Below, piece after piece: positions 1 to 64,000 of a stretch of DNA of 64,000 nt (position 1 is the first letter of the stretch; the number at the start of each line of letters is the position of its first letter). Origin of the DNA: Tychonema sp. LEGE 06208 (GTDB lineage: Bacteria; Cyanobacteriota; Cyanobacteriia; Cyanobacteriales; Microcoleaceae). The notes beneath the pieces are model-generated. The model ran no database searches and had not been told where the DNA came from. It saw only the letters and a list, made by a program, of their open reading frames with translations. Position numbers and translations under genes: made by a program. The DNA lies in the NCBI RefSeq assembly GCF_015207505.1, contig NZ_JADEWT010000021.1, forward strand, positions 1-64,000, written 5' to 3'.

Positions 1-40
1 CCTCTCCCCCTCTCCCTCTCTCCCTCTCTCCCTCTCCCTT
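1..40. repeat. CT-rich low-complexity tract
   Basis: The window opens in a run of CCTCTCC/CTCTCC units on the plus strand, and no gene is visible in it. The stretch from here to the kinase start at 256 is AT-rich and probably holds that gene's promoter, but I cannot name a clear -10/-35 pair. Confidence 0.6.
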
Positions 41-255
41 TTCTATCCGATGCGTCTTGTTTAAAAAAAGAACATCTGTTCTAATTAAGTTATATTCATA
101 AAAATACTATTTCCTAAAAATTATTGTATCCTAGAGGGTTGCGCCGAAAATTTCACCGGAAACCGCAAATATAAAGTACGCAAAAATATTTGAGTGAGTT
201 AAACTAATTTTAGGAAAAATTTAAAGCTTTACTTGCAAGCGATCGCAAAATACCC

Positions 256-3200
256 ATGCAGGAAGTTATCAACTCGTTACAGTCTTTTTTCTCTAACTCT
301 GTTGATGCTTTCCTAGAGTGCGATCGACAGCAAAACTACCTATACATCAATCCCGTTGCTGCTGCTTGGATGGGATTGGAGCCTGCTGAAATAGTCAACA
401 AAACTAACCAAGAATTATTGCAATTATATCCCAATAATTCTGCTCTCAAAAACATAATCTCGCAGATTGATTCCTGCCTGCAACAAGTATTTATAACAGG
501 GGAAAAAAAGCTGGCAATTCACGAGGTGAGGGCGGCAGACGGCGGGATTAAAATTTACGAAACTGCTTACACGCCAGCGGTGGATGCCTCTAGCAACCAG
601 ATGCGGGTTTTGGGTGTCGGTAGGGATATCACCAGGCACTACCGCTGGCAGCAAGAGAAAACTCAGCAGTTGCGCCGATCGAACCATTTACTGTGGTTGA
701 ATGCAGCTAACAGTCCCCTGGCAATGGTAGGCTGGGATGAAAATTTCCGAATCGTTCAGTGGTCAAAACGCGCCCAAGAAATCTTTGGCTGGACATCGGA
801 TGATATGATGGGCAAGCATTTCGGCGATTTGGATTTGGTTTGCGAAGAAGAAAGAGAGGCTGTAAGCGCGATCGAACTAGAACTAGCCTCCGGGAATGGC
901 AATATTTCCATCAATCAAAATAAAACTAAAAGCGGACAAGTTATTTGGTGTCGCTGGTTCAACTCAATTATTCGCAGCGGCGACTCTTTTACCGTACTTT
1001 CTTTGGTGGAAGACATCACAGATCGCAAACGATTGGAAGCAGAAAAAGCCCAAGCTTCTCGCCTCACAGCAATGGTAGCCGATGTTGGTATTGCCCTCAC
1101 CAAACACCCTCAAGATATCCTGCTTCCCTGCTGCGACGCAATGGTGCGAAATATTGATGTCGCCTCCGCTGAAATTTGGACTTTAAACTCTCAATCCAAT
1201 ATTTGGGAGTTGCAAGCAGCCTCGGGACTCTACAGCCGCACAGGCGATCGGGCTAGCTTTATTGCAAGTAAGGTTAACTCGATCGCCCAACAGCAAAAAC
1301 CGCAATTTGACTGCGGATTTGAACTGAAGAATTTTGGACTTCCAGAAGAAGAATCCGAAGCAACAGGGTTATGCAGTTCCGAATTAGCAATTATCAACAG
1401 CCGCCAAAATCCGGCAAATTGCCAAATTCCCCAGCAAATTTTTACCTTCGCCGGCTACCCCTTAATAGTCGAAGAAAGGCTGGTGGGAGTGATGGTAATT
1501 ATCAGTTTCAAGCCGCTGACAGCACCATTTCAAGAAACTTTAGCATCGGTTGCCGATGTCATAGCTTTAGGCATCGAACGCAAGCGCGCAGAAGCTGAAT
1601 TAAAATCCGCTAAAGGTTTCCTCAATTCCGTAGTAGAAAATCTGCCCGTGGGAGTTTTTGCTAAAGATGCTTCTTCGCTGAAATTTGTACTGTGGAATAA
1701 GGCCGGGGAAGCGATCGCAGGTGTTACCTCTCAAGAGGCGATCGGCAAAAATGACTACGATATTTATCCCAAAGAACAAGCTGATGTTTTCACCGCTCAA
1801 GATAGGGAAATATTGACAGCTCATCGCAACCAATCTACTGTTAAAGAAATAGCCGAAGAGCCGATCCAAACTCGCCACAAAGGTATGAGAATACTGCACA
1901 CCCGCAAAGTGCCAATTCTCGACGCTCAGGGGCATCCTCAGTACGTGTTGGGTATTACAGAAGATATTACCGAACGCAGGCAGGTAGACGAAAGCGTGCG
2001 CCTCTACGACCAAATAGTGGAGAATATGCAGATTGGTTTGTACGTCTACCATTTGGAAGATCTAGACGATGATAGTACGTTAAGGGCGATCGCCTCCAAT
2101 CCCGCTGCTACCAGGTTTACTGGGTTAGAAATGGCCGACGTTTTGGGCATGACAATTGACGAAATTTTTCCTCATTTGCGATCGAAAAATATTCCCCAAG
2201 CATTTGCTTCGGTAATTATCGGCCAAAAAGCCGTAGAAGTTGAAGATATTGACTGCGATGAATCCGGCAAAATAACTCGCGCTTTTTCTATCAAAGCTTT
2301 TCCATTACCTAACAACTGCGTCGGCGTTGCTTTTGAAAATATTACAACTCGCAAGTGCCTGGAATTAGAACTACAAATAGCTTTAACACAAACTGAACGT
2401 TCCGAAGAACTGCTTCGCACAGTAATAGACACAACCAGCGACTGGATTTTTGCCAAAGACAAACAATTTAACTATATTTTGGTCAACAAAAGTTTAGCTC
2501 AATCTATCGGTAAAACAGTCGAAGAAATTATTGGAAAATCTGATTTAGATTTAGGATTCTCAGAAGAGCTAGTATTTGGGAATCCCGCACAAAATATCCG
2601 AGGATTCCGCACAGACGACTCTGCTGCACTAGCTGGCGAAATCATCCACAATCCCTGCGATGCGGCAACTGTTGCTGATGGTTCAGTACATATTTTAGAC
2701 ACCCAAAAAGTCCCTCTGCGCGACGCAGAAGGTAATATATTTGCAGTTCTAGGTTTCACTCACGACATTACAGAACGCTATGAATCGGAAGCAGCTTTGC
2801 GTAGAAGTGAATCAAGATTTCGATCTTTAGTAGCTAATATTCCCGGAGTTGTTTATCGCTGGGAATGCGATTTTTCTACAAGTTTTATTAGCGATGCCGT
2901 TTACTTGCTTTCGGGCTACCCGGCTGCGGATTTTCTTTTGCCTTTGGAGATGGGAAGCCGGACTTTTGCTAGTATTATTTACCCGGAAGATTTGGCAAAA
3001 GTAGAAGCAACAATTTGGCAATCAATAGAAAGCAAACAGTCTTATAATTTGGAATACCGCTTGTTAGCAGCAGATGGCACCGTTAAATGGGTGTGGGATA
3101 AAGGTTCTCCCGTGTTCGACGCAGATGGGAGCGTTTTCTGTTTGGACGGGGTGATTTTGGATATTAGCGATCGCTATTACGCCCAAGAAGCATTGCGCCA

Positions 3201-4488
3201 AAAAACTTCCGAGTTAGAAGCTGTTTTTCTGGCCCTGCCCGATTTGTATTTCCGCCTCAATACTGACGGCATTATTTTGGATTACTTATCAGGAAATTCA
3301 GCGGATTTCTACCTGAATTCTGAGTATTTTATGGGCAAACGAATGGCAGATATATTACCTGCAACCGTCGCCAGCCAGTTCAATCTGGCAATGTTTCAAA
3401 TTTCCGAAAACGGAACACCGATTGATCTAGAGTATTCCCTACCCAGGCCGGCAGGAGAAGAAACTTATGAAGCTAGATTGCTACCTCTTAACTCTAATCA
3501 GGCGATCGTTATTGCCCGCAATATTACTAAGCGCAAACAAGCCGAATCTCAATTAAAAGATAAAAATGCCCAATTAGAGCAAACATTGAAACAATTAGGA
3601 AAAACTCAAGCTCAACTAATTCATGCGGAAAAAATGTCTAGTTTGGGACAGCTAGTCGCGGGAATTGCTCACGAAATTAATAATCCTGTCAGTTTTATTT
3701 ACGGCAATATTATTCACGCGAGCCTGTATGCGAATAATTTGCTACAATTGTGTACTTTGTATCAAGAACATTACCCGGAACCTGTTGCTGCGATCGCAAA
3801 TCTTGCTGAAGAAATAGAAATCGAATTTATGAAAGAGGATTTTCCGCACCTGTTGACTTCTATTCAAACTGGAGCCGATCGCATTCGTGAAATTGTTCTG
3901 TCTTTACGCAACTTTGCCCGCCTGGAAGAATCCGATATTAAGCGTGTTGATATTCACGAAGGAATTGACAGCGCGCTATTAATTTTGCAACACAAATTCA
4001 AAGAAAATGGTAGAAATCGCCCGATTGAAATAATTAAAGAATATGGGACGCTGCCCCAAGTAGAATGCTACGCTGGACAGTTAAATCAAGTGTTTATGAA
4101 TATATTAAGTAATGCCATTGATGCTTTGGCAAGTGTGAGAAATAGAAAGTGGGAATTGCCTAGTCCAACGGATGCCCAACGGCAAAATTCTACGAGTTTA
4201 CCTTTGGGTTGTGACGCATTACCTTCGATTCGGATTCGCACGGAGGTTTTGGAGAACAATTGGGTGGCGATCGCCATTTCAGATAACGGCGCGGGAATGG
4301 CAGAGTCTGTAAAATCTCGGATATTTGACCCGTTTTTTACGAATAAACCAGTAGGTAAGGGTACTGGTTTGGGATTGTCTATCTCTTATCAGATTGTGGT
4401 GGAAAGACACAGGGGCGCGCTGCGCTGCATTTCGGCGCCTGGTGAGGGAACTGAATTTGCGATCGAGATTCCCATGCGGCAAAGATAA
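256..4488 (+). CDS. Multi-PAS/GAF sensor histidine kinase
   Basis: This is a 1410-residue cytoplasmic sensor kinase with no obvious membrane segment. I read tandem PAS domains at roughly residues 8-125 and 140-260, a GAF-like domain near 270-440, then about five further PAS/PAC units up to about 1095. A coiled linker leads to the kinase core. The H box is AGIAHEINNP with the phospho-accepting His at 1139, the N box is NILSNAIDAL near 1280, and the G boxes are DNGAGM and GKGTGLGLS. The HEINNP form of the H box is typical of cyanobacterial multi-PAS kinases. No receiver domain is attached and no response regulator is adjacent, so it is probably an orphan kinase with an unknown partner. The ATG at 256 lacks a clear Shine-Dalgarno sequence. 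Ligands of the PAS and GAF domains cannot be predicted. Confidence 0.93.
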   Translation: MQEVINSLQSFFSNSVDAFLECDRQQNYLYINPVAAAWMGLEPAEIVNKTNQELLQLYPNNSALKNIISQIDSCLQQVFITGEKKLAIHEVRAADGGIKIYETAYTPAVDASSNQMRVLGVGRDITRHYRWQQEKTQQLRRSNHLLWLNAANSPLAMVGWDENFRIVQWSKRAQEIFGWTSDDMMGKHFGDLDLVCEEEREAVSAIELELASGNGNISINQNKTKSGQVIWCRWFNSIIRSGDSFTVLSLVEDITDRKRLEAEKAQASRLTAMVADVGIALTKHPQDILLPCCDAMVRNIDVASAEIWTLNSQSNIWELQAASGLYSRTGDRASFIASKVNSIAQQQKPQFDCGFELKNFGLPEEESEATGLCSSELAIINSRQNPANCQIPQQIFTFAGYPLIVEERLVGVMVIISFKPLTAPFQETLASVADVIALGIERKRAEAELKSAKGFLNSVVENLPVGVFAKDASSLKFVLWNKAGEAIAGVTSQEAIGKNDYDIYPKEQADVFTAQDREILTAHRNQSTVKEIAEEPIQTRHKGMRILHTRKVPILDAQGHPQYVLGITEDITERRQVDESVRLYDQIVENMQIGLYVYHLEDLDDDSTLRAIASNPAATRFTGLEMADVLGMTIDEIFPHLRSKNIPQAFASVIIGQKAVEVEDIDCDESGKITRAFSIKAFPLPNNCVGVAFENITTRKCLELELQIALTQTERSEELLRTVIDTTSDWIFAKDKQFNYILVNKSLAQSIGKTVEEIIGKSDLDLGFSEELVFGNPAQNIRGFRTDDSAALAGEIIHNPCDAATVADGSVHILDTQKVPLRDAEGNIFAVLGFTHDITERYESEAALRRSESRFRSLVANIPGVVYRWECDFSTSFISDAVYLLSGYPAADFLLPLEMGSRTFASIIYPEDLAKVEATIWQSIESKQSYNLEYRLLAADGTVKWVWDKGSPVFDADGSVFCLDGVILDISDRYYAQEALRQKTSELEAVFLALPDLYFRLNTDGIILDYLSGNSADFYLNSEYFMGKRMADILPATVASQFNLAMFQISENGTPIDLEYSLPRPAGEETYEARLLPLNSNQAIVIARNITKRKQAESQLKDKNAQLEQTLKQLGKTQAQLIHAEKMSSLGQLVAGIAHEINNPVSFIYGNIIHASLYANNLLQLCTLYQEHYPEPVAAIANLAEEIEIEFMKEDFPHLLTSIQTGADRIREIVLSLRNFARLEESDIKRVDIHEGIDSALLILQHKFKENGRNRPIEIIKEYGTLPQVECYAGQLNQVFMNILSNAIDALASVRNRKWELPSPTDAQRQNSTSLPLGCDALPSIRIRTEVLENNWVAIAISDNGAGMAESVKSRIFDPFFTNKPVGKGTGLGLSISYQIVVERHRGALRCISAPGEGTEFAIEIPMRQR

Positions 4489-4622
4489 TTAGTTATTGGT
4501 TATTGGTTGTTGGTTGTTAGTTGTTATTGGTTAGTTGTTATTGGTTAGTTGTCATTGGTTAGTTGTTATTGGTTGTTGGTTGTTATTGGTTAGTTGTTAG
4601 TGGTTGTTGGTTGTTGATAGTT
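4489..4622. repeat. TTGGTTGTTAG-type short repeats
   Basis: The spacer is built from degenerate units of TTATTGGTTAG and TTGTTGG type. It has the same flavour as the heptanucleotide arrays elsewhere in the window. It lies between the kinase stop and the corA leader and codes for nothing visible. Confidence 0.8.
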
Positions 4623-4675
4623 ATACGTAAAAAGTGATAATCTAATTGAAGCTTCTAAAACTCAGGAATATTAAC

Positions 4676-5851
4676 ATGGCATACAAAGGCATAAAAAATA
4701 CTTCGAGTGTATTTCAAAAACCAATTAAAGATGATGATGATGATGATTCCTACGTTGATTATTTTTATGACGATCCGGGGGCGCTGCCGGGAACTCTAGA
4801 CTTAGAACCGGATGCGCCGCCTCCAGACATTGTATTAATTGACTATTGCGAAACCAAAGCTACTCGCCCTAAAAAATTGTTAAATCCTCAAGAAGCTGCT
4901 GCCTATTTAGATACAAAATCTGTTTCTTGGGTTGATATGTTGGGATTGGGCAATAAAGAAACTTGGCGACAAATGAGCGATGTTTTTAATTTGCACGTAA
5001 TGGCTCAGGAAGATGTAGTAAATATTCCCCAACGCCCGAAAGTTGTAGACTATGAAGAACACCTTTTAATTATTGCCTGGATGGTGATGATTAAGCCTAA
5101 TTCAGATAATTTTCATAAAGAACAAGTTAGTTTAATTTTGGGCAAACATTACCTGCTAAGTGTTCAGGAAGAACCGGATTATGATTGTTTCGATCCGGTG
5201 CGCGAGCGAATTCGCAAAGGACAAGGAGCTATTCGCAAGCACGGAGCTGATTATCTTGCTTATACTCTGTTGGATTCGATTATAGATGGATTTTTCCCTG
5301 TATTAGAACTTTACGGAGAGCGGATTGAAGAATTAGAGGATGAAGTGGTGGTGAACCCCAATCGCAAAACCCTGGAAAAAATCTATAAAATTCGGCGAGA
5401 ATTGCTGACGCTGCGCCGCGCCATTTGGCCGCAGCGGGATGCAATTAATGTTTTGATTCGAGATAGCAGCGATTTGATTACTCCAGAGGTGCGAATTTAC
5501 TTGCGTGACTGTTACGATCACACGGTGCAGGTGATGGATATGGTGGAAACCTATCGAGAGTTATCGTCGGGTTTGATGGATGTTTATCTGTCTTCGGTTG
5601 GCAATAAGATGAATGAAATCATGAAATTGCTAACGGTGATTTCGAGTATTTTTATTCCGTTAACTTTTGTGGCGGGAGTATACGGGATGAATTTCAATAC
5701 AGAAAAATCGCCTTTGAATATGCCGGAACTGAACTGGTATTTTGGCTATCCGCTTTGTTGGGCGTTGATGGTGGCGATCGCGTCTAGTTTAGTTTTCTTC
5801 TTTTGGCGGCGCGGCTGGTTTGAAAATTTTTCTACTATTAAAGATGATTGA
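4676..5851 (+). CDS. corA: CorA-family magnesium/cobalt transporter
   Basis: The product is a CorA-type divalent cation channel of about 391 residues. The soluble N-terminal part carries an acidic run (DDDDDDS) near the start. The C-terminus has two membrane helices, the first ending in the family signature YGMNF, and a short basic tail (FFWRRGWF) follows the second. Family knowledge says it forms a pentamer in the plasma membrane and admits Mg2+. I chose the ATG at 4676 because AGGA lies 9-10 bases upstream. A longer reading would need a TTG at 4646. The neighbours are unrelated, so it is probably transcribed alone, with rnpB following on the same strand. Confidence 0.93.
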   Translation: MAYKGIKNTSSVFQKPIKDDDDDDSYVDYFYDDPGALPGTLDLEPDAPPPDIVLIDYCETKATRPKKLLNPQEAAAYLDTKSVSWVDMLGLGNKETWRQMSDVFNLHVMAQEDVVNIPQRPKVVDYEEHLLIIAWMVMIKPNSDNFHKEQVSLILGKHYLLSVQEEPDYDCFDPVRERIRKGQGAIRKHGADYLAYTLLDSIIDGFFPVLELYGERIEELEDEVVVNPNRKTLEKIYKIRRELLTLRRAIWPQRDAINVLIRDSSDLITPEVRIYLRDCYDHTVQVMDMVETYRELSSGLMDVYLSSVGNKMNEIMKLLTVISSIFIPLTFVAGVYGMNFNTEKSPLNMPELNWYFGYPLCWALMVAIASSLVFFFWRRGWFENFSTIKDD

Positions 5852-5900
5852 AATCTAAAATCCTCAATTGATTGACGAACGATCGCGTACAATAAGTCTG

Positions 5901-6342
5901 GGGAAAAAAGTAGGCGCAGGCGGTTGCGGATTGGCGAAAGCTGGTCTGAGGAAAGTCCGGGCTCCCGAAAAACCAAACTTGCTGGGTAACGCCCAGTGCG
6001 AGCGATCGTGAGGATAGTGCCACAGAAAGATACCGCCCCCCGATTTGAGATTGGAGATTAGAGATTGGAGATTGCATCAAAAATTGATCGTCAAAAATTG
6101 CAAGTTGTTAGGGGGTAAGGGTGCAAAGGTGCGGTAAGAGCGCACCAGCAGCATCGAGAGGTGCTGGCTAGGTAAACCCCGGTTGGGAGCAAGGTCGGAG
6201 GGACTATGGTTGGTTTTTTACCAGTTCCGTTTTTTGGTACCGCTTGAGGCGTTTGGTAACAAACGTCCCAGATAGATAACTGCCATCGAAAAGTGCTTGC
6301 ATTTGAGAGAACAGAACCCGGCTTATGTCCGACTTTTTTCCC
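5901..6342 (+). ncRNA. rnpB: RNase P RNA (bacterial type A)
   Basis: This is the catalytic RNA that matures tRNA 5' ends. The conserved GAGGAAAGTCCGGGCTC element is at about 5949, AGTGCCACAGAAA at about 6017, and the CGAGAGGTGCTGG-to-TAAACCCC region follows near 6155. The ends are set by the P1 helix: GGGAAAAAAGT at 5901-5911 pairs with ACTTTTTTCCC at 6332-6342. A variable arm near 6044-6075 carries a tandem GAGATTGGAGATTA-type insert, matching the known habit of cyanobacterial rnpB genes to carry short repeats there. It lies between corA and rnc, so two RNA-processing genes are adjacent on the same strand. Confidence 0.95.
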
Positions 6343-6512
6343 TCCAAAAATCCCAGAGTGGGAGAGTGGGAGAATTTTTATATATTATTTTTAGAATCAA
6401 GTGAGATATAGCAATTCGATCGCGTTGTGAGGATATGCGGGCTGCTTCCTGTGCCCGCGAGGCTTATGCGCGACAGATAGCCTCATGTTACCGAGACTCG
6501 GCTATAGATTTC

Positions 6513-6562
6513 CAATTCCCAATTCCCAATTCCCAATTCCCAATTCCCAATTCCCAATTCCC
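6513..6562. repeat. (AATTCCC)n heptanucleotide array
   Basis: About seven head-to-tail copies of AATTCCC end just before the rnc start codon. The spacer from rnpB to here (6343-6512) shows no gene. Confidence 0.9.
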
Positions 6563-6579
6563 TGTTTGCCCAATTCGCT

Positions 6580-7290
6580 ATGAATATGCTTTATCCTGGT
6601 CGCCAAAAGCAACTTGAAACATTAATTGAAAAGTTGGGACTGTCGAAGGATGCTTCGATCAAATGGCATCTCGTCGATTTAGCTTTGACTCATGCGAGTG
6701 CGTCTGCTAAGGCAAATTACGAGCAGCTAGAGTTTGTCGGCGATGCTGTGGTGCGGCTGGCTGCGTCTGAATTGTTGTTTGAGATTTATCCTGACTGTAC
6801 GGTGGGGGAATTTGCTGCCATTCGATCGATCTTGGTGAGCGATCGCATTCTTGCTAAAATCGCTGAAAGTTACGGGTTCGATCGCTATTTAATTGTTTCC
6901 AGCAGCGCCGCCGCCGACAAAACAGGTGCTGTTCCCAGACTGGCCGATTCTTTGGAAGCCTTACTCGCCGCGCTTTATTTGAGCGCCCAGACGTTAGAAT
7001 TAATTCGCCCTTGGTTAGACGGTCACTTTCAACGCCTAGCGGCGGAGATTCGCAGCGATCCGGCCAGGCAAAATTACAAAGCTGCTCTCCAAGAGTTGAC
7101 TCAAGGCAAATATAAAACTTTGCCCAAGTATACCGTGGAAGAAACCGGAACTGTCCAGGGCGGCGAGGATCGTTTTACGGCAAAAGTTAGCATTCAGGGA
7201 GAGTTGGTAGCAGAGGGAAAAGGTCGATCGATCAAAGCTGCCGAACAAGCTGCGGCTCGCTCCGCTTTCAATAAATTAGTTAGTTGTTAG
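6580..7290 (+). CDS. rnc: Ribonuclease III
   Basis: The product is a double-strand-specific endoribonuclease of 236 residues, about the usual length. The catalytic signature reads [11 protein letters not shown] near residue 47, and the second acidic cluster reads [12 protein letters not shown] near 125. Together they supply the acidic metal ligands expected of the family. A C-terminal double-stranded RNA-binding domain (about 165-232) contains [14 protein letters not shown]. It would process rRNA precursors and structured mRNAs. It follows rnpB on the same strand. The ATG at 6580 is followed by another at 6586, and either could be used. Many cyanobacteria carry more than one RNase III-like protein, so this may not be the only copy. 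Confidence 0.95.
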
Positions 7291-7506
7291 TTGTTAGTTG
7301 TTAGTTGTTAGTTGTTAGTTGTTAGTTGTTAGTTGTTGGTTGTTAGTTGTTAGTTGTTAGTTGTTAGTTGTTAGTTGTTAGTTGTTGGTTGTTGGTTGTT
7401 AGTTGTTAGTTGTTAGTTGTTAGTTGTTAGTTGTTGGTTGTTAGTTGTTAGTTGTTAGTTGTTAGTTGTTAGTTGTTAGTTGTTAGTTGTTAGTTGTTAG
7501 TTGTTA
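7277..7506. repeat. (TTAGTTG)n heptanucleotide array
   Basis: About 32 tandem copies of TTAGTTG, with occasional TTGGTTG variants, begin inside the last codons of rnc and fill the spacer. Its length suggests recent slippage growth. Confidence 0.95.
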
Positions 7507-7771
7507 TAGCAAATCAGAGTTTTGGATACCTTTTATGAACCAGTCGGCGCAGGCCGACTTTGTTTGTATAGACGCGGTTTCAACCGCAGAATCATCAAGG
7601 GGTATGTTACCCAGATTTAGTAGTCAGTAGTCAGCAGTCAGTAGTCCTTAGTCAGCAGTCATTAGTTAGTAGTTAGTATTCATTGGGCAGTGGAACTTTT
7701 ACTATTAAATAACACCAATAAATTAGAAATTATGCTATAATTGATGGGCGATTTTTTAAAATTTATTATTA
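7507..7771. other. Spacer with AGTAGTCAGC-type repeats
   Basis: No gene is visible. At about 7617-7680 there is a degenerate run of CAGTAGT/CAGCAGT units. The last 60 bases are AT-rich and should contain the promoter of the oxidoreductase at 7772. Confidence 0.6.
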
Positions 7772-8851
7772 ATGAAAATCGGAATAGCTGTATTGGGTGC
7801 GGGCCGCTGGGGAGTTAATCTCATTCGCAACTTTATCGAACATCCCAACAGTCAAGTTTTAGCGGTGGTAGATCCGAATTTAGATTCATTGATGGCTGTC
7901 CAAAAACAGTTTAATTTTAATGAGTCCGTGATTCTAGCTACCGATTGGTCGCAAGTGCAAGAATTGCCGGGACTGGATGCTGTGGCGATCGCCACTCCAG
8001 CTTCCACACACTACACCCTCGCAGCCACAGCCTTGCAAAAAGGCTACCACGTCTTAGTAGAAAAACCCCTCGCCATCAATCTCAGTGAAGCAATAAAACT
8101 GTGCCAATTAGCCGAAAAACAGCAGCGGCAACTCTTCGTTGACCACACTTATCTGTTTCATCCAGCAGTCGATCGCGGCCAAAGAATAATTCAACAGCAT
8201 CAACTCGGAAAATTGCGCTACGGTTACGCTCAGCGTACTCATTATGAACCAGTGCGGCACGATGTTGATGCCCTTTGGGATTTGGCCATTCACGATATTG
8301 CTATTTTCAATACTTGGCTCCAACAAACTCCTATTCAAGTCAGAGCAACGGGCACTGTATTTCCGAAGTCAGAAGTCACAAGTCAGAGGGAAGAAGCAAT
8401 AAATCCTTCAGAAAAACTAGCAGATTTAGTTTGGGTAACGCTCACCTATCCTGACGGATTTCAAGCACTTATTCACCTGTGCTGGCTGAATCCCGACAAA
8501 CAGCGGCGCTTAACCGTTGTTGGTAGTTTGGGAACCTTGATTTTTGATGAAATGTCACCGGAAAGTATGCTGATTTTGCAGCACGCTAGTTCAAATCGGC
8601 GGGGGGAAGAGCATAATGTTTGCGAAAGTGCGATGGCGCCTCGGCCCACTACTAACATCCAAAGTCGCGAAATATTAAGTTTAGAACAAGTAGAACCGCT
8701 GCGGCGAGTGTGCGATCGCTTCCTCACCTCCGTGCAAACAAATACGCCTTGTCCTACCTCTTCCGGCGATGCTTCCGTCGAATTAATCCGCATTCTCAGC
8801 GCTTTGAGCAAATCTTTGAAACTAGGCGGACAGCCCGTGATACTATTTTAG
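7772..8851 (+). CDS. Gfo/Idh/MocA-family oxidoreductase
   Basis: The product is an NAD(P)-dependent oxidoreductase of 359 residues. The N-terminal Rossmann fold opens with VLGAGRWG, and the conserved VEKPLA segment falls near residue 96. The C-terminal alpha/beta domain should bind a sugar or a related substrate. A short Ser/Thr-rich segment near residue 195 (SEVTSQREE) is encoded by a repeat-like AAGTCAGAAGTCAC stretch and looks like a small insertion in a loop. The ATG at 7772 fits the family start exactly. The next gene runs on the other strand, so no operon context points to a substrate. Confidence 0.85.
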   Translation: MKIGIAVLGAGRWGVNLIRNFIEHPNSQVLAVVDPNLDSLMAVQKQFNFNESVILATDWSQVQELPGLDAVAIATPASTHYTLAATALQKGYHVLVEKPLAINLSEAIKLCQLAEKQQRQLFVDHTYLFHPAVDRGQRIIQQHQLGKLRYGYAQRTHYEPVRHDVDALWDLAIHDIAIFNTWLQQTPIQVRATGTVFPKSEVTSQREEAINPSEKLADLVWVTLTYPDGFQALIHLCWLNPDKQRRLTVVGSLGTLIFDEMSPESMLILQHASSNRRGEEHNVCESAMAPRPTTNIQSREILSLEQVEPLRRVCDRFLTSVQTNTPCPTSSGDASVELIRILSALSKSLKLGGQPVILF

Positions 8852-8965
8852 ATTTTAGATTCTTCGACTTCCCAAGCAAACAAGTTTTAGATGAAAAAGG
8901 CAGAGCCTCGTAACGAGCAGTTGAATTGTCATTCCTCATAGTATTCACCCGAAATGATCTACCTC

Positions 8966-11017
8966 CTAATTTTTTAAATTTCCATTTTCTGTTACCAAAT
9001 CCTGGCTGTTAAAATAAAAACTTGACTGATGATTGACAGGCAAAGAAATCATCACCGAAGTACCTTGATTCACACCCGCGCTCTGCAGAGTAATGCTGCC
9101 GATCATAGATTCCATTATCCTTCGAGAGATAGCCAAACCCAAACCGTTACCGCCAAACCTGCGAGTTGTGGAACCATCAGCCATCACAAAAGGCTGAAAC
9201 AATTTTTGCTGCTGTTCGGGATCGATACCAATTCCGGTATCTTTAATTGTCACCACTACCCAATCGCTTTTACTGCTACTATTACCGATCGCACTTTCCG
9301 GTACACTACCGTTAAAACCAGCTGAATGATTACTCGATTCTAACCGCACAGATATAGTAATACTGCCCGACTCGGTAAACTTAACAGCATTGCTCAAAAC
9401 GTGTATAAACACCTGTTTGAGCTTCTCCGGATCGGCATGAACAATAATCGGAGCGTGAGGTTCTGGCAAGCTTAACTTCAAACCTTTTTCTTCAATTAGA
9501 AGTGATTGCAAATCAATTGCATCTTCAAGTACCTGAGTAATATCAACTACTTCTAACATCAGGGAGAACGTGCCGGATTCTATTTTAGCAATGTCTAAAA
9601 TATCATTAATAATATTCAGCAATTGCATTGACGAGTCGTGGGCGCGCTGCAAAAACTCCATTTCTTCATCTCGGTCATCGCAGTAGCCGTCTCGCACAAT
9701 TTGAATAAAACCAATAATTCCGTTGAGCGGCGTTCTAAGTTCGTGAGAAATATTGCCCAAAAATTCGTTTTTCAACTGATTGGCAACTTGCGCTTCCTTG
9801 GTTGCGACTGCCGATTCTCTTGCCGATTCTCTCAGGCTCTCCACCATGCTGTTGAGTGCTTCTGATAGTTGATTGAATTCCCGAATTTGGAAATTTTGGG
9901 GCACTGCCTGCGGCGCTTCTGTATCCACTGTCAGCGCGTAGTCTCTCAGTTGTTCCAAGGGACGCGCCAAGTCGCGAGACAGGTATAAAGTCGCGACGAT
10001 GCTAGCCGCCACTAAACCGATGATTAAGTTAAATAAAACTTGCTGAATTTCTTCTAAGCCTGAGAGAGCGTAATCTAAGCGAGAGACAGCTAAAATAATC
10101 CATTTAGTGTTCTCTTTTTTAGTTAAAGGGCTGGGGATGGCAGCGTATCCTGCTAGCAATTCTACGCCATTTCTTTCAAAGGAAAATAGGTGGAGAAAAG
10201 CTTGTCCGCCGGCGATCGCCCTTCTGACAATACTTTTTAGTCGATCGGCATCTGCCTCCGCGGCAATATTGCGGCCGACGCGGTTGATATTCGGGTGCGC
10301 CAAAATTGTCCCGTCTTGGTCGATCGCCACCGTATAGCCGGCTAGAGAACCCTTGGGAGCGCTCGTTTGCACCGGCAGAGCCGACTGCAAACTCAAAGCA
10401 TAACTCAACTTTCGGCTGTTGCCGCGACCAATGTAAACAGGAGCGCTCAACACCAAACTGACTTGGCTGTCGCGGGCTTCTTTAGCCGAACCAGAAAAAT
10501 CCTCCTCACCCAAAGTCATCTTGTCGCCGTTTGCTCTCGGCTTTTGTTGATTCGGCCACAACAGACTGATGTAAACGTTTTTGTCGTCCTGCAGCGTTTG
10601 CTGCTGCTGCACTCGCGGCCAAAAATTGGTAGGTAGCGCCTGAATCGGCTGTTGCCCGCAAGTGCTCGCCATCACTTGATTTGTCTGTAAATTAGTCAAT
10701 TGCAAGCAATCAACCTGAACTGGCAACCGCTGCCCTAATTGCGCGATAAACTTTTGATAATCCTTTGGCTCTACAGACTGCAACATCGAATTTTCCGAAG
10801 CGCCGATTAGATTCGATTTCAGCGATTTCGCCCACTGTTCAATTGTTTCGGCTTTTCTGCCTGCACTTTCTGTCAAGTTTTGGCGAGCGGTTTCCAGAAG
10901 CGTCGAACGTGCCTTGCGATAGGTAACATACTCCCCCACCAGTAGAACAGGCACGCTGAGCAACAAAATCCGCGACAGTAAAATACGGCGAAAGGAGGAC
11001 TGACCTAGCTTAACCAT
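8966..11017 (-). CDS. Membrane sensor histidine kinase (Cache-like, HAMP)
   Basis: The 683-residue product has a membrane helix at about 11-30, a periplasmic region at about 32-325 that looks like a double-Cache sensor, and a second helix at about 328-347. A HAMP-like linker and coiled coil follow. The kinase core has the H box NISHELRTPLNG with His425, the N box HVLSNAVKFT, and G boxes DTGIGI and GGNGLGLAIS. It should sense an extracellular ligand and pass phosphate to an unlinked regulator. The region between the N and G1 boxes carries a Ser/Asn-rich insert (about 560-584). The nearest response regulator, at 13.9 kb on the same strand, is too far away to be called its partner. Confidence 0.92.
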   Translation of the reverse strand: MVKLGQSSFRRILLSRILLLSVPVLLVGEYVTYRKARSTLLETARQNLTESAGRKAETIEQWAKSLKSNLIGASENSMLQSVEPKDYQKFIAQLGQRLPVQVDCLQLTNLQTNQVMASTCGQQPIQALPTNFWPRVQQQQTLQDDKNVYISLLWPNQQKPRANGDKMTLGEEDFSGSAKEARDSQVSLVLSAPVYIGRGNSRKLSYALSLQSALPVQTSAPKGSLAGYTVAIDQDGTILAHPNINRVGRNIAAEADADRLKSIVRRAIAGGQAFLHLFSFERNGVELLAGYAAIPSPLTKKENTKWIILAVSRLDYALSGLEEIQQVLFNLIIGLVAASIVATLYLSRDLARPLEQLRDYALTVDTEAPQAVPQNFQIREFNQLSEALNSMVESLRESARESAVATKEAQVANQLKNEFLGNISHELRTPLNGIIGFIQIVRDGYCDDRDEEMEFLQRAHDSSMQLLNIINDILDIAKIESGTFSLMLEVVDITQVLEDAIDLQSLLIEEKGLKLSLPEPHAPIIVHADPEKLKQVFIHVLSNAVKFTESGSITISVRLESSNHSAGFNGSVPESAIGNSSSKSDWVVVTIKDTGIGIDPEQQQKLFQPFVMADGSTTRRFGGNGLGLAISRRIMESMIGSITLQSAGVNQGTSVMISLPVNHQSSFYFNSQDLVTENGNLKN

Positions 11018-11705
11018 AGGACATTTCTAAATTAAGGTGCGACGCTCAACAGCGATCGTAGTGCAATAAGCCAGATTGAAAGTGCGAATCTGCCTAGGGC
11101 AATCTGCTGACGGGACAACACAGCTTCAGAACAACATTTAAACACAATTATAGAAGCCACTGTATTAATGTCGATGCTAAGTGTGTCCACTTAAAGATGC
11201 TCAGCAATTTGTTTGGCAGATGCCTGTGATTTCAGTCACACTTCCCTCTTAAATTTTCCGATCGACTTGCACCCGATCGCCCAGGCAAAATCTTTCAGGC
11301 GAGAAAAAGCGCGATCGCTGACAGAGCACTGTTGGTTGAAGGTAGAATCCCACGGATCTGCTCGCCAGGCCGAAGTTAATAGACCAAAAATTTTCTTTCC
11401 GGCTAGTGTATGGAGAGAATTCTGGATCGATCGCACTTTTTGTTTCCGAATGCCGTCTGGCGACGGGCTCCCGGAGCAGAGATGGGATCGGCCTCGAATC
11501 GGGGATTCGAGATTCTGCACCCTGTGCATTTTTTTTGGCACATCCGATCGAGCCGGTGACAACAATTCGCCTGTCAAACAAAAAGAATGAGACGATCGAG
11601 TTGCCGATCGACCCTCACAACCAGCAGGTGGCGAACATTTACCCAAACAGTACACCCGCGCCCGGTAAATTTGCAGTCTCGGCAATAGTCTCCATAACTT
11701 AATCG
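11018..11705. other. Gene-free spacer
   Basis: Several overlapping open frames occur on both strands between about 11213 and 11700. None has a recognisable domain, a good start, or an advantage over the others, and many GATCG palindromes keep frames open. I see no supportable gene. The promoter of the kinase ending at 8966 should lie just after 11017. Confidence 0.5.
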
Positions 11706-12361
11706 ATGAAAAAAAACTCTAGCAACTATACGTATTATTACACAAACAACCATCCCAGATATCATCACACTTATTTGATATCTCCCATTTTAGAAATGCT
11801 CGCGACACTTCAGGAAGCCAGCCAGACAAAACTCCGAGTTTTGGATCTCGGCTGCGGCAATGGCAGCCTCAGTCACGTCATCGCACAGCACGGCTGCGAA
11901 GTTGTGTTGACACTTCTGCACCCGGAATTGCCATCTCCAGTCAAAGTTTCCCCGACTGTCAGTTTATCCAAGCCGACATTTACGAGCTTCCCGATACCAA
12001 TATGCTGCACTCATTCGATATTGTCTTAGCCCTTGAAGTAATCGAACACTTACTTTATCCAAAAGAAGTGGCAAAAAATGCCCAAAAATGCCTCAAACCC
12101 GGAGGAAGGCTAATTCTTTCCACACCCTATCAGGGCTATTTAAAAAACCTAGCCTTAGCTGTGACAGGCAAAGTAGACAAACATTTTACCGTACTTTGGG
12201 ATAACGGTAACATTAAATTCTTTTCAGTACAAACCCTCACCAAATTATTGACCAAAGATAGGGACACCGATCTTCAATTTAAATTCGCAGGTCGGTGTCC
12301 CTATCTTTGGAAATCAATGTTCTGCTCTAGTAAAATATCAGAAAAACCTGAAGAATTATAA
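11706..12361 (+). pseudogene. Frameshifted class I SAM methyltransferase
   Basis: The first frame, from the ATG at 11706, encodes the SAM-binding motif VLDLGCGNGSL and then runs VIAQHGCEVV before losing sense. The homologous continuation lies in another frame: from about 11906 it reads VDTSAPGIAIS, then QADIYELPD, then LALEVIEHL and KPGGRLILSTP. The break is near 11900-11908, where GCEVV should continue as GVD. The C-terminal part resembles UbiG/SmtA-like methyltransferases ending in CPYLWKSM. A 19-base perfect inverted repeat (12252-12310) interrupts the expected sequence before that motif, so the gene carries two lesions. It could be a sequencing error, a true pseudogene, or a programmed shift; I favour a decayed gene. 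Confidence 0.75.
12252..12310. repeat. Perfect 19-bp inverted repeat inside a coding region
   Basis: CCAAAGATAGGGACACCGA at 12252-12270 is the exact reverse complement of 12292-12310, with a 21-base loop. The right arm encodes the conserved CPYLWK segment of the methyltransferase. The left arm encodes an unexpected TKDRDTD stretch, so the left arm looks like an inverted copy of the right. Confidence 0.93.
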
Positions 12362-12548
12362 TTTTTTGTCGGTGAGTGGGAGCATTGGTGTTTTGCTATA
12401 AAACACGCAAGAGCTACCTCTAACCACAACAAGACAATGCTTTTTATCAAGTCCCAGATGCCCCCAAGGCCTTCGGGAAGAAAACACCAATGACCGATGA
12501 CCCATGACCGATGACCGATGAATAATTAATCCCCTTTGCAATTCTTAT

Positions 12549-12717
12549 TTTTTCCCAGACTTTTCCCTAAACATTCCACAGCGTTTCCACAGGCAAGTCC
12601 GAGGTTTTCCACAGATTTGAAAAAGTTTTCCACAGAAATTAACGGCACGGTCGGATCTTGCTGCGGAATTGGGGATTTTGTTAACCTGCTGTCAAATCCC
12701 TCAGAAAACTTCCCACA
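12549..12717. other. Cluster of DnaA-box-like sites
   Basis: Two exact TTTTCCACA sites lie at 12605-12613 and 12626-12634. Near-matches lie at 12572-12580 (CATTCCACA), 12583-12591 (GTTTCCACA) and 12709-12717 (CTTCCCACA). All point the same way, and the first four are 11, 22 and 21 bases apart, close to whole helical turns. TTTTCCACA is the known DnaA box of cyanobacteria. An AT-rich stretch with a small hairpin (AAGCC/GGCTT, 12739-12754) follows. This may be a replication origin, a DnaA titration site or a regulatory site. No dnaA or dnaN is in the window. Short open frames across it are by-products of the repeats. The rest of the spacer (12362-12941) shows no gene. Confidence 0.6.
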
Positions 12718-12941
12718 CATAAAGATATGTAACAAAAAAAGCCCTGAAAGGCTTATTTATTGGTAAATCTTTTTTTTACATAAAGGAGTTTGTAATATTT
12801 CGCAACATTGACAAACCCGCCTCCTGATACGCACAATGATGCGACCGACCTAAAAAAAAGCGCTCTAATTTCGGCTGTGTCTGCACCTGTATCCAGCCGA
12901 AAGGGGGGTTCTATTTTCAATTTATTAGCGAGACTAAAAAA

Positions 12942-13202
12942 ATGATGAACCCGACAGTCAGTATTTTTGCCGAAATTCCCGAAACGCTGCACGATTCTCT
13001 CAAAATTTATCTGGAAACTCACCCCGAATGGGATCTAGACCGAGTATTCTCGGCGTCTCTGTCGCTGTTTTTGTTGCAGAATGCCGATAGCGGTACGCCG
13101 GAAGCTTCGCGCAGTTATCGCCAAGCTGCGAGAGTTTATCTCGAAACTCTGTTTCAGTCCCCTCAAGACTTGCACAGCAATAATGTAACTCCGTCTTCGT
13201 GA
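12942..13202 (+). CDS. DUF2811-family small protein
   Basis: The 86-residue protein begins with TVSIFAEIPETLHDSL and continues through HPEWDLDRVFSASLSLFLLQN. I recognise this as the small cyanobacterial DUF2811 family, whose function is unknown. The family core covers residues 3-50, and the tail is variable. The two consecutive ATGs at 12942 and 12945 are both possible starts, and neither has a clear ribosome-binding site. It is predicted soluble and mostly helical. It lies downstream of the DnaA-box cluster, but nothing shows a functional link. Confidence 0.75.
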   Translation: MMNPTVSIFAEIPETLHDSLKIYLETHPEWDLDRVFSASLSLFLLQNADSGTPEASRSYRQAARVYLETLFQSPQDLHSNNVTPSS

Positions 13203-13546
13203 AGGAGAGAGGGCTCGATTCGGCTTGCTTCGGCTATGTTATTCGGATAAGCCGCTCGGAGGGTAAAGATGGGAAGATGGGGAGACGGGGAGAGGCGATC
13301 GCTTGGGACATTTTCTTCACAAACTCTGGTGTGATCGTATCTCGTGAAAACTAATATTGCAATAGCGGGAATCAAAGATTTGTTCGGCAGTCAGGCCTCA
13401 CGCGCATTCCTCCCGTCAGTCAACGGAGTACCGTGTTTGGTGCGGGACTCCTGCTGTCTAGTTGAAGCAGGAGTTGATTTTTGCCGATCGCCCCCGCGTT
13501 ATGTTTGTTGGCAAAATAAGCAGCAACCGGTGCCGATGACCGGGCG
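13203..13546. other. Spacer with a small hairpin
   Basis: No intact gene is visible. ACTCCTGCT at 13447-13455 pairs with AGCAGGAGT at 13466-13474. The open frame leading up to 13550 has no family resemblance and may be decayed sequence upstream of the oxidoreductase remnant. Confidence 0.45.
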
Positions 13547-13777
13547 ATGATTCAGTCTCAGTTGCTGAGTTTTCCGGGGAAACGGAGGGCGCTGTTGGGG
13601 GCTTTGGGGTTTGTCCCGTCGGCAATGGGTGCTCGACTTTCGCCGCAGGGTTTAAAATCTTTGCCCGGACTGTATTTGTGCAGCAACTACCTTGGAGGCG
13701 TGGCTTTGGGAGATTGCATCGGCAGGGGTTTTGAGCGGGCGCAAGAAGTGGGCGAGTATTTGCAGCAATCAGATTAG
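13547..13777 (+). pseudogene. C-terminal remnant of an FAD-dependent oxidoreductase (HemY-like)
   Basis: The 76-residue frame ends with SLPGLYLCSNYLGGVALGDC followed by a helix ERAQEVGEYLQQ. This is the usual C-terminal FAD-contacting end of protoporphyrinogen oxidase and amine-oxidase-like flavoproteins, which are normally over 450 residues. The N-terminal Rossmann domain with its GxGxxG motif is absent, and the upstream 300 bases do not encode the missing middle in any frame I can follow. I read this as a truncated gene copy. A working HemY-like gene would have to lie elsewhere. Confidence 0.65.
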
Positions 13778-13811
13778 TTCGTAGTGTGGAATGCGAGTCC
13801 GCACTACGAAC
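13777..13811. terminator. GTTCGTAGTG palindrome with T-run
   Basis: GTTCGTAGTGTGGA at 13777-13790 pairs with TCCGCACTACGAAC at 13798-13811 with one mismatch, and CGTTTTTATG follows. It is a member of a palindrome family seen also at 17704, 50055 and 55612. Here it could end transcription from the left. Confidence 0.65.
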
Positions 13812-13894
13812 CGTTTTTATGACGAGTAGATCGATCGAACACCAGCGGAATTAGAACTCGTGCACCCGCCCCTAGAGCTTTGTGCCGAATGTTG

Positions 13895-14587
13895 CTAGGT
13901 TGTGGGTTCAAACTTGTAACCCACCCGCCGGACAGTTTGAATCATCGAAATTCGATTGGTATCTGGCTCAATTTTGCGGCGAATTTGACCGATATGGACA
14001 TCCACCACGCGCTCGGCTCCTACATATTCGTAGTGCCACACTTCTTGCAGCAATTCCGCTCGCCTCCACACGCGACCGGGTTTGCTGGCCAAACAGTACA
14101 GCAAGTCGAATTCTAAAGCAGTCAAAGCCACTATTTGATTGTTGAGAATCACTTCGCGGCGGACTGGATCTATTAGTAGCTCCCCAAAGGTAAGACTTTG
14201 TTGCTCAGTGGCAGTAACTGTGCGTTTGCGCCTCAAAATTGCTTCAACGCGAGCTCCTATCTCCACAAGACTAAAAGGTTTAGTAATGTAGTCGTCAGCA
14301 CCTTCGGCAAACCCTTTCATTTTGTCAGCTTCATCGTTTCGGCTGGTCAGCATCAACACAAACACGCCCGTCCGTCTTTGCATTTCTTGACATAGTTTGT
14401 AGCCAGTAGTATCAGGTAAATTTACATCTAGAACTACTAAGTCAGGATTGAGTTGCTCAAATAATTCCATACCAGTCTGACCGTCCTCGCCAGACTCAAC
14501 TTGATAACCTTGCTGGCTTAAAAAACGGTAAATTAAATTTCGGATTGCCGGGTCGTCATCAACCACAAGGATTTTTACAGGGGCCAT
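13895..14587 (-). CDS. OmpR/PhoB-family response regulator
   Basis: The product is a two-domain transcription regulator of 230 residues. The receiver domain (about 1-120) has the acidic pair in VVDDDP, the phospho-acceptor Asp in LVVLDVNLPD and the Lys in YITKPFS. The C-terminal winged helix (about 133-228) contains ALTALEFDLLYCLASKPG and VDVHIGQIRRKIE, ending in TVRRVGYKF. It should bind direct DNA repeats as a dimer when phosphorylated. I chose the ATG at 14587; a GTG two codons upstream is also possible. No kinase is adjacent, so its partner is unknown. It is similar in plan to NblR/RpaA/RpaB proteins, but I cannot assign it to one of them. Confidence 0.93.
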   Translation of the reverse strand: MAPVKILVVDDDPAIRNLIYRFLSQQGYQVESGEDGQTGMELFEQLNPDLVVLDVNLPDTTGYKLCQEMQRRTGVFVLMLTSRNDEADKMKGFAEGADDYITKPFSLVEIGARVEAILRRKRTVTATEQQSLTFGELLIDPVRREVILNNQIVALTALEFDLLYCLASKPGRVWRRAELLQEVWHYEYVGAERVVDVHIGQIRRKIEPDTNRISMIQTVRRVGYKFEPTT

Positions 14588-14692
14588 GACCACAACTTTA
14601 ATTGAAGAATTAGGTAAGAATATTCAGCCATAATAATAGAAAAGTGGATACAAATCTAGAAAAAATTGAGCTTTTAAGAGTTATAGCCGTAT

Positions 14693-16885
14693 TTATAACC
14701 TACGCAAAATTTCTGGCAATAAATCTCCGGGAACCTTGGATAAGGCTAAATTTTGGCCGGCAAGCCCACATTCGCTATAGAAAGCTCGAATCGTTTTAAC
14801 AATATAGCTTAATGCTGTTTGCCGGCAATCATCAGCGGCTTGGGAATTGGCTGGGGGTTGCAGGTTGAGTTTATCTCCATATATTAACCCTTTGTCGTTA
14901 AGATGCTGTCCCCATTCGGCACACACTTGCAACAGGTGGTGCAGTGCTGCATCTAAATGGCTGGTTTGTGCGGCTTTGTTGAGGGCCAAATCTGGGGCTG
15001 TGGCTAGTTGATAGTGGGCTAGTCCGAGATTGTTGCGGGCGGCAAGAGTGTCAAAGGTGAGTTGGGTTCGATCGAGTTTTCGGGAAATATCCAAGGCGGC
15101 TTCGTAGGCGGTAATCGCCTGCTGCAATGAGTCGATGCGGGCTGGTTTCTGCTGGAACTGGTTCGCCAAATGCCAGTAAGCCGTAGCGAGATTGTTGTAG
15201 GTGGCGGCTGCGGCTGCTGGTACCAATTCTCGGGTGCGGTATTTCAAGGCTTCGCGGTAGGCCTCAATCGCCCTGACTAATAAAAGTTCTGAGGGTTCGT
15301 GCTGGGCGAGGTTCCAGCAGGCGGTACCGAGGTTGTTTTGGACTCCGGCATAGTTGAGGGGTTCTCGTTCTGGACTGTAGCAGGAGAGGGCTTGGGTGTA
15401 AGCTGCGATCGCGCTTTTGAGATAGACGATGGGTTCACCGTCTTGGGCTAAATGCCAGTATGCTGTCGCCAAATTATTCTGAGCCGCAGCGCACTGCTGG
15501 GGCTCCGTCGCAGGGTCTAGATCCAGCAGCGCTTGTTGGTAAGCTGCAACTGCTTGCTGCAAGTTCTGTGTCTTGTCTTGATAGCGCGCTAAATCTGCTA
15601 AGGCGATGCCCAAATTTTTGTTTAATCTGACACGGGTTTGAGGTGCGCTCTCGGCATCTGTGCGGTTCAAACCTTCAATGTAGAGGGCGATGCTGCGTTC
15701 GAGGCAGGATACCGGATCGGGGACTTCCACACCGTCGGTGCGATCGCGCGACAGCATCCAGTAAAAAGTGCCGAGATCGTTGATCAAATCGTCCATCGGC
15801 GGTAAGCTGTTGGACTCCTCGGCGTATTGAGTTAAATTTTGTGTCAATTGGGCGATCAGCCGCGCGCATTCCTCAGTTGGTGGTTGATTTTGCTGCGAGC
15901 TCGCGTCGAGTTCGAGGTATGCAATCACTTGCTCGATCGCGCGAATGGCGATTGTCAAGTTTTGTGGCGAAGACTCTCCGCCCAGAATCCGATCGCGGTA
16001 GTAATTCCCCAAACTGTGATAAGCCAAAGCCAAGGCTTCGGAACAGCACTGATGTTCTTGCAGCAATTCGATATATTGCAAGGTTTGCAGCGGCAGAAAA
16101 TTGTCCTCCGATGCGGCATCACCCTCTGCTTCGAGCTCATCCTCCGAGGCCGTCGCTAGCACCAAATCTGCCAGTTCGATAGATTTAGCATCTGGCGCTG
16201 GGAATGATGCGGAATCGGGAATTGAGGATTGTTCGGACTCTTGCGATCTTAAAAGTTGGTCGGCGGAGTCTCCGTTGTCCCGCAAGTTGCCCAAGTTTTC
16301 GGAGTTCCCGAAGTCCTCGGAGCGGCCGAAGTCTTGCTTGGCTGGAGTCGGTTCGCCTTCAAACTCAAATACTCCGGTTCGCCACTGCCAAAATTCTGGG
16401 GCCGATTGCTCGATCGAACTCAGCCAGGGGCGCGACACCCACAGCAACAAAGTAGACTCGCACATTTGCAGGTGTGCTTCGATGTCCCTCAAATAGCTCA
16501 GGAAAGACCACTGCACGGCTGCTGAATGCCTGGTCAGGTGTTCTGCCCCCAGAATTTGAAATCCCGGCAAAGGGCTGTAGATGCCCATATTTTGGGGCGG
16601 TGGGTGTTTGGTCAGCCATGCGGCGAGGGATCCCCAAGGATTGGGATCGTTCAAGTCGAGTTCCAAACTGACAAATCGGGGATAGTCGATCGGGGAGCGA
16701 GGATTGGAGCCTGCGCTTTCAGCGGTTAATTCTGCCTGCAAGCGGGCTGCCAGACAGTCCCGCAAGCACAAGTCGTCGCAGGCGGCAATAAAAATTTGAC
16801 GGCGTAAGTTGAGGTCGATCGCCTGTTTCAAGCGTTGGTATATCTGCTTGTTCGAGCTAGAAACTTTTTGGGAAGGAGTAGACAT
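14693..16885 (-). CDS. TPR-repeat protein with degenerate ATPase-like N-terminus
   Basis: The roughly 730-residue protein has an N-terminal alpha/beta region (about 15-195) containing QIFIAACDDLCLRDCLA and later ILGAEHLTR and SWLS/PEFWQW segments. Its strand-helix pattern recalls a P-loop ATPase, but there is no GxxxxGKT motif. An acidic low-complexity linker (about 195-265) follows. The C-terminal half is a run of TPR units with repeated NNLATAYWHLA-type helices (about 270-640), including YQQALLDLD and YTQALSCYS. I know the architecture from cyanobacteria but no function for it. It is probably a scaffold for protein contacts. The ATG at 16885 is preferred over the GTG just before it. Confidence 0.8.
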   Translation of the reverse strand: MSTPSQKVSSSNKQIYQRLKQAIDLNLRRQIFIAACDDLCLRDCLAARLQAELTAESAGSNPRSPIDYPRFVSLELDLNDPNPWGSLAAWLTKHPPPQNMGIYSPLPGFQILGAEHLTRHSAAVQWSFLSYLRDIEAHLQMCESTLLLWVSRPWLSSIEQSAPEFWQWRTGVFEFEGEPTPAKQDFGRSEDFGNSENLGNLRDNGDSADQLLRSQESEQSSIPDSASFPAPDAKSIELADLVLATASEDELEAEGDAASEDNFLPLQTLQYIELLQEHQCCSEALALAYHSLGNYYRDRILGGESSPQNLTIAIRAIEQVIAYLELDASSQQNQPPTEECARLIAQLTQNLTQYAEESNSLPPMDDLINDLGTFYWMLSRDRTDGVEVPDPVSCLERSIALYIEGLNRTDAESAPQTRVRLNKNLGIALADLARYQDKTQNLQQAVAAYQQALLDLDPATEPQQCAAAQNNLATAYWHLAQDGEPIVYLKSAIAAYTQALSCYSPEREPLNYAGVQNNLGTACWNLAQHEPSELLLVRAIEAYREALKYRTRELVPAAAAATYNNLATAYWHLANQFQQKPARIDSLQQAITAYEAALDISRKLDRTQLTFDTLAARNNLGLAHYQLATAPDLALNKAAQTSHLDAALHHLLQVCAEWGQHLNDKGLIYGDKLNLQPPANSQAADDCRQTALSYIVKTIRAFYSECGLAGQNLALSKVPGDLLPEILRRL

Positions 16886-16887
16886 CA

Positions 16888-17145
16888 CAGTCTGGCGATT
16901 TTAGATTTTAGATTGAAGAATTGGGATTTTTGATTGTAGATTTTAGAGTTGAGAGTTAAAATCGCGAAAAGCTCATAACTCGCAACACCTTCCTGTTTGG
17001 CAGTCTGGCGATTTTAGATTGTAGATTTTAGACTTGGGATTTTCGATTGTAGATTTTAGAGTTGAGAGTTAAAATCGCCGAAAGCTGATAACTCGCAACA
17101 CCTTTCTGTTCGGCAGTCTGGCGGTTTTAGATTTGAGATTTGGGA
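16888..17145. repeat. Tandem repeat with 113-bp period
   Basis: A unit starting CAGTCTGGCGATTTTAGATT recurs at 16888, 17001 and 17114, giving two full copies and a partial third. Each unit contains TTTAGATTG-type short repeats and the shared segment ATAACTCGCAACACCT. The copies differ by several substitutions. The remaining spacer to 17413 has no gene apart from the terminator listed separately. Confidence 0.9.
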
Positions 17146-17323
17146 TTTTAGATTAACAATTTTCAGGTGGTGACGATGGCGTCCGATCGATTGCAGCCCA
17201 AGTCCCAGAACCCGATCGCAGAAAGAAAAAAGCACAAGCTTTCCACTGGTGCTATTTAGTGTTCCAGCTTTCTCGGCACAGTTCAGGACTATCGCAACTA
17301 CCTGCTGTTTGTTGAAACACAAA

Positions 17324-17355
17324 AACCATGTTGACCTTGGTTGGGAAACATGGTT
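17324..17355 (-). terminator. Rho-independent terminator of psb34
   Basis: Read on the minus strand, AACCATGTT and AACATGGTT form a 9-bp stem followed by TTTTTG. It lies about 60 bases after the psb34 stop codon. Confidence 0.65.
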
Positions 17356-17413
17356 GGTTGAAGGATTATTTAAAATTGCAATTTGAAGCAGCCTTGATTC
17401 TGAACCCTGTTTT

Positions 17414-17581
17414 TTAGACGGAAGCCGCCACAAAAACCAAACCTGCCACTAACAGCGCTCCTGCAATACCCAAGATGATATAGTTCCGCTGTTGGTTTTG
17501 GTTGGGAGGTTGGGCACCGTACATTTTCGGCTCTTTGGCAAAATTGTTCAAGCGTCCGTCTTCTTCGGTAGTGTAAGGCAT
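17414..17581 (-). CDS. psb34: Psb34 / Ssl1498-family photosystem II assembly protein
   Basis: This short gene encodes 55 residues starting MPYTTEEDGRLNNFAKEPKM. A polar segment (QPPNQNQQRNY) follows, then one membrane helix (YIILGIAGALLVAGLVFVAA). This is the Ssl1498 light-harvesting-like family, known in Synechocystis and Thermosynechococcus as Psb34, a single-helix protein that binds photosystem II assembly intermediates in the thylakoid near the high-light-inducible proteins. AGAGGA lies about 9 bases before the ATG, which supports the start. A hairpin with a T-run follows the stop. The length matches the family. Confidence 0.9.
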   Translation of the reverse strand: MPYTTEEDGRLNNFAKEPKMYGAQPPNQNQQRNYIILGIAGALLVAGLVFVAASV

Positions 17582-17703
17582 TGACAACAATCCTCTATAT
17601 TTTTGATTGTCCTCACTTTACCAAAAAAACGCTATCAAAGTATCACCCTTAAGTTGAGGAATTTATTTTGAGGTGATGTCGGGTATATTACTTTAACAAA
17701 AAT

Positions 17704-17766
17704 GGTTCGTAGTGCGGAATGCGAGTCTGCTGCTTAAGAACGGACTCGCATTCGGCACTACGAACC
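17704..17766. repeat. GGTTCGTAGTGCGG palindrome
   Basis: Arms of 26 bases (17704-17729 and 17741-17766) match at about 24 positions around an 11-base loop. It is the longest member of the GTTCGTAGTG palindrome family in this window and lies between psb34 and the thiG stop codon. Confidence 0.85.
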
Positions 17767-17786
17767 TGAGTTCGATCGATCGGACA

Positions 17787-18818
17787 TTATTTTGAGCTGA
17801 CAGTACCTGTTTCTGGGGAAGAGGCGATCGCGTAATCTTTGACTGGCATTCTTCCTGCTAAGTAGGCGATCCGTCCGGCTTCTGCAGCCATTCCCATTGC
17901 TTTTGCCATTGCTGGAGAATTTTGGGCATTGGCGATCGCCGAATTAATCAGCAGTGCGTCAGCGCCCATTTCCATTGCTTTAGCAGCTTCGCTGGGGGTT
18001 CCGATCCCCGCATCCACTACCACAGGAACTTTTACCGTGTCAATAATGATTTGAATGTTGGCGGCATTATTGATCCCTTGCCCGGAACCGATGGGCGAAG
18101 CTAAAGGCATCACCGTCGCACAACCGACTTCTTCGAGGCGTTTTGCTAGTAGCGGATCGGCATTGATGTAAGGCAAAACGGCAAAACCTTCTTTGACTAA
18201 TTTTTCTGCTGCTTCCAAAGTGCCGATCGGATCTGGTAGCAAATATTTAGCATCGGGAATCACTTCTAACTTGACAAAATTATTATCTTCCTGTCCCAAA
18301 AGCTTCGCCATTTCCCTGCCCAAACGAGCCACTCTAATCGCCTCATCTGCAGTTTGACAACCAGCAGTATTGGGCAGCATCCAAATTTTAGTCCAATCAA
18401 GAGCCTCTGCCAATCCTTCATGACCGGGAGCATTTGTTTGCACTCGGCGCACCGCTACAGTCACAATTTCGCACCTGCTAGCGTTAACACTTTGCTGCAT
18501 TTCGGCAATGCTGCGATATTTTCCCGTCCCCGTCATCAAGCGAGAATGAAAAGTTTTGCCGGCAATCACCAGAGGTTTATCTAAAGATGGCGTTGCGGTA
18601 TCTACTGGATAGCCAAAAATGCTGTACTCAAGTGCCTCTTCCCATAGTTGTCTGCCACCCATCATTTCTTCAAGCTGCCAAGCTTCTTCAATAGTTAGAT
18701 CGTCGTGGGTAACAGCAGATAAAATTTGCCCTAAAGTAATTAATTTAGCATCTCGCGGCATATTGTTCTGCAATCCCCGCCCTACAGTCTCTTTAAATTC
18801 GCTGAAATGATCTTCCAT
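17787..18818 (-). CDS. thiG: Thiazole synthase ThiG with N-terminal extension
   Basis: ThiG makes the thiazole phosphate of thiamine from deoxyxylulose phosphate, dehydroglycine and ThiS thiocarboxylate. The core (about residue 80 onward) contains [10 protein letters not shown], the catalytic Lys region [20 protein letters not shown] and [20 protein letters not shown], all typical. The dehydroglycine would come from ThiO, encoded at 25 kb. From the ATG at 18818 the protein is 343 residues, about 80 longer than usual. The extra N-terminus (including [20 protein letters not shown]) resembles nothing I know. A GGAAGAG ribosome-binding site precedes this ATG, which lies inside the 3' end of the upstream gene (26-base overlap), so the two may be translationally coupled. 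Confidence 0.92.
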
Positions 18819-19311
18819 TTTTCCACTCTTCCCTTGTAATGATTTGAATCTGTTCGCTGTTAACAACAAAAAATATTTTTTGAATTTGCTTTTCGGTATC
18901 CCAAAACAGAGCTTGTTTGATGCCAGCGTTGATTTTCCAGACATCGTAATTTTCTCGGTTGATGTGAAAAATAACGGTTGCTGCACCTTGCTTTTTTGCT
19001 CTACTGATGCCTTCTTGCACTCTGTCTCTGATGTTTTGGGTCTGTTCTGTCAACTCCTTAAATTCGCAAATCTGACCGTCTATCTCAGCATCTGGCGTTC
19101 TCACACCCTCTGCTGCTTGTTCGCTCAGCATTTTAACTCTCTTGCCTATTTTAGCCAAAACTTCAGCAACAAATATTTCCGAATTATTAAGATTGTGTTG
19201 TTGGTGGATGAGGACAAATCCGCCAGCTATCTCATCAAAATAATATCGCTGATATTCGGGTTCTGCATTTTTGTAGATGGCTCTGCTAGCCTCGATATAT
19301 TCTGAATTCAC
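18793..19311 (-). CDS. Orphan PD-(D/E)XK-like protein (CdiA-CT-like)
   Basis: The 172-residue protein contains [17 protein letters not shown], then [20 protein letters not shown], then a helix rich in basic residues and a segment [15 protein letters not shown]. The order Asp, Glu-x-Lys after a hydrophobic strand resembles the PD-(D/E)XK nuclease core found in C-terminal toxin domains of CdiA and similar polymorphic toxins. Here it stands alone with no secretion domain. Its 3' end overlaps thiG by 26 bases. It may be a nuclease, an immunity-linked remnant, or a protein with another role. Activity is inference only. Confidence 0.55.
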
Positions 19312-19352
19312 CGCTATGATACTCTGAATGGACTCCGGCTCAAGTTAAATGT

Positions 19353-20054
19353 ATGAAAGCAACTGTCGAGCAACTGGTAGAAATTGGGATATTTGCCAGC
19401 TTAAACCGAACTGATTTAGAGCAATTGCAAGAACATACAGCAATTCGGACTTACCAACAGGGAGAAGTTGTGATGTATGAGGGCGATCGCATCCCGGAAA
19501 AATTATACACGCTTTTGAGCGGTTCTCTGCGGGTGACAAAAACGGCGGCGGCGGGCAAAGAAACAATTCTCCGCACTTTATTTCAGGGAGATATTTTTGC
19601 TGCACCTGCTTTGCTGGGTAACGGGATTGCGCCGGCAACGGTGACTGCTGAAACTGATGTGCAAGTTCTTACCACAGAACGGGAATTTTTGCTAGCAGCA
19701 ATTCGGCAAAATCCTGAGATTGCTTTGCGAATATTGGCGGTTTTTAACCAGCGGTTGCAGCAACTACACGAGACTGTGCACGGTTTGGTGTCGGAAAGGG
19801 CGATCGTGCGGCTGGCCCGATTCATTCATTACTTTAGCATCGAGCAAGGTACGAAAATTGTAGATAATAGTGTATGTTTAAAAAAACGTTTGCCCTACTA
19901 TCAAATTGCTCGCAGCATTGGCATCACCTATGAAGAATGCGTGCGGTTGTTTAAGAAACTTAAGCCGTTTGTATCCTACAGTAGAGGCGGTAAAATTACT
20001 GTTTTAGATTGGCAGAAATTGGAGGATATTGCCTCTGGAGATGAAATAGATTAA
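19353..20054 (+). CDS. Crp/Fnr-family transcription regulator
   Basis: The 233-residue protein has an N-terminal cyclic-nucleotide-binding-like barrel (about 10-125), with YQQGEVVMYEGD and LLSGSLRVTK, a long dimerisation helix, and a C-terminal winged helix (about 150-220) with RLPYYQIARSIGITYEECVRLFKKL as recognition region. There is no four-cysteine Fnr cluster motif, so it probably does not sense oxygen through an iron-sulfur cluster. The helix-turn-helix does not match the NtcA signature. It starts 41 bases from the divergent nuclease-like gene, so it may control that gene. It faces the cupin-methyltransferase pair, which is another possible target. Confidence 0.88.
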   Translation: MKATVEQLVEIGIFASLNRTDLEQLQEHTAIRTYQQGEVVMYEGDRIPEKLYTLLSGSLRVTKTAAAGKETILRTLFQGDIFAAPALLGNGIAPATVTAETDVQVLTTEREFLLAAIRQNPEIALRILAVFNQRLQQLHETVHGLVSERAIVRLARFIHYFSIEQGTKIVDNSVCLKKRLPYYQIARSIGITYEECVRLFKKLKPFVSYSRGGKITVLDWQKLEDIASGDEID

Positions 20055-20162
20055 AGGTTTGTACGGCCTTTTTCAGAAAGATGAGGTACTATCTGGGATT
20101 GGGCATTGGGCGGAGCGAAGCGGAGGGATTGGGCTATCCTCATCACGCTTGAGAACCGCTAT

Positions 20163-20209
20163 AGTCAGGAATTGGATTTTTCGGTTTTTTGCGGACGGTC
20201 GTCCTGACT
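20163..20209. terminator. Inverted repeat between convergent genes
   Basis: AGTCAGGA at 20163-20170 pairs with TCCTGACT at 20202-20209. It lies between the crp-like gene and the convergent cupin gene and may end transcription in both directions. TACGAACGTTTT after the right arm recalls the GTTCGTAGTG palindrome family. Confidence 0.4.
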
Positions 20210-20247
20210 ACGAACGTTTTGATATACATCAAAATTTGATGTTGATA

Positions 20248-20583
20248 TTAGTGGGTTTCGGAAAATGTTAAAACAAACGCTAGATTTTCTTCAGCTTTCA
20301 AAGCGTGGGGCGCTCGTGCGGGCATGAATACAAATACTCCCGGTTCCAAAACTATATCCTTACCTTCGAGGGTCAAAACTCCTTTTCCTGCCACTACATT
20401 TATTGTGGCATTTCGCGCTGAATGGTGTTCTGAAATGTCCGAACCTGCTGCCAAACAAAGTAAAGTATGCTGACAATTATTGTCTTTGACTAAAATTTTA
20501 GTCAGCACTCCGGTGGCGGGATATTCGATTGTATCTTTCAGTTGGATTGATGAAGATTGTAGCGGTAAAATGGTAGCAGTCAT
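20248..20583 (-). CDS. Cupin-domain protein
   Basis: The 111-residue protein is a single small beta-barrel of the cupin type. Motif 1 is seen as GSDISEHHSARNATINVVAGKG, with His residues that could bind a metal, and motif 2 as EPGVFVFMPARAPHAL. No other domain is present. The gene starts 15 bases after the stop of the methyltransferase at 20598, so the two probably form one operon. Small cupins beside methyltransferases and Crp/Fnr regulators often take part in stress or metal responses, but the role here is not shown. Confidence 0.85.
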   Translation of the reverse strand: MTATILPLQSSSIQLKDTIEYPATGVLTKILVKDNNCQHTLLCLAAGSDISEHHSARNATINVVAGKGVLTLEGKDIVLEPGVFVFMPARAPHALKAEENLAFVLTFSETH

Positions 20584-20597
20584 AACTTTTTACTCCG

Positions 20598-21377
20598 TTA
20601 AGATTGTTTTTGAGCACAGATGATGATGTAGCCTAAATCCTGTTGGTACTTCTGGAAAACTCGACGCATTGCTAAGATGCGATCGCGAATTTGCGATCGG
20701 CTTAAAACATTCCACACAATCCGCACAGTACCCACAAAGCCTTCGTCATTAAGCATTCGCCGCAAGTTGAGAAGTCCCATCCCCCCGGTTTGATACTTTT
20801 CTACTTGCAAACCCGCGTTTTGACAAAGAGTAATCCAGCCTGACTCAGACAAAGGTGTTGAATTAACTCGAATCACTTCCGATAAAGCTTTGTGAATTTC
20901 TGATTCTCGGTTTTTGGCTAAAAGTTCGTGAGACAAAAACTTGCCACCCGGTTTTAGCCGATCGCCAATTCCTGATAAAATCTTTGCTTTCCCCGACGGC
21001 GACTGCATCGTCAGGATAGCTTCAGCCAACACCCAATCAAACTCTTGGGTAATCCGATCCAAGTGCAAAATATCTCCTTCGATAATTTCCACTCGATCGC
21101 TCAAACCCGCTGCTGCAACGTTAGCACGGGCCCGCGCCACACTGTCGGGATTTTTTTCAACTCCCACTACTTTTACACCAAAACGTTCTGCAAGGGCGAT
21201 CGAGCTATATCCAAAACTCGCCGCCAACTCCAAAACAGTATCCCCAGGCTTAAAATCCGCCAATTCTAATAACATTTCTGTAGCAGCTTTTCCCCCCGGC
21301 CTCAGCATTGTCTTACCAGCCGCAGCCAGCACTACATGGCCCGGCGCAGTCTTAAAATTGAGAGTAGTATCGGTCAT
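20598..21377 (-). CDS. Class I SAM-dependent methyltransferase
   Basis: The 259-residue protein carries a SAM-binding motif in atypical form, VLELAASFGYSSIALAERFG, followed by VVGVEKNPDSVARAR (motif II) and VEIIEGDILHL. The DWVLAEAILTMQS and LKPGGKFLSHELL segments complete the Rossmann methyltransferase fold. The substrate is unknown. It precedes the cupin gene in a likely two-gene operon that converges on the Crp/Fnr regulator. The ATG at 21377 follows an AGGAG (minus strand, about 10 bases upstream). Confidence 0.85.
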   Translation of the reverse strand: MTDTTLNFKTAPGHVVLAAAGKTMLRPGGKAATEMLLELADFKPGDTVLELAASFGYSSIALAERFGVKVVGVEKNPDSVARARANVAAAGLSDRVEIIEGDILHLDRITQEFDWVLAEAILTMQSPSGKAKILSGIGDRLKPGGKFLSHELLAKNRESEIHKALSEVIRVNSTPLSESGWITLCQNAGLQVEKYQTGGMGLLNLRRMLNDEGFVGTVRIVWNVLSRSQIRDRILAMRRVFQKYQQDLGYIIICAQKQS

Positions 21378-21458
21378 TGACTTGAACTCCTATTTAAGCT
21401 TACCCTCAGCTTGCCAGATTCTCCCAAATCTGTCTATGAGCTAACTCATATTCAAATT

Positions 21459-21533
21459 ATTGTAAGGTGCGTCAATCTCCTGTATTTTTGAAAATTATCC
21501 CAAAAATTTCGAGAGGCTGACGCACCCTACAAT
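21459..21533. repeat. GTAGGGTGCGTCA-type inverted repeat
   Basis: ATTGTAAGGTGCGTCA at 21459-21474 pairs with TGACGCACCCTACAAT at 21518-21533 with one mismatch. This terminal sequence is a familiar dispersed palindrome in cyanobacterial spacers and may be a small non-autonomous element. The rest of the spacer to 21650 shows no gene. Confidence 0.75.
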
Positions 21534-21650
21534 AGCGGGAACTCACCTAATTAATTAGGAAAGTCCCAGTTGCAATTGATCTCACTAGCTGCACCGCTAA
21601 TCCTAGGATTTGGGCAATAAACCAGCACCCAAATTCAATGCTATCCGATT

Positions 21651-22760
21651 TTAATTAGCTACAGGGCTGAAGAGATTTTCTTGTTTAAATAATGCGATCG
21701 ATTGCAGACTATCGGAATCAGCATCCCAAAGAATGAACTTGAAACAATCAGGTATCTCCCGAATTGTCAGAATTCTGGAATTACCAAGCAGGTGAATATT
21801 AGCATTGTGACACGCCTGAAGATTGTAATTGGGGATACGCTCAGACAGATGATGAATATTGTGGTAAGCAATATCAGCCGAAAACCAGTTGAGAATAGTT
21901 GGTAATTTTAGGTAACTACTGCCTTCAATTGCACCCATAAGGTAGTCCCAACCCTCTGTTTTATGAGCATAGGAACCCTCAAAATTATGCTGGACAAAGA
22001 AAATACAGATAAATATCGCTGCCGAACAGGTCATGACAATTGAGTAAACACTCCAGAAAAAGCCAACCCCAAGTAAGTTGCTGAGATAAATCCAGCTACC
22101 AACAACACAAATATTGTTGAATAGTAAATCCCAAAATTCAGCCGTAGTATACCAATGTTTGGATTTATAAGAAGCAATGATTGCAGATAAACCCATCCCA
22201 AAATCTTTATTGAGACAAGCAAACATATGTCCTATAAAACCACTAATTCCCAAGATCAGCGCTAATCTGGGCTTAATAATTAGATAGAAAAAACCACCAG
22301 GAAACAGCATCAATGGATGTCTGAGTAACTGATACATCTTTTGACCAAATGGACTTAGCGCCGCAAATTGTTCGGTGGATATCAACGCCGAAGGGCCTCG
22401 GTACATATCCCAATTACCATTGTGTTTGTGGTGATAAGCGTGTCCCCTCGACCAGGGGTACTGAGGAATCGCATTGATGATACCTAGCAAAAAACCCACG
22501 GTGCGATTGACCTTTTTGGAACTAAACAGAGAATAATGTCCGCAGTCGTGCATCAAAGAGAAACAACGGCCCGAAAAAAGTGTCATTAACACGATTATCG
22601 GTGGCAGAAGCCATACAGAAATTGCAGCAGCTTTAAATGCTAAAAACCCTAAAAATGTATAGGGAATTACTGTATTTAAGATTTGCCAAGTAGCTTTGAA
22701 GTTGTTGCTCTTCATATAAGGAGATAGCACAAAATCCGACTTTTTGATCGCGCTTTTCAT
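21651..22760 (-). CDS. Fatty acid desaturase-family membrane protein
   Basis: The 369-residue integral membrane protein has the three histidine boxes of membrane di-iron desaturases: HDCGH near residue 70, HAYHH near 107 and HNIHH near 302. Several hydrophobic helices lie between them. The spacing and the plan (about four membrane passes, metal site on the cytoplasmic side) fit acyl-lipid desaturases or related hydroxylases. I cannot fix the substrate or the position of the double bond from the sequence. The gene stands alone between spacers. The ATG at 22760 is the natural start. Confidence 0.88.
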   Translation of the reverse strand: MKSAIKKSDFVLSPYMKSNNFKATWQILNTVIPYTFLGFLAFKAAAISVWLLPPIIVLMTLFSGRCFSLMHDCGHYSLFSSKKVNRTVGFLLGIINAIPQYPWSRGHAYHHKHNGNWDMYRGPSALISTEQFAALSPFGQKMYQLLRHPLMLFPGGFFYLIIKPRLALILGISGFIGHMFACLNKDFGMGLSAIIASYKSKHWYTTAEFWDLLFNNICVVGSWIYLSNLLGVGFFWSVYSIVMTCSAAIFICIFFVQHNFEGSYAHKTEGWDYLMGAIEGSSYLKLPTILNWFSADIAYHNIHHLSERIPNYNLQACHNANIHLLGNSRILTIREIPDCFKFILWDADSDSLQSIALFKQENLFSPVAN

Positions 22761-22885
22761 TCAGTATGTTTCTAGTGTGGATAAGTGCTGAACAGAGAAT
22801 TAGAATGGGGTATTTTGCCCTTGTAAAAAGTTAATGGCAGTTTTATTTTAACCCATGCTTAATAAACCTGCTGATAATATTGAGT

Positions 22886-23341
22886 TCATTGTCTTCTCAT
22901 TTGGCTTGTATCGTACAGTTGAAATTCACCCCAACACTGACGTACTTGGTCATAACAATCAACCGGAGGAATCGCCAACCGTTGCAGCAAATCGATTTCT
23001 ATTTGACCGTCACCTGTTAGCAGTATAATAATTTCTTGGGTGGGATTGTAGGTGGCAATGATTTGAAGTAAATTTGAGATAGCGGATGGCTCTAATTCGA
23101 GTCGTCGTAGATAATCTGTTACTGATAATTCAGTGATGAATTGCAAGTAATGCGGAATTGTATCAACCTGCCAATTCACAGGTGTATTGACGGGCAGACT
23201 TACATCACAAACCGCCATACCTCGACCAACGGTTAAAAATCCATTCCAAGCTGTGTATCCAATTGTCAGCATATTTTGGTGTATGAACTGATTCTGCCAA
23301 TAGCCAAAGCTACCTTGCCGCTTGTTATCTTCAACTTGCAT
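22886..23341 (-). CDS. Unknown protein coupled to a metE remnant
   Basis: The 151-residue protein (from the ATG at 23341) has no family I recognise. It begins MQVEDNKRQGSFGYWQNQ and contains LTVGRGMAVCDVSLP and QEIIILLTGDGQIEIDLLQR. It looks soluble and mixed alpha/beta. Its start codon lies inside the last codons of the upstream short frame (11-base overlap), so its translation may depend on that frame. An alternative ATG at 23368 would enlarge the overlap. Similar small unknown proteins are common in cyanobacteria. Confidence 0.6.
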   Translation of the reverse strand: MQVEDNKRQGSFGYWQNQFIHQNMLTIGYTAWNGFLTVGRGMAVCDVSLPVNTPVNWQVDTIPHYLQFITELSVTDYLRRLELEPSAISNLLQIIATYNPTQEIIILLTGDGQIEIDLLQRLAIPPVDCYDQVRQCWGEFQLYDTSQMRRQ

Positions 23342-23513
23342 TGGCTTGATCCCCCAGCACTTTAGCATATTTCACCATATTTTTCAGCGAGGGAACAGTC
23401 TGAAATAAAGCATCTGTCTCTGATTTCCCACTCGCAAATGCTGCCAGGGCCTTCTTAACTTCTAGGTTTTTACCAATCCGAGGATATCTCAATGTCTCAG
23501 CTATAATCGTCAT
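23331..23513 (-). pseudogene. N-terminal remnant of methionine synthase MetE
   Basis: The first 33 residues contain LRYPRIGKNLEVKKALAAF, which closely fits the N-terminus of cobalamin-independent methionine synthase. After residue about 33 the likeness ends, and the frame closes after only 60 residues, where MetE has about 750. The rest (VPSLKNMVKYAKVLGDQ) is unrelated to MetE as far as I can tell. The frame retains a start codon and may now serve as a leader for the overlapping unknown gene. It may instead be a short functional fusion. Confidence 0.55.
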
Positions 23514-24296
23514 AACTCAACTTACTTCAATGATTAAATTTGTGAAAATTGACAGCAAAAATATACTGAGGTTGAGTAAAAACCCTTACAAAGTTATGAT
23601 GATTTTACCGTAGAATAGCGACAGACTACAGGGAAATAGTTAGCGATTGGTGGACGATCGCCTTTTATTCACAGTTACGCAGAAACTATTACCGACTAAA
23701 ATCTATTAGGGATCGGTGAAATTATATCAATATCGTTCTAAGTCAATAGATCGATCGCCATCATAGATCAATTTTGAGAAAGTCGAATAAACCATCATCT
23801 ATGCCTCGTAGACGAAAAAGAACAGGTTTGCGATCGGCGGGCCTTCTGACTAAGAGACTCTATAATCTCATCACAGTTGCGGGACAGCGCCGGATTTACG
23901 CCGGACTTTCCCCGTTTCTTCCAACGGTTGCTTTTCGTTGGAACCGATTTTTGCACATCCATCAGGTTATCACAATTATGACTTGTTTGCATAAAAAACT
24001 GTGAAACGTGCCACCAGCGCCACAAATCGCTACTGTTTAGGCGCCAAGCTGTAACTCGATCGCACTCTCAAACATTCAGCGAGTCCCATCTTTTTATCCG
24101 TTGGGAGGGTGATGCGGGCGATCTCAGTTTTGAATTTGTGCGAGCTTAAGAGCTCGCGAGTTGTACAATACGCTAGCTCTTAAGCTCGCACGCTCAATAA
24201 AAAAATGCTTTTTGCAAAACCGAGATGCTCGCGATCGTTCTTTGTGTTCGGAGCTCTGACTTGCTACAATTTAGTCGCACGTAACTACAACGGATT
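23514..24296. other. Gene-free spacer with a long hairpin
   Basis: No supportable gene lies here. At 24138-24154 GTGCGAGCTTAAGAGCT is the exact reverse complement of 24175-24191, giving a 17-bp perfect stem. It may be a terminator-like or mobile palindrome. Frames around 23774-24025 on both strands have no family features. Confidence 0.6.
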
Positions 24297-24764
24297 ATGA
24301 CCGAACTATTAGATGAGACGCTTTCTATAGAAATCGCCACTCGCATCAAAAGCAACCGCAAAAACTGCTTTGATAACGCTTCCAAAGCAGCATTAACCAC
24401 CGAAGGCGCAGTCTACGTCCAAGGATTTTTAGCTGCACCCGGATCACCTTACAAACCCATCGAGTATAGCTGGATTGAACTCAACGAGCGAATTGTTGAC
24501 CCAACTTTTCCGCATCTCGGCTTCAGCGCTCAAGACATTCATTACTTCCCAGCCCAGCGATGGAGCGTTAAGAAGCTCAAAGCAATTTTAGATGAATCAA
24601 AAGAAGATTATCCAGAAGATGACCCGCTACCGGTTTACGGAAATCAACCCTATGAATATTACGGCGATGTCATGTTAGGCGGTAAAGATTACCAAAATGC
24701 TTACGATTTGGCTGCGCTTAAATGCAGGGAATTGAACCTACCCAAAAAACCGGAATTGAACTAA
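24297..24764 (+). CDS. Unknown protein with a transglutaminase-like NCxxNA pattern
   Basis: The 155-residue protein contains KNCFDNASKAAL, YVQGFLAAPG and IEYSWIELNERIVDPTF. The order Cys-x-x-Asn-Ala, then an aromatic/His strand, then VDPT recalls small papain- or transglutaminase-fold proteins. The expected catalytic His (usually HAWIE) is replaced by YSWIE here, so catalysis is doubtful. The C-terminal part is acidic and charged. No operon partner is present: a palindromic element follows, then thiO on the other strand. Confidence 0.6.
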   Translation: MTELLDETLSIEIATRIKSNRKNCFDNASKAALTTEGAVYVQGFLAAPGSPYKPIEYSWIELNERIVDPTFPHLGFSAQDIHYFPAQRWSVKKLKAILDESKEDYPEDDPLPVYGNQPYEYYGDVMLGGKDYQNAYDLAALKCRELNLPKKPELN

Positions 24765-24790
24765 TTCAGGACTTACTAAAAAATGGTTTT

Positions 24791-24956
24791 ATATCAAATT
24801 TGGTAGCATCGGAACGATTAAACCGCGAAGACTATGATAGCGCGTAAGAAAGACGTACATCTTCTGATTTCTCTGACTTCGCGTTTTTAGCGTCTTCGCG
24901 GTTCATTCGATCTTACCACCTATTAGTTATCATTCTGATACAACCGAATTTGATAT
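24791..24956. mobile_element. MITE-like nested palindrome, copy 1
   Basis: The ends ATATCAAATTTGGTAGCATC (24791-24810) and GATACAACCGAATTTGATAT (24937-24956) are inverted repeats that match at about 17 of 20 positions. Inside them AACCGCGAAGAC (24821-24832) pairs perfectly with 24892-24903. The terminal sequence recurs at 46624 and 50021. It codes for nothing and would depend on a transposase elsewhere, if it moves at all. Confidence 0.65.
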
Positions 24957-25024
24957 TACACACTTACAACGGCTGACAGAAATTAAGTTCGCAGCATTCG
25001 GAGCCTGCGAACCGACTTTATAAA

Positions 25025-26113
25025 TCAGGAAAATGCAAATCTAGAATAATTAAAAGCAGCCAATAACGGATCTAACTTTTGTTCCAACATCAAATCAGCT
25101 AACAATTTAGCCGTCACCGGAGCCAACAAAATACCGTTGCGATAATGCCCCGTCGCCAGTGTCAAATTCTCCCAAGCACTCGCACCCAAAATCGGCAACT
25201 CATCAGTCGTAGCAGGCCGAAATCCCCACCATAACTCCAGAATCGGATAATTTTGTAATTCGGGATATAACTGCATAGCTCCTGCTAGCAAGCTTTGGAT
25301 TCCCGCCGCAGTATTTCCCGAAGTAAAATCCACATTTTCGCTAGTTGCACCAATAATGATTCTCCCATCTTGACGCGGCACAATATAAATGCCGGTGCCA
25401 AATAAAACTGTTTGCAGCGGCTGAATTATTCCACAATTTTCTGGGACGCATACTGACAGCATTTGCCCCTTTCTGGGAAAAATAGGAACATTTAACAACT
25501 GCTCAGACCAAGCTCCAGTTGCCAAAACATAACGGTCAGCTTGCAATTTTCCTACCGTTGTTTCAACACCAAAAATTCGATTTTGCTGCTTAATAATTTG
25601 CCCTGCACTGCCTTGAATAATATTAATTTGCAATTCTTTGGTTGCAGTCTGAAGTGTCCGAAATAAAGCGCGGTTGTCTACTTGAGCGTCGTCAGGATAC
25701 CACCAACCACCAATTACTTCTTCACCCAATCCTAACTGCTGCTGGCGAACAGCATCTCTGTCCAACCATTGAGAGTTGAGGTTTGACAAAAATGGCTGTT
25801 CTTGAAACTCATTTTTACACACAGGCGCGAGAATTCCCGATCGCCAATATCCCGTTTTCAATCCAGTCATCTCTTCTAGCCGTTCCACCCAGCCTGCATA
25901 CAGGGCGCGGCTTTGCAAGCACAAATCCAGCATCGGACTGGGGGGAATTCGTTCGGCTTGGGGGGCGAGCATTCCGGCTGCAGCCCGCGCCGTCGGTTGT
26001 TTAGAATTGGTGGTGAGAACGGCGACAGAGGCCCCTCGCAACTTCAGTTCAACTGCTAGCGAAAGGCCGATGATTCCGCCGCCAATAATCAGAATATCTT
26101 GAGATGAATTCAT
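25025..26113 (-). CDS. thiO: Glycine oxidase ThiO
   Basis: This flavoenzyme of 362 residues oxidises glycine to the dehydroglycine used by ThiG in thiazole synthesis. The N-terminal FAD-binding motif is ILIIGGGIIGLSLAVELKLR, and AAGMLAPQAE is the family segment that follows. The C-terminal part has LWWGFRPATTDELPILG and GHYRNGILLAPVTA, both characteristic of ThiO. It is a stand-alone enzyme here rather than a ThiO-ThiG fusion, and thiG lies 6 kb away on the same strand. I saw no thiamine riboswitch before either gene. Confidence 0.92.
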   Translation of the reverse strand: MNSSQDILIIGGGIIGLSLAVELKLRGASVAVLTTNSKQPTARAAAGMLAPQAERIPPSPMLDLCLQSRALYAGWVERLEEMTGLKTGYWRSGILAPVCKNEFQEQPFLSNLNSQWLDRDAVRQQQLGLGEEVIGGWWYPDDAQVDNRALFRTLQTATKELQINIIQGSAGQIIKQQNRIFGVETTVGKLQADRYVLATGAWSEQLLNVPIFPRKGQMLSVCVPENCGIIQPLQTVLFGTGIYIVPRQDGRIIIGATSENVDFTSGNTAAGIQSLLAGAMQLYPELQNYPILELWWGFRPATTDELPILGASAWENLTLATGHYRNGILLAPVTAKLLADLMLEQKLDPLLAAFNYSRFAFS

Positions 26114-26327
26114 TGACTTTTATGTGGACTTTCTGGCTGGTTTTACCTCTGGGTCTTCGGGTATTTTTTATTTACCGCAGATCAAAAGTAGATAAACACA
26201 GATAAACGCAGATGCTTTTTAAGATTGTTTATGACATTGGTAATGCAAGTGTCTTGAGAATTTTTGGGCAAGTCTTACATATTATCTTGCAAGCCGATCG
26301 CCCGATCGACCTTTTTTCACAAAAAAT

Positions 26328-26666
26328 CTATGCTTGCGGTTTCCAGACAGTTTCCGAGCCCTGGCCCCAAAAACCATCGTATTTTGTCACCTTAATATCG
26401 CCTAAAACCTTAGTTTGGCAGGACAAACGGCGGTTCGATGCGGGAGAATGGGGAGGAAGCGAAAGTCGGGCTTTTTCGCGCCACTCGGGCTCGGAAACTT
26501 CACCCTCGATGCTAACGGCGCAGGTGCCGCAAGTGCCTAGCCCGTGGCAGTTGATGACTTTGGCGTTACCATTGTAGAGATCGATGCCGTTTTTGAGCAA
26601 AACTTCACGGAGATTCGATTCGCGATCGCACTCAAATGTTTTTCCTTGCGCTTGTACCTTGACCAC
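26328..26666 (-). CDS. 2Fe-2S ferredoxin-like protein
   Basis: The 112-residue protein is a plant-type ferredoxin fold that carries electrons. The cluster ligands are in CHGLGTCGTC, a Cys-x5-Cys-x2-Cys spacing, with the fourth in RLSCQTKV. Classical photosynthetic ferredoxins have Cys-x4-Cys-x2-Cys, so this is the divergent type found beside PetF in cyanobacteria. The C-terminus (FWGQGSETVWKPQA) extends beyond the usual end. The start is a GTG at 26666. It lies between thiO and cimA but has no clear link to either. Confidence 0.88.
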   Translation of the reverse strand: MVKVQAQGKTFECDRESNLREVLLKNGIDLYNGNAKVINCHGLGTCGTCAVSIEGEVSEPEWREKARLSLPPHSPASNRRLSCQTKVLGDIKVTKYDGFWGQGSETVWKPQA

Positions 26667-26783
26667 AGCAATTTACCCCAATTAGATTTATGTTAATTTT
26701 CCTATATATTATCGCATTTATTTCAAATAAATTCATCTAATATAATAAGTCATATCTTACCAAATTCTCGATCCCAATTCCCC

Positions 26784-28397
26784 ATGACAAATCGGCTCTG
26801 GATATACGATACCACACTGCGAGACGGCGCTCAGTGCGAGGGACTGTCTCTATCTCTCGAAGACAAACTGCGAATTGCCCGTCAGTTAGACAGTTTAGGA
26901 ATTCCCTTTATCGAAGGCGGCTGGCCGGGAGCTAATCCTAAGGACGTACAGTTTTTTTGGCGGCTCAAAGAAGAGCCACTAACTCAAGCAGAAGTTGTAG
27001 CTTTTTGTTCCACTAGGCGGCCGGGAAAAACCGCAGCTAATGATGAAATGTTGCAGCCTATTTTGTCGGCCGGTACTCGTTGGGTAACGCTGTTTGGTAA
27101 ATCGTGGGATTTGCACGTTATTGAAGGTTTGAAAACGACCCTAGATGAAAATTTGGCGATGATTCGAGATACCGTTGAATATTTGCGGAGTCAGGGAAGG
27201 CGCGTTATTTACGATGCAGAACACTGGTTTGACGGCTACAAACATAATCCCGATTATGCTCTTCAAACTTTAGCAGCGGCGGCGGAAGCCGGTGCAGAAT
27301 GGCTGGTGCTTTGCGATACTAACGGCGGCACTTTACCCCACGAAGTAACTCAAGTAGTTCGCGATGTCTTAGCATTTTTAGCAACAAAAAGTACAACATT
27401 TTTACACTTAGGAATTCACACTCACAACGACTCAGGAGTTGCGGTTGCTAATGCTTTAGCTGCTGTGCAGGAAGGCGTGACGATGGTGCAGGGAACTATT
27501 AACGGTTACGGCGAACGCTGCGGCAATGCCGATTTGTGTTCTTTGATTCCTAATTTTCAGCTTAAATTGGGTTATAATTGCATTCAAGACGAGCAATTAG
27601 TTAAATTAACTCAAGCCAGTCGATCGATCAGCGAAATTGTCAACCTTGCTCCCGACGATCGCGCTCCTTTTGTCGGTCTTTCGGCTTTTGCTCACAAGGG
27701 CGGCATTCACGTATCGGCGGTAGAGAAAAATCCGCTGACTTACGAACACTTGGAACCAGAAAAAATCGGGAACTGTCGCCGCATTGTGATTTCGGATCAA
27801 GCTGGTTTAAGCAATGTTTTGGCGAAGGCCCGCACTTTTGGAATCGAACTCGATCGCAAAAATCCTGCTTGTCGCCAAATTCTGGAAAAATTAAAAGCTT
27901 TGGAAAGTCAAGGATATCAATTTGAAGGCGCTGAGGCGAGTTTTGAATTGTTAATGCGGGAGGCTTTGTCACAGCGCCAGCGGTGGTTTGAAATTAAGGG
28001 ATTTCAAGTGCACTGCGATAAGGTTGGCGAAGAGTGTACGGCTTTAGCAACTGTCAAATTATCAGTCAACGGTACAAATATTCTGGAATGTGCGGAAGGA
28101 AACGGCCCAGTTTCCGCTTTGGATTCGGCTTTACGGAAAGCTTTGGTGAATTTTTATCCGGCGATTGCACATTTTTATCTGACAGATTACAAAGTGCGAA
28201 TTCTCGACTCTGGTGCGGGTACTTCTGCTAAAACGCGCGTTTTATTGGAATCGAGCAACCGCCAGCAGCGGTGGACAACTGTAGGGGTTTCTACGAATAT
28301 TTTGGATGCTTCTTGTCAGGCGGTTGTTGAAGGTTTGGAGTACGGTTTGGTGCTGGACAATCAAGAGGCGATTCCCCTAGTTTGTCGGGTTCATTAA
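26784..28397 (+). CDS. cimA: Citramalate synthase
   Basis: CimA condenses acetyl-CoA with pyruvate to (R)-citramalate, the first step of the threonine-independent isoleucine route. The 537-residue length is typical. The catalytic TIM barrel starts YDTTLRDGAQCEGLSLS, with EGGWPGANPKD and the metal-binding HTHNDSGVAVAN. A GGIHVSAVEKNP segment and the C-terminal regulatory LeuA-dimer domain (about 395-530) distinguish it from homocitrate synthase and support CimA. The ATG at 26784 is clear. It converges with the peptide exporter gene, and a shared terminator hairpin lies between them. Confidence 0.93.
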   Translation: MTNRLWIYDTTLRDGAQCEGLSLSLEDKLRIARQLDSLGIPFIEGGWPGANPKDVQFFWRLKEEPLTQAEVVAFCSTRRPGKTAANDEMLQPILSAGTRWVTLFGKSWDLHVIEGLKTTLDENLAMIRDTVEYLRSQGRRVIYDAEHWFDGYKHNPDYALQTLAAAAEAGAEWLVLCDTNGGTLPHEVTQVVRDVLAFLATKSTTFLHLGIHTHNDSGVAVANALAAVQEGVTMVQGTINGYGERCGNADLCSLIPNFQLKLGYNCIQDEQLVKLTQASRSISEIVNLAPDDRAPFVGLSAFAHKGGIHVSAVEKNPLTYEHLEPEKIGNCRRIVISDQAGLSNVLAKARTFGIELDRKNPACRQILEKLKALESQGYQFEGAEASFELLMREALSQRQRWFEIKGFQVHCDKVGEECTALATVKLSVNGTNILECAEGNGPVSALDSALRKALVNFYPAIAHFYLTDYKVRILDSGAGTSAKTRVLLESSNRQQRWTTVGVSTNILDASCQAVVEGLEYGLVLDNQEAIPLVCRVH

Positions 28398-28417
28398 CTA
28401 AGAAGATTGGGCGGTGA

Positions 28418-28455
28418 GATAAAATACCGGGCGGTTTCTAACCGCCGTCTTATCT
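28418..28455. terminator. Bidirectional terminator between cimA and the exporter
   Basis: GGCGGTT (28430-28436) pairs with AACCGCC (28440-28446), and outer GATAA/TTATC bases extend the stem. It lies between two convergent stop codons. Confidence 0.6.
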
Positions 28456-28468
28456 ACTACAATTTTGT

Positions 28469-30679
28469 TTAAGGATGCAAAAACTCTAAATGATCTCCGG
28501 GAACAGATCGCAATCTAGCCGCCGATCCTTGCACTTTCAACCTGCCGCGTTCTAACATGATAATCCAATCGGCGCGATCGATCACTCGCGGCCTGTGACT
28601 GATAAAAATCGTGGTTTTCCCGTGCCGGTACATCAGCAAATTTTCCAAAACTTCCGCCTCGCTGGCGGGGTCTAGCCCTGCGGTAGATTCGTCTAAAATC
28701 AATACGGGCGGGTTGTTGAGAATCGCGCGGGCGATCGCCAATCTCTGTCTTTGTCCCCCAGAAATATTCGCTCCAAACTCCCCTAAAACAGTTTGATACT
28801 TATCAGGTAATTGGCTGATAAACTCATCAGCCCCCGCAAGTTTACACACTTTCACAATCTGTTCAAAGCTAGCATCTGGACTCCCCAAACGAAAATTATC
28901 TATAATCGAACGGCTCCAAAAATGCGCTTCTTGAGGAACTAGAACCACCTGCTGTCTGAGACTGTCTAGAGACAAATCTTGCAAATTGTAACCGCCAATT
29001 CTCACATTACCCGATTGCAGCGGATACAAACCAGCAATTACCTTAGCAAGCGTACTTTTTCCGCAACCAGAATAGCCGATTAAAGCAATTGCTTGACCCC
29101 CAGGAAACGTCACAGAAAAATTTTCCAGCAAGTCAAGTCTACCGGGATAGTGAAAATTCACATTCTTGCAAACAATCTCATCGCGACCTTGAATCGTGAC
29201 CGCAGGTTTATTACTATCATTCTTAGTTTCCGGTGCAGCATCAATCACTTCGGAAAGCCGTTGAGTTGCTGTCTGAACGCGAGTCATTTCATCACTAAAT
29301 CCGACTAAAGAAGTCACCCAAGTAGTAAGGTTTTGATTCATACTGATAAACGCCAGCAACTGACCGATACTCAATACCTTGTCAATCACCAAACCGCTGC
29401 CCAACCACAGCAAAGTAATGCCACCAGCAGAAGCAATAAAACCCGAAAAAATATTATTGAGGATGCCAATTTGTGTAGTGCGGAAAGTGAGATTTGCTAA
29501 GCGACCGAAGCGGCTTTGAAATTCCTCCCAAAGTTGCTGGGCGCTGCTAGTAGTTTTTACAGTCAGCGCGCCTTTAAACGTTTCGACTAAAACGCCTTGA
29601 GTTTCTGCTTCCAGCACAAATAAATTCCGCGTCTTTTGCTGCAATACTGGCAGAAATACTACTGTAGATGCAGTCATCAATAGAGCGATCGCTGTTGCAG
29701 CCAACGTTAGTTGCGTGCTGTAAAACAACATAAAAATAAAAGAAACTACCGCTATAAAAAATTGACTGGGCAAGCTGATAGCTACTTGAGAAACTAATTT
29801 ATTTATTTCTTGGATATCTTGTAATCTACTGACGATTTCGCCGCTGCGTCTGGTTTCGTAAAAGCTCAAAGGCAAGCGCAGAAATTTCCGCCCAAATTCC
29901 ATCACCAATCCTAACTCTAAACGCTGGGAAAATTGAGCAATTAAGTTCGACTCAACTAATCCTAAACTGCTGCTAAAAAAATTCATAATTATAACTGCGA
30001 TCGCCACACTTGCCAAAAGTTGCGTGTCGCCCCGCACCAGGATGTCGTCGGTGAGCAGTTGAACTAAAAAAGGCGACGAAATAGACAGCAAACCCAACAC
30101 TACATTCATCAACAATGCTTCGATTAAAATGTGGCGGTAAATCCCAACCCGGCGCATCCATTTTTGTAAGGAATTGGCGGGCGGTTGACCGTCTGCTTCT
30201 GCAAAAAACCGCTCTGGATCTGGGTCTACTAGCAAGCACAGCCAATCTGTCCAACCCGCTGCTAATTCTTCTTTAGAAACATAGCGCAGACCAATGGCGG
30301 GATCTGCGATCGCATATTTATTGCCCTGTTTTCCGTACAAAACAACCCAATGATACCCGCTCCAGTGAATAATGGCCGGCAAAGGTGCTTCATCAATTTT
30401 GTCTAAAATAGCAGCGGCTGCTCGCACGGATCGAGCATTAAGACCGATCGCCTCAGCCCCCTGTTTCAAACCCAGTAAAGTCGTCCCCTTTTGACCGGTA
30501 CCGGCAAATTCTCGCAAGCGACTAATTGTAAAATTCTGTCCGTAAAATTTGGCGATAGAAGCCAAACAAGCCGCCCCGCAATCTTCTTCACTTTGCTGGA
30601 GAACAACCTGATATTTCTTAAACCTGTTTACTTGTCCGAATAATGGCATTTTGCCGATCAAAGGAATATTTTTTAACAT
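28469..30679 (-). CDS. Peptidase-containing ABC exporter (C39-type PCAT)
   Basis: The 736-residue protein both cleaves and exports leader peptides ending in Gly-Gly. The N-terminal C39 cysteine protease (about 22-150) has QSEEDCGAACLASIAKFYG with Cys34, and a catalytic His/Asp pair in GYHWVVLYG and IADPAIG. Six membrane helices span about 165-450. The nucleotide-binding domain has Walker A GYSGCGKST at 535, signature ISGGQRQRLAIARA and Walker B VLILDEST. It is transcribed in the same direction as, and downstream of, three genes encoding double-glycine peptides (30813-31736). An HlyD adaptor is encoded divergently beyond them. Together they make a type I peptide export system. Confidence 0.95.
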   Translation of the reverse strand: MLKNIPLIGKMPLFGQVNRFKKYQVVLQQSEEDCGAACLASIAKFYGQNFTISRLREFAGTGQKGTTLLGLKQGAEAIGLNARSVRAAAAILDKIDEAPLPAIIHWSGYHWVVLYGKQGNKYAIADPAIGLRYVSKEELAAGWTDWLCLLVDPDPERFFAEADGQPPANSLQKWMRRVGIYRHILIEALLMNVVLGLLSISSPFLVQLLTDDILVRGDTQLLASVAIAVIIMNFFSSSLGLVESNLIAQFSQRLELGLVMEFGRKFLRLPLSFYETRRSGEIVSRLQDIQEINKLVSQVAISLPSQFFIAVVSFIFMLFYSTQLTLAATAIALLMTASTVVFLPVLQQKTRNLFVLEAETQGVLVETFKGALTVKTTSSAQQLWEEFQSRFGRLANLTFRTTQIGILNNIFSGFIASAGGITLLWLGSGLVIDKVLSIGQLLAFISMNQNLTTWVTSLVGFSDEMTRVQTATQRLSEVIDAAPETKNDSNKPAVTIQGRDEIVCKNVNFHYPGRLDLLENFSVTFPGGQAIALIGYSGCGKSTLAKVIAGLYPLQSGNVRIGGYNLQDLSLDSLRQQVVLVPQEAHFWSRSIIDNFRLGSPDASFEQIVKVCKLAGADEFISQLPDKYQTVLGEFGANISGGQRQRLAIARAILNNPPVLILDESTAGLDPASEAEVLENLLMYRHGKTTIFISHRPRVIDRADWIIMLERGRLKVQGSAARLRSVPGDHLEFLHP

Positions 30680-30743
30680 TTTGCCAATTGAATAATGAGT
30701 AGAGCATAATGAACACTACTCCTCACCCACTACCCAATCAGCA

Positions 30744-30773
30744 AAAAGCACCCATAAAGTTATGGGTGCTTTT
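30744..30773 (-). terminator. Strong hairpin after peptide gene A
   Basis: AAAAGCACCCATA (30744-30756) pairs perfectly with TATGGGTGCTTTT (30761-30773) around AAGT. On the minus strand it follows the first peptide gene. A decayed copy near 31083-31109 follows peptide gene B, showing that the duplicated unit included the terminator. Confidence 0.85.
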
Positions 30774-30812
30774 CAATCAAGAGTTAGAGAGCTGAATTCA
30801 CAGCCCTAAATT

Positions 30813-31004
30813 TTATGAGTAGCCGTAGCGGACTACTCTTCTGAAGGAACCGTCGCAATTCCGGCGGTAAACTACCCAACTGCGGCGGCGTCCACGGTTA
30901 CAGTCGTTGTAGCGATTATTGGCATAATAGTAACCGCCGTTGACGCTAGCTGATTCTTCAGGGGTGAGTTCAGCAAACAGTGAATTTTCCTTAGTGTCTT
31001 TCAT
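30813..31004 (-). CDS. Double-glycine leader peptide precursor A (Arg/Tyr-rich)
   Basis: The 63-residue precursor has a 24-residue leader ending FAELTPEESASVNGG, the form cleaved by C39 exporters. The predicted core is 39 residues, begins YYYANNRYNDC and ends RRVVRYGYS. It has ten Arg, seven Tyr, one Trp and only two Cys (core positions 11 and 26), which could form one disulfide. Net charge is about +8. An AAAGGAG ribosome-binding site precedes the ATG. It is nearly identical to the gene at 31150. No lanthionine, radical-SAM or cyclodehydratase gene is nearby. It may be an unmodified cationic bacteriocin or a signalling peptide. I know no described family with this core. Confidence 0.82.
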   Translation of the reverse strand: MKDTKENSLFAELTPEESASVNGGYYYANNRYNDCNRGRRRSWVVYRRNCDGSFRRVVRYGYS

Positions 31005-31149
31005 GATTTGACTCCTTTCAAGGTTAAAAGTTTTTAACAGAAACTAGAAATTATTTACAATTTCTACAGCCTCGCTCAAATAAAGCACAATGAAATTATG
31101 GGTGCTTTCTCGATCGACAGTTAGAGAGCTGAATTCACAGCCCTAAACT

Positions 31150-31341
31150 TTATGAGTAGCCGTAGCGGACTACTCTTCTGTAGGAACCGTCGCAATTCCG
31201 GCGGTAAACTACCCAACTGCGGCGGCTTCCACGGTTACAGTCGTTGTAGTTATTATTGGCATAATAGTAACCGCCGTTGACGCTAGCTGATTCTTCAGGG
31301 GTGAGTTCAGCAAACAGTGAATTTTCCTTAGTGTCTTTCAT
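31150..31341 (-). CDS. Double-glycine leader peptide precursor B (Arg/Tyr-rich)
   Basis: This 63-residue precursor is a tandem duplicate of the gene at 30813, 337 bases away. The 24-residue leader is identical in protein and DNA. The core differs at three places: Asn for Arg at core position 7, Ser for Arg at 15, and Tyr for Phe at 30. Net charge is about +6. Both Cys are kept. The ribosome-binding site and the upstream GATTTGACTCCTTT block are also duplicated. All amino acid changes lie in the core, which suggests that the leader is under constraint while the core diverges. The same exporter at 28469 should process it. Confidence 0.82.
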   Translation of the reverse strand: MKDTKENSLFAELTPEESASVNGGYYYANNNYNDCNRGSRRSWVVYRRNCDGSYRRVVRYGYS

Positions 31342-31511
31342 GATTTGACTCCTTTTAATTTGACAAGATGGAACGAGAACTATAAGTTTTATAAGTTTTA
31401 TATAGCCTCGTGTAATTACTAACTAATAGTTCTTTAAGTGCTGTGCGTGTTCCGGAATGTTACTGAGATATTTTCCAAATTTCTTTCGATCGCGCTACCA
31501 GACTCACCTAT

Positions 31512-31736
31512 CTAGACTATTAGGGTTTTGTAAGGGCGCGATCGGTTCGGATCGTACAGATACAACTGGTTCGGCTGCGGCATGAAAAACAGCATATTGA
31601 GGTCATTGCTGCTGTTTTCGCTCCCGCTGTTGCTGTTATTACTGCTGACACTGCTGGTAGGGCTGCCACCGCTGACAGTAGCAGATTCTCGTTCGGTGAG
31701 CTCGGTAAAGAATGAATTTTGTTGATTTTCCGGCAT
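31512..31736 (-). CDS. Double-glycine leader peptide precursor C (Ser/Asn-rich)
   Basis: The 74-residue protein shares the leader plan of its two neighbours: 24 residues, with FFTELTERESATVSGG before the cut. The core is quite different: about 50 residues, with a Ser/Asn-rich half (SVSSNNSNSGS) and a hydrophobic half (MLFFMPQPNQLYLYDPN). It has no cysteine. GAGG lies shortly before the ATG on the minus strand. It should be a substrate of the same exporter. The low-complexity part could also make it a structural or surface peptide rather than a bacteriocin. Confidence 0.72.
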   Translation of the reverse strand: MPENQQNSFFTELTERESATVSGGSPTSSVSSNNSNSGSENSSNDLNMLFFMPQPNQLYLYDPNRSRPYKTLIV

Positions 31737-32323
31737 GAGGAACTCCTATTAATACCTATGTACTTACTTACGTACATCTCCCCAAAAAACCGGGTAACAG
31801 CGCCAAAAATCATTAATGCAATGTCCTAGTTTCATGAATGTTGCCCGCTTTGTCCACCATTCTTGATGTTTGGGGAAATTTGCGGGTGGGGACAGCAAAG
31901 CTGTGCGGATTTTGACCTTGACCCCGTGAATTTTGATTTATATAGTCCTGGACGCACTCCTTGTCAGATACCGGGTTTTTTGAGGAAAATCTTTGGTTGC
32001 AGCCCGCAGACTCGATCGAAAACCCAGTTTTTTAGGGCTTGATTGGTAAGCCGTATTAGACTTCTCAACCTATCCTTGGTATCCGGAAAACGGAAAATAA
32101 ATATGACAAAAATAATAAACGATCGCTCTCTTCCTTTTCATTTTACTATTTGAAATGAGAGATGAAAACATTGAAAATAACGGATTTTATAAGGGTTTAG
32201 AGCTTGTATACAGTTGCATTGTTTTTTAGAACTGGTATCAAAACTCAAAACTATCCTCCTCCCCTCCAACTCAAAACTCAAAGCTCAAAGCTCAAAATTA
32301 TTCCTCTCACCCCAGCACCCACC
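31737..32323. other. Divergent promoter region of the peptide/export cluster
   Basis: No gene is visible. The region should contain the minus-strand promoter for the peptide genes and the plus-strand promoter for hlyD. Short ACCGGGTTTTTTGAGG/AAAACCCAGTTTTT pieces (about 31970-32040) form weak inverted repeats. An ACTCAAA/GCTCAAA heptamer run at about 32262-32300 lies just before the hlyD start. Confidence 0.5.
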
Positions 32324-33439
32324 ATGTCTCTCACTCCCGAACCCACACCCGCTGAAACCTTTAATAACGACCAGTTTTTGCCCCCTGTCAGCCGTTGGAC
32401 AAGTTTGGGGGGAATTTTGATGGTGGCCACCTTTGGCGGGGCGATCGCCCTGGCTAGTGTCACCAAATACAGCGCCACAGTCAAAGCAGAGGCGATCGTC
32501 CGTCCCGCCGGAGAAGTGCGCGTCGTGGAAGCGGCCACCGAAGGAACCGTCGAAAGCATTGCTGTCAGCGAAAATCAGACAGTGAAAGCCGGAGATACGA
32601 TCGCAGTTGTAGACGGTTCGCGTTTGGGAACTCAAAACAAGCAATTCCAAGACATTATTAATCAGTCTCAAGCAGCAGCACAGCAAATCAACCAGCAACT
32701 GCGCGACTTAGAAAATCAAATTTTGGCCAGCGCCAAACTTAAAAGCATCGAAAGTGGAAGTTCCGCCGAACAGGAATTAGTCGAATCCGCTTTAGTCAAA
32801 ATCGCCGCATCGCTGCCGGATGTTGCCGAGAAACTGGGTAGAAGTCGGCGGGTTTTGCTCGTCAAGCGATCGACCATCCAACAACAATTGACTCAAGCTA
32901 AAAAACAGCTAAATCAAGTTGAGTCACAACTCAAAAATAGCGTGATCCGCGCCCCCGCTGATGGTACAATTCTCAAATTGGAAGTACAAAATACCGGTCA
33001 AACCGTACAAGCGGGCAGCGCGATCGCCCAAATCGTCCCCAGCGACGTACCCCTGGTAGTCAAAGCCAAAGTCACATCCCAAGACATCGCCCGCATCCAA
33101 ATCGGTCAACCCGTACAGATCAGAATTTCCGCTTTACCCTTCCCCGACTACGGCACATTGAAAGGAACAGTCAGCGCGATCGCCCCAGATGCGATCGCCC
33201 CTCAAAATCCCGCCAATAATTCAGGTGGATCTTATTACGAAGTAGCAATCAAGCCCCAACAAACCTATTTAACAAAACTCCAATCCAGCAGCGGTCAATT
33301 CTTCGGAAATTCCCAGGTAAATACCCCCCGCCAGTATTCAATTCAATCGGGAATGGAGGGCAGAGCCGATATTATTACGGGCCAAGAAACAGTCCTCACA
33401 TTTATTTTACGTAAAGCCCGTTTGCTGACAGATTTGTGA
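32324..33439 (+). CDS. HlyD-family membrane fusion protein
   Basis: The periplasmic adaptor links an inner-membrane exporter to an outer-membrane channel. From the ATG at 32324 it has 371 residues. A single membrane anchor lies near 25-48 (GGILMVATFGGAIALASV). A biotinyl-lipoyl half follows (GTVESIAVSENQTVKAGD), then a coiled-coil hairpin rich in Gln and a second lipoyl half (IRAPADGTILKLEV), then a beta-barrel domain. A longer reading from a TTG at 32204 would add residues encoded by heptamer repeats, so I reject it. It is encoded divergently from the PCAT exporter and the peptide genes and is the natural partner of the exporter. An outer-membrane TolC partner must be encoded elsewhere. Confidence 0.92.
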   Translation: MSLTPEPTPAETFNNDQFLPPVSRWTSLGGILMVATFGGAIALASVTKYSATVKAEAIVRPAGEVRVVEAATEGTVESIAVSENQTVKAGDTIAVVDGSRLGTQNKQFQDIINQSQAAAQQINQQLRDLENQILASAKLKSIESGSSAEQELVESALVKIAASLPDVAEKLGRSRRVLLVKRSTIQQQLTQAKKQLNQVESQLKNSVIRAPADGTILKLEVQNTGQTVQAGSAIAQIVPSDVPLVVKAKVTSQDIARIQIGQPVQIRISALPFPDYGTLKGTVSAIAPDAIAPQNPANNSGGSYYEVAIKPQQTYLTKLQSSSGQFFGNSQVNTPRQYSIQSGMEGRADIITGQETVLTFILRKARLLTDL

Positions 33440-33617
33440 TTAGTCAGTTGTTAGTTGTTAGTTGTTAGTTGTTAGTTGTTAGTTGTTAGTTGTTAATTGT
33501 TAATTGTTAGTTGTCAACAGTCAGCAGTCAACAGTCAGCAGTCAACAGTCAGCCGTCAACAGTCAACAGTCAACAGTCAACAGTCAACAGTCAGCCGTCA
33601 ACAGTCAACAGTCAGAA
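33440..33617. repeat. TTAGTTG and CAACAGTCAGC heptamer arrays
   Basis: Two arrays lie back to back: (TTAGTTG)n up to about 33508, then (CAACAGT)n/(CAGCAGT)n up to about 33617. No gene is present in the spacer before trpS. Confidence 0.92.
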
Positions 33618-33685
33618 AATTACAAGAGCGGAAATTGAAATAACGTGTCAAAATAGAAATGTGAAATCAATTCTATTCTTTCCTC

Positions 33686-34696
33686 ATGGGTAAACAGCGC
33701 GTTCTTTCAGGAGTTCAGCCAACAGGCAATCTTCACCTAGGCAATTATCTCGGTGCCATTCGCAACTGGGTAGAAAATCAAAGCCAGTACGAAAACTACT
33801 TTTGCGTAGTCGATTTGCACGCAATCACCGCACCGCACAATCCAGCAACCCTAGCCTCCGACACTTACGCCATCGCCGCCCTTTATTTAGCTTGCGGCAT
33901 CGATTTAGAACATTCTACTATTTTCGTGCAATCCCACGTCTCGGCGCACACAGAACTAGCATGGCTGCTAAACTGCATTACGCCGATTAACTGGCTCGAA
34001 GATATGATTCAGTTTAAAGAAAAAGCAATTAAACAAGGCGAAAACGTCAACGCAGGCTTGCTAAATTATCCCGTATTGATGGCAGCAGACATCTTGCTTT
34101 ACGATGCCGACAAAGTACCAGTAGGAGAAGACCAAAAACAACATTTGGAACTCACCCGCGATCTAGTCATCAGATTAAATCACCAATTCGGCACACCAGA
34201 AAAACCCGTATTAAAACTTCCCGAACCGTTAATTAGGGCAGACGGCGCGAGAGTAATGAGTTTGACAGACGGTACGCGCAAAATGTCAAAATCCGACCCT
34301 TCCGAACAAAGTCGAATTAACTTATTAGATTCGCCAGAAACCATTACTAAAAAAATCAAGCGCTGCAAAACAGATGCCGTGCGGGGCTTAACCTTTGACG
34401 ACCCAGAACGCCCCGAAGCTAGAAATTTGCTAACACTTTATCTCCTGCTTTCCGGTAAATCTAAGGAAGAAGTTGCAGCGGAATGTGAAAACATGGGTTG
34501 GGGAGATTTCAAACCATTGTTGACAGAGACGACAATTAATGCCCTGAAACCAATTCAGGATAAATACAAGGAAATAATGGACGATCCGGGATATTTAGAG
34601 TCTGTACTACGTCGCGGCAAAGAACAAGCAGAAACCATTGCCAACAAAACTCTGACTAAGGTGAAAACCGCTTTCGGTTATTCTTTACCTGTTTAG
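33686..34696 (+). CDS. trpS: Tryptophanyl-tRNA synthetase
   Basis: This class I synthetase charges tRNA-Trp. At 336 residues it has the bacterial length. The HIGH-type motif reads PTGNLHLGNYLGA near residue 12, and the second signature KMSKSDPS is near 195. NYPVLMAADILLYDAD and VPVGEDQKQHLELTRD, which shape the tryptophan and ATP pockets, are intact. The ATG at 33686 fits the family start. It lies after heptamer arrays and before a similar array, with a MetF-like gene next on the same strand. Confidence 0.96.
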   Translation: MGKQRVLSGVQPTGNLHLGNYLGAIRNWVENQSQYENYFCVVDLHAITAPHNPATLASDTYAIAALYLACGIDLEHSTIFVQSHVSAHTELAWLLNCITPINWLEDMIQFKEKAIKQGENVNAGLLNYPVLMAADILLYDADKVPVGEDQKQHLELTRDLVIRLNHQFGTPEKPVLKLPEPLIRADGARVMSLTDGTRKMSKSDPSEQSRINLLDSPETITKKIKRCKTDAVRGLTFDDPERPEARNLLTLYLLLSGKSKEEVAAECENMGWGDFKPLLTETTINALKPIQDKYKEIMDDPGYLESVLRRGKEQAETIANKTLTKVKTAFGYSLPV

Positions 34697-34981
34697 TTGT
34701 TATTGGTTACTGGTTAGTTGTTAGTTGTTATTGGTTACTGGTTAGTTGTTAGTTGTTATTGGTTACTGGTTATTTGTTAGTTGTTATTGGTTACTGGTTA
34801 TTTGTTAGTTGTTAAGAATTACAACTGCCAACTGCCAACTGCCAACTGCCAACTGTCAACTGCCAACTGCCAACTGCCAACTGCCAACTGCCAACTGCCA
34901 ACTGTCAACTGCCAACTGCCAACTGCCAACTCCCAACTGTCAACTGTCAACTGTCAACTGCCAACTGCCAACTATCAACTA
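34697..34981. repeat. TTGGTTACTGG and (CAACTGC)n arrays
   Basis: From 34697 to about 34810 a unit of about 21-28 bases (TTGTTATTGGTTACTGGTTA) repeats. From about 34820 to 34981 CAACTGC/CAACTGT heptamers repeat. The array keeps one frame open into the next gene, so a naive start call is wrong there. Confidence 0.93.
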
Positions 34982-34984
34982 ACT

Positions 34985-35875
34985 ATGAACCGTTTTCGTA
35001 CAGCCTGCACCACCCCTGGAGAATTTATAATTACCGCCGAAGTTGCCCCGCCAAAAGGCGGCGATATGACTCACACGATCGCAATGGCTGAACTTCTAAA
35101 AAACAGAGTTCACGCTATTAATATCACAGACGGCAGCCGCGCAGTGCTGCGAATGTGCCCGCTAGCAGTTTCCGCGATTCTATTGCAGCACGGCATTGAG
35201 CCGATTTGTCAAGTTGCTTGTCGCGATCGCAATCAAATAGGCCTGCAAGCCGATCTCATGGGAGCCCACGCTTTAGGCATCCATAATATCTTGGCACTCA
35301 CAGGCGATCCAGTCAAAGCCGGCGACCATCCAAAAGCCAAAAGTGTATTCGATTTAGAATCAGTGCGGCTGCTGCAAGTCATTCAAAAAATGAACGGCGG
35401 CAAAGACTGGAATGACAAAGCTTTAACAGACGGAATTACCGATTTATTTGTCGGTGCCGCTGTCGATCCGCAATCCCCCAGTTGGTCTGGTTTGCAAAGT
35501 CGATTCGAGAAAAAAGTAGAAGCCGGAGCACAGTTTTTTCAGAGCCAATTAATTACAGACTTTGAAGTTTTTGATAAGTTTATGCACCACATTGCTGCTG
35601 GCTCCAACAAACCAATTTTAGCAGGAATATTTTTGTTTAAATCAGCTAAAAATGCTGAATTTATTAAAAAATACGTGCCGGGAGTTCACATCCCGCAAGA
35701 GACGATCGATCGTTTGGCAAAATCCCCAGCACCTTTGCAGGAAGGCATAAAAATTGCGGCCGAACAAGTCAAGCTAGCGCGGCAATTGTGTCAAGGAGTT
35801 CACCTGATGGCAGTGAAGCGAGAAGATTTGATTCCTCAAATTTTGGATTTGGCGGGAATCGAGCCGCTGAGTTAA
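34985..35875 (+). CDS. Methylenetetrahydrofolate reductase-family protein
   Basis: The 296-residue protein is a flavin TIM barrel of the MetF family, which reduces methylene-THF to methyl-THF for methionine synthesis. Recognised pieces are [62 protein letters not shown] and [16 protein letters not shown]. It is the divergent form common in cyanobacteria. The true start is the ATG at 34985. An upstream in-frame start would add 68 residues of pure QLPTANC repeats encoded by the heptamer array. The enzyme's activity is inferred from the family. Confidence 0.85.
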
Positions 35876-35915
35876 CATTGAGTTATTGCTAACATTTTAA
35901 ATCCACAGGACAGTC

Positions 35916-36512
35916 ATGGTTCAAACTATAGACAATCCCACAATTTCTCCCACAGCCGAGCAGCATTTCACTTGGCGCGGTTTGAATTGGCAGCAGTTTA
36001 AAGCAATTCAATCCAGCTTTGAAAATGTGCCAGGAGTTCGATTATTTTATTGTGATGGAGTTTTAGAAATTGTGGGTACTGGAAGATTACACGAAGAGAT
36101 TCGGTGTCTGATTGCCTTGCTAATGGGACAGTTCTTTATACAAAGAAGAATTGTATTTTTTCCGAGCGGTGCTTACAGTCAGATTGTTGAGGGTCAAGTG
36201 GAGTATCAGGCAGATTTATCTTATTGTATCGGGAATAAAAAAGATGTTCCCGATCTGTGTATTGAGGTAGTTGTTACTAGCGGTAGTCCGATTAAACTTC
36301 AGAAGTATCGGCTGATGGGTGTGCCGGAAGTCTGGTTTTGGGAAGACGGCACGCTAAAGATTTACCATTTGCGAGAACAGGGTTATGAGCAAATTACAAA
36401 CAGCGAATTGCTGCCTGAGTTAGACTTGTCTTTGCTCAAACGCTGCATTTTGTTTGCTTCGCCTTTGGATGGACTGGAAGAGTTTGGTAGAGGTATTAAT
36501 AGCAATGACTAA
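35916..36512 (+). CDS. Uma2-family (DUF820) putative nuclease
   Basis: The 198-residue protein belongs to the Uma2 family, a PD-(D/E)XK-fold group hugely expanded in cyanobacteria. Visible core pieces are YCDGVLEIVGTG, QADLSYCIGNKKDVPDLCIE with the acidic residues, VVVTSGSPIKLQKYRLMGVPEVWFW and a C-terminal helix. The Lys in KLQKY and the Asp/Glu in PDLCIEV would form the nuclease-like site. The cellular role is unknown. The last codons overlap the start of the DUF4139 gene by 8 bases, so the pair is probably co-translated. AGGA lies 6 bases before the ATG. Confidence 0.88.
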   Translation: MVQTIDNPTISPTAEQHFTWRGLNWQQFKAIQSSFENVPGVRLFYCDGVLEIVGTGRLHEEIRCLIALLMGQFFIQRRIVFFPSGAYSQIVEGQVEYQADLSYCIGNKKDVPDLCIEVVVTSGSPIKLQKYRLMGVPEVWFWEDGTLKIYHLREQGYEQITNSELLPELDLSLLKRCILFASPLDGLEEFGRGINSND

Positions 36513-38178
36513 TTCAGATTTACTCGATCGCGATAATATCAAAATAGTAGAGTCGCAAATTTCTGAAGTTACAGTTTATACCGATCGCGCCCTGATCGCC
36601 CGCCGCGGCACAGTAGCCCTGATGGGAAACGAGCGCGAATTGACCATCGCCTCTCTCCCCACAACCCTCGAAACAGAGTCAGTCAGGGCCACCGGTGCGG
36701 GTACAGTCGCCGTGCGATTGCTGGGAGTACGCACCGAAACAGTGTTTAGCAGCGAACCTACGGGCGATCGCATCGCCGAATTAACCCACCAAATCCAAGA
36801 ATTAGAAACCCAAAAACGCGCCATACAAGACCAAATCGCCGCCCGAAAAATTCAACTCAACTTTGTCGAGAATTTAAGCGCAAAAAGCGTGGGTTCCTTT
36901 GCCAGCAGCATCTCCAAGCAACAGATTGGTTTGAACGAAGTCGGCGAATTGCTCAATTTTTTAGGCAGTAATTATAAAAAGTACATAAGTGCGATCGCCC
37001 AACACGAAAGACAGCAGCAGGAATTAGACAAGCAAATAGAAGCCTTACGCCAGCAGTTGCGCCAACTACAAACTCCCCATTCCCAACAAAGTTTTAACAT
37101 CATTGTGGCGATCGAACCCAGCGGCAGCGGCAATTTTGAACTAGAAGTTTCCTATGTAGTAATGGGAGCCCGTTGGACACCCCTTTACGACTTGCGAGTC
37201 AACACCACCAACAACCAAATCAATCTCAACTACCTAGCCGAAGTCAATCAAAATACAGGCGAAGATTGGACGGGAGTAGCACTGACTTTATCCACAGCAA
37301 AACCCGGATTGGGAACTTTGCCGCCAAAACTCCAACCCTGGTTTATCGATATTGTTCGCCCAAAATCTGCTCAAAGCCAAGGCTTTCCCAGAGCGCAGAT
37401 GAAACGAAGTGTGAAACCAGAAACGTCAGCAGTGTATGACAATTTCATGGAATCTGAGATGGAAGACGAGGAGCAATTAGACATGATGGCTGTTGGTGGC
37501 AGCGCTCCCGCGCCCGAACCCATAGCAGCTCAAACCGCCACAGCAAGAGTATCTAAAGAAGGCAGTACCGTCTCATTTCAAGTAGGAGAAAATACCAATA
37601 TTCCCAGCGACGGCACACCCCACAAAGTCACTATTTTCAGCGAAAATTATCCCTCCAAACTTCAATACATAGCCGTTCCGCGTTTAGTCAGCTTTGCTTA
37701 TTTGCAAGCAATTGTCACCAATCCAATGACAAGTGCAACTCTCCTGCCCGGTAAAGCAAATATTTTTCGCGACAACACTTTTGTAGGTACTTTACAGTTA
37801 GACAATATTTCTCCCGGTGAAGAAGTCAAGCTTAATTTAGGAATAGATGAAGGATTAAAAATCGAGCGGGAATTAGTGGAAAGACAAGTAGATAAAAAAC
37901 TGATTGGCAATCAGCGCCGCACAAGTTACGCCTATCGGTTAATTGTGACCAATTTGCAGCAACTGCCTGTAAACTTGACCTTGAAAGAGCAACTACCAGT
38001 CAGTCGCAACGAGCAAATAAAAGTGCGGTTGAGTGTCACAAATCCCAAGATAGAAGCAGGTGAAATGGGAATGTTGGAATGGATAATGTCTCTACCGCCT
38101 CAAGCCAAACAAGAGTTAGATTACCAGTTTGTTGTCGAACATTCTCCTGAGTTAACAGTCATGGGTTTAGATATTTAA
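36505..38178 (+). CDS. DUF4139 / MuiA-family protein
   Basis: The 557-residue protein starts at the ATG at 36505, overlapping the Uma2 stop. The N-terminal DUF4140-type part (ISEVTVYTDRALIARRGTV) leads into a long coiled coil (about 95-195, rich in Gln and Lys). Then comes the DUF4139 region with SYVVMGARWTPLYDLRVN, LSTAKPGLG, and a C-terminal KLIGNQRRTSYAYRLIVTN segment. No signal peptide is visible. MuiA was linked to suppression of mucoidy, but the molecular function of the family is unknown. An acidic Met-rich patch lies near 315-335. Confidence 0.87.
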   Translation: MTNSDLLDRDNIKIVESQISEVTVYTDRALIARRGTVALMGNERELTIASLPTTLETESVRATGAGTVAVRLLGVRTETVFSSEPTGDRIAELTHQIQELETQKRAIQDQIAARKIQLNFVENLSAKSVGSFASSISKQQIGLNEVGELLNFLGSNYKKYISAIAQHERQQQELDKQIEALRQQLRQLQTPHSQQSFNIIVAIEPSGSGNFELEVSYVVMGARWTPLYDLRVNTTNNQINLNYLAEVNQNTGEDWTGVALTLSTAKPGLGTLPPKLQPWFIDIVRPKSAQSQGFPRAQMKRSVKPETSAVYDNFMESEMEDEEQLDMMAVGGSAPAPEPIAAQTATARVSKEGSTVSFQVGENTNIPSDGTPHKVTIFSENYPSKLQYIAVPRLVSFAYLQAIVTNPMTSATLLPGKANIFRDNTFVGTLQLDNISPGEEVKLNLGIDEGLKIERELVERQVDKKLIGNQRRTSYAYRLIVTNLQQLPVNLTLKEQLPVSRNEQIKVRLSVTNPKIEAGEMGMLEWIMSLPPQAKQELDYQFVVEHSPELTVMGLDI

Positions 38179-38483
38179 TTAGGATTTACACTCTTAATCT
38201 GTAACGCCAGCTACAGCTTATACTAATTATGAAAAATATTGCTACATAGAAATTATAGGCAATCGTATGTAGGGAAACGGCACTGCCGTGTCCGGCGGGG
38301 GGTTGTGCAAATCAAAGATAATTTGTATAAAATTGGTAATTGTAGCAAGACTATTTCCAATTGGTATTACTTATCAAAAATTTGACGATCTGACTATCAA
38401 CAAAAAACCAGGATTAATTACAACTGGCGAACAGTCCTGTATAACGGTATAATTCCCCCTTCCTCGAAAAACGCCCCGATTTT
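38179..38483. other. Gene-free spacer
   Basis: No gene is visible between these convergent genes. A short AACGGCACTGCCGTGTCC palindrome near 38277-38294 (GGCACTGCC core) is of a type common in cyanobacterial spacers. Confidence 0.5.
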
Positions 38484-39854
38484 TCAACAATTTGTACTCC
38501 AGCGATCGCGCCCCTGTTGTTTAGCATCGTACAAAGCTTTGTCTGCATAGGCTACCAGTGTCTCTGGTTGAACTTCCAGCCTTGGTATGAGTGAGGAAAT
38601 ACCCAAACTAACTGTGACGATTTCCTTCACGTCAGACTGTGCATGGGGAATCGCCAGATTGTGAATTTCTTGCTGAATGTTTTGTGCCACCTTAATCCCT
38701 CCTTCTAAATCCGTATTCGGGAGGAGTGTCACAAATTCTTCGCCACCGTAACGCGCTGCTAAATCGGTGGGACGAATGACTACTTTTTGTAATATTTGCC
38801 CTATTCTAATTAAGCAATCATCGCCAGCCAGATGACCGTAGTAGTCGTTGTAGGATTTGAATTTATCAACGTCCAATAAAATTAGAGAAAGTGGCTGATT
38901 TTCTCGCGCTAGGCGTTGCCATTCACTTTGAAGGCGATTGTTGAAACAGCGACGGTTAGCCACCTGAGTCAAACCATCTAGATTGGCCAGTTCTTCTAAT
39001 TTTTGATTGGCATCTTGCAGAGCCAATTCAATTTGTTTGCGGGCGGTAATATCACGGATAGTAACGGAAAAACCATCTCCTAGCTTGACTGCTACGAAGT
39101 GAAACCAGCAAGATTTTCCTGATTCATAGTAAAAATCCTGTTCTAAAGATTCCCCCATCTCGACAATATTAACGAAGCCATTAAATAGTTCTGGATCAAT
39201 CTTACTCAAAAACTTTTTTAGTACCAATTTGCCAATCATCTCTTCACGACTGCGTTTAAAAGCTCTAGCAGTCACGGGGTTGACGAGTAAACACCGAAAA
39301 TCCTCAATCTCCCCTGTTTCGGTATTACGAACAGCCTGCATTGCCGCAATACCATCAAGGGAACTATTCAAAACACTAGCAAGTAAAGCCCTCGATTGAT
39401 AAAGTACCTCTTCTGTTTCCCGGCGCTTAATATTTTCTTTTTCCAGAAGCTGTTGCTGGCGTTGAATGGTTAACTGATTTTCCAGACGCGCCACGACTTC
39501 TTCGATTTGAAATGGTTTGGTAATGTAGTCTATAGCCCCTAACTCAAAGGCGGTTACTTTGTCGAAGACATCATCTAAAGCACTAATGAAAATCACTGGA
39601 ATGTGGCTAAAGTCTGCATCAGCTTTGAGAGTTCTACAGACTTGATAACCATCCATTTCGGGCATCTTAACATCTAAAAGTATTACATCTGGTCGCTTTA
39701 CATTCACGGTTTTTAGTGCCATCCGCCCGCTGGTGACGCTGCGAACAGTGTAGCCGAGTTTGAGGAGTGCATTGCTTAGTAATTGTAGATTTTCTAGAAG
39801 ATCGTCTACAATTAGAATATTACCTTTATTTTCGATGCCAGAATTAAGATTCAT
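38484..39854 (-). CDS. Response regulator with PAS and GGDEF domains (diguanylate cyclase)
   Basis: The 456-residue protein should make cyclic di-GMP under phosphorelay control. The receiver (about 12-128) has VDDLLEN, the acceptor Asp in [14 protein letters not shown] and Lys in ITKPFQ. A coiled linker and a PAS domain (about 150-275) follow. The GGDEF domain (about 290-450) has the intact active site RYGGEEF and an inhibitory I-site RPTD five residues upstream. There is no EAL domain. The gene overlaps the upstream hybrid kinase by 11 bases, so kinase and cyclase are probably a cognate pair. Confidence 0.94.
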
Positions 39855-42306
39855 TGCTTATCAGAGGTTCTACTAAATCAAGAATCTGCTCAAATTTAAA
39901 TTGAATGGCAATTTTTGTCAGGGATTTTATCAAACGAGTTTCTGTTTGGGGAATTTCTCCTACGACTTGTAACACGAGGTTGGTATTTGCCTCAAGTGCG
40001 GCTGCGTATAGTTGACTAATCCATTCTTGAGTCATACAGGTTAAATCTTCCGATGTCAATGGGCTTTTTTCTGTATCATCAAAAACTGGAGATATTGTTT
40101 CTGCATAGATATATTTGACTCCCAAATGCTTAGCTAGTGTCTCAAAAATACTGTGTTCAACGAAGGGTTTGCGAAGGAAGTCATCACAACCGGCTGAAAG
40201 CACGATCGCCCTTTCTTCTTCCAAAACACTCGCTGTTAACGCGATTATAGCTGTAGCATTGCCTTTGGTGGTAGATTTGATGTATTTTGTCGCTTCGTAG
40301 CCATCCATCACTGGCATCCTCATGTCCATCCAGATCAGGTGAGGTTCCCATTCATCCCAAATTGCGATCGCCTCTTGTCCGTTACTAGCTTCTTTCACCT
40401 CAAATCCCAAGGGACTGAGCAACTTAATTAGTAATTGTCGATTAATATATTGATCATCGACTGTGAGAATTTTGTAGCTAAGTTGACCGGGAGCAAGTGC
40501 TAGCACTCTGGGATATTCTCCTGTAATCTTGCTGTTGGTTTTTTCGCCCAATTTTACCTGAATATAGAATGAGAAAGTTGTACCTTTTCCTAATTCACTT
40601 TTTACCGAAATATCTCCCCCCATCAATTGCACAAATTTTCGGCTGATTGCTAAACCTAAACCCGTTCCTTCCTGCATTTCTTTTCCGGCTTGGGCTTGAC
40701 TAAAAACATCAAATAGTTTTGGCAGTTCTGCGGCTGCAATACCCACCCCAGTATCGCGCACCCGAAAATGAATCTGAAAAACATCTGTGGTTTCTTGTTC
40801 TCCCTGAAAAACATTGAGAGTAATGTTACCCTCTGAGGTAAATTTGATAGCATTGCTGAGTAAATTAATTAAAACCTGACGCAGTTTTAGTTCATCGGTA
40901 CAGATATAGCGGGCGACATTTTCGGTACGCTGAAAAATCATCTTCAATCCAGCATTAGTTGCGCGCAAATGCAGCATATCTTCTAAATCATTTAGCAATA
41001 TATGTAGGTCAAAGTCTGTAAGATTAAGGGTGGTTTTACCTGCTTCGATTTTTGATAAATCGAGTACATTATTAATCAGCGTTAAGAGATAATCACCACT
41101 GCGATAGATAATTCCGGCATTCTCGTATTGTTCGGGGGGCATATTTGTGGCGCGTACCATCAATTGCGAAAAGCCGAGAATAGCATTGAGGGGCGATCGC
41201 AATTCGTGGCTCATATTGGCAATAAATGTACTTTTAGCTTGATTAGCGGCTTCTGCTTTCACTGCCAACTCTCGGGAAATCTTCTCACTTTCCTGCAAAG
41301 CCATAGTACGCTGAATCACTCTTTCTTCTAATTCCGCATTAGCTTGTTGTAATTTCAAAGCCGCTTGACGATTTTCCGAAACAATCGCAGATGTCACCAT
41401 CGTCGTAAGGGAAAGTACCCCCACAAATAAAAGTAGTAACAAAAGGGAATTACGAGCCAATGCCGCCTTATAAAAAATACCAATTTTATAAGCCGTAGTG
41501 ATAAAAGCCATACTACAAATGGCGGTGACTAAAATAGTAGTAACTTTCTGACTAAAACGAAAAACAGACCATAAGAGAGGGGGTAAAAGTAAATATTCTA
41601 CAGGTTGACTCTCAAATAAGGAAAATTTAATGACTATTCCCAAAAGAATAGCAATAATCAGAAATTCTCCACTAACCCAAGACTGCGGGGCATAAAATTT
41701 CTGTTTTTTTAAACAACAAATTAATAAAAAAGGGGTAAAAAGTAAGATGCCTATACTATCACCAATCCACCAACCAGTGAAAGTTTTTATAAAGTCAGAC
41801 AGGGGGACAAGTTTCTGATAAGTGAATGAACAAGTCCCGATCAAAGCGTTGGGTAAACTAACTCCTAAAAAACTAACGGCGATAAAAATTACTACATGAT
41901 TGACTTCATTAAAAGGAAATTTTGTGCGAGTTAACCGTCGAATCACAAATACTGCCAATAAATTCCAAATCGTTACACTAATAGTATTGAAAACATTACT
42001 CCATAATAAGCTTGGGGATATCGGCCACATGATTAAGGTCGCAATAAATTGACCCATAAAGATACCTAACCAACGAGAATAACCCCACTCCAATAAAGTG
42101 GCGAACATCCATCCTGTTCCGGGCCAAACGGGTGAAAGATATGGTGGAATAATCGTAATACTGGATATTTTATGATTATTCGTGAGCAGCCAACAAATCA
42201 AAGGATAAACAATGGAAATAATCAGAACTTGAAGCCACCAGTGGGGATTTTTTATTTCTAAGCCGAGATTATTTAAGAGGTTAAAAAAATGTTTTTTTGC
42301 GCTCAT
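39844..42306 (-). CDS. MASE1 hybrid histidine kinase
   Basis: The 820-residue protein has a MASE1 membrane sensor of about eight helices (about 20-310), starting with [17 protein letters not shown] coiled coil and the kinase core follow, with H box [15 protein letters not shown] (His367), N box NLLSNAIKF and G boxes DTGVGI and [10 protein letters not shown] receiver (about 600-720) has [10 protein letters not shown], acceptor Asp in [14 protein letters not shown] and Lys in LRKPF. The C-terminal tail of about 90 residues is helical (SEQ near the end: [11 protein letters not shown]) and may be an output or Hpt-like piece without an obvious His motif. It overlaps the GGDEF gene, so the pair probably forms one pathway. 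Confidence 0.93.
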
Positions 42307-42349
42307 TTTTTAGGTATTAACTTGCTTCACAAAAACTGTCAACTATCAA

Positions 42350-42770
42350 TTAGGAACCATTAAAGGTTCTATCAAATCAAGAATTTGCTCAGATTGAAAT
42401 TGACGTGTTAATTGAGTCAGGCTTTTGATTGAAAATAGTTAAGTTTCAGGAATTTATTGAATAACTTTCATCACCTTTTATGTGTTGGCTTCTAACACAA
42501 CTTCAGATCAGCTTATCATCCATTCATGGCGCTGTAAAACGCAACTATGTAAACGACTGTCAACTATCAAAATACCAAAAAATCAGCACTAGGAGAGGCT
42601 GTTTACATACAGTTATATCGTTCAGTTTAAGCCCGCCGACCTACTTACTTTAAATGTTTCTGATGTTAATTCTGCTTGCGTTAGACGATCGCCATTATGA
42701 GATTGCATTTCCTCATAAATATATTTTACCCCTATCAGCATCAGCTTACAACAAAGCAAGATTTTTGAAT
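42350..42770 (-). pseudogene. Decayed copy of the hybrid kinase C-terminal tail
   Basis: Minus-strand translation in broken frames gives FQSEQILDLIEPLMV near 42360-42410, matching [15 protein letters not shown] at the end of the intact kinase. VVLEANT falls near 42485-42510. LGVKYIYEEMQ and LTSE fall near 42660-42735, matching LGVKYIYAE and LTSEDL. Stops and shifts interrupt all of it. The remnant lies just upstream of the intact kinase, so an ancestral tandem pair has lost one member. The 42307-42851 spacer holds nothing else. A plus-strand frame at 42654 has no family features. Confidence 0.7.
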
Positions 42771-42851
42771 CCCAGCAAGTGCAAGGCAATTTCAATCGCA
42801 CTCAAAGAGGCGATCGCACAACTGGGAATCCCATACTTAGCTTGCAAAAAT

Positions 42852-43343
42852 TTACCGATAATTTGTAAACTGCAAAGCCATCGGATAATCTTCTTGCTTC
42901 AAGCGTTGAATTACCAACTGCAAATCATCTTTATCCTTGGCAGAAACGCGCACTGCATCACCTTGAATTGAGCCTTGAATCTTTTTAAACTCATCTCGAA
43001 TTAATTTAGTGATTTTTTTGGCAATTTCCTGGTCAATCCCTTTTTTTAGTTTGATTTCTTGACGGACGCGGCTGCCGCTAGCCGGATCAATTTTGCCGTA
43101 ATCAAAAATTTTCAGAGATAAATTCCGCTTGGCAGCTTTTGTTTGCAAAACAGTGTGAATTGCATCGAGAGTAAATTCGCTGTCGGTGTTGACAACTATC
43201 GATTCTGCGCCCAATTCGACGGTGGTTTTGGTATCTTTCAAGTCGTAGCGGCTTTGAATTTCCCGCACTGTTTGGTCAACAGCGTTAACTACTTCTTGCC
43301 GATCGAAATCGCTGACAATATCAAAGGAATAACTAGCAGCCAT
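42852..43343 (-). CDS. YajQ-family nucleotide-binding protein
   Basis: The 163-residue protein is a typical YajQ (DUF520) protein. It begins with [20 protein letters not shown] and contains [34 protein letters not shown] and [16 protein letters not shown]. Some YajQ proteins bind cyclic di-GMP and act with transcription factors. It lies near a diguanylate cyclase on the same strand, separated by a pseudogene and another gene, so a link is possible but unproven. Confidence 0.94.
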
Positions 43344-43357
43344 AAATTAATATTTGG

Positions 43358-43571
43358 TAATGGGCATTGGGCCTTGGGCATTGGGCCTTGGGCATTGTTA
43401 GCTGTTGACTGTTGACTGTTGACTGTTGACTGTTGAGTGTTGACTGTTAACTACTGCCAACTAGCAACTGCCAACTAGCAACTAGCAACTGCCAACAGTC
43501 AACTAGCAACTAGCAACTGCCAACTGACTACTGACTAATGACTAATGACTAATGACTAATGACTGCTGACT
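43358..43571. repeat. Mixed heptamer arrays
   Basis: Successive runs of GGGCATT, (GACTGTT)n, (CAACTAG/CAACTGC)n and (GACTAAT)n fill the spacer between yajQ and the MAPEG gene. Heptamer types change abruptly along it. Confidence 0.92.
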
Positions 43572-43572
43572 A

Positions 43573-43989
43573 TTAATTAACAGCCATCAAACTGAAATAG
43601 AATAAAGTAACTGTGCAGGAAGAACTAATCGCAAACATGAGCGATCGCCCCAGAGGCACATTCAGAATATAGAAAACGGAAAATAACAAGCGGGCGATCG
43701 TAAAAGCGATCGCAGCCAAACCCGCCGCCTCCGAATCTACCCCCGTCACAAAAGCCATCAAAGCCGCCGCCGAAAACAGCATAAACGTCTCAAACGAATT
43801 TTGGTGGGCCCAAGTTGCCCGCTGAGCGTAATCCGGCAACCTCTCAAACATAGCGCGCGGCGCTGCTTGGTCGTAGCCTAGCTGCAAGCGGGCGAGGGCA
43901 ACCACCAAAAACGGTGCATAAACCAGCGCCGCTGCAGCAGCAATACAATCAAGCAGAATAACCGACACAGGCAATCCCAACAGCATCAT
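43573..43989 (-). CDS. MAPEG-family membrane protein
   Basis: The 138-residue protein has four hydrophobic helices and the family segment RATWAHQNSFETFMLFSAAAL. MAPEG proteins include glutathione transferases and many bacterial members of unknown role. The Arg, His, Asn and Glu of the motif are kept. It starts with two ATGs at 43989. The gap to the upstream DprA-like gene is only 12 bases, so they may be co-transcribed, although no functional link is known. Confidence 0.85.
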   Translation of the reverse strand: MMLLGLPVSVILLDCIAAAAALVYAPFLVVALARLQLGYDQAAPRAMFERLPDYAQRATWAHQNSFETFMLFSAAALMAFVTGVDSEAAGLAAIAFTIARLLFSVFYILNVPLGRSLMFAISSSCTVTLFYFSLMAVN

Positions 43990-44001
43990 CCGCCTCGCAT
44001 T

Positions 44002-44505
44002 TCAATCAAAATAGAACAGAGTAACCACCTTGCGCTGTTCTTCCGCGTCTTGGCAAGTTTTCAGCAAAGTGTGGCTTTCGTGAAAAGCAAAACAGATCAG
44101 TTGCTGACAGCGAGAAATGATCTCCTGATTGCACATGGCGCTTGCTTCCGGGAGAGACAAACTGTCATTTTTGGGATTTTCTACCAAATGTATGACTTGT
44201 TCGAGCTGATCGCGGGACTCCCGCGGCTGGCGGCTCATACTTTGTGGCAAAATCACCGTCAGCAGATTAGGATCTGCCTGCATTGCCCCCCGAATCGCGG
44301 CAGAATTAGTGCCTGTAGCGCCTGATGTGATGAGCTGATTGCCTCCCAGAACTAAGGCGTAGCTCAGCATCTCAATTAGCTGCTGGTGGGTAATAGGAAC
44401 GTGACGAGAACCCAAAAGAGCAATCCGCTTGGAGCTGGTTTGCTGGATCGCCGCAAGTTCTTGTAAAAAATCATCAACTCTGGGTAGCTCAATTGATTGA
44501 CTCAA
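44002..44505 (-). CDS. DprA-like recombination mediator-family protein
   Basis: The roughly 167-residue protein has a Rossmann-like core: KRIALLGSRHVPITHQQLIE, then GGNQLITSGATGTNSAAIRG, which matches the nucleotide-fold signature of DprA/Smf proteins. Then comes TVILPQSMSRQP and a Cys-containing QQLICFAFHES strand. It lacks the winged helix of full DprA. Cyanobacteria commonly carry this short form. I place the start at the TTG at 44505, giving (M)SQSIELPRVDDFL, which fits the family. The open frame continues upstream to 44643 without a better start. A role in transformation is inference. Confidence 0.7.
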   Translation of the reverse strand: MSQSIELPRVDDFLQELAAIQQTSSKRIALLGSRHVPITHQQLIEMLSYALVLGGNQLITSGATGTNSAAIRGAMQADPNLLTVILPQSMSRQPRESRDQLEQVIHLVENPKNDSLSLPEASAMCNQEIISRCQQLICFAFHESHTLLKTCQDAEEQRKVVTLFYFD

Positions 44506-44756
44506 AGAATTTATTAAATTAAATAAAACTACGTTGTGGATTTTAGCAGACTCCCCAGCAATTGCCGCCAAAAACCAGTTAAAAATTGCACATTTACAAG
44601 ATTTGACTGGGGGATGGCGAGATTTGAGGGAGCCATAAGGCATTGGGCAGCCGTAGCTGAAGGTAGAATTCCTGAAAAATTGAGAATTTAAGAATTTTCC
44701 ATTTTTATTTTTTAATTCAAAAAAAAATTCTGCCTTCTTACACTCCGGCGGCCTGC

Positions 44757-45830
44757 TTAATGGACTTTCGCTCCCAAACCCAAGGATGCGATCGTGCTGT
44801 CCCAGTCAAAGTGTTCTGCCATTAGCTGAGTAACGCATTCCACCTTGATCCGTTCGTGCAGGCGCACGCTGCCAAAGGTGCTGTCGATAATTTCTACCGT
44901 GGTTAGGGTATCCAAATCTACAGACAAAACTGGAATTTCCATTTCTTCTGCTCTGCCGATTACCAGGGGAGAAGGAGGCAAGTGGCCTGTGAGAATTAAG
45001 CACTGAGTTGAGCTTTCCAGGGCCGCGAGTTGAATGTCGGTGCGATCGCCCCCGGTGACTACCGCCATATTTCTCGCTTTGCGGAAATACTTCATCGCCG
45101 AGCTAACATTCATCGCGCCAATTGTCAAGGTTTCCACCATCAAATCCAAACGGTCTGGACGGCAGAGCACTTCGGCTTTCAATTGGTGCACCAATTCTTT
45201 GACGCTGACACTCCGCAGCAAAGCGCTTCTCGGCAGCATTCCCAAAACTGGAATACCCGCAGCCTCCAAGAAAGGCCGCACTGTCGTCGCGATCGATTCG
45301 AGTTTGTCCGAGGGCACGTCGTTGAGGACAACGCCAGCCAAGCGCGAACCTAAACGCCGTTTAGCCGACAGCAAATCGTCTATATAAAGATCGATCGGGC
45401 GCGTCACCAACAGCACAGAGGCATCAACCGCCTCAGCTACTTGAGGCAAAGACAAGTCAAACAGACTGCCTTCCTCCAAATTAGCCGGGCCTTCTAACAG
45501 TACCAAGTCTGCCTTGGGGCCTTGCAAATATTGCGCCAGAGAGAGCCGGTAGTCAGTCTTGTCTTCTCCCCGCAAACGCTTGTGAACCGTCTCCTCGTCC
45601 AAAGACAGCAGTGTTGAGGGCATCTGACTTTCTGAGAGTTTCAGCGTCTCCACCGCGAACCGCACGTCTTCCTCCTCGGTTCCAGCTCCCTCCGAGCTGA
45701 AACAGGTTCCCAGAGGCTTGCCGTAGGCGACGGAGAGTCCTTTTGCCGGGAGTGCGAGTGCCATCCCTAGGGCGATCGCGGACTTACCGCTGTAAGCTTT
45801 TGTCGAACCGATCAGTAAATATTTAGTCAA
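44757..45830 (-). CDS. Phosphotransacetylase N-domain-like protein (BioD-like + DRTGG)
   Basis: The roughly 357-residue protein resembles the N-terminal regulatory half of long phosphotransacetylases but lacks the catalytic domain. The P-loop-like N-domain has LIGSTKAYSGKSAIALGMALA and VLLEGPANLEEGS, as in dethiobiotin synthetase folds. The C-terminal DRTGG domain has VVTGGDRTDIQLAALESS. It may be a sensor or regulator. I place the start at the TTG at 45830, because AGGAGAGAAGG lies about 10 bases upstream. A TTG at 45854 would lie before that site. Confidence 0.82.
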   Translation of the reverse strand: MTKYLLIGSTKAYSGKSAIALGMALALPAKGLSVAYGKPLGTCFSSEGAGTEEEDVRFAVETLKLSESQMPSTLLSLDEETVHKRLRGEDKTDYRLSLAQYLQGPKADLVLLEGPANLEEGSLFDLSLPQVAEAVDASVLLVTRPIDLYIDDLLSAKRRLGSRLAGVVLNDVPSDKLESIATTVRPFLEAAGIPVLGMLPRSALLRSVSVKELVHQLKAEVLCRPDRLDLMVETLTIGAMNVSSAMKYFRKARNMAVVTGGDRTDIQLAALESSTQCLILTGHLPPSPLVIGRAEEMEIPVLSVDLDTLTTVEIIDSTFGSVRLHERIKVECVTQLMAEHFDWDSTIASLGLGAKVH

Positions 45831-46943
45831 TTTGGGTACGCCTTCTCTCCTCAATTTGCACCTGTCTATTTTAATAAATTTAATTTTTTCAACAGTATTT
45901 TTCCACTGCGACGGAATTTCGCAATTCGATTATACTCGATTTGGTCACTTTTGGTCAGATTATTTTTTTTAATTAAATTTGTTATTCATGCGTTCGCAAC
46001 CCTTTTGTCCGCATTCTTTGACATCCTGAGTTTTTCAAACCAGTTTTTTCAGAGAGCCGTTCTCAACAGAGTTGCGTCAAGGGCGATCGATAGCTTTCTT
46101 ACCTGTTTGCCCCCGGATTTTTTTCGATTAACATTACAGCAACGTTTCGCCCTAATTCACGGCTAAAATCTGTATTGTTTTCAGCCTTTTTTGGGCTTTT
46201 TAAGTCAATTAACAACCCTAAAATGCCGATCATTTAAAATGAATTACTAACCTTCAATCAAATTAATTGTAGTTGTTTTAAATAATATAAGGAGAGACAT
46301 ATTTATTGCCGATAATTTTCTGGAGAACCGTTTTTGTAAAAACTAAAGATTGCCAGATTTGTTGCGGAAATTAGACATTATTACTGACCGCAATCAAATC
46401 AAAAATACATCAATTTGCTGGTGGGCGGGCTGGTATTTCGGTAGCCAAAATGCGGGCGACAAGTGAGCGATCGGACTTTTTGGGCTGTAGGTTGAGTTTC
46501 CTTGGCTGAGGCTACTGCGTTAGATTCTCAGCAAGCGACGGGGCAAAGTCAAAGGAAATCGGACGATCGCGATCGCACTTCCTAGCACTGCAAAAGAGAT
46601 GCTTGAGAACAATCCAAGAACTCATATCAATTCCGGTTGCACTCATACATGACTGTTGACTGTTGACTGTTGACTGTTGATTGTTGACTGTTGACTGTTG
46701 ACTGCTGACTGTTGACTGTTAAATTAAGAGGGCGGGCCCGCACCATCCACCGCCCCTACTGACTGCTGACTCGATTTTATGATTCCGATGCAACCGGAAA
46801 CGATATCAATTCTATTGAGCATCAATAATAGAACTGGCGCAGCGATCGTTTAATGTCGCCGTCAGTGGTAGCATTACACGATTGGTGCGCCAGTTATAGC
46901 ACAATTCAATTGCAGGCTTTCGGGAGTGCCGGCGCGGGGAAAG
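45831..46943. other. Gene-poor spacer of about 1.1 kb
   Basis: No supportable coding gene lies here. AGCC-T6-GGGCT near 46183-46201 followed by T's could be a weak plus-strand terminator, and some transcript might start after 45900, but I recognise no RNA family. The plus frame at 45951-46166 has no domain. A palindromic element with an internal (GACTGTT)n array lies at 46624-46806 and is listed separately. Confidence 0.5.
46624..46806. mobile_element. MITE-like palindrome, copy 2, with heptamer array inside
   Basis: The ends ATATCAATTCCGGTTGCA (46624-46641) and TGCAACCGGAAACGATAT (46789-46806) are inverted repeats matching at about 16 of 18. The interior carries (GACTGTT)n at about 46651-46722 and a GGGCGGG run, quite different from the other copies. 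Confidence 0.6.
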
Positions 46944-47321
46944 TTAATCATCCATTCGCATCAGCTTGCGGTAAAACGTTTTAGAAAAATCGACGCTAGT
47001 ACGAGTCCGCTGAAAAGTCAAAAGTACCTCAATTAAACAAGTGACAAATTCAGAGCTTTGCATCGTTACTTCGTAGCTGAGTTCAGCATTGCCGTCAAAC
47101 AACACCCGACAGCGGGTCAAATCGATCGGCAGCGACGAAATATTCCAACTAGCGACAAACGGCACGTCCTCGCCGCCGTCAACTTTTCGGGCCCCCTCCA
47201 AGCTTTTGAGCTTGTAGAGAGCGATAGCGTGCGGCAAAAACTTGCGCCGGGGCTCCTGACAGAAAGGAGCGTAGACTTTCACTTCTTTGTCGTCGGCTGG
47301 CTTCAGTTGAGGAAGAGACAT
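46944..47321 (-). CDS. ebsA: EbsA-like type IV pilus biogenesis protein (probable)
   Basis: The 125-residue soluble protein begins MSLPQLKPADDKEVKVYAPF. It contains FLPHAIALYKLKSLEGARKV, GGEDVPFVASWNISSLP and CRVLFDGNAELSYEVTM. From memory this pattern fits EbsA, a cyanobacterial protein described in Synechococcus as needed for type IV pilus assembly and for biofilm self-suppression. It is short, lacks membrane segments and is thought to act with PilB-type motor proteins. I rate the family assignment moderate. No other pilus gene is nearby. Confidence 0.6.
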   Translation of the reverse strand: MSLPQLKPADDKEVKVYAPFCQEPRRKFLPHAIALYKLKSLEGARKVDGGEDVPFVASWNISSLPIDLTRCRVLFDGNAELSYEVTMQSSEFVTCLIEVLLTFQRTRTSVDFSKTFYRKLMRMDD

Positions 47322-47659
47322 ATTTCCACATCCTGATAATTACTACTAGCAGATTAGTTGAGCTGCTCTGCAAAAACTAGCAGATATTCTAGGCTAAGCG
47401 CAAGCAAAAGCCAGTCAATTTTAGATTTTAGATTTACTTGCAGCGCCCTGAATCAGCAGGCTCGAACAGGGGTTGAAAATTTGGGACAGCGAAAAACTCC
47501 TGTACGTGGCACGACAGTATCCGTTTTTGGGCGGGTCAAACCAGCAGAGGGTTTTCCTGCAAGCGTGCCAGCGTCTGCTTTCGACAAAAGCCCAGAAACT
47601 GATACAGTAAATACTTATCTATAAAATCAAAAACTATTGGTTGTTTAATCAAGTAACCT
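47322..47659. other. Spacer between divergent genes
   Basis: No gene is visible. It should carry promoters for the EbsA-like gene on the minus strand and the glycosyltransferase on the plus strand. A TTTTAGATTTTAGATTT piece near 47417 matches the short repeats seen at 16.9 kb. Confidence 0.5.
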
Positions 47660-49168
47660 ATGCAGGAGAGTTCTTGGCCAGAAAACGACGCTCGCACCGA
47701 GCTTAACTTGGAAATCCCTGATTTAGCTAGAGAAGAGCTCAATAGTTTGACCTCGAACTCGAAGGCAAGCAAAATATTTGCCATACCAGACATGGGGGAC
47801 AGGGTGTTTGACGCGGAAACTTCATCAGAGATCCCGGTGGCGGTGTCTGTGCCGGGTTCTCCGTCTTTTCCTCAAAATCTTTACCGGGGAAGGCGAGCAA
47901 AAGCTGCGGTAGTGCTGACTGCGGTTTGGGGAGGGACGATCGCCCTGCACTTGATTTCCTGGGGTGCGTGGGTAGTGTGGGGGTTGACGGGGCTGCTGTG
48001 GATGCAAGCGCTGCGAGTTTTGTTTGCCGGGCCCAAACCCGCACTCCCTCCTCTTTCAGATGAAAGTCGAGAAGATTGGCCTTATGTCTCGCTGCTGGTG
48101 GCGGCGAAAAATGAGGAAGCGGTGATTGCCCGATTGGTAGAATCAATCTGCAATTTAGATTATCCGATCGACCGTTACGAACTTTGGGCGATCGACGATC
48201 GCAGCAGCGACGGTACGCCACTGGTATTGGAACAGCTAACCAAAAAATACCCGCAACTTAAAGTATTTCGCAGAGGAGTCAATGCCAGCGGCGGCAAGTC
48301 GGGAGCCCTAAATCAAGTCTTGCCGCTGACTCGCGGCGAATTTGTGGGAATATTTGACGCCGACGCGACGGTAACGCCGGATTTGCTGCGCCGAGTGCTG
48401 CCGGTATTCGATCGAGAACAAGTAGGGGCGGTGCAAGTCAGAAAAGCCATCGCCAATGCTGCGGTGAATGTGTGGACTCGCGGCCAAGAAGCAGAAATGG
48501 CTCTCGACAGTTTTTTCCAGCAGCAGCGGACTGCGATCGGCGGCATTGGAGAATTGCGCGGTAACGGCCAATTCATGCGCCGCACCGCCTTAGAAAGCTG
48601 CGGCGGCTGGAACGAGGAAACGATTACCGACGATCTAGATTTGACCCTAAGGCTGCACCTAGACCAGTGGGACATTGAATTTTTGCCTTTCCCAGCGGTG
48701 TTAGAAGAAGGAGTCACCAACGCTAGGGCTCTGTGGCACCAGCGCAATCGCTGGGCAGAAGGCGGCTATCAGCGCTATCTTGACTACTGGCAGCTTATTT
48801 TGCAAAACCGCATGGGAATCGGGAAAACTTGGGATTTATTTGGATTTTGGGTATCCCAATATTTCTTGCCCACAGTAGCGCTACCCGACTTTTTGATGTC
48901 AATTGCACTGCGCCGGATGCCTCTAGCCAGTCCCATAACTTTTATGACCCTTACCTTGTCGCTGGTGGGAATGTTTGTCGGTTTGCGTCGCACTCGCAAA
49001 GAGACGAAATTTGAGGTGAAAAGAGTTTTTGTCACCTTCCTGCAAACGCTACGGGGTACTGTGTATATGTTGCACTGGCTGCTGGTGGGGACTGTGACGG
49101 CTCGGATTGCGGTGCGTCCCAAGCGGCTAAAATGGGTCAAAACTGTCCATCAAGGGGCTGCTAAGTAA
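47660..49168 (+). CDS. mgdA: GT2 glycosyltransferase, probably monoglucosyldiacylglycerol synthase
   Basis: The 502-residue membrane protein is a processive-type GT2 enzyme. Two N-terminal helices (about 78-120) precede the catalytic domain, which has VAAKNEE, the nucleotide-binding ELWAIDDRSSDG, the FDADATV metal site, the acceptor-site TDDLDLTLRL and HQRNRWAEGGYQRYLDY (QxxRW type). More membrane helices follow (about 395-480). The plan matches Sll1377-type enzymes, which glucosylate diacylglycerol as the first step of galactolipid synthesis in cyanobacteria. Other GT2 roles, such as polysaccharide synthesis, cannot be excluded. The start has no strong ribosome-binding site. Confidence 0.75.
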   Translation: MQESSWPENDARTELNLEIPDLAREELNSLTSNSKASKIFAIPDMGDRVFDAETSSEIPVAVSVPGSPSFPQNLYRGRRAKAAVVLTAVWGGTIALHLISWGAWVVWGLTGLLWMQALRVLFAGPKPALPPLSDESREDWPYVSLLVAAKNEEAVIARLVESICNLDYPIDRYELWAIDDRSSDGTPLVLEQLTKKYPQLKVFRRGVNASGGKSGALNQVLPLTRGEFVGIFDADATVTPDLLRRVLPVFDREQVGAVQVRKAIANAAVNVWTRGQEAEMALDSFFQQQRTAIGGIGELRGNGQFMRRTALESCGGWNEETITDDLDLTLRLHLDQWDIEFLPFPAVLEEGVTNARALWHQRNRWAEGGYQRYLDYWQLILQNRMGIGKTWDLFGFWVSQYFLPTVALPDFLMSIALRRMPLASPITFMTLTLSLVGMFVGLRRTRKETKFEVKRVFVTFLQTLRGTVYMLHWLLVGTVTARIAVRPKRLKWVKTVHQGAAK

Positions 49169-49187
49169 ATCCATTTAATAGGGCCTA

Positions 49188-49305
49188 AAAGCATCGGGCA
49201 TAGGGCATAGGGCATAGGGCATGGGGCATGGGGCATGGGGCATCGGGCCTAAAAGCATCGGGCATCGGGCCTAAAAGCATCGGGCATCGGGCCTAAAAGC
49301 ATACC
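49188..49305. repeat. GGGCATAGGGCAT and CCTAAAAGCATCGGGCAT repeats
   Basis: GGGCATA/GGGCATG heptamers run from about 49197, then CCTAAAAGCATCGGGCATCGGG repeats about three times. Confidence 0.9.
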
Positions 49306-49371
49306 TCACTTTTATGAGAACCGCTATATCTCTTCTTCCTTCTTCCTTCTTCGTTTTTCCTTCTTCTGCCT

Positions 49372-49702
49372 GATGACTAATGACCAATGACTAATGACCA
49401 ATGACCAATGACTAATGACCAATGACCAATGACTAATGACCAATGACTAATGACCAATGACCAATGACCAATGACTAATGACTAATGACTAATGACTAAT
49501 GACCAATGACCAATGACTAATGACCAATGACCAATGACTAATGACCAATGACTAATGACCAATGACCAATGACTAATGACCAATGACTAATGACCAATGA
49601 CTAATGACTAATGACCAATGACCAATGACTAATGACCAATGACCAATGACTAATGACTAATGACTAATGACTAATGACCAATGACTAATGACCAATGACT
49701 AG
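49372..49702. repeat. (AATGACC/AATGACT)n heptamer array
   Basis: About 47 copies of a heptamer alternating AATGACC and AATGACT form a 330-base array, the longest in the window. No spacer sequences of CRISPR type are present. The 49703-50020 stretch after it has no gene. Confidence 0.95.
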
Positions 49703-50020
49703 AGAAGCCGAAGTATTTAAAATCGACTGACGGCAAGTGCAAATCGGTTGCGGAACATCTTTTTTGCGAAGGTTATATATCGCCGCCCGATCGGACAGTG
49801 AAATTTGGCAATTGATTTATCGATCGCCAAAAACACTCCAAAACCGATTAAGTAATCGGCGATGGGCTATCTGTTGCGAATAAGTAATCGGCTATACAAA
49901 AGTCTAAAAATAAAAATTAAAAGCCAGAATATTTGAGTTTTGACTTGACAAAAAACCAATTATTATCTAATAATTATGAATTGCCAATTACGGCGAATTG
50001 CTTGTTGCCAACTACCAGTC

Positions 50021-50150
50021 ATATCGCATCCGGTCGATTCACAACGATAAAATTGGTTCGCGCGTGCGGACTTGCACAGGCAATCCGGGAGCGGACTTTA
50101 GTCCGCACGCGCGAACCGTTTTTGTTACGAAGATCGACCGGAAATGATAT
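50021..50150. mobile_element. MITE-like nested palindrome, copy 3
   Basis: The ends ATATCGCATCCGGTCGAT (50021-50038) and ATCGACCGGAAATGATAT (50133-50150) are inverted repeats. Inside, GGTTCGCGCGTGCGGACT (50055-50072) pairs perfectly with 50100-50117. The inner hairpin belongs to the GTTCG-GTGCGG palindrome family, so one family is nested in another. Confidence 0.65.
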
Positions 50151-50156
50151 CACCCG

Positions 50157-50455
50157 TTAGTGAACTACCAGACGCTGATGCGTAGCATACAGCACTGGCT
50201 TCCTGATTCATTGGGATGTGCTGTTGCTATCCGTTGAAGCAAGTAGTCTGATCTTCCCTCCACAGGCAGGAGTCCTAGTTCCTAAGACCCATACTTTTTC
50301 TGGCTACACGCTCCGTTTAGCTTGGTTTTCGCCTAGGAGGATAGTGGTCAAGATAGTGCAATTGTATCACTGATTCGCTATCGCTCAACTTGTTTCTGGT
50401 TCGTTTTCATCCCGTCACCCACCTGAGTACAGGTAGGGTGCGGGACTTCCCACTC
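50157..50455 (-). mobile_element. Internally deleted IS200/IS605-like element (possible)
   Basis: The right part has a stem CCCGTCACCCACCTG/AGGTAGGGTGCGGG at 50411-50444. The left part, read on the minus strand, ends CTACGCATCAGCGTCTGGTAG then TTCAC, like the right ends of tnpB-carrying IS605 elements I remember. No transposase frame is left inside. If the reading is right, this is a remnant in minus orientation whose left-end hairpin lies just before sucC. It could instead be an unrelated structured leader of sucC. Confidence 0.4.
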
Positions 50456-50469
50456 ACATTCAGTTAAAA

Positions 50470-51696
50470 ATGGATTTGTTAGAGTATCAAGCTAAATCTT
50501 TATTCCGTCAGATGGCAATTCCGATTTTGCCATCACAACGGATTGATAATCCCGCCGACCTCAAGGGACTGAAAATTCCCTACCCAGTTGTACTCAAGTC
50601 GCAAGTGCGCGCTGGGGGACGAGGCCGGGCGGGTGGTATTAAATTTGTGGAAAATACGATCGATGCAGTTGCTGCTGCTCAAACAATTTTTAATTTGCCG
50701 ATCGAGTCTGAATATCCCCAAGTCCTGCTGGCCGAAGCTAAGTACAACGCTGACCAAGAACTTTACTTGGCGGTACTCCTAGACCCCGTAGCGCGACGCC
50801 CGGTACTTCTGGGTTCGAGAGAAGGAGGTATGGATGTTGAAGGGTCGATCGACAAAATGCAGCAAGTTGCCGTAGACCAAGAATTTTCGCCATTCTACGC
50901 GCGGCGTTTGATGCTGAAAATGGGATTGCAGGGAGACTTGATTCAATCGGTGAGCGCGATCGTCGAGAAAATGTACCGACTGTTTGTCGAAAAAGATTTA
51001 GATTTAGTAGAAATCAATCCTCTCGGCATCAGTCCTACGGGAGAGGTAATGGCTTTAGACGGTAAAGTCACCGCCAATGACGATGCTTTGGGGCGGCATC
51101 CAGACTTGGCCGCACTCTCGGGTAAAAACCAAAGCAGCGGGTTCGTAGGAAACAGGAGAAATCCCCATGGGGGCGCGAGTCACAATTCTCACTCTCCGGC
51201 CCCGCACTCCGCGGAGTTTGACGCAAAATCTCAATCCCCAATCTCGAATTCCGAATCTTTGCAATTAATCGAACTAGATGGGAATATCGGGATTTTGTGC
51301 AACGGAATGGGCCTGACAATGGCAACTTTGGATGCTGTAGCCCACCAAGGAGGAAAACCAGCTAATTTTGTGAATATGGGTTCTCTAAACCGCTACGATA
51401 CAGCAAATGCCCTGCGCGATCGCGCGGAATTGGCCCTGGAGTTAGTCGCTCAAAATAAAAACGTTAAGGTGATACTGGTAAATATTTTGGCCCGCGCCTC
51501 CAAAACTGAGGAAATCACCGCCGCAGTAGCCGGCTATTTGGAACGGAAAGCTCGCGCCAACCGCCACATCCAAGTTGTGCTGCGTCTGGTAGATATCGAT
51601 TCTGATGCTGTAAAAAAGCGTTTGGGAGAGTTGCCGGTGCAGCTAGTTAGCAGTTTGGATCGGGCTGCGGCCGCTTCTGTAGCCTCGGCCAAGTAG
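50470..51696 (+). CDS. sucC: Succinyl-CoA synthetase beta subunit
   Basis: The beta subunit binds the nucleotide and, with SucD, couples succinyl-CoA to ATP or GTP formation. The ATP-grasp N-domain starts MDLLEYQAKSLFRQM and has SQVRAGGRGRAGGI and LVEINPLGISPTGEVMALDGK. The C-domain begins near ELDGNIGILCNGMGLTMATLD. Between them (about residues 218-260) there is a long Ser/Asn/His-rich insert containing HSPAPHSAEFDAKSQSP, where other SucC proteins have a short linker. The usual NFLDVGGGA segment is altered to NFVNMGS. At 408 residues it is longer than the usual 390. The start lies right after a hairpin at 50411-50444. Confidence 0.92.
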   Translation: MDLLEYQAKSLFRQMAIPILPSQRIDNPADLKGLKIPYPVVLKSQVRAGGRGRAGGIKFVENTIDAVAAAQTIFNLPIESEYPQVLLAEAKYNADQELYLAVLLDPVARRPVLLGSREGGMDVEGSIDKMQQVAVDQEFSPFYARRLMLKMGLQGDLIQSVSAIVEKMYRLFVEKDLDLVEINPLGISPTGEVMALDGKVTANDDALGRHPDLAALSGKNQSSGFVGNRRNPHGGASHNSHSPAPHSAEFDAKSQSPISNSESLQLIELDGNIGILCNGMGLTMATLDAVAHQGGKPANFVNMGSLNRYDTANALRDRAELALELVAQNKNVKVILVNILARASKTEEITAAVAGYLERKARANRHIQVVLRLVDIDSDAVKKRLGELPVQLVSSLDRAAAASVASAK

Positions 51697-51747
51697 CGGC
51701 AGTCGATCGGCAAAAGACGAGTGTGAAGGACTGTCAAATGGCAAAAA

Positions 51748-52644
51748 ATGAATTTAACTCCTGAAAGCAAAGTCCTAGTACAGGGCATTACAGAATCTCC
51801 AGCGTCAACCCGCACCGCCCTGATGATGAAAGCATACGGCACTAATGTAGTCGCCGGTGTCAGTCCCGGTAAAGGCGGGCAGGAGGTGGAGGGAATTCCG
51901 ATTTTTGATTTGGTAGAACAAGCCGTGGCGGCAGTGGGTAACGTTGACACTGCGGTAATTTTGGTAGACCGTTATTCGGTGCTGGATGCGGCTCAAGAAG
52001 CGATCGCCGCAGGAATTCGACAAATCGCGATCGTCACCGGGGGAGTGCCTCCTCTGGATATGGTGCGCTTAGTCAGAAAAGCAGAGGCCACCGAAACTTT
52101 GTTAATCGGGCCAAACAGTCCGGGGATTATTGTCCCCGACAAACTGCTATTGGGCACTCACCCCAAAGAATTCTACACTCCCGGTTCGATCGGGGTCATC
52201 AGCCGCAGCAGCACTTTGACTTACGAAATTGCTTTAGAACTGACTGGGGCCCGATTGGGGCAGTCGATGGCGGTTTGTATTGGCTGCGACGCGATTCTGG
52301 GTTCGTCGTTTATGCAGTGGCTGCAAATTTTGGACGAAGACGACTGTACGGAGGCGATAGTGTTGGTGGGAGAAGCGGGCGGCTGGAGCGAACAAGCTGC
52401 AGCTTCTTACATCGCTTCGGCAATAGACAAACCCGTAGTTGCTTATCTCGCCGGACACTATGTTCCCAAGGGCCCGTCTTTGGGCCACGCGGGCATTTTG
52501 ATCAGTTCTCGCGCTGCAGCCCAGAAAGCCTTTGGAATTAAGGCCGATAACAAAATGGCTGCCTTTGAAGAGGCGGAAATACCCGTGGCGGCTCGGCCTT
52601 CGGAGGTTCCTAAGTTGCTTAAAAAATTGCTGAAGAAAAAATGA
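51748..52644 (+). CDS. sucD: Succinyl-CoA synthetase alpha subunit
   Basis: The 298-residue alpha subunit carries the CoA-binding Rossmann domain and the phospho-histidine. KVLVQGITESPASTRT opens the CoA domain, LIGPNSPGIIVPDK marks the nucleotide-proximal loop, and GPSLGHAGILISSRAAAQKA holds the active His. The loop usually written GDPINGTNF is GCDAILGSSF here, a divergence matching the unusual SucC partner. It lies 51 bases after sucC, so the pair is an operon. The C-terminus is Lys-rich. Confidence 0.92.
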   Translation: MNLTPESKVLVQGITESPASTRTALMMKAYGTNVVAGVSPGKGGQEVEGIPIFDLVEQAVAAVGNVDTAVILVDRYSVLDAAQEAIAAGIRQIAIVTGGVPPLDMVRLVRKAEATETLLIGPNSPGIIVPDKLLLGTHPKEFYTPGSIGVISRSSTLTYEIALELTGARLGQSMAVCIGCDAILGSSFMQWLQILDEDDCTEAIVLVGEAGGWSEQAAASYIASAIDKPVVAYLAGHYVPKGPSLGHAGILISSRAAAQKAFGIKADNKMAAFEEAEIPVAARPSEVPKLLKKLLKKK

Positions 52645-52720
52645 TTGCGATCGCCCAAAATCCAATTGGCTCGATCGTTCCGAATCCAAGTCCCCATTTG
52701 CTCGTTGCTCCTTTGCTCGT

Positions 52721-52755
52721 TACCAGGCTCTGCCTGGTAATGCAGATAGGCGATA
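52721..52755. repeat. CCAGGCTCTGCCTGG dispersed palindrome
   Basis: TACCAGGCTCTGCCTGGTA at 52721-52739 is a perfect palindrome with a short loop. A related copy lies at 62257-62303. The surrounding spacer has no gene. Confidence 0.75.
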
Positions 52756-52830
52756 CTCTGCCTCCTTTGCTCTGGAAACTTACAAGAGAGAAGACTGTAG
52801 GAGATGCTTAAATTATTAAATTTTCGTTTC

Positions 52831-53526
52831 TTACCAAAGTCCTCTGACAGGGCTCGCAGGCTGTGGTGCAGGTGCTGGTAGGGGTACGGGTGCGGGACGA
52901 CGTGCCGGAGGCGGAGTTGTTGGCGGAAGGCTGGGACGAGGTGCGATCGGAGTTTCGGTGCGAGTTGTCCGAGTTGTCTCGCGCATCGACTCTTGCAGCA
53001 GGCTTTGCACGTTCCCCACCAAACCCTGAACTTTCCCAACTGTGGCCGCAAGGCTGGCAACATCTACGTAAACCTGCGGCAGAGGATACTTTTTCAGGAT
53101 TTCTAGCAGCGACAGCCTACCGTCGTCGCCGGACGCCAGAATCACCGCAGCCCGCAGGGCTTTGCCACTTTCTGTGCGGCGGTGAGTCCGAATTGCTTGA
53201 CCGATTTCGTCCGTAATTTTTTCTCCCGGGGTGCTGTAAACTACCCTCGCCAGAATAGCGGGCTTTAAACCGATTTCTAGACTCATCAATCCCTGCAGCA
53301 CTTGTGGGTCCATTTTGGAGAACCCGATAATTTGTTTGATGGTTGGTGTCGTTGTGCCGTTTTTAGCAAAGTTTTCTAAGTCGCTGATATTTATGGTTTG
53401 TGCGATCGGGCCAAATGTCAGGACAACTTTTTCGGCCCCCAATGCTTTACTGTTGCTAGATAATATGCTGGCGCTCGATCCAACAAACAGGGCAATGGCG
53501 ATCGATACAAATTTTGTTAACTTCAT
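52831..53526 (-). CDS. Secreted DUF1400-domain protein with Pro-rich tail
   Basis: From the ATG at 53526 the protein has about 231 residues. It opens with a signal-like helix KFVSIAIALFVGSSASIL ahead of a cleavage region. The DUF1400 domain (about 30-155) contains KVVLTFGPIAQTINISDLEN, LMSLEIGLKP and DGRLSLLEILKKYPLPQVYVD. In cyanobacteria this domain is usually the N-terminus of a longer alpha/beta hydrolase. Here the hydrolase is missing and a Pro/Thr/Arg-rich tail (TTPPPARRPAPVPLPAP) takes its place. It is probably exported to the periplasm or surface. Function unknown. Confidence 0.75.
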   Translation of the reverse strand: MKLTKFVSIAIALFVGSSASILSSNSKALGAEKVVLTFGPIAQTINISDLENFAKNGTTTPTIKQIIGFSKMDPQVLQGLMSLEIGLKPAILARVVYSTPGEKITDEIGQAIRTHRRTESGKALRAAVILASGDDGRLSLLEILKKYPLPQVYVDVASLAATVGKVQGLVGNVQSLLQESMRETTRTTRTETPIAPRPSLPPTTPPPARRPAPVPLPAPAPQPASPVRGLW

Positions 53527-53883
53527 ATTCAGTTTCAGCGATCGATTAAAATTATGCTTTCGAGATTTGTACATTATAGATGATGCAGCCGTCATATTTT
53601 ACAAGGTCGCGAGTGTCAGTTAAGCCCGCCCCAGTCAGGCGCACAATCTATATCGATCTTTTGGCGCGCGATCGACTTTAAGTATAAATAACCACACTTA
53701 CTAAAATATTTTTGATTCTATTAATTCTACCTTCTATAGCGGTTGTCAAGCGTGGTGAGGTATGCCCTATTCCCGGTTTGGCCTATGCCCAGCGGCACCT
53801 GATCTTTATGAGAAATGCTATACATCTCTAGCCTGCTACATCAGAGTGCCTTCAGCCTTCTACATAAATCCCTTCTAGAAGTT
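53527..53883. other. Spacer between divergent genes
   Basis: No gene is visible. GCGATCGA-type palindromes and a TTATGAGAAATGCTATACATC piece that recurs near 49313 (TTATGAGAACCGCTATATC) are present. It should hold promoters for both flanking genes. Confidence 0.5.
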
Positions 53884-55548
53884 ATGTTGAAAACCAAGCG
53901 CAAATCCAAAAAATCTAAACACAAGCACAGCGAAAAAACAACAGCACTCAGCAAAAAAGAAGTAGCCGCACAAAAACGCAAAACTTCAGAAAAGCGCAAT
54001 GAATTAGTACAGGCGATCGTCATTTGCTGCCTGGTCAGCGTTGCTGTCAGCATCCCCCTGTTATTCGTAGCCCGCCCTAAGATTGCGATTGCAGGAGGCG
54101 TTGCTGTAGCTATCTTGCAGTTTTCCTACAAATACCCCCGTCAAGCTTTGTGGAGTTTTCTAATTTACCTCCCTTTTAGCGGTACAATTACTTACGCAAT
54201 TGGCGGCGGGAATGCTGCATTTCAAGTAGCCAAAGATGCTTTCTACATACCCGCTCTCATCGCCCTCATTCAAAGCTGCAAAAAGAAACAGTTACCCCTG
54301 TTTATTCCGAAAGAAATGCTTTCAACCTTCAGCATCCTGTTGATGATGGCAATGCTGACTTTAATTTTTGTCAACGGGGAAATGCAGCTCAACCCGATGA
54401 AGGGCGACAAACCCATTCTGCAAGCAATTCTCGGCTTAAAAGTATTGATAGGTTACATACCGCTGATTGCTTGTACCTATTATCTGATCCGTACTAAAAA
54501 GGATTTGGTGTTTTTTGGTAGAATGCACGTAGTTTTGGCGATCGCCTGCTGTCTTCTCGGTTTGATTCAATACCTGTTGCTGCAAAGTGGCAAGTGCGCC
54601 GGCACCAGAGGCATGACCGGAGAAGAATTATATAAAGCCACGCTGCAAGCTAGATGTTTTGTCGGAGGTTCTCTGGTATTCAGTCCCGAAGTCAAGTTTA
54701 TCCGCTTACCGGGAACTTTTGTAGCTCCTTGGCAGTGGGCTTGGTTTTTAATTTCTAATGCTTTTTTAACCTTTGCTTCAGCCTTTTGCGATCCTTCATT
54801 CTGGTGGCGAGTTATCGGTTTATTTGGCATGGCATTAGTATTTGCCAATGCAGTTATTTCCGGTCAAAGAGCAGCTTTAGTTATGGTTCCAGCTACCACC
54901 GCTATCCTGCTCGTTCTCACGGGTCAATTTGTTAATTTCAAACGATTTATTCCCATCGGTGCAGGATTGGCAATTCTGCTGTTTTTCGGTGCAGCAACTA
55001 ATCCGGGAGTTGTCGAACAGCGGTGGGAGAGTTTTGTTGACCGCTGGAATGCTGCACCGCCCCAGCAGTTTCTGTTTAATCAGTTCGAGCAGAGCCACAA
55101 TTTTATCATTGACAAACCTCTCGGTAGAGGTGTGGGACGAGCTACTAATTCAACGCGGATCTTTGGTTTCACGCAGCTAATTGAGACTTTCCAACCTAAG
55201 TTGATGTACGAACTAGGTTATCCGGGAATGATTGCTTTTCAAATCATGCTTTTACACTTAGCTTTTCTAACTTTTCGAGCTTACCGTGCTGTGAAAGACA
55301 AAAATTTGCGGAGTTACGGAGCTAGTTTTTGGGTGTTTGTGGGATTTATTACGATCAATCCTCAATACTATCCGCTGGATGTAGATCCAGTATCGGTGTA
55401 TTACTGGGTTTTGGCTGGGGCGATTTTAAAGTTGCCCAAAATTGACAAACAAGTGCAGGATGAAAAACACTTGGAACTTGAGGGAGATGAGTTGGAAGTT
55501 CACCACCAATTAAAGGAGAAAAAAATTATGGCATCTACTCCAATTTGA
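53884..55548 (+). CDS. hpsL: O-antigen ligase-like protein, probably HpsL
   Basis: The 554-residue membrane protein starts with a Lys-rich tail (KRKSKKSKHKHSEK) and has about 11 hydrophobic helices. The sequence YPRQALWSFLIYLPFSGTITYAIGGGNA, split here as LWSFLIYLPFSG and TYAIGGGNA, plus a large loop with FVDRWNAAPPQQF and SHNFIIDKPLGRGVGRATN fit the Wzy/O-antigen ligase superfamily. The best match from memory is HpsL, which takes part in making the polysaccharide that gliding hormogonia secrete. I chose the ATG at 53884 over one at 53815, because the basic N-terminus begins there. Confidence 0.75.
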   Translation: MLKTKRKSKKSKHKHSEKTTALSKKEVAAQKRKTSEKRNELVQAIVICCLVSVAVSIPLLFVARPKIAIAGGVAVAILQFSYKYPRQALWSFLIYLPFSGTITYAIGGGNAAFQVAKDAFYIPALIALIQSCKKKQLPLFIPKEMLSTFSILLMMAMLTLIFVNGEMQLNPMKGDKPILQAILGLKVLIGYIPLIACTYYLIRTKKDLVFFGRMHVVLAIACCLLGLIQYLLLQSGKCAGTRGMTGEELYKATLQARCFVGGSLVFSPEVKFIRLPGTFVAPWQWAWFLISNAFLTFASAFCDPSFWWRVIGLFGMALVFANAVISGQRAALVMVPATTAILLVLTGQFVNFKRFIPIGAGLAILLFFGAATNPGVVEQRWESFVDRWNAAPPQQFLFNQFEQSHNFIIDKPLGRGVGRATNSTRIFGFTQLIETFQPKLMYELGYPGMIAFQIMLLHLAFLTFRAYRAVKDKNLRSYGASFWVFVGFITINPQYYPLDVDPVSVYYWVLAGAILKLPKIDKQVQDEKHLELEGDELEVHHQLKEKKIMASTPI

Positions 55549-55611
55549 GCAACGTTATATCGGAAACGCTCTAATATCATCTTCAGTCGAACAAATACAA
55601 TCATTAAGCCA

Positions 55612-55672
55612 GGTTCGTAGTGCGGGCTTGAACCCGCAGCATAAAAGCGGAATTCAGTCCGCACTACGAGCC
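55612..55672. terminator. GGTTCGTAGTGCGG palindrome after hpsL
   Basis: GGTTCGTAGTGCGG (55612-55625) pairs with CCGCACTACGAGCC (55659-55672), with an inner GCGGGCTTGAACCCGC hairpin, followed by GTTTTTATTG. It belongs to the family at 13777, 17704 and 50055 and could end hpsL transcription. Confidence 0.65.
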
Positions 55673-55751
55673 GTTTTTATTGTGTATGCCATTCCATATC
55701 CCAGCTAGAAATGCAAATTAAAACCCATTTTTTCGATTCAGATACTAATTT

Positions 55752-56198
55752 TTAAAGCGTTTGTCGATCGATATGTCGCGACAGCATCAAACTCTGTTTA
55801 ATTCTACCAATAATTAGCTCAAACATTTTTTTTCGAGATGGATTCTTGCTACTTGGTGGCATCCCCAACTCGCAACACATCAAATTCAAGTCAGTTGCAC
55901 TCATCGCCGACAATTTTTGCCTCACCTCTAATTCATGACCCTTCTTAGCTTGCAAACGCAGTTCTTCATAAACTTCTAAAACATTTCCTGCCGATAAATT
56001 AGCAGGCTTATTCACATCAGCAGCCGTAGATAACTGCGAATTTTTAGACGCAGCAGAAAGCACTCCCCGCTTAACTTGAGCCTCAATCCTGGTTAATTTT
56101 TTGGAAACCTCCCGCAAGATTTCCTTAAGTTCGCCAATTTCATCAACTAACCCCCCACTTTCTTGCTCATTAGCAGCAAAAATCTCTTTTTTAATCAT
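55752..56198 (-). CDS. Unknown partner of a ParA-type ATPase
   Basis: The 148-residue protein overlaps the ParA-like gene by 4 bases (ATGA), so the two are almost surely co-translated. The N-terminal half holds a coiled coil (LVDEIGELKEILREVSKKLTRIE, split at its middle in my reading). A Ser/Asn linker follows. The C-terminal part (LSAMSATDLNLMCCELGMPP, then KKMFELIIGRIKQS) looks like a small helical SAP- or HeH-type module. It has no ParB motif. It lacks a conserved Trp near the C-terminus, so I do not call it McdB. It may stimulate the ATPase or bind its cargo. Confidence 0.65.
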   Translation of the reverse strand: MIKKEIFAANEQESGGLVDEIGELKEILREVSKKLTRIEAQVKRGVLSAASKNSQLSTAADVNKPANLSAGNVLEVYEELRLQAKKGHELEVRQKLSAMSATDLNLMCCELGMPPSSKNPSRKKMFELIIGRIKQSLMLSRHIDRQTL

Positions 56199-57067
56199 TT
56201 CAGATACTCCTCACACTCGCGCCACAGTTGCTCAAACTCTCTAACTAATTCTCGTGGCAGTTCTCCCTCATTAATCGCCCGTTTCAACCCAACGCTTTCC
56301 CGAATAGTCGATTCCAAAAATCTCACTTCTATGTTATTGTCTTTGGATATCTCAGCGCAAAGTCTCTTGACTTCTCTCATGTAAAACTGAACTTCATTTG
56401 TTAGCAATCCTCCATAGGTTTTAGCTTTATTCATAAACACTGCTATCTTGGGAAACGGATAAGGTTCAATCCGTTTCTGGAGAGAGTTTAAAACTAAACT
56501 CAATCCCCTAGAACCAAAATAATCTGGGTTGACGGGAATTAATATTAAGTCGCAGCAAGAGAGTACGCTATAGGTGAGGAGACTGAAGGAAGGCGAACAG
56601 TCAAAAAGCATCAAGTCGTATTTGGGGAGATTGGGAGAGTTGGCGATTTTGCCGATGAATTGGCGGATGAAGTCTTTAACACTTTTTCCCTCAAATCCAT
56701 CTAAATCCAACCAATACAATTCTTCAACTGAAGGGACAAAATGTAATTGTTCGTCAATCTGATAAATCGTGTCGAAACCAACGGGAAATTTAAAGTTTTG
56801 TCCGGCTTTTTTAAAGACTTCGAGGGCGTCGTAAATTGTGAGTCTGTGCTTGAGAGATTGTTCGTACCACTTACCAAACTTATCATCTAAATGACCTGTA
56901 TTTTCGTTAAGCCCGATCGCCTCTGTGAGGGACATTTGCGGGTCTAGGTCTAACATCAAGACTTCTAAGTCGGTTCCTTGGGATATAATATTTCCTAGAC
57001 TCCAAGTGACGGTGGTCTTTCCGACTCCGCCTTTGAAGTTGATTACGGCTATGGATTTAGGACTCAT
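56195..57067 (-). CDS. ParA/MinD-superfamily ATPase
   Basis: The 290-residue protein starts at the ATG at 57067. The deviant Walker A is INFKGGVGKTTVTWSLG, which includes the signature Lys. Walker A' is LMLDLDPQMSLTEA and Walker B is LMLFDCSPSFSLLT. Such ATPases form DNA-bound dimers and move plasmids, chromosomes or other cargo. The next gene downstream, overlapping by 4 bases, would encode the partner. There is no helix-turn-helix before the ATPase domain, so it is not a plasmid ParA that binds its own operator. A decayed toxin-antitoxin pair lies upstream. Confidence 0.9.
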   Translation of the reverse strand: MSPKSIAVINFKGGVGKTTVTWSLGNIISQGTDLEVLMLDLDPQMSLTEAIGLNENTGHLDDKFGKWYEQSLKHRLTIYDALEVFKKAGQNFKFPVGFDTIYQIDEQLHFVPSVEELYWLDLDGFEGKSVKDFIRQFIGKIANSPNLPKYDLMLFDCSPSFSLLTYSVLSCCDLILIPVNPDYFGSRGLSLVLNSLQKRIEPYPFPKIAVFMNKAKTYGGLLTNEVQFYMREVKRLCAEISKDNNIEVRFLESTIRESVGLKRAINEGELPRELVREFEQLWRECEEYLK

Positions 57068-57248
57068 GGCTGGGCTTGCTTTAATTTTGCTCAAATATAA
57101 ATTAAAACATATTGTGTGACTTTGTTCAGCGCGCGATCGTATACTAGGGTCACGATATGCCAATCGATCTAAAAAGGATACTTTGATAATATATCATTGA
57201 CTAAGTAGAACAACCTAAAAAGACAGAATACCAAATGCCATTTAACTC

Positions 57249-57404
57249 CTATTTCAGAGGTTCTGGTTTGCCCAATCCTTCAAAGGGCGATCGATATATA
57301 TTTTTAATCAATTCTACAATTTTGCGATAAATCTTTTTGTCTAATTTTACCCATTCATTAAAATCTGCAAAAGCAGAAGATTCAAAAATAATTCTTCTGT
57401 TCAT
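57249..57404 (-). pseudogene. Truncated YoeB/Txe-type toxin remnant
   Basis: The 51-residue frame begins MNRRIIFESSAFADFNEWVK and contains IVELIKNIYRSPFEG and LGKPEPLK, the clear N-terminal two-thirds of a YoeB-type RNase toxin. A TAG stop replaces the next codon, where the family continues LKHELxGYWSRRI. ELNGIWY follows the stop in frame. The catalytic C-terminal His/Tyr end is therefore missing. Its ATG overlaps the antitoxin stop by 4 bases, the normal layout for these pairs. Confidence 0.75.
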
Positions 57405-57624
57405 TGCAAATCCTGTAGATAGACTTCAACTAAATTGTGCTTTTTTTTAACATTTTCAAGAGCTTTCAACAGTTGTTTTTATTGACTTCCGATTTCAAAA
57501 GATATTCGGTTTCATCGCATTATGAAACACTTATTTCAATCTCTCTATCTCCAAAAATCGCTGGGATTTGTTCTCGAAAATTACTATCTAGTTCCCTGGC
57601 TTTTAAACGATAAACTGTTGACAT
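57401..57624 (-). pseudogene. Broken YefM-like antitoxin remnant
   Basis: From the ATG at 57624 the frame gives MSTVYRLKARELDSNF and IFGDREIEISVS, then an early stop. The rest lies in other frames: DETEYLLKSEVNK, then QLLKALENVKKKHNLVEVYL ending at a TGA that overlaps the toxin ATG. The total length of 224 bases is not a multiple of three, which confirms at least one net frameshift. It is the decayed partner of the YoeB-like remnant. Confidence 0.7.
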
Positions 57625-57699
57625 CGTTTTTACCTATTTTTGATTAATAAGTTAAAATGATTAATATTGCCTTTAAATAGAGTAGTTTAAAGTTGACAA

Positions 57700-57727
57700 T
57701 AAGGGCTGGAAAAATTACCAGCCCTTA
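57700..57727 (-). terminator. typA terminator
   Basis: TAAGGGCTGG (57700-57709) pairs perfectly with CCAGCCCTTA (57718-57727) with an 8-base loop, directly after the typA stop. Confidence 0.75.
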
Positions 57728-57734
57728 ATTTGTT

Positions 57735-59525
57735 TTAGCGTTTGACCAACTTTTTGGACAACTTCCGCAAGCGAATTGATTTCGGTGTTACTTCCACCAA
57801 TTCATCCTGACCGATGTATTCCAAAGCGCGCTCCAAACTCATATCGACTGGTGCTTGCAATTGCGCCAATTCTTCACCGCCAGATGCGCGGTGGTTTGTC
57901 AACTGCTTCGACTTGCAAATATTCAGCTCCATGTCGTCATCTCGGTTGTTTTCTCCGATAATCATCCCTCTGTAAACCTTGGTTCCAGGGGTAATGAAAA
58001 ATACGCCACGGTCTTCAGCATTTTTCAGTGAATAAGTAGTTGCAGTTCCTTCTTCAAAGGAAATTAATACTCCGTTGCGACGGGCGATAATTTCTCCACC
58101 GAGGGGGCGATAGTCCAGGAAGCTGTGGTTCATAATTCCAGCGCCACGAGTCAAGCGCATGAACTCGCCTCGGAATCCAATCAAACCGCGAGCGGGGACT
58201 GAAAATTCGATTTGAGTGCGGCCGGTGCTGCTGACGTGCATATCTTGCATTTCTGCTTTCCGCTGACCGAGGCGTTCGATGCAGCCGCCGACTGCTTCTT
58301 CGGGTACGTCTAACACCAAACATTCAAAGGGTTCGCAGGGACGACCGCCGACTTCGCGGAAGATTACTTGCGGTTGAGATACTTGGAATTCGTATCCTTC
58401 GCGACGCATATTTTCGATTAGGATTCCGAGGTGGAGTTCGCCACGGCCGGATACGAGGAATTTGTCGGGAGATTCGGTTTCTTCGACGCGCAGGGCGACG
58501 TTGGTTTCGAGTTCTCGCATTAGCCGATCGCGAATTTGGCGAGATGTGACCAAACTACCTTCTTGACCGCAGAACGGCGAATCGTTCACCGAGAAAGTCA
58601 TCTGCAAAGTTGGTTCGTCTACCTTGATTAAAGGTAGCGCTTGCGGGTCGTTGGGACAGGTAATTGTCTCGCCAATATACGCATCTGCAAAACCGGCAAC
58701 GGCGACAATATTGCCAGCCGAAGATTCTGGGATGTCAATGCGTTTGAGACCTTCAAAGCCCATCAACTTGCTAATTTTTGATTTGACAATCGCGCCGCTT
58801 TCGGTGATCAAAACTGCTTGTTGACCGATTTTAATCGTGCCGTTGTGGATGCGGCCGATGACGATGCGGCCGACGTATTCTGAGTAATCTAAGGTGGTTA
58901 CTTGCAGTTGTAGTGGCTTGTTGGGGTCGCCGACTGGGGGTGGTACGTGGTCGAGGATTTCTTCAAAGAGGGGCTTCATATCTACCCCTTCGTCTTCGAG
59001 GTGTTTTTTGGCGTAACCGCTTAAGCCGGAACCGAAGAGGTAGGGAAATTCGCACTGATCGTCGTCAGCACCTAGTTCGAGGAACAGATCCAAAACTTTA
59101 TCAACGGCTTTGTGGGGGTCTGCTCGATCGCGATCGATCTTGTTGACAAAGACGATCGGGCGCAGTCCCTTTTCGAGGGCTTTTTTGAGTACGAACCGGG
59201 TTTGTGGCATCGGGCCTTCGTTGGCATCTACGATCAGCAAACAGCCGTCAACCATGCCGAGAACTCGTTCGACTTCGCCGCCGAAGTCGGCGTGTCCGGG
59301 GGTATCGACGATGTTGATCAGGGTTTCTCCGTACCTGACAGCGGTGTTTTTGGACAGGATGGTAATGCCGCGCTCGCGCTCGATGTCGTTGGAGTCCATG
59401 ACGCAATCTGGGATGTCTTCACCTTCGCGAAAGATTCCGGACTGTCTGAGGAGAGCGTCTACAAGGGTGGTTTTGCCGTGATCGACGTGAGCGATGATGG
59501 CTACATTGCGAATGGGAAGACTCAT
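57735..59525 (-). CDS. typA: GTP-binding protein TypA/BipA
   Basis: The 596-residue translational GTPase binds the ribosome and helps growth under stress and 50S assembly. The G domain has P-loop AHVDHGKTT, switch [19 protein letters not shown] and [10 protein letters not shown]. Domain II follows at about 200-290, and EF-G-like domains and the TypA-specific C-terminal domain ([24 protein letters not shown]) complete it. The length is standard. The ATG at 59525 opens with [17 protein letters not shown] perfect hairpin follows the stop. Neighbours are unrelated. Confidence 0.97.
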
Positions 59526-59803
59526 AAGGCGTCTGGGACGTTAAACGAATTTAACTAAAAATTTCTTAATAATTGTAGCGCATTCAGTCAAGGGACGATC
59601 GGGCTCTGCCGAATTGACATTTTGCCTGACCTACAGACGCCAGCATTATTACGGATCTTTTTTATAATAAACACCACTAGGGGCGGGGGCGATCGCCCCT
59701 GCAGACGCAACTAAAGAGCTGGCAAGCCGATCGAGCATTTACCGACTTGCCTAGAAATAAAATCCCAGCCGTGCAGTGTCCGAGGAGTGTTGCGAGCACA
59801 GGC

Positions 59804-60577
59804 TTAATCCAGCGTCTGCACGCCACCGCCGTTGACGAACAGCACCTGTCCGCTGACCCACTGAGATACAGGGGCAGCAAAATAGAGAACGGCTCCAGCG
59901 ATGTCTTCAGGCTCGCCCAAGCGTTGGAGCGGAGTATGGGCCAGCATTCGCTCTTCGACCTCTGGAGTCAGAACCGAAGCCAAGGCCCCCGTTCTGACAG
60001 CTCCCGGGCCCACGGCATTGACGCGAATTACCGGGCCGTAGTCGAAGGCCAGGTTTGCCGTCATGTGATTGATGGCGGCTTTGGAAGCAGCGTAGGCGCT
60101 GATGGCGGGGCTTTTATTGATGGAACTCATCGACGACATATTGACGATGGAACCGTAGCCCGCCTTTTTCATGTGCGGCGCGCAGAGTTGCGACAGTCGC
60201 CACGCGCTGAAAACATTGAGTTGAAAGGGGCGCTCGAACTGCTGCTGCGAAATCTCGAACGGACTTTCTTTGCCGGCACCGCCGCCGCCAGCGTTATTGA
60301 CCAGAACGTGAATGCTTCCACACTCGGCGATGGTGCGTTCCACCAGACCAATTAAATCTTCGTCACGGAGCACGTTGCACTCCACAGCCAAAGCTTTGCC
60401 GCCGCCCGCACCAATCTCATCGGCAACCTTTTGGGCGTCCGCTACTTTCAAATCGGCAATAACCACGGTGGCACCAAAATCAGCCAGCATCCGGCAACAG
60501 GCTGCACCGATGCCGTTGCCGCCGCCGGTCACGATGGCAACTTTGCCGTTCAAATCGAAAAGAGTTGTAGGCTGCAT
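59804..60577 (-). CDS. Short-chain dehydrogenase/reductase
   Basis: The 257-residue classical SDR has the cofactor motif TGGGNGIGAACC, DLKVADA for cofactor choice (Asp suggests NAD), NNAGGGGAG, and the catalytic Ser in SSMSSINKSPA with YAASKAAINHM (Tyr-x3-Lys). PGAVRTGAL and the C-terminal VSGQVLFVNGGG are typical. The best guess from family layout is a steroid- or cyclic-alcohol-type dehydrogenase, but no substrate can be named. It starts 4 bases after the stop of the serine hydrolase, with AAAGGAA before the ATG, so the two are one operon. The stretch looks more GC-rich than its surroundings. Confidence 0.9.
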   Translation of the reverse strand: MQPTTLFDLNGKVAIVTGGGNGIGAACCRMLADFGATVVIADLKVADAQKVADEIGAGGGKALAVECNVLRDEDLIGLVERTIAECGSIHVLVNNAGGGGAGKESPFEISQQQFERPFQLNVFSAWRLSQLCAPHMKKAGYGSIVNMSSMSSINKSPAISAYAASKAAINHMTANLAFDYGPVIRVNAVGPGAVRTGALASVLTPEVEERMLAHTPLQRLGEPEDIAGAVLYFAAPVSQWVSGQVLFVNGGGVQTLD

Positions 60578-60581
60578 AAAC

Positions 60582-61937
60582 TTAATTTCCTTTGATCAAA
60601 TACTGGGCGACAGCTTCGTAAGCTGGTAGTGAAGTCGAATCGTTAGCGCTGTTTGCAGCGATGGGATGGGAGGCGAAACGCACGATGACCATTTCGGCTG
60701 CAGGATCAATATAGATCGTTTGTCCGTGCACGCCACGCGCGGCAAAAGCGCCGCGGGCGTTTCCGGTATGCCACCACATATCCCGATAAGACCAGCCTGG
60801 TAATTCGGGATGGCCCGATTTGGCGAAAGCGGCTTTGCTGCCGCCGCCGGCGATATCTTCGATCGCGCGGGCGGGCAAAACCTGCGTGCCTTTCCAGCGC
60901 CCCTGGTTGCGAATCAACTCGCCAAAGCGTGCCATGTCGCGCAAACCGGCGTTGTAGCCGCCACCGGCGAAGGGAGTACCTAGTTCGTCCACCGAATAGT
61001 AGCCGTCCTGTTCCATGCCGATTTTGCTCCACACGCGATCGGCCAGAAGTTCGTCCACCGACTTGCCGCTGGCGCGGGCAACCAGCCAGCCCGCTACGTC
61101 AGCGTTGGGGGTTTTATAGCCGAAGGCTTCGCCGTGGGTGCCGGCCTTTTTCACCGTTTTTAGCGCGGCGTAGTAGCCCACGGGCCCGCTGTAATCTTTG
61201 GGTTTGGGTAACGGGTTGCCGGCGCCGGAATACTCCCAGATTTCGGCTTTGGGGTTAGCGTATTCTTCGCTGAATTGCAGCGCAGTCGTCATGTCCAGCA
61301 CTTGGCGCACGGTAGCGTCGCCAAAGGCGGAATCTTTGAGTTCGGGAATGTATTCGGCTACCCGCTTGTTTTCGTCCAGCTTGCCTTCGGCGACCAAAAC
61401 TGCGCCCAAGGTGCCGGTGAGAGATTTCGTCACCGACATCGCGGCGTGTTTGTTGTCGGCCGCCAGCGCACCAAAGTATTTTTCATAAACGATCGAGCCT
61501 CGGTGCAAAACCAGAATGCCGTCTGTGTAGTTTTGCCACAGCGATTCTTCCCATGTCATGTCTTTCGTGGCATTCAGCGGGCGGAACGCGATCGAGTCAA
61601 TTCGTGGATCGAGACGGTAAGGCAGCGGATCTGGCGCGCCCAGTCCGCGTGAAACGTTGACGGCGGGCATGAACTCGTTCATGTGCGCCACGCTCCAGCG
61701 CAGGGCGGGAAACTGGAAAAACGAGCCGTCGGCGAATTTCAACTGCTTGTCTTTGGGCGGCGGGAAACCTTGCATCCAGCCCATTGCGATCGGATCGCTT
61801 TCTCGCGCGGAAAGAAATTTGCTTTCGGTTTGAGCCGAACTCGCGAAAGAAAAGACACTCATGCCTAAAAAAACAAATAAACAAACAAATGCAGAAAGAG
61901 TAAATCCGTAATAAAAAAGCTTATTTTTACTTCGCAT
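60582..61937 (-). CDS. Exported beta-lactamase-fold serine hydrolase
   Basis: The product from the ATG at 61937 has about 451 residues. It opens with a signal sequence KLFYYGFTLSAFVCLFVFLG ending before FSFASSAQ. The serine hydrolase fold has the SxxK motif MSVTKSLTG, a Tyr region GYKTPNADVAGW and a C-terminal HGQTIYIDPA (His-Gly). This plan matches class C beta-lactamase-like esterases and 6-aminohexanoate-oligomer hydrolases. It is probably periplasmic. It precedes the SDR gene in a tight operon with GC-rich codons, as if acquired from proteobacteria. An earlier in-frame start at 62063 would give a longer, unlikely N-terminus. Confidence 0.85.
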   Translation of the reverse strand: MRSKNKLFYYGFTLSAFVCLFVFLGMSVFSFASSAQTESKFLSARESDPIAMGWMQGFPPPKDKQLKFADGSFFQFPALRWSVAHMNEFMPAVNVSRGLGAPDPLPYRLDPRIDSIAFRPLNATKDMTWEESLWQNYTDGILVLHRGSIVYEKYFGALAADNKHAAMSVTKSLTGTLGAVLVAEGKLDENKRVAEYIPELKDSAFGDATVRQVLDMTTALQFSEEYANPKAEIWEYSGAGNPLPKPKDYSGPVGYYAALKTVKKAGTHGEAFGYKTPNADVAGWLVARASGKSVDELLADRVWSKIGMEQDGYYSVDELGTPFAGGGYNAGLRDMARFGELIRNQGRWKGTQVLPARAIEDIAGGGSKAAFAKSGHPELPGWSYRDMWWHTGNARGAFAARGVHGQTIYIDPAAEMVIVRFASHPIAANSANDSTSLPAYEAVAQYLIKGN

Positions 61938-62686
61938 CAAAAGAAACCATAAAAAATAATCAGTCAAAGCGAGGCGCATCCTGCTTTCCTCGAAAGAAAC
62001 GCTGCGCCTGCAACCAAGCCGCGCGCTGCAGCCCAACTTTCTATCATAACTCACATTTCGCAATTTTTAACACACTTCAAATATACATTTTTCACCATGC
62101 GGTGTCACATACCACAATTGCTCACGGATATCAGTTCTTAAATTAATAATTTATAGTTTTCAAGCAATTTTTTATTCAGTTAATATTCAACGCAAAATTG
62201 TATGTATAGCCTTATTAGTTCATAGAGACAAGTACAAAAGAATTGTGACTGTTTCCTCGTTCCCAGGCTCTGCCTGGTAATGCAGATCCGGAGGCTCTGC
62301 CTCTCTTTACCCCTAAAATTCGGGATAAAAGACTTGCATCGCATAAGTTACGGTATCGATATCTAAACAGCAGATTCAAGCCAAATGCAACATAGATAAA
62401 TGCAGATAATTTCCGATAATTTGTGATTTTAACAATAGGTATATAGAGGAGTATGGGCAGATGTTTAAATTATTAATTTTTCGTTCCTAATTCAAAATAA
62501 ATTGTGACTGTTGACTGTACGGAATGTAGATTAAAATTGAAGAAAAGCTAGATCCAGTTGCGGTTGATGCAGGGGATGAGGAAAATGCTGCTAATTGTGC
62601 CTAGATGGCAGAATTTGGTAAGATTAGATTTTGGGAAAACTTCCCAGACATGGCGTTTGAAGTATTTTAAATTTGAGGGTAGCACT
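61938..62686. other. Spacer with dispersed palindromes
   Basis: No gene is visible. CCAGGCTCTGCCTGG (62263-62277) and GAGGCTCTGCCTC (62291-62303) form two short palindromes of the family also seen at 52721. A (TGTTGACTG) fragment lies near 62507. The last 50 bases hold the GAGGG site for the next gene. Confidence 0.6.
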
Positions 62687-64000
62687 ATGTCAGAGACAGA
62701 ACTAGATATAGAATCGATAACCGCGAGAGTATTGCAGCTTGAAGAAGAGCAAGTTATTCTGAAAAAATATTTAGCCAAACTTAAGAGGCAGTTAGAGGCA
62801 CAGGAACAGCGATTTAACGATCGCCCCGAACCGCAAATGCTAGAAAGTTTGACTGCTGAAATTGCGTCCCCGCAACAGCCGTGTGGTTTGGGAAATAGCG
62901 ATATGTCTGTCATTGCCGATCGACCGATCGAACTCGACACCGACACAGAAAAGCCAAAGTCAGACTTTGAGTATCAGTTAGTATGCGATCGTGCCAACAG
63001 TCGCGCTGTGTTGGTGGAGGCTCTATCAGTAGCAAAAGAGCGGCTGATTATTGTTTGCCCTTGGCTCAATTGTAACAGCATTAATGATGAATTGCTGCAA
63101 AAAATTAGAGAGTGTTTGAACCGAGGATGTTTGATAGATATGGGCTGGGGTTATCTGGGCGATCGGCAAATAATCGGCAAAGGATGGCGCTACAATGGTT
63201 TGGCAGATTTGCAAGAATTAGCCAGTGAATATCCAGATATATTTCGCCTCAAGTTATTGGGTACTCACGAAAACTTTTTAGTCTGCGATTCGACTTTTGC
63301 CATGTTGGGAAGTCACAATTTTCTGACTAACAGCGACGAAAGCGCAGCAAAAGAAATCGGAATTCGCACCAATGACTGCCAAATTGTCAACCAATTAATT
63401 GAGCGATTTGACAGCAGCGAAGTATTAAGTGAGGCGGAAATTGAGGGGCGGTTTGCAGCGAGTTCGGATGCGATCGATCGAGCTGATTATTTGGAAGGAT
63501 TGGCGGCGGATGCTGAAAATATTGCTTTAGACGATAGCTGTGAAAATGTGGAGGATGAATCTGAGGAATGTCTGGAACCTGTTGTTAGTGTTGAGGAGTT
63601 TTGGGAGCGTTACACTCAGGGAGAAAAAAATTTTACGGGGATTAATTTAGCTGGTGCTAATCTAACTGGTAAAAACCTATCTCCTGATATCAACCTGAGT
63701 AAAGCTAATTTAAAACAAGCTAATTTAAGGGGTGTTAATTGGCAGAGGCTCAACCTCAGCGGGGCAATTTTAAACGGAGCAGATATGAGGAATGGACTTT
63801 TTTGTGGCACAAATTTTAGCGAATCTAAATTATGCGGTGTCAATCTTTCTAATGCCAATTTATCCAGTGCCAACCTCGATCGGGCTAATTTAATCAATGC
63901 CAATCTTTCTCAGGCTAATTTATATGCAGCCAATCTTTCTCAGGCTAATTTATCAAGAGCTAACCTTGCTCAGGCTAATTTACAATCGGCTAAACTAGAA
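62687..64000 (+). CDS. PLD-like domain fused to pentapeptide repeats (partial, cut by window end)
   Basis: The frame opens at the ATG at 62687, preceded by GAGGG, and runs without a stop to the last base (438 codons). Residues 1-45 form a coiled coil (LEEEQVILKKYLAKLKRQ). A phospholipase-D-like unit (about 95-240) has LIIVCPWLN and THENFLVCDSTFAMLGSHNF. The HKD motif is degenerate: His-x-Asn replaces His-x-Lys. After an acidic linker (about 260-310), NLxxANL pentapeptide repeats begin at about 325 and continue past the end. The combination could be a nuclease-like scaffold or part of a defence or signalling protein. The 3' end and full length are unknown. Confidence 0.88.
   Translation, partial: MSETELDIESITARVLQLEEEQVILKKYLAKLKRQLEAQEQRFNDRPEPQMLESLTAEIASPQQPCGLGNSDMSVIADRPIELDTDTEKPKSDFEYQLVCDRANSRAVLVEALSVAKERLIIVCPWLNCNSINDELLQKIRECLNRGCLIDMGWGYLGDRQIIGKGWRYNGLADLQELASEYPDIFRLKLLGTHENFLVCDSTFAMLGSHNFLTNSDESAAKEIGIRTNDCQIVNQLIERFDSSEVLSEAEIEGRFAASSDAIDRADYLEGLAADAENIALDDSCENVEDESEECLEPVVSVEEFWERYTQGEKNFTGINLAGANLTGKNLSPDINLSKANLKQANLRGVNWQRLNLSGAILNGADMRNGLFCGTNFSESKLCGVNLSNANLSSANLDRANLINANLSQANLYAANLSQANLSRANLAQANLQSAKLE

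Follow-up and report, generated by a model that had tools for sequence, protein, structure and literature searches.

The window, a 64,000-nucleotide stretch of DNA from a genome within the Microcoleus/Tychonema genus, carries a peptide export locus whose machinery is of a known kind and whose peptides, as judged from sequence comparison, are of a type without a known family match in Pfam, NCBIfam or PDB sequences. Our best reading is that these are abundant, secreted peptides of the cell surface or matrix that would work much as the EbfG proteins of Synechococcus elongatus do; on this view, to which we give somewhat less than an even chance, the C39 exporter and HlyD form a type I secretion cluster that serves small peptides with a structural or adhesive role. 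An earlier note on this DNA had described three genes with double-glycine leaders, flanked on one side by an ABC exporter with a C39 peptidase domain and on the other by an HlyD gene in divergent orientation; analysis of ORFs and Pfam domains confirmed this arrangement and placed all three precursors on the minus strand (Table 1).

Table 1. Features of the peptide export locus (positions in the window)
Feature	Position	Strand	Details
C39-peptidase ABC exporter, 736 aa	28469..30679	-	Pfam Peptidase_C39, ABC_membrane, ABC_tran
Terminator-like hairpin separating exporter and last precursor; may act as attenuator	30743..30774		-20.1 kcal/mol, z -6.8
A-type precursor 1	30813..31004	-	leader 31004-30933, core 30932-30816
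A-type precursor 2	31150..31341	-	leader 31341-31270, core 31269-31153; tandem copy of precursor 1
Tandem duplication with both A genes	30745..31367		copies 30745-31030 and 31082-31367
C-type precursor	31512..31736	-	leader 31736-31665, core 31664-31515
Gap between divergent genes	31737..32323		between precursors and HlyD
HlyD-type adaptor, probable ATG start	32324..33439	+	Pfam HlyD_3, HlyD_D23

The exporter is of the short type, with only C39, transmembrane and ATPase domains identified by Pfam, and residues Q28, C34, H110 and D126, which we take to be the catalytic residues of the C39 domain, are present in all 78 aligned exporters. For the HlyD gene, the ATG at 32324 is a more likely start than the TTG at 32204, since relatives align from 32324 and, of 26 genus loci, only 2 match the frame upstream (ORF 32201-32329), neither of them free of stops. 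AGGAG-type ribosome sites, read by eye, lie 5' of the precursor starts, and the gap between the divergent genes, which contains a dispersed repeat at about 31940-32044, would be expected to carry promoters for both sides. The terminator-like hairpin is kept in 20 of the 23 genus loci examined and is absent from the output of a consensus terminator scan.

Both A-type ORFs encode 63 aa and, as had been reported, share the same leader (24 aa, with GG at its end) and have near-identical 39-aa cores; core 1 contains 10 Arg, 7 Tyr and 2 Cys, and core 2 contains 8 Arg, 8 Tyr and 2 Cys. Their duplication (286 nt, 91% identity, spacing 337), the presence of a peptide match in 28 of 29 genus genomes and purifying selection (pooled dN/dS of 0.32 over 36 distinct A genes) together indicate more than a chance occurrence. 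Arg makes up 25% of the tallied cores, Tyr 21% and Lys 0.1%, a tally that, like those of dN/dS and copy number, is without the intact A gene of locus L044 and the B-type peptides of L041, L099 and L104 because the core-finding pattern missed them; a further core scan, which relied on two short patterns, may have overlooked diverged cores. Each core combines a variable Tyr/Arg segment with a conserved, predicted beta-hairpin, and net charge ranges from +5 to +12 among 30 distinct A cores.

The C-type precursor differs in character. It is 74 aa long with a leader related to the A leader (ELTERESATVSGG), and its 50-aa core, a Ser/Asn-rich linker followed by a predicted C-terminal hairpin, has no Cys and a net charge of 0. 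All 24 C-type cores lack Cys (net charge -3 to +3), and the ORF stays open, free of stops, at each of the 26 genus loci. The earlier note's reading of an export cluster for cationic peptides is supported for the two A cores and fails for the third, C-type peptide.

An exporter match (≥85% identity) is present in the same proportion of genus genomes as the peptide match, 28 of 29; the peptide count takes in a decayed copy (G260) as well as two loci truncated at contig ends (G166 and G300). The precursor genes stay beside the exporter in relatives with gene order mostly kept, a point on which the earlier interpretation had been made to depend. When examined by region over all pairs, dN/dS was 0.22 to 0.38 for A genes and 0.26 to 0.47 for C genes, with no arms-race signal in either. 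The A gene is decayed in HSN003, a strain of the soil-crust species Microcoleus vaginatus, and is therefore dispensable there.

These results bear on the possibility that the locus encodes an unmodified bacteriocin or microcin, i.e., a cationic beta-hairpin peptide that harms the membranes of competitors. A double-glycine leader with a C39 exporter is typical of bacteriocins (PMC3140520), the strongly charged A cores with their predicted hairpins could equally serve an antimicrobial role, and purifying selection is compatible with a bacteriocin as well. The A cores also share an Arg- and Tyr-rich cationic hairpin, predicted here, with tachyplesin-type antimicrobial peptides. Beta-hairpin peptides of the tachyplesin type are locked by two disulfides. 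The A cores are unlike them in that the predicted hairpin leaves one Cys outside and the Cys pair is not conserved: among the 30 distinct cores, 21 carry two Cys, 5 a single one and 4 three, which rejects a conserved pair and leaves the previously suggested disulfide weak. Further, we screened ORFs of ≥25 codons between exporter and HlyD in 26 genus loci for a conserved adjacent immunity gene, and no non-precursor ORF in this interval was open in all 26; once the precursors and the alternative frames across them are set aside, the best ORF has 30 codons, lies over the hairpin and is open in 18. Near-universal presence in the genus, constraint instead of diversifying selection and a companion C peptide that is not cationic also argue against a bacteriocin, and we rate this explanation as unlikely.

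The earlier note had not recognized the core type, and our searches of Pfam, NCBIfam and PDB sequences placed it in no family. Pfam and NCBIfam scans of the three precursors and nine relatives yielded no family for the Tyr/Arg cores, no PDB sequence matched, and apart from one crystallin-like relative described below, the remaining family hits fell below curated cut-offs. A PDB fold search with the A-core model, which is very small, returned 69 matches up to E 10 and none at ≤0.001. No NHLP or N11P precursor model was among the NCBIfam matches of the three precursors at E up to 1, and the exporter scored 431 bits against the NHLM model, for which the cut-off is 853. Among openly licensed papers, judged by their titles and the openings of their abstracts, we recovered none on double-glycine peptides rich in Tyr and Arg.

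As had been noted before, no modification enzyme is encoded nearby: none was found among the 10 flanking proteins scanned in the window, nor was a LanM, an S8 peptidase or a second ABC transporter. The peptides could nonetheless be modified by tailoring enzymes encoded elsewhere, and cyanobacteria do have modifying enzymes that are not linked to their precursor genes (PMC3140520). One relative (G277) carries a cyanobactin-like cluster between exporter and peptides, comprising two PatG/S8 proteins, a YcaO protein, an oxidase domain and two PF19156 proteins; such a cluster was noticed in this one genome, and with no such enzyme among the 10 flanking proteins scanned at the locus studied here we consider a modified product very unlikely.

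By gene content and domains, the cluster is of a kind already known, namely 'group III' as described by Wang and colleagues in 2011 (PMC3140520), with which it shares a short-type C39 ABC exporter, an HlyD protein, several adjacent double-glycine precursors and the lack of LanM, S8 or second ABC genes alongside, although G277 has S8-type proteins nearby. It is unlike group III in its Lys-poor Tyr/Arg core with a predicted hairpin and in its divergent HlyD gene with the precursors in between; its A cores are strongly cationic, whereas NHLP and N11P precursors are mostly negative (PMC3140520). S. elongatus PCC 7942 is listed with one group III cluster (PMC3140520), which we infer to be the ebfG cluster, where several small double-glycine proteins likewise accompany a C39 exporter (PteB). 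EbfG1-4 and PteB are required for biofilm in S. elongatus (PMC4997328), and EbfG1-3 are reported to form amyloid, with EbfG4 located at the surface and between cells (PMC9981879). The likeness drawn here is one of gene kinds and exporter. Mature EbfG was reported to have no homology to proteins of other cyanobacteria (PMC4997328), and for EbfG1-3 the available text of PMC4997328 and PMC9981879 gives an amyloid motif (A, hydrophobic, N, I, small) and does not describe a Tyr/Arg core.

This biofilm precedent, the exporter domains and residues, near-universal presence in the genus, purifying selection without an arms race, the lack of any other ORF kept open in all 26 loci and extra tandem copies of the peptide genes together support a surface or matrix role. 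Identical extra copies occur in tandem in G153, and loci L059 and L061 contain 5 and 7 genes, respectively, each with 3 distinct cores; the identical tandem copies suggest a dose effect. Such copies, together with variable low-complexity N-terminal parts, would be unusual for a signal peptide, i.e., a core sensed within the species that coordinates, for example, filament behavior. C39 exporters also carry signals (PMC10986499, PMC6363468), and the hairpin is well conserved, but the 10 flanking proteins scanned included no evident receptor or regulator, and we regard signaling as distinctly unlikely.

If the peptides are surface or matrix components, the precursors would probably be made in excess over the exporter because the conserved terminator-like hairpin separates the two. 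The C39 domain would then cleave after the leader GG, and the cores would exit through the exporter, HlyD and a TolC-type protein (one frame of the genome has OEP/TolC matches). Once outside, the cores may adhere to each other and to the acidic polysaccharide of the sheath through their hairpin ends and flexible Tyr/Arg segments, thereby contributing to the cell surface or the mat matrix, and the Lys-poor Tyr/Arg composition and predicted hairpins would suit self-association. Against this reading stand the decayed A gene of M. vaginatus HSN003 and a C peptide that is neither cationic nor Tyr/Arg-rich. Tyr-Arg pairing operates in FUS-type condensates. In these condensates Tyr is a key sticker residue (PMC12677899), and a more specific route, which we think rather improbable, is that short Tyr/Arg chains almost devoid of Lys are exported in large amounts, undergo condensation in the extracellular space by way of Tyr-Arg contacts and thereby hold filaments and sheath together.

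In cyanobacteria, double-glycine export clusters are commonly classed as bacteriocins, yet the tested S. elongatus set builds biofilm (PMC4997328), and the genus studied here, which forms thick mats (PMC8546630), has a genus-wide two-part peptide of extreme and easily tested composition that may be sticky surface material rather than an antibiotic. Should the peptides be matrix, many 'bacteriocin' clusters would need re-reading, and there would be a genetic handle on the cohesion of mats and crusts; condensation by Tyr-Arg contacts would further make them a bacterial extracellular condensate or adhesive of mat-forming and soil-crust cyanobacteria.

Similar cores adjoin related exporters in other filamentous genera, nearly always with a divergent HlyD gene. 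The order-level set of 47 Tyr/Arg loci is a biased sample (40 found through the exporter search and 7 through the peptide search), with labels assigned by hand for L110, L043 (A gene decayed) and L044 (A gene intact). The Tyr/Arg loci did not all fall into a single exporter clade, the label needing 2 changes (shuffled mean 26.3), and constraining the 37 Tyr/Arg rows together in the exporter tree was borderline (p-AU 0.052). Two core classes are distinct for the best peptide per exporter locus (≥0.32 versus ≤0.16), while some arrays whose locus lacks an exporter fall in between, at 0.20 to 0.29 (L054 and L062). A plasmid collection gave no match, and a phylum search gave 25 of 386, mostly leader matches, with some hits containing stops and probably due to chance. 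At one locus (L063), a related exporter is accompanied by a beta/gamma-crystallin core instead (E 4.3e-9), with a weaker Inhibitor_I36 match.

The export cluster for double-glycine peptides that the earlier note described is real and conserved, and of a kind already known; its core type is unusual. In exporter type and neighbours, the cluster agrees with group III, a cyanobacterial double-glycine class, in the excerpted text of Wang et al. (PMC3140520), which reports cores as little conserved and NHLP and N11P precursors as mostly negative, and contains no description of a Tyr/Arg core. Excerpts of PMC8546630 mention Microcoleus bacteriocin clusters only in general, and the titles and abstract openings of papers listed in literature searches yielded no description of a Tyr/Arg double-glycine core. 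The two A-type genes, for Tyr/Arg-rich cationic peptides (63-residue precursors, 39-residue cores), form a tandem duplication (286 nt, 91% identity, spacing 337). Near-identical cores and identical leaders had been claimed for them and are confirmed: the leaders are identical in DNA, and the cores are 3 amino acids apart through 4 nucleotide changes, none of them silent. The earlier statement that no modification enzyme is in reach holds for the 10 flanking proteins scanned, none of which is a modifying enzyme; these neighbours are housekeeping-like (citramalate/homocitrate synthase-like, Trp/Tyr-type tRNA synthetase, methylenetetrahydrofolate reductase-like, and others).

Features of the export cluster in the window
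Feature	Coordinates	Strand	Transcription order
C-type precursor (50-residue non-cationic core)	31736-31512	minus	first
A-type precursor	31341-31150	minus	second
A-type precursor	31004-30813	minus	third
Hairpin between precursors and exporter	30774-30743		after A-type genes
C39 ABC exporter	30679-28469	minus	last
HlyD gene	32324-33439	plus	divergent from exporter and precursors

A scan of 84,980 species, with two short patterns as the query, recovered 25 loci with the window's A-type peptide or relatives, their record titles mostly naming Microcoleus, Tychonema or Oscillatoriales. Within the Microcoleus/Tychonema genus, 28 of 29 genomes carry the exporter at 85% identity or more (2 of these cut by contig ends), and as many match the peptide (counting 2 cut copies and 1 decayed copy). 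Exporter and peptide are both missing from a single genome, which is 74% complete, and both occur in 25/25 good genomes. Across the order, 36 of 291 genomes have a peptide match (E up to 0.01) and 141 an exporter relative (E up to 1e-220). Relatives keep the peptide genes by the exporter, a check that had been proposed earlier: the genus loci read run from the exporter through the A genes and the C gene to a divergent HlyD, often with a synthase-like gene on one side and a tRNA synthetase gene on the other, and two loci depart from this order. In genome G277, about 15.6 kb including a cyanobactin-like cluster splits exporter from peptides, and in M. vaginatus HSN003 internal stops and loss of the GG mark the A gene as decayed (L043 9804-9977, also L137), with the adjacent C gene open. 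The cyanobactin-like cluster (locus L110, about 4241-17210), noticed as such an insert in G277 alone, encodes two PatG/S8 proteins, a YcaO protein, a ThcOx-type oxidase and two PF19156 proteins. Some genus genomes also carry a second exporter (L111-L116; 57-60% identity) in a different neighbourhood, near which no Tyr/Arg peptide was seen.

Among 30 distinct A cores, V21, Y22, R23, G28, V33 and Y36 are invariant in a C-terminal stretch, and the part before it varies in length and letters. AlphaFold2 predicts strands at residues 16-24 and 30-38, in a model that is weak overall (mean pLDDT 67.9, pTM 0.29; mean pLDDT 87 at residues 21-30 and <50 at residues 1-9); the C-type core model has strands at 33-37 and 45-49 (mean pLDDT 62.2, pTM 0.29). 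To the eye, a single hairpin seems to recur in variant form in three peptides: at the end of the C-type core (YLYDPNRSRPYKTLIV), at the end of a B-type peptide present in part of the genus (YSYNPYFDGRPVHGYV), and in a Tyr/Arg peptide from a different genus in the family (YMYYPRRERAYRTMVV, L049). The 39 distinct genus Tyr/Arg cores contain 25.3% Arg, 0.1% Lys, 20.9% Tyr, 1.8% Phe and 4.9% Asp+Glu, compared with 4.6, 4.8, 2.6, 4.2 and 10.2%, respectively, in nine large window proteins; outside the genus but within the order, 21 distinct cores contain 19.7% Arg, 0.6% Lys and 29.3% Tyr. Two loci (L059 and L061) hold tandem Tyr/Arg peptide gene arrays, in which 5 and 7 genes were counted, each array encoding 3 distinct cores; neither locus includes an exporter of the window's family. 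At L063 (9427-9741), a beta/gamma-crystallin core lies behind the same kind of leader next to a related C39 exporter, so exporters of the window's family may also handle folded domains.

For 36 distinct A genes, dN/dS pooled over all pairs was 0.22 in the leader, 0.38 in the variable part and 0.29 in the hairpin; the corresponding values for 26 C genes were 0.26, 0.47 and 0.26, and the close-pair maximum was 0.60, in the C linker. From these values, the precursor genes are under constraint, weakest in the linkers. At -20.1 kcal/mol (z -6.8), the DNA hairpin that separates the precursors from the exporter is kept in 20 of 23 genus loci, with other inverted repeats in L100, L101 and L102, and is absent from both sister-genus loci examined. 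A consensus terminator scan found 7 sites versus 7.0 expected and does not list this hairpin, so its role as an attenuator is only inferred.

We compared 78 exporter loci: 37 labelled by Tyr/Arg cores (three assigned by hand), 21 with other double-glycine candidates and 20 without a nearby candidate. Mapped onto the tree of exporters, the Tyr/Arg label requires 2 changes, versus a mean of 26.3 when shuffled. A single clade of all Tyr/Arg rows was not obtained (p-AU 0.052 when held together). Among loci that show HlyD, it lies upstream on the opposite strand in 31 of 32 with Tyr/Arg cores, in 5/19 with other cores and in 5/13 without candidates; in a further 14/19 and 8/13 of the latter two groups it is on the same strand, downstream. 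No HlyD is visible in 5, 2 and 7 additional loci of the three groups, respectively. Q28, C34, H110 and D126, which we take to be the C39 site, are intact in 78/78 exporters. OEP/TolC-type matches fall in one frame of the window's genome. Since that genome encodes three C39 domains in total, the window's exporter could be assisted by another C39 protein.

Judging from the known behaviour of such exporters, the C39 exporter would cut the precursors after GG and then export the cores. No conserved immunity ORF adjoining the precursors was found between exporter and HlyD in the genus loci; the peptides being a bacteriocin is possible and not favoured, and a putative surface or matrix role ranks first because of that absence, the near-universal presence of the cluster in the genus, the constraint and tandem copies, the sticky core composition, and the precedent, as excerpted, of the EbfG biofilm proteins and PteB exporter of S. 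elongatus (PMC4997328, PMC9981879). Evidence against a surface or matrix role comes from one strain, HSN003, in which the A gene has decayed.

Within the window, 31940-32044 is a dispersed repeat (roughly 40-100 bp) with 33 further matches in the draft genome (E up to 0.001). On both sides of the tRNA synthetase gene, short tandem repeats (33450-33640 and about 34800-34990; e.g., CAACAGT units) give rise to chance ORFs.
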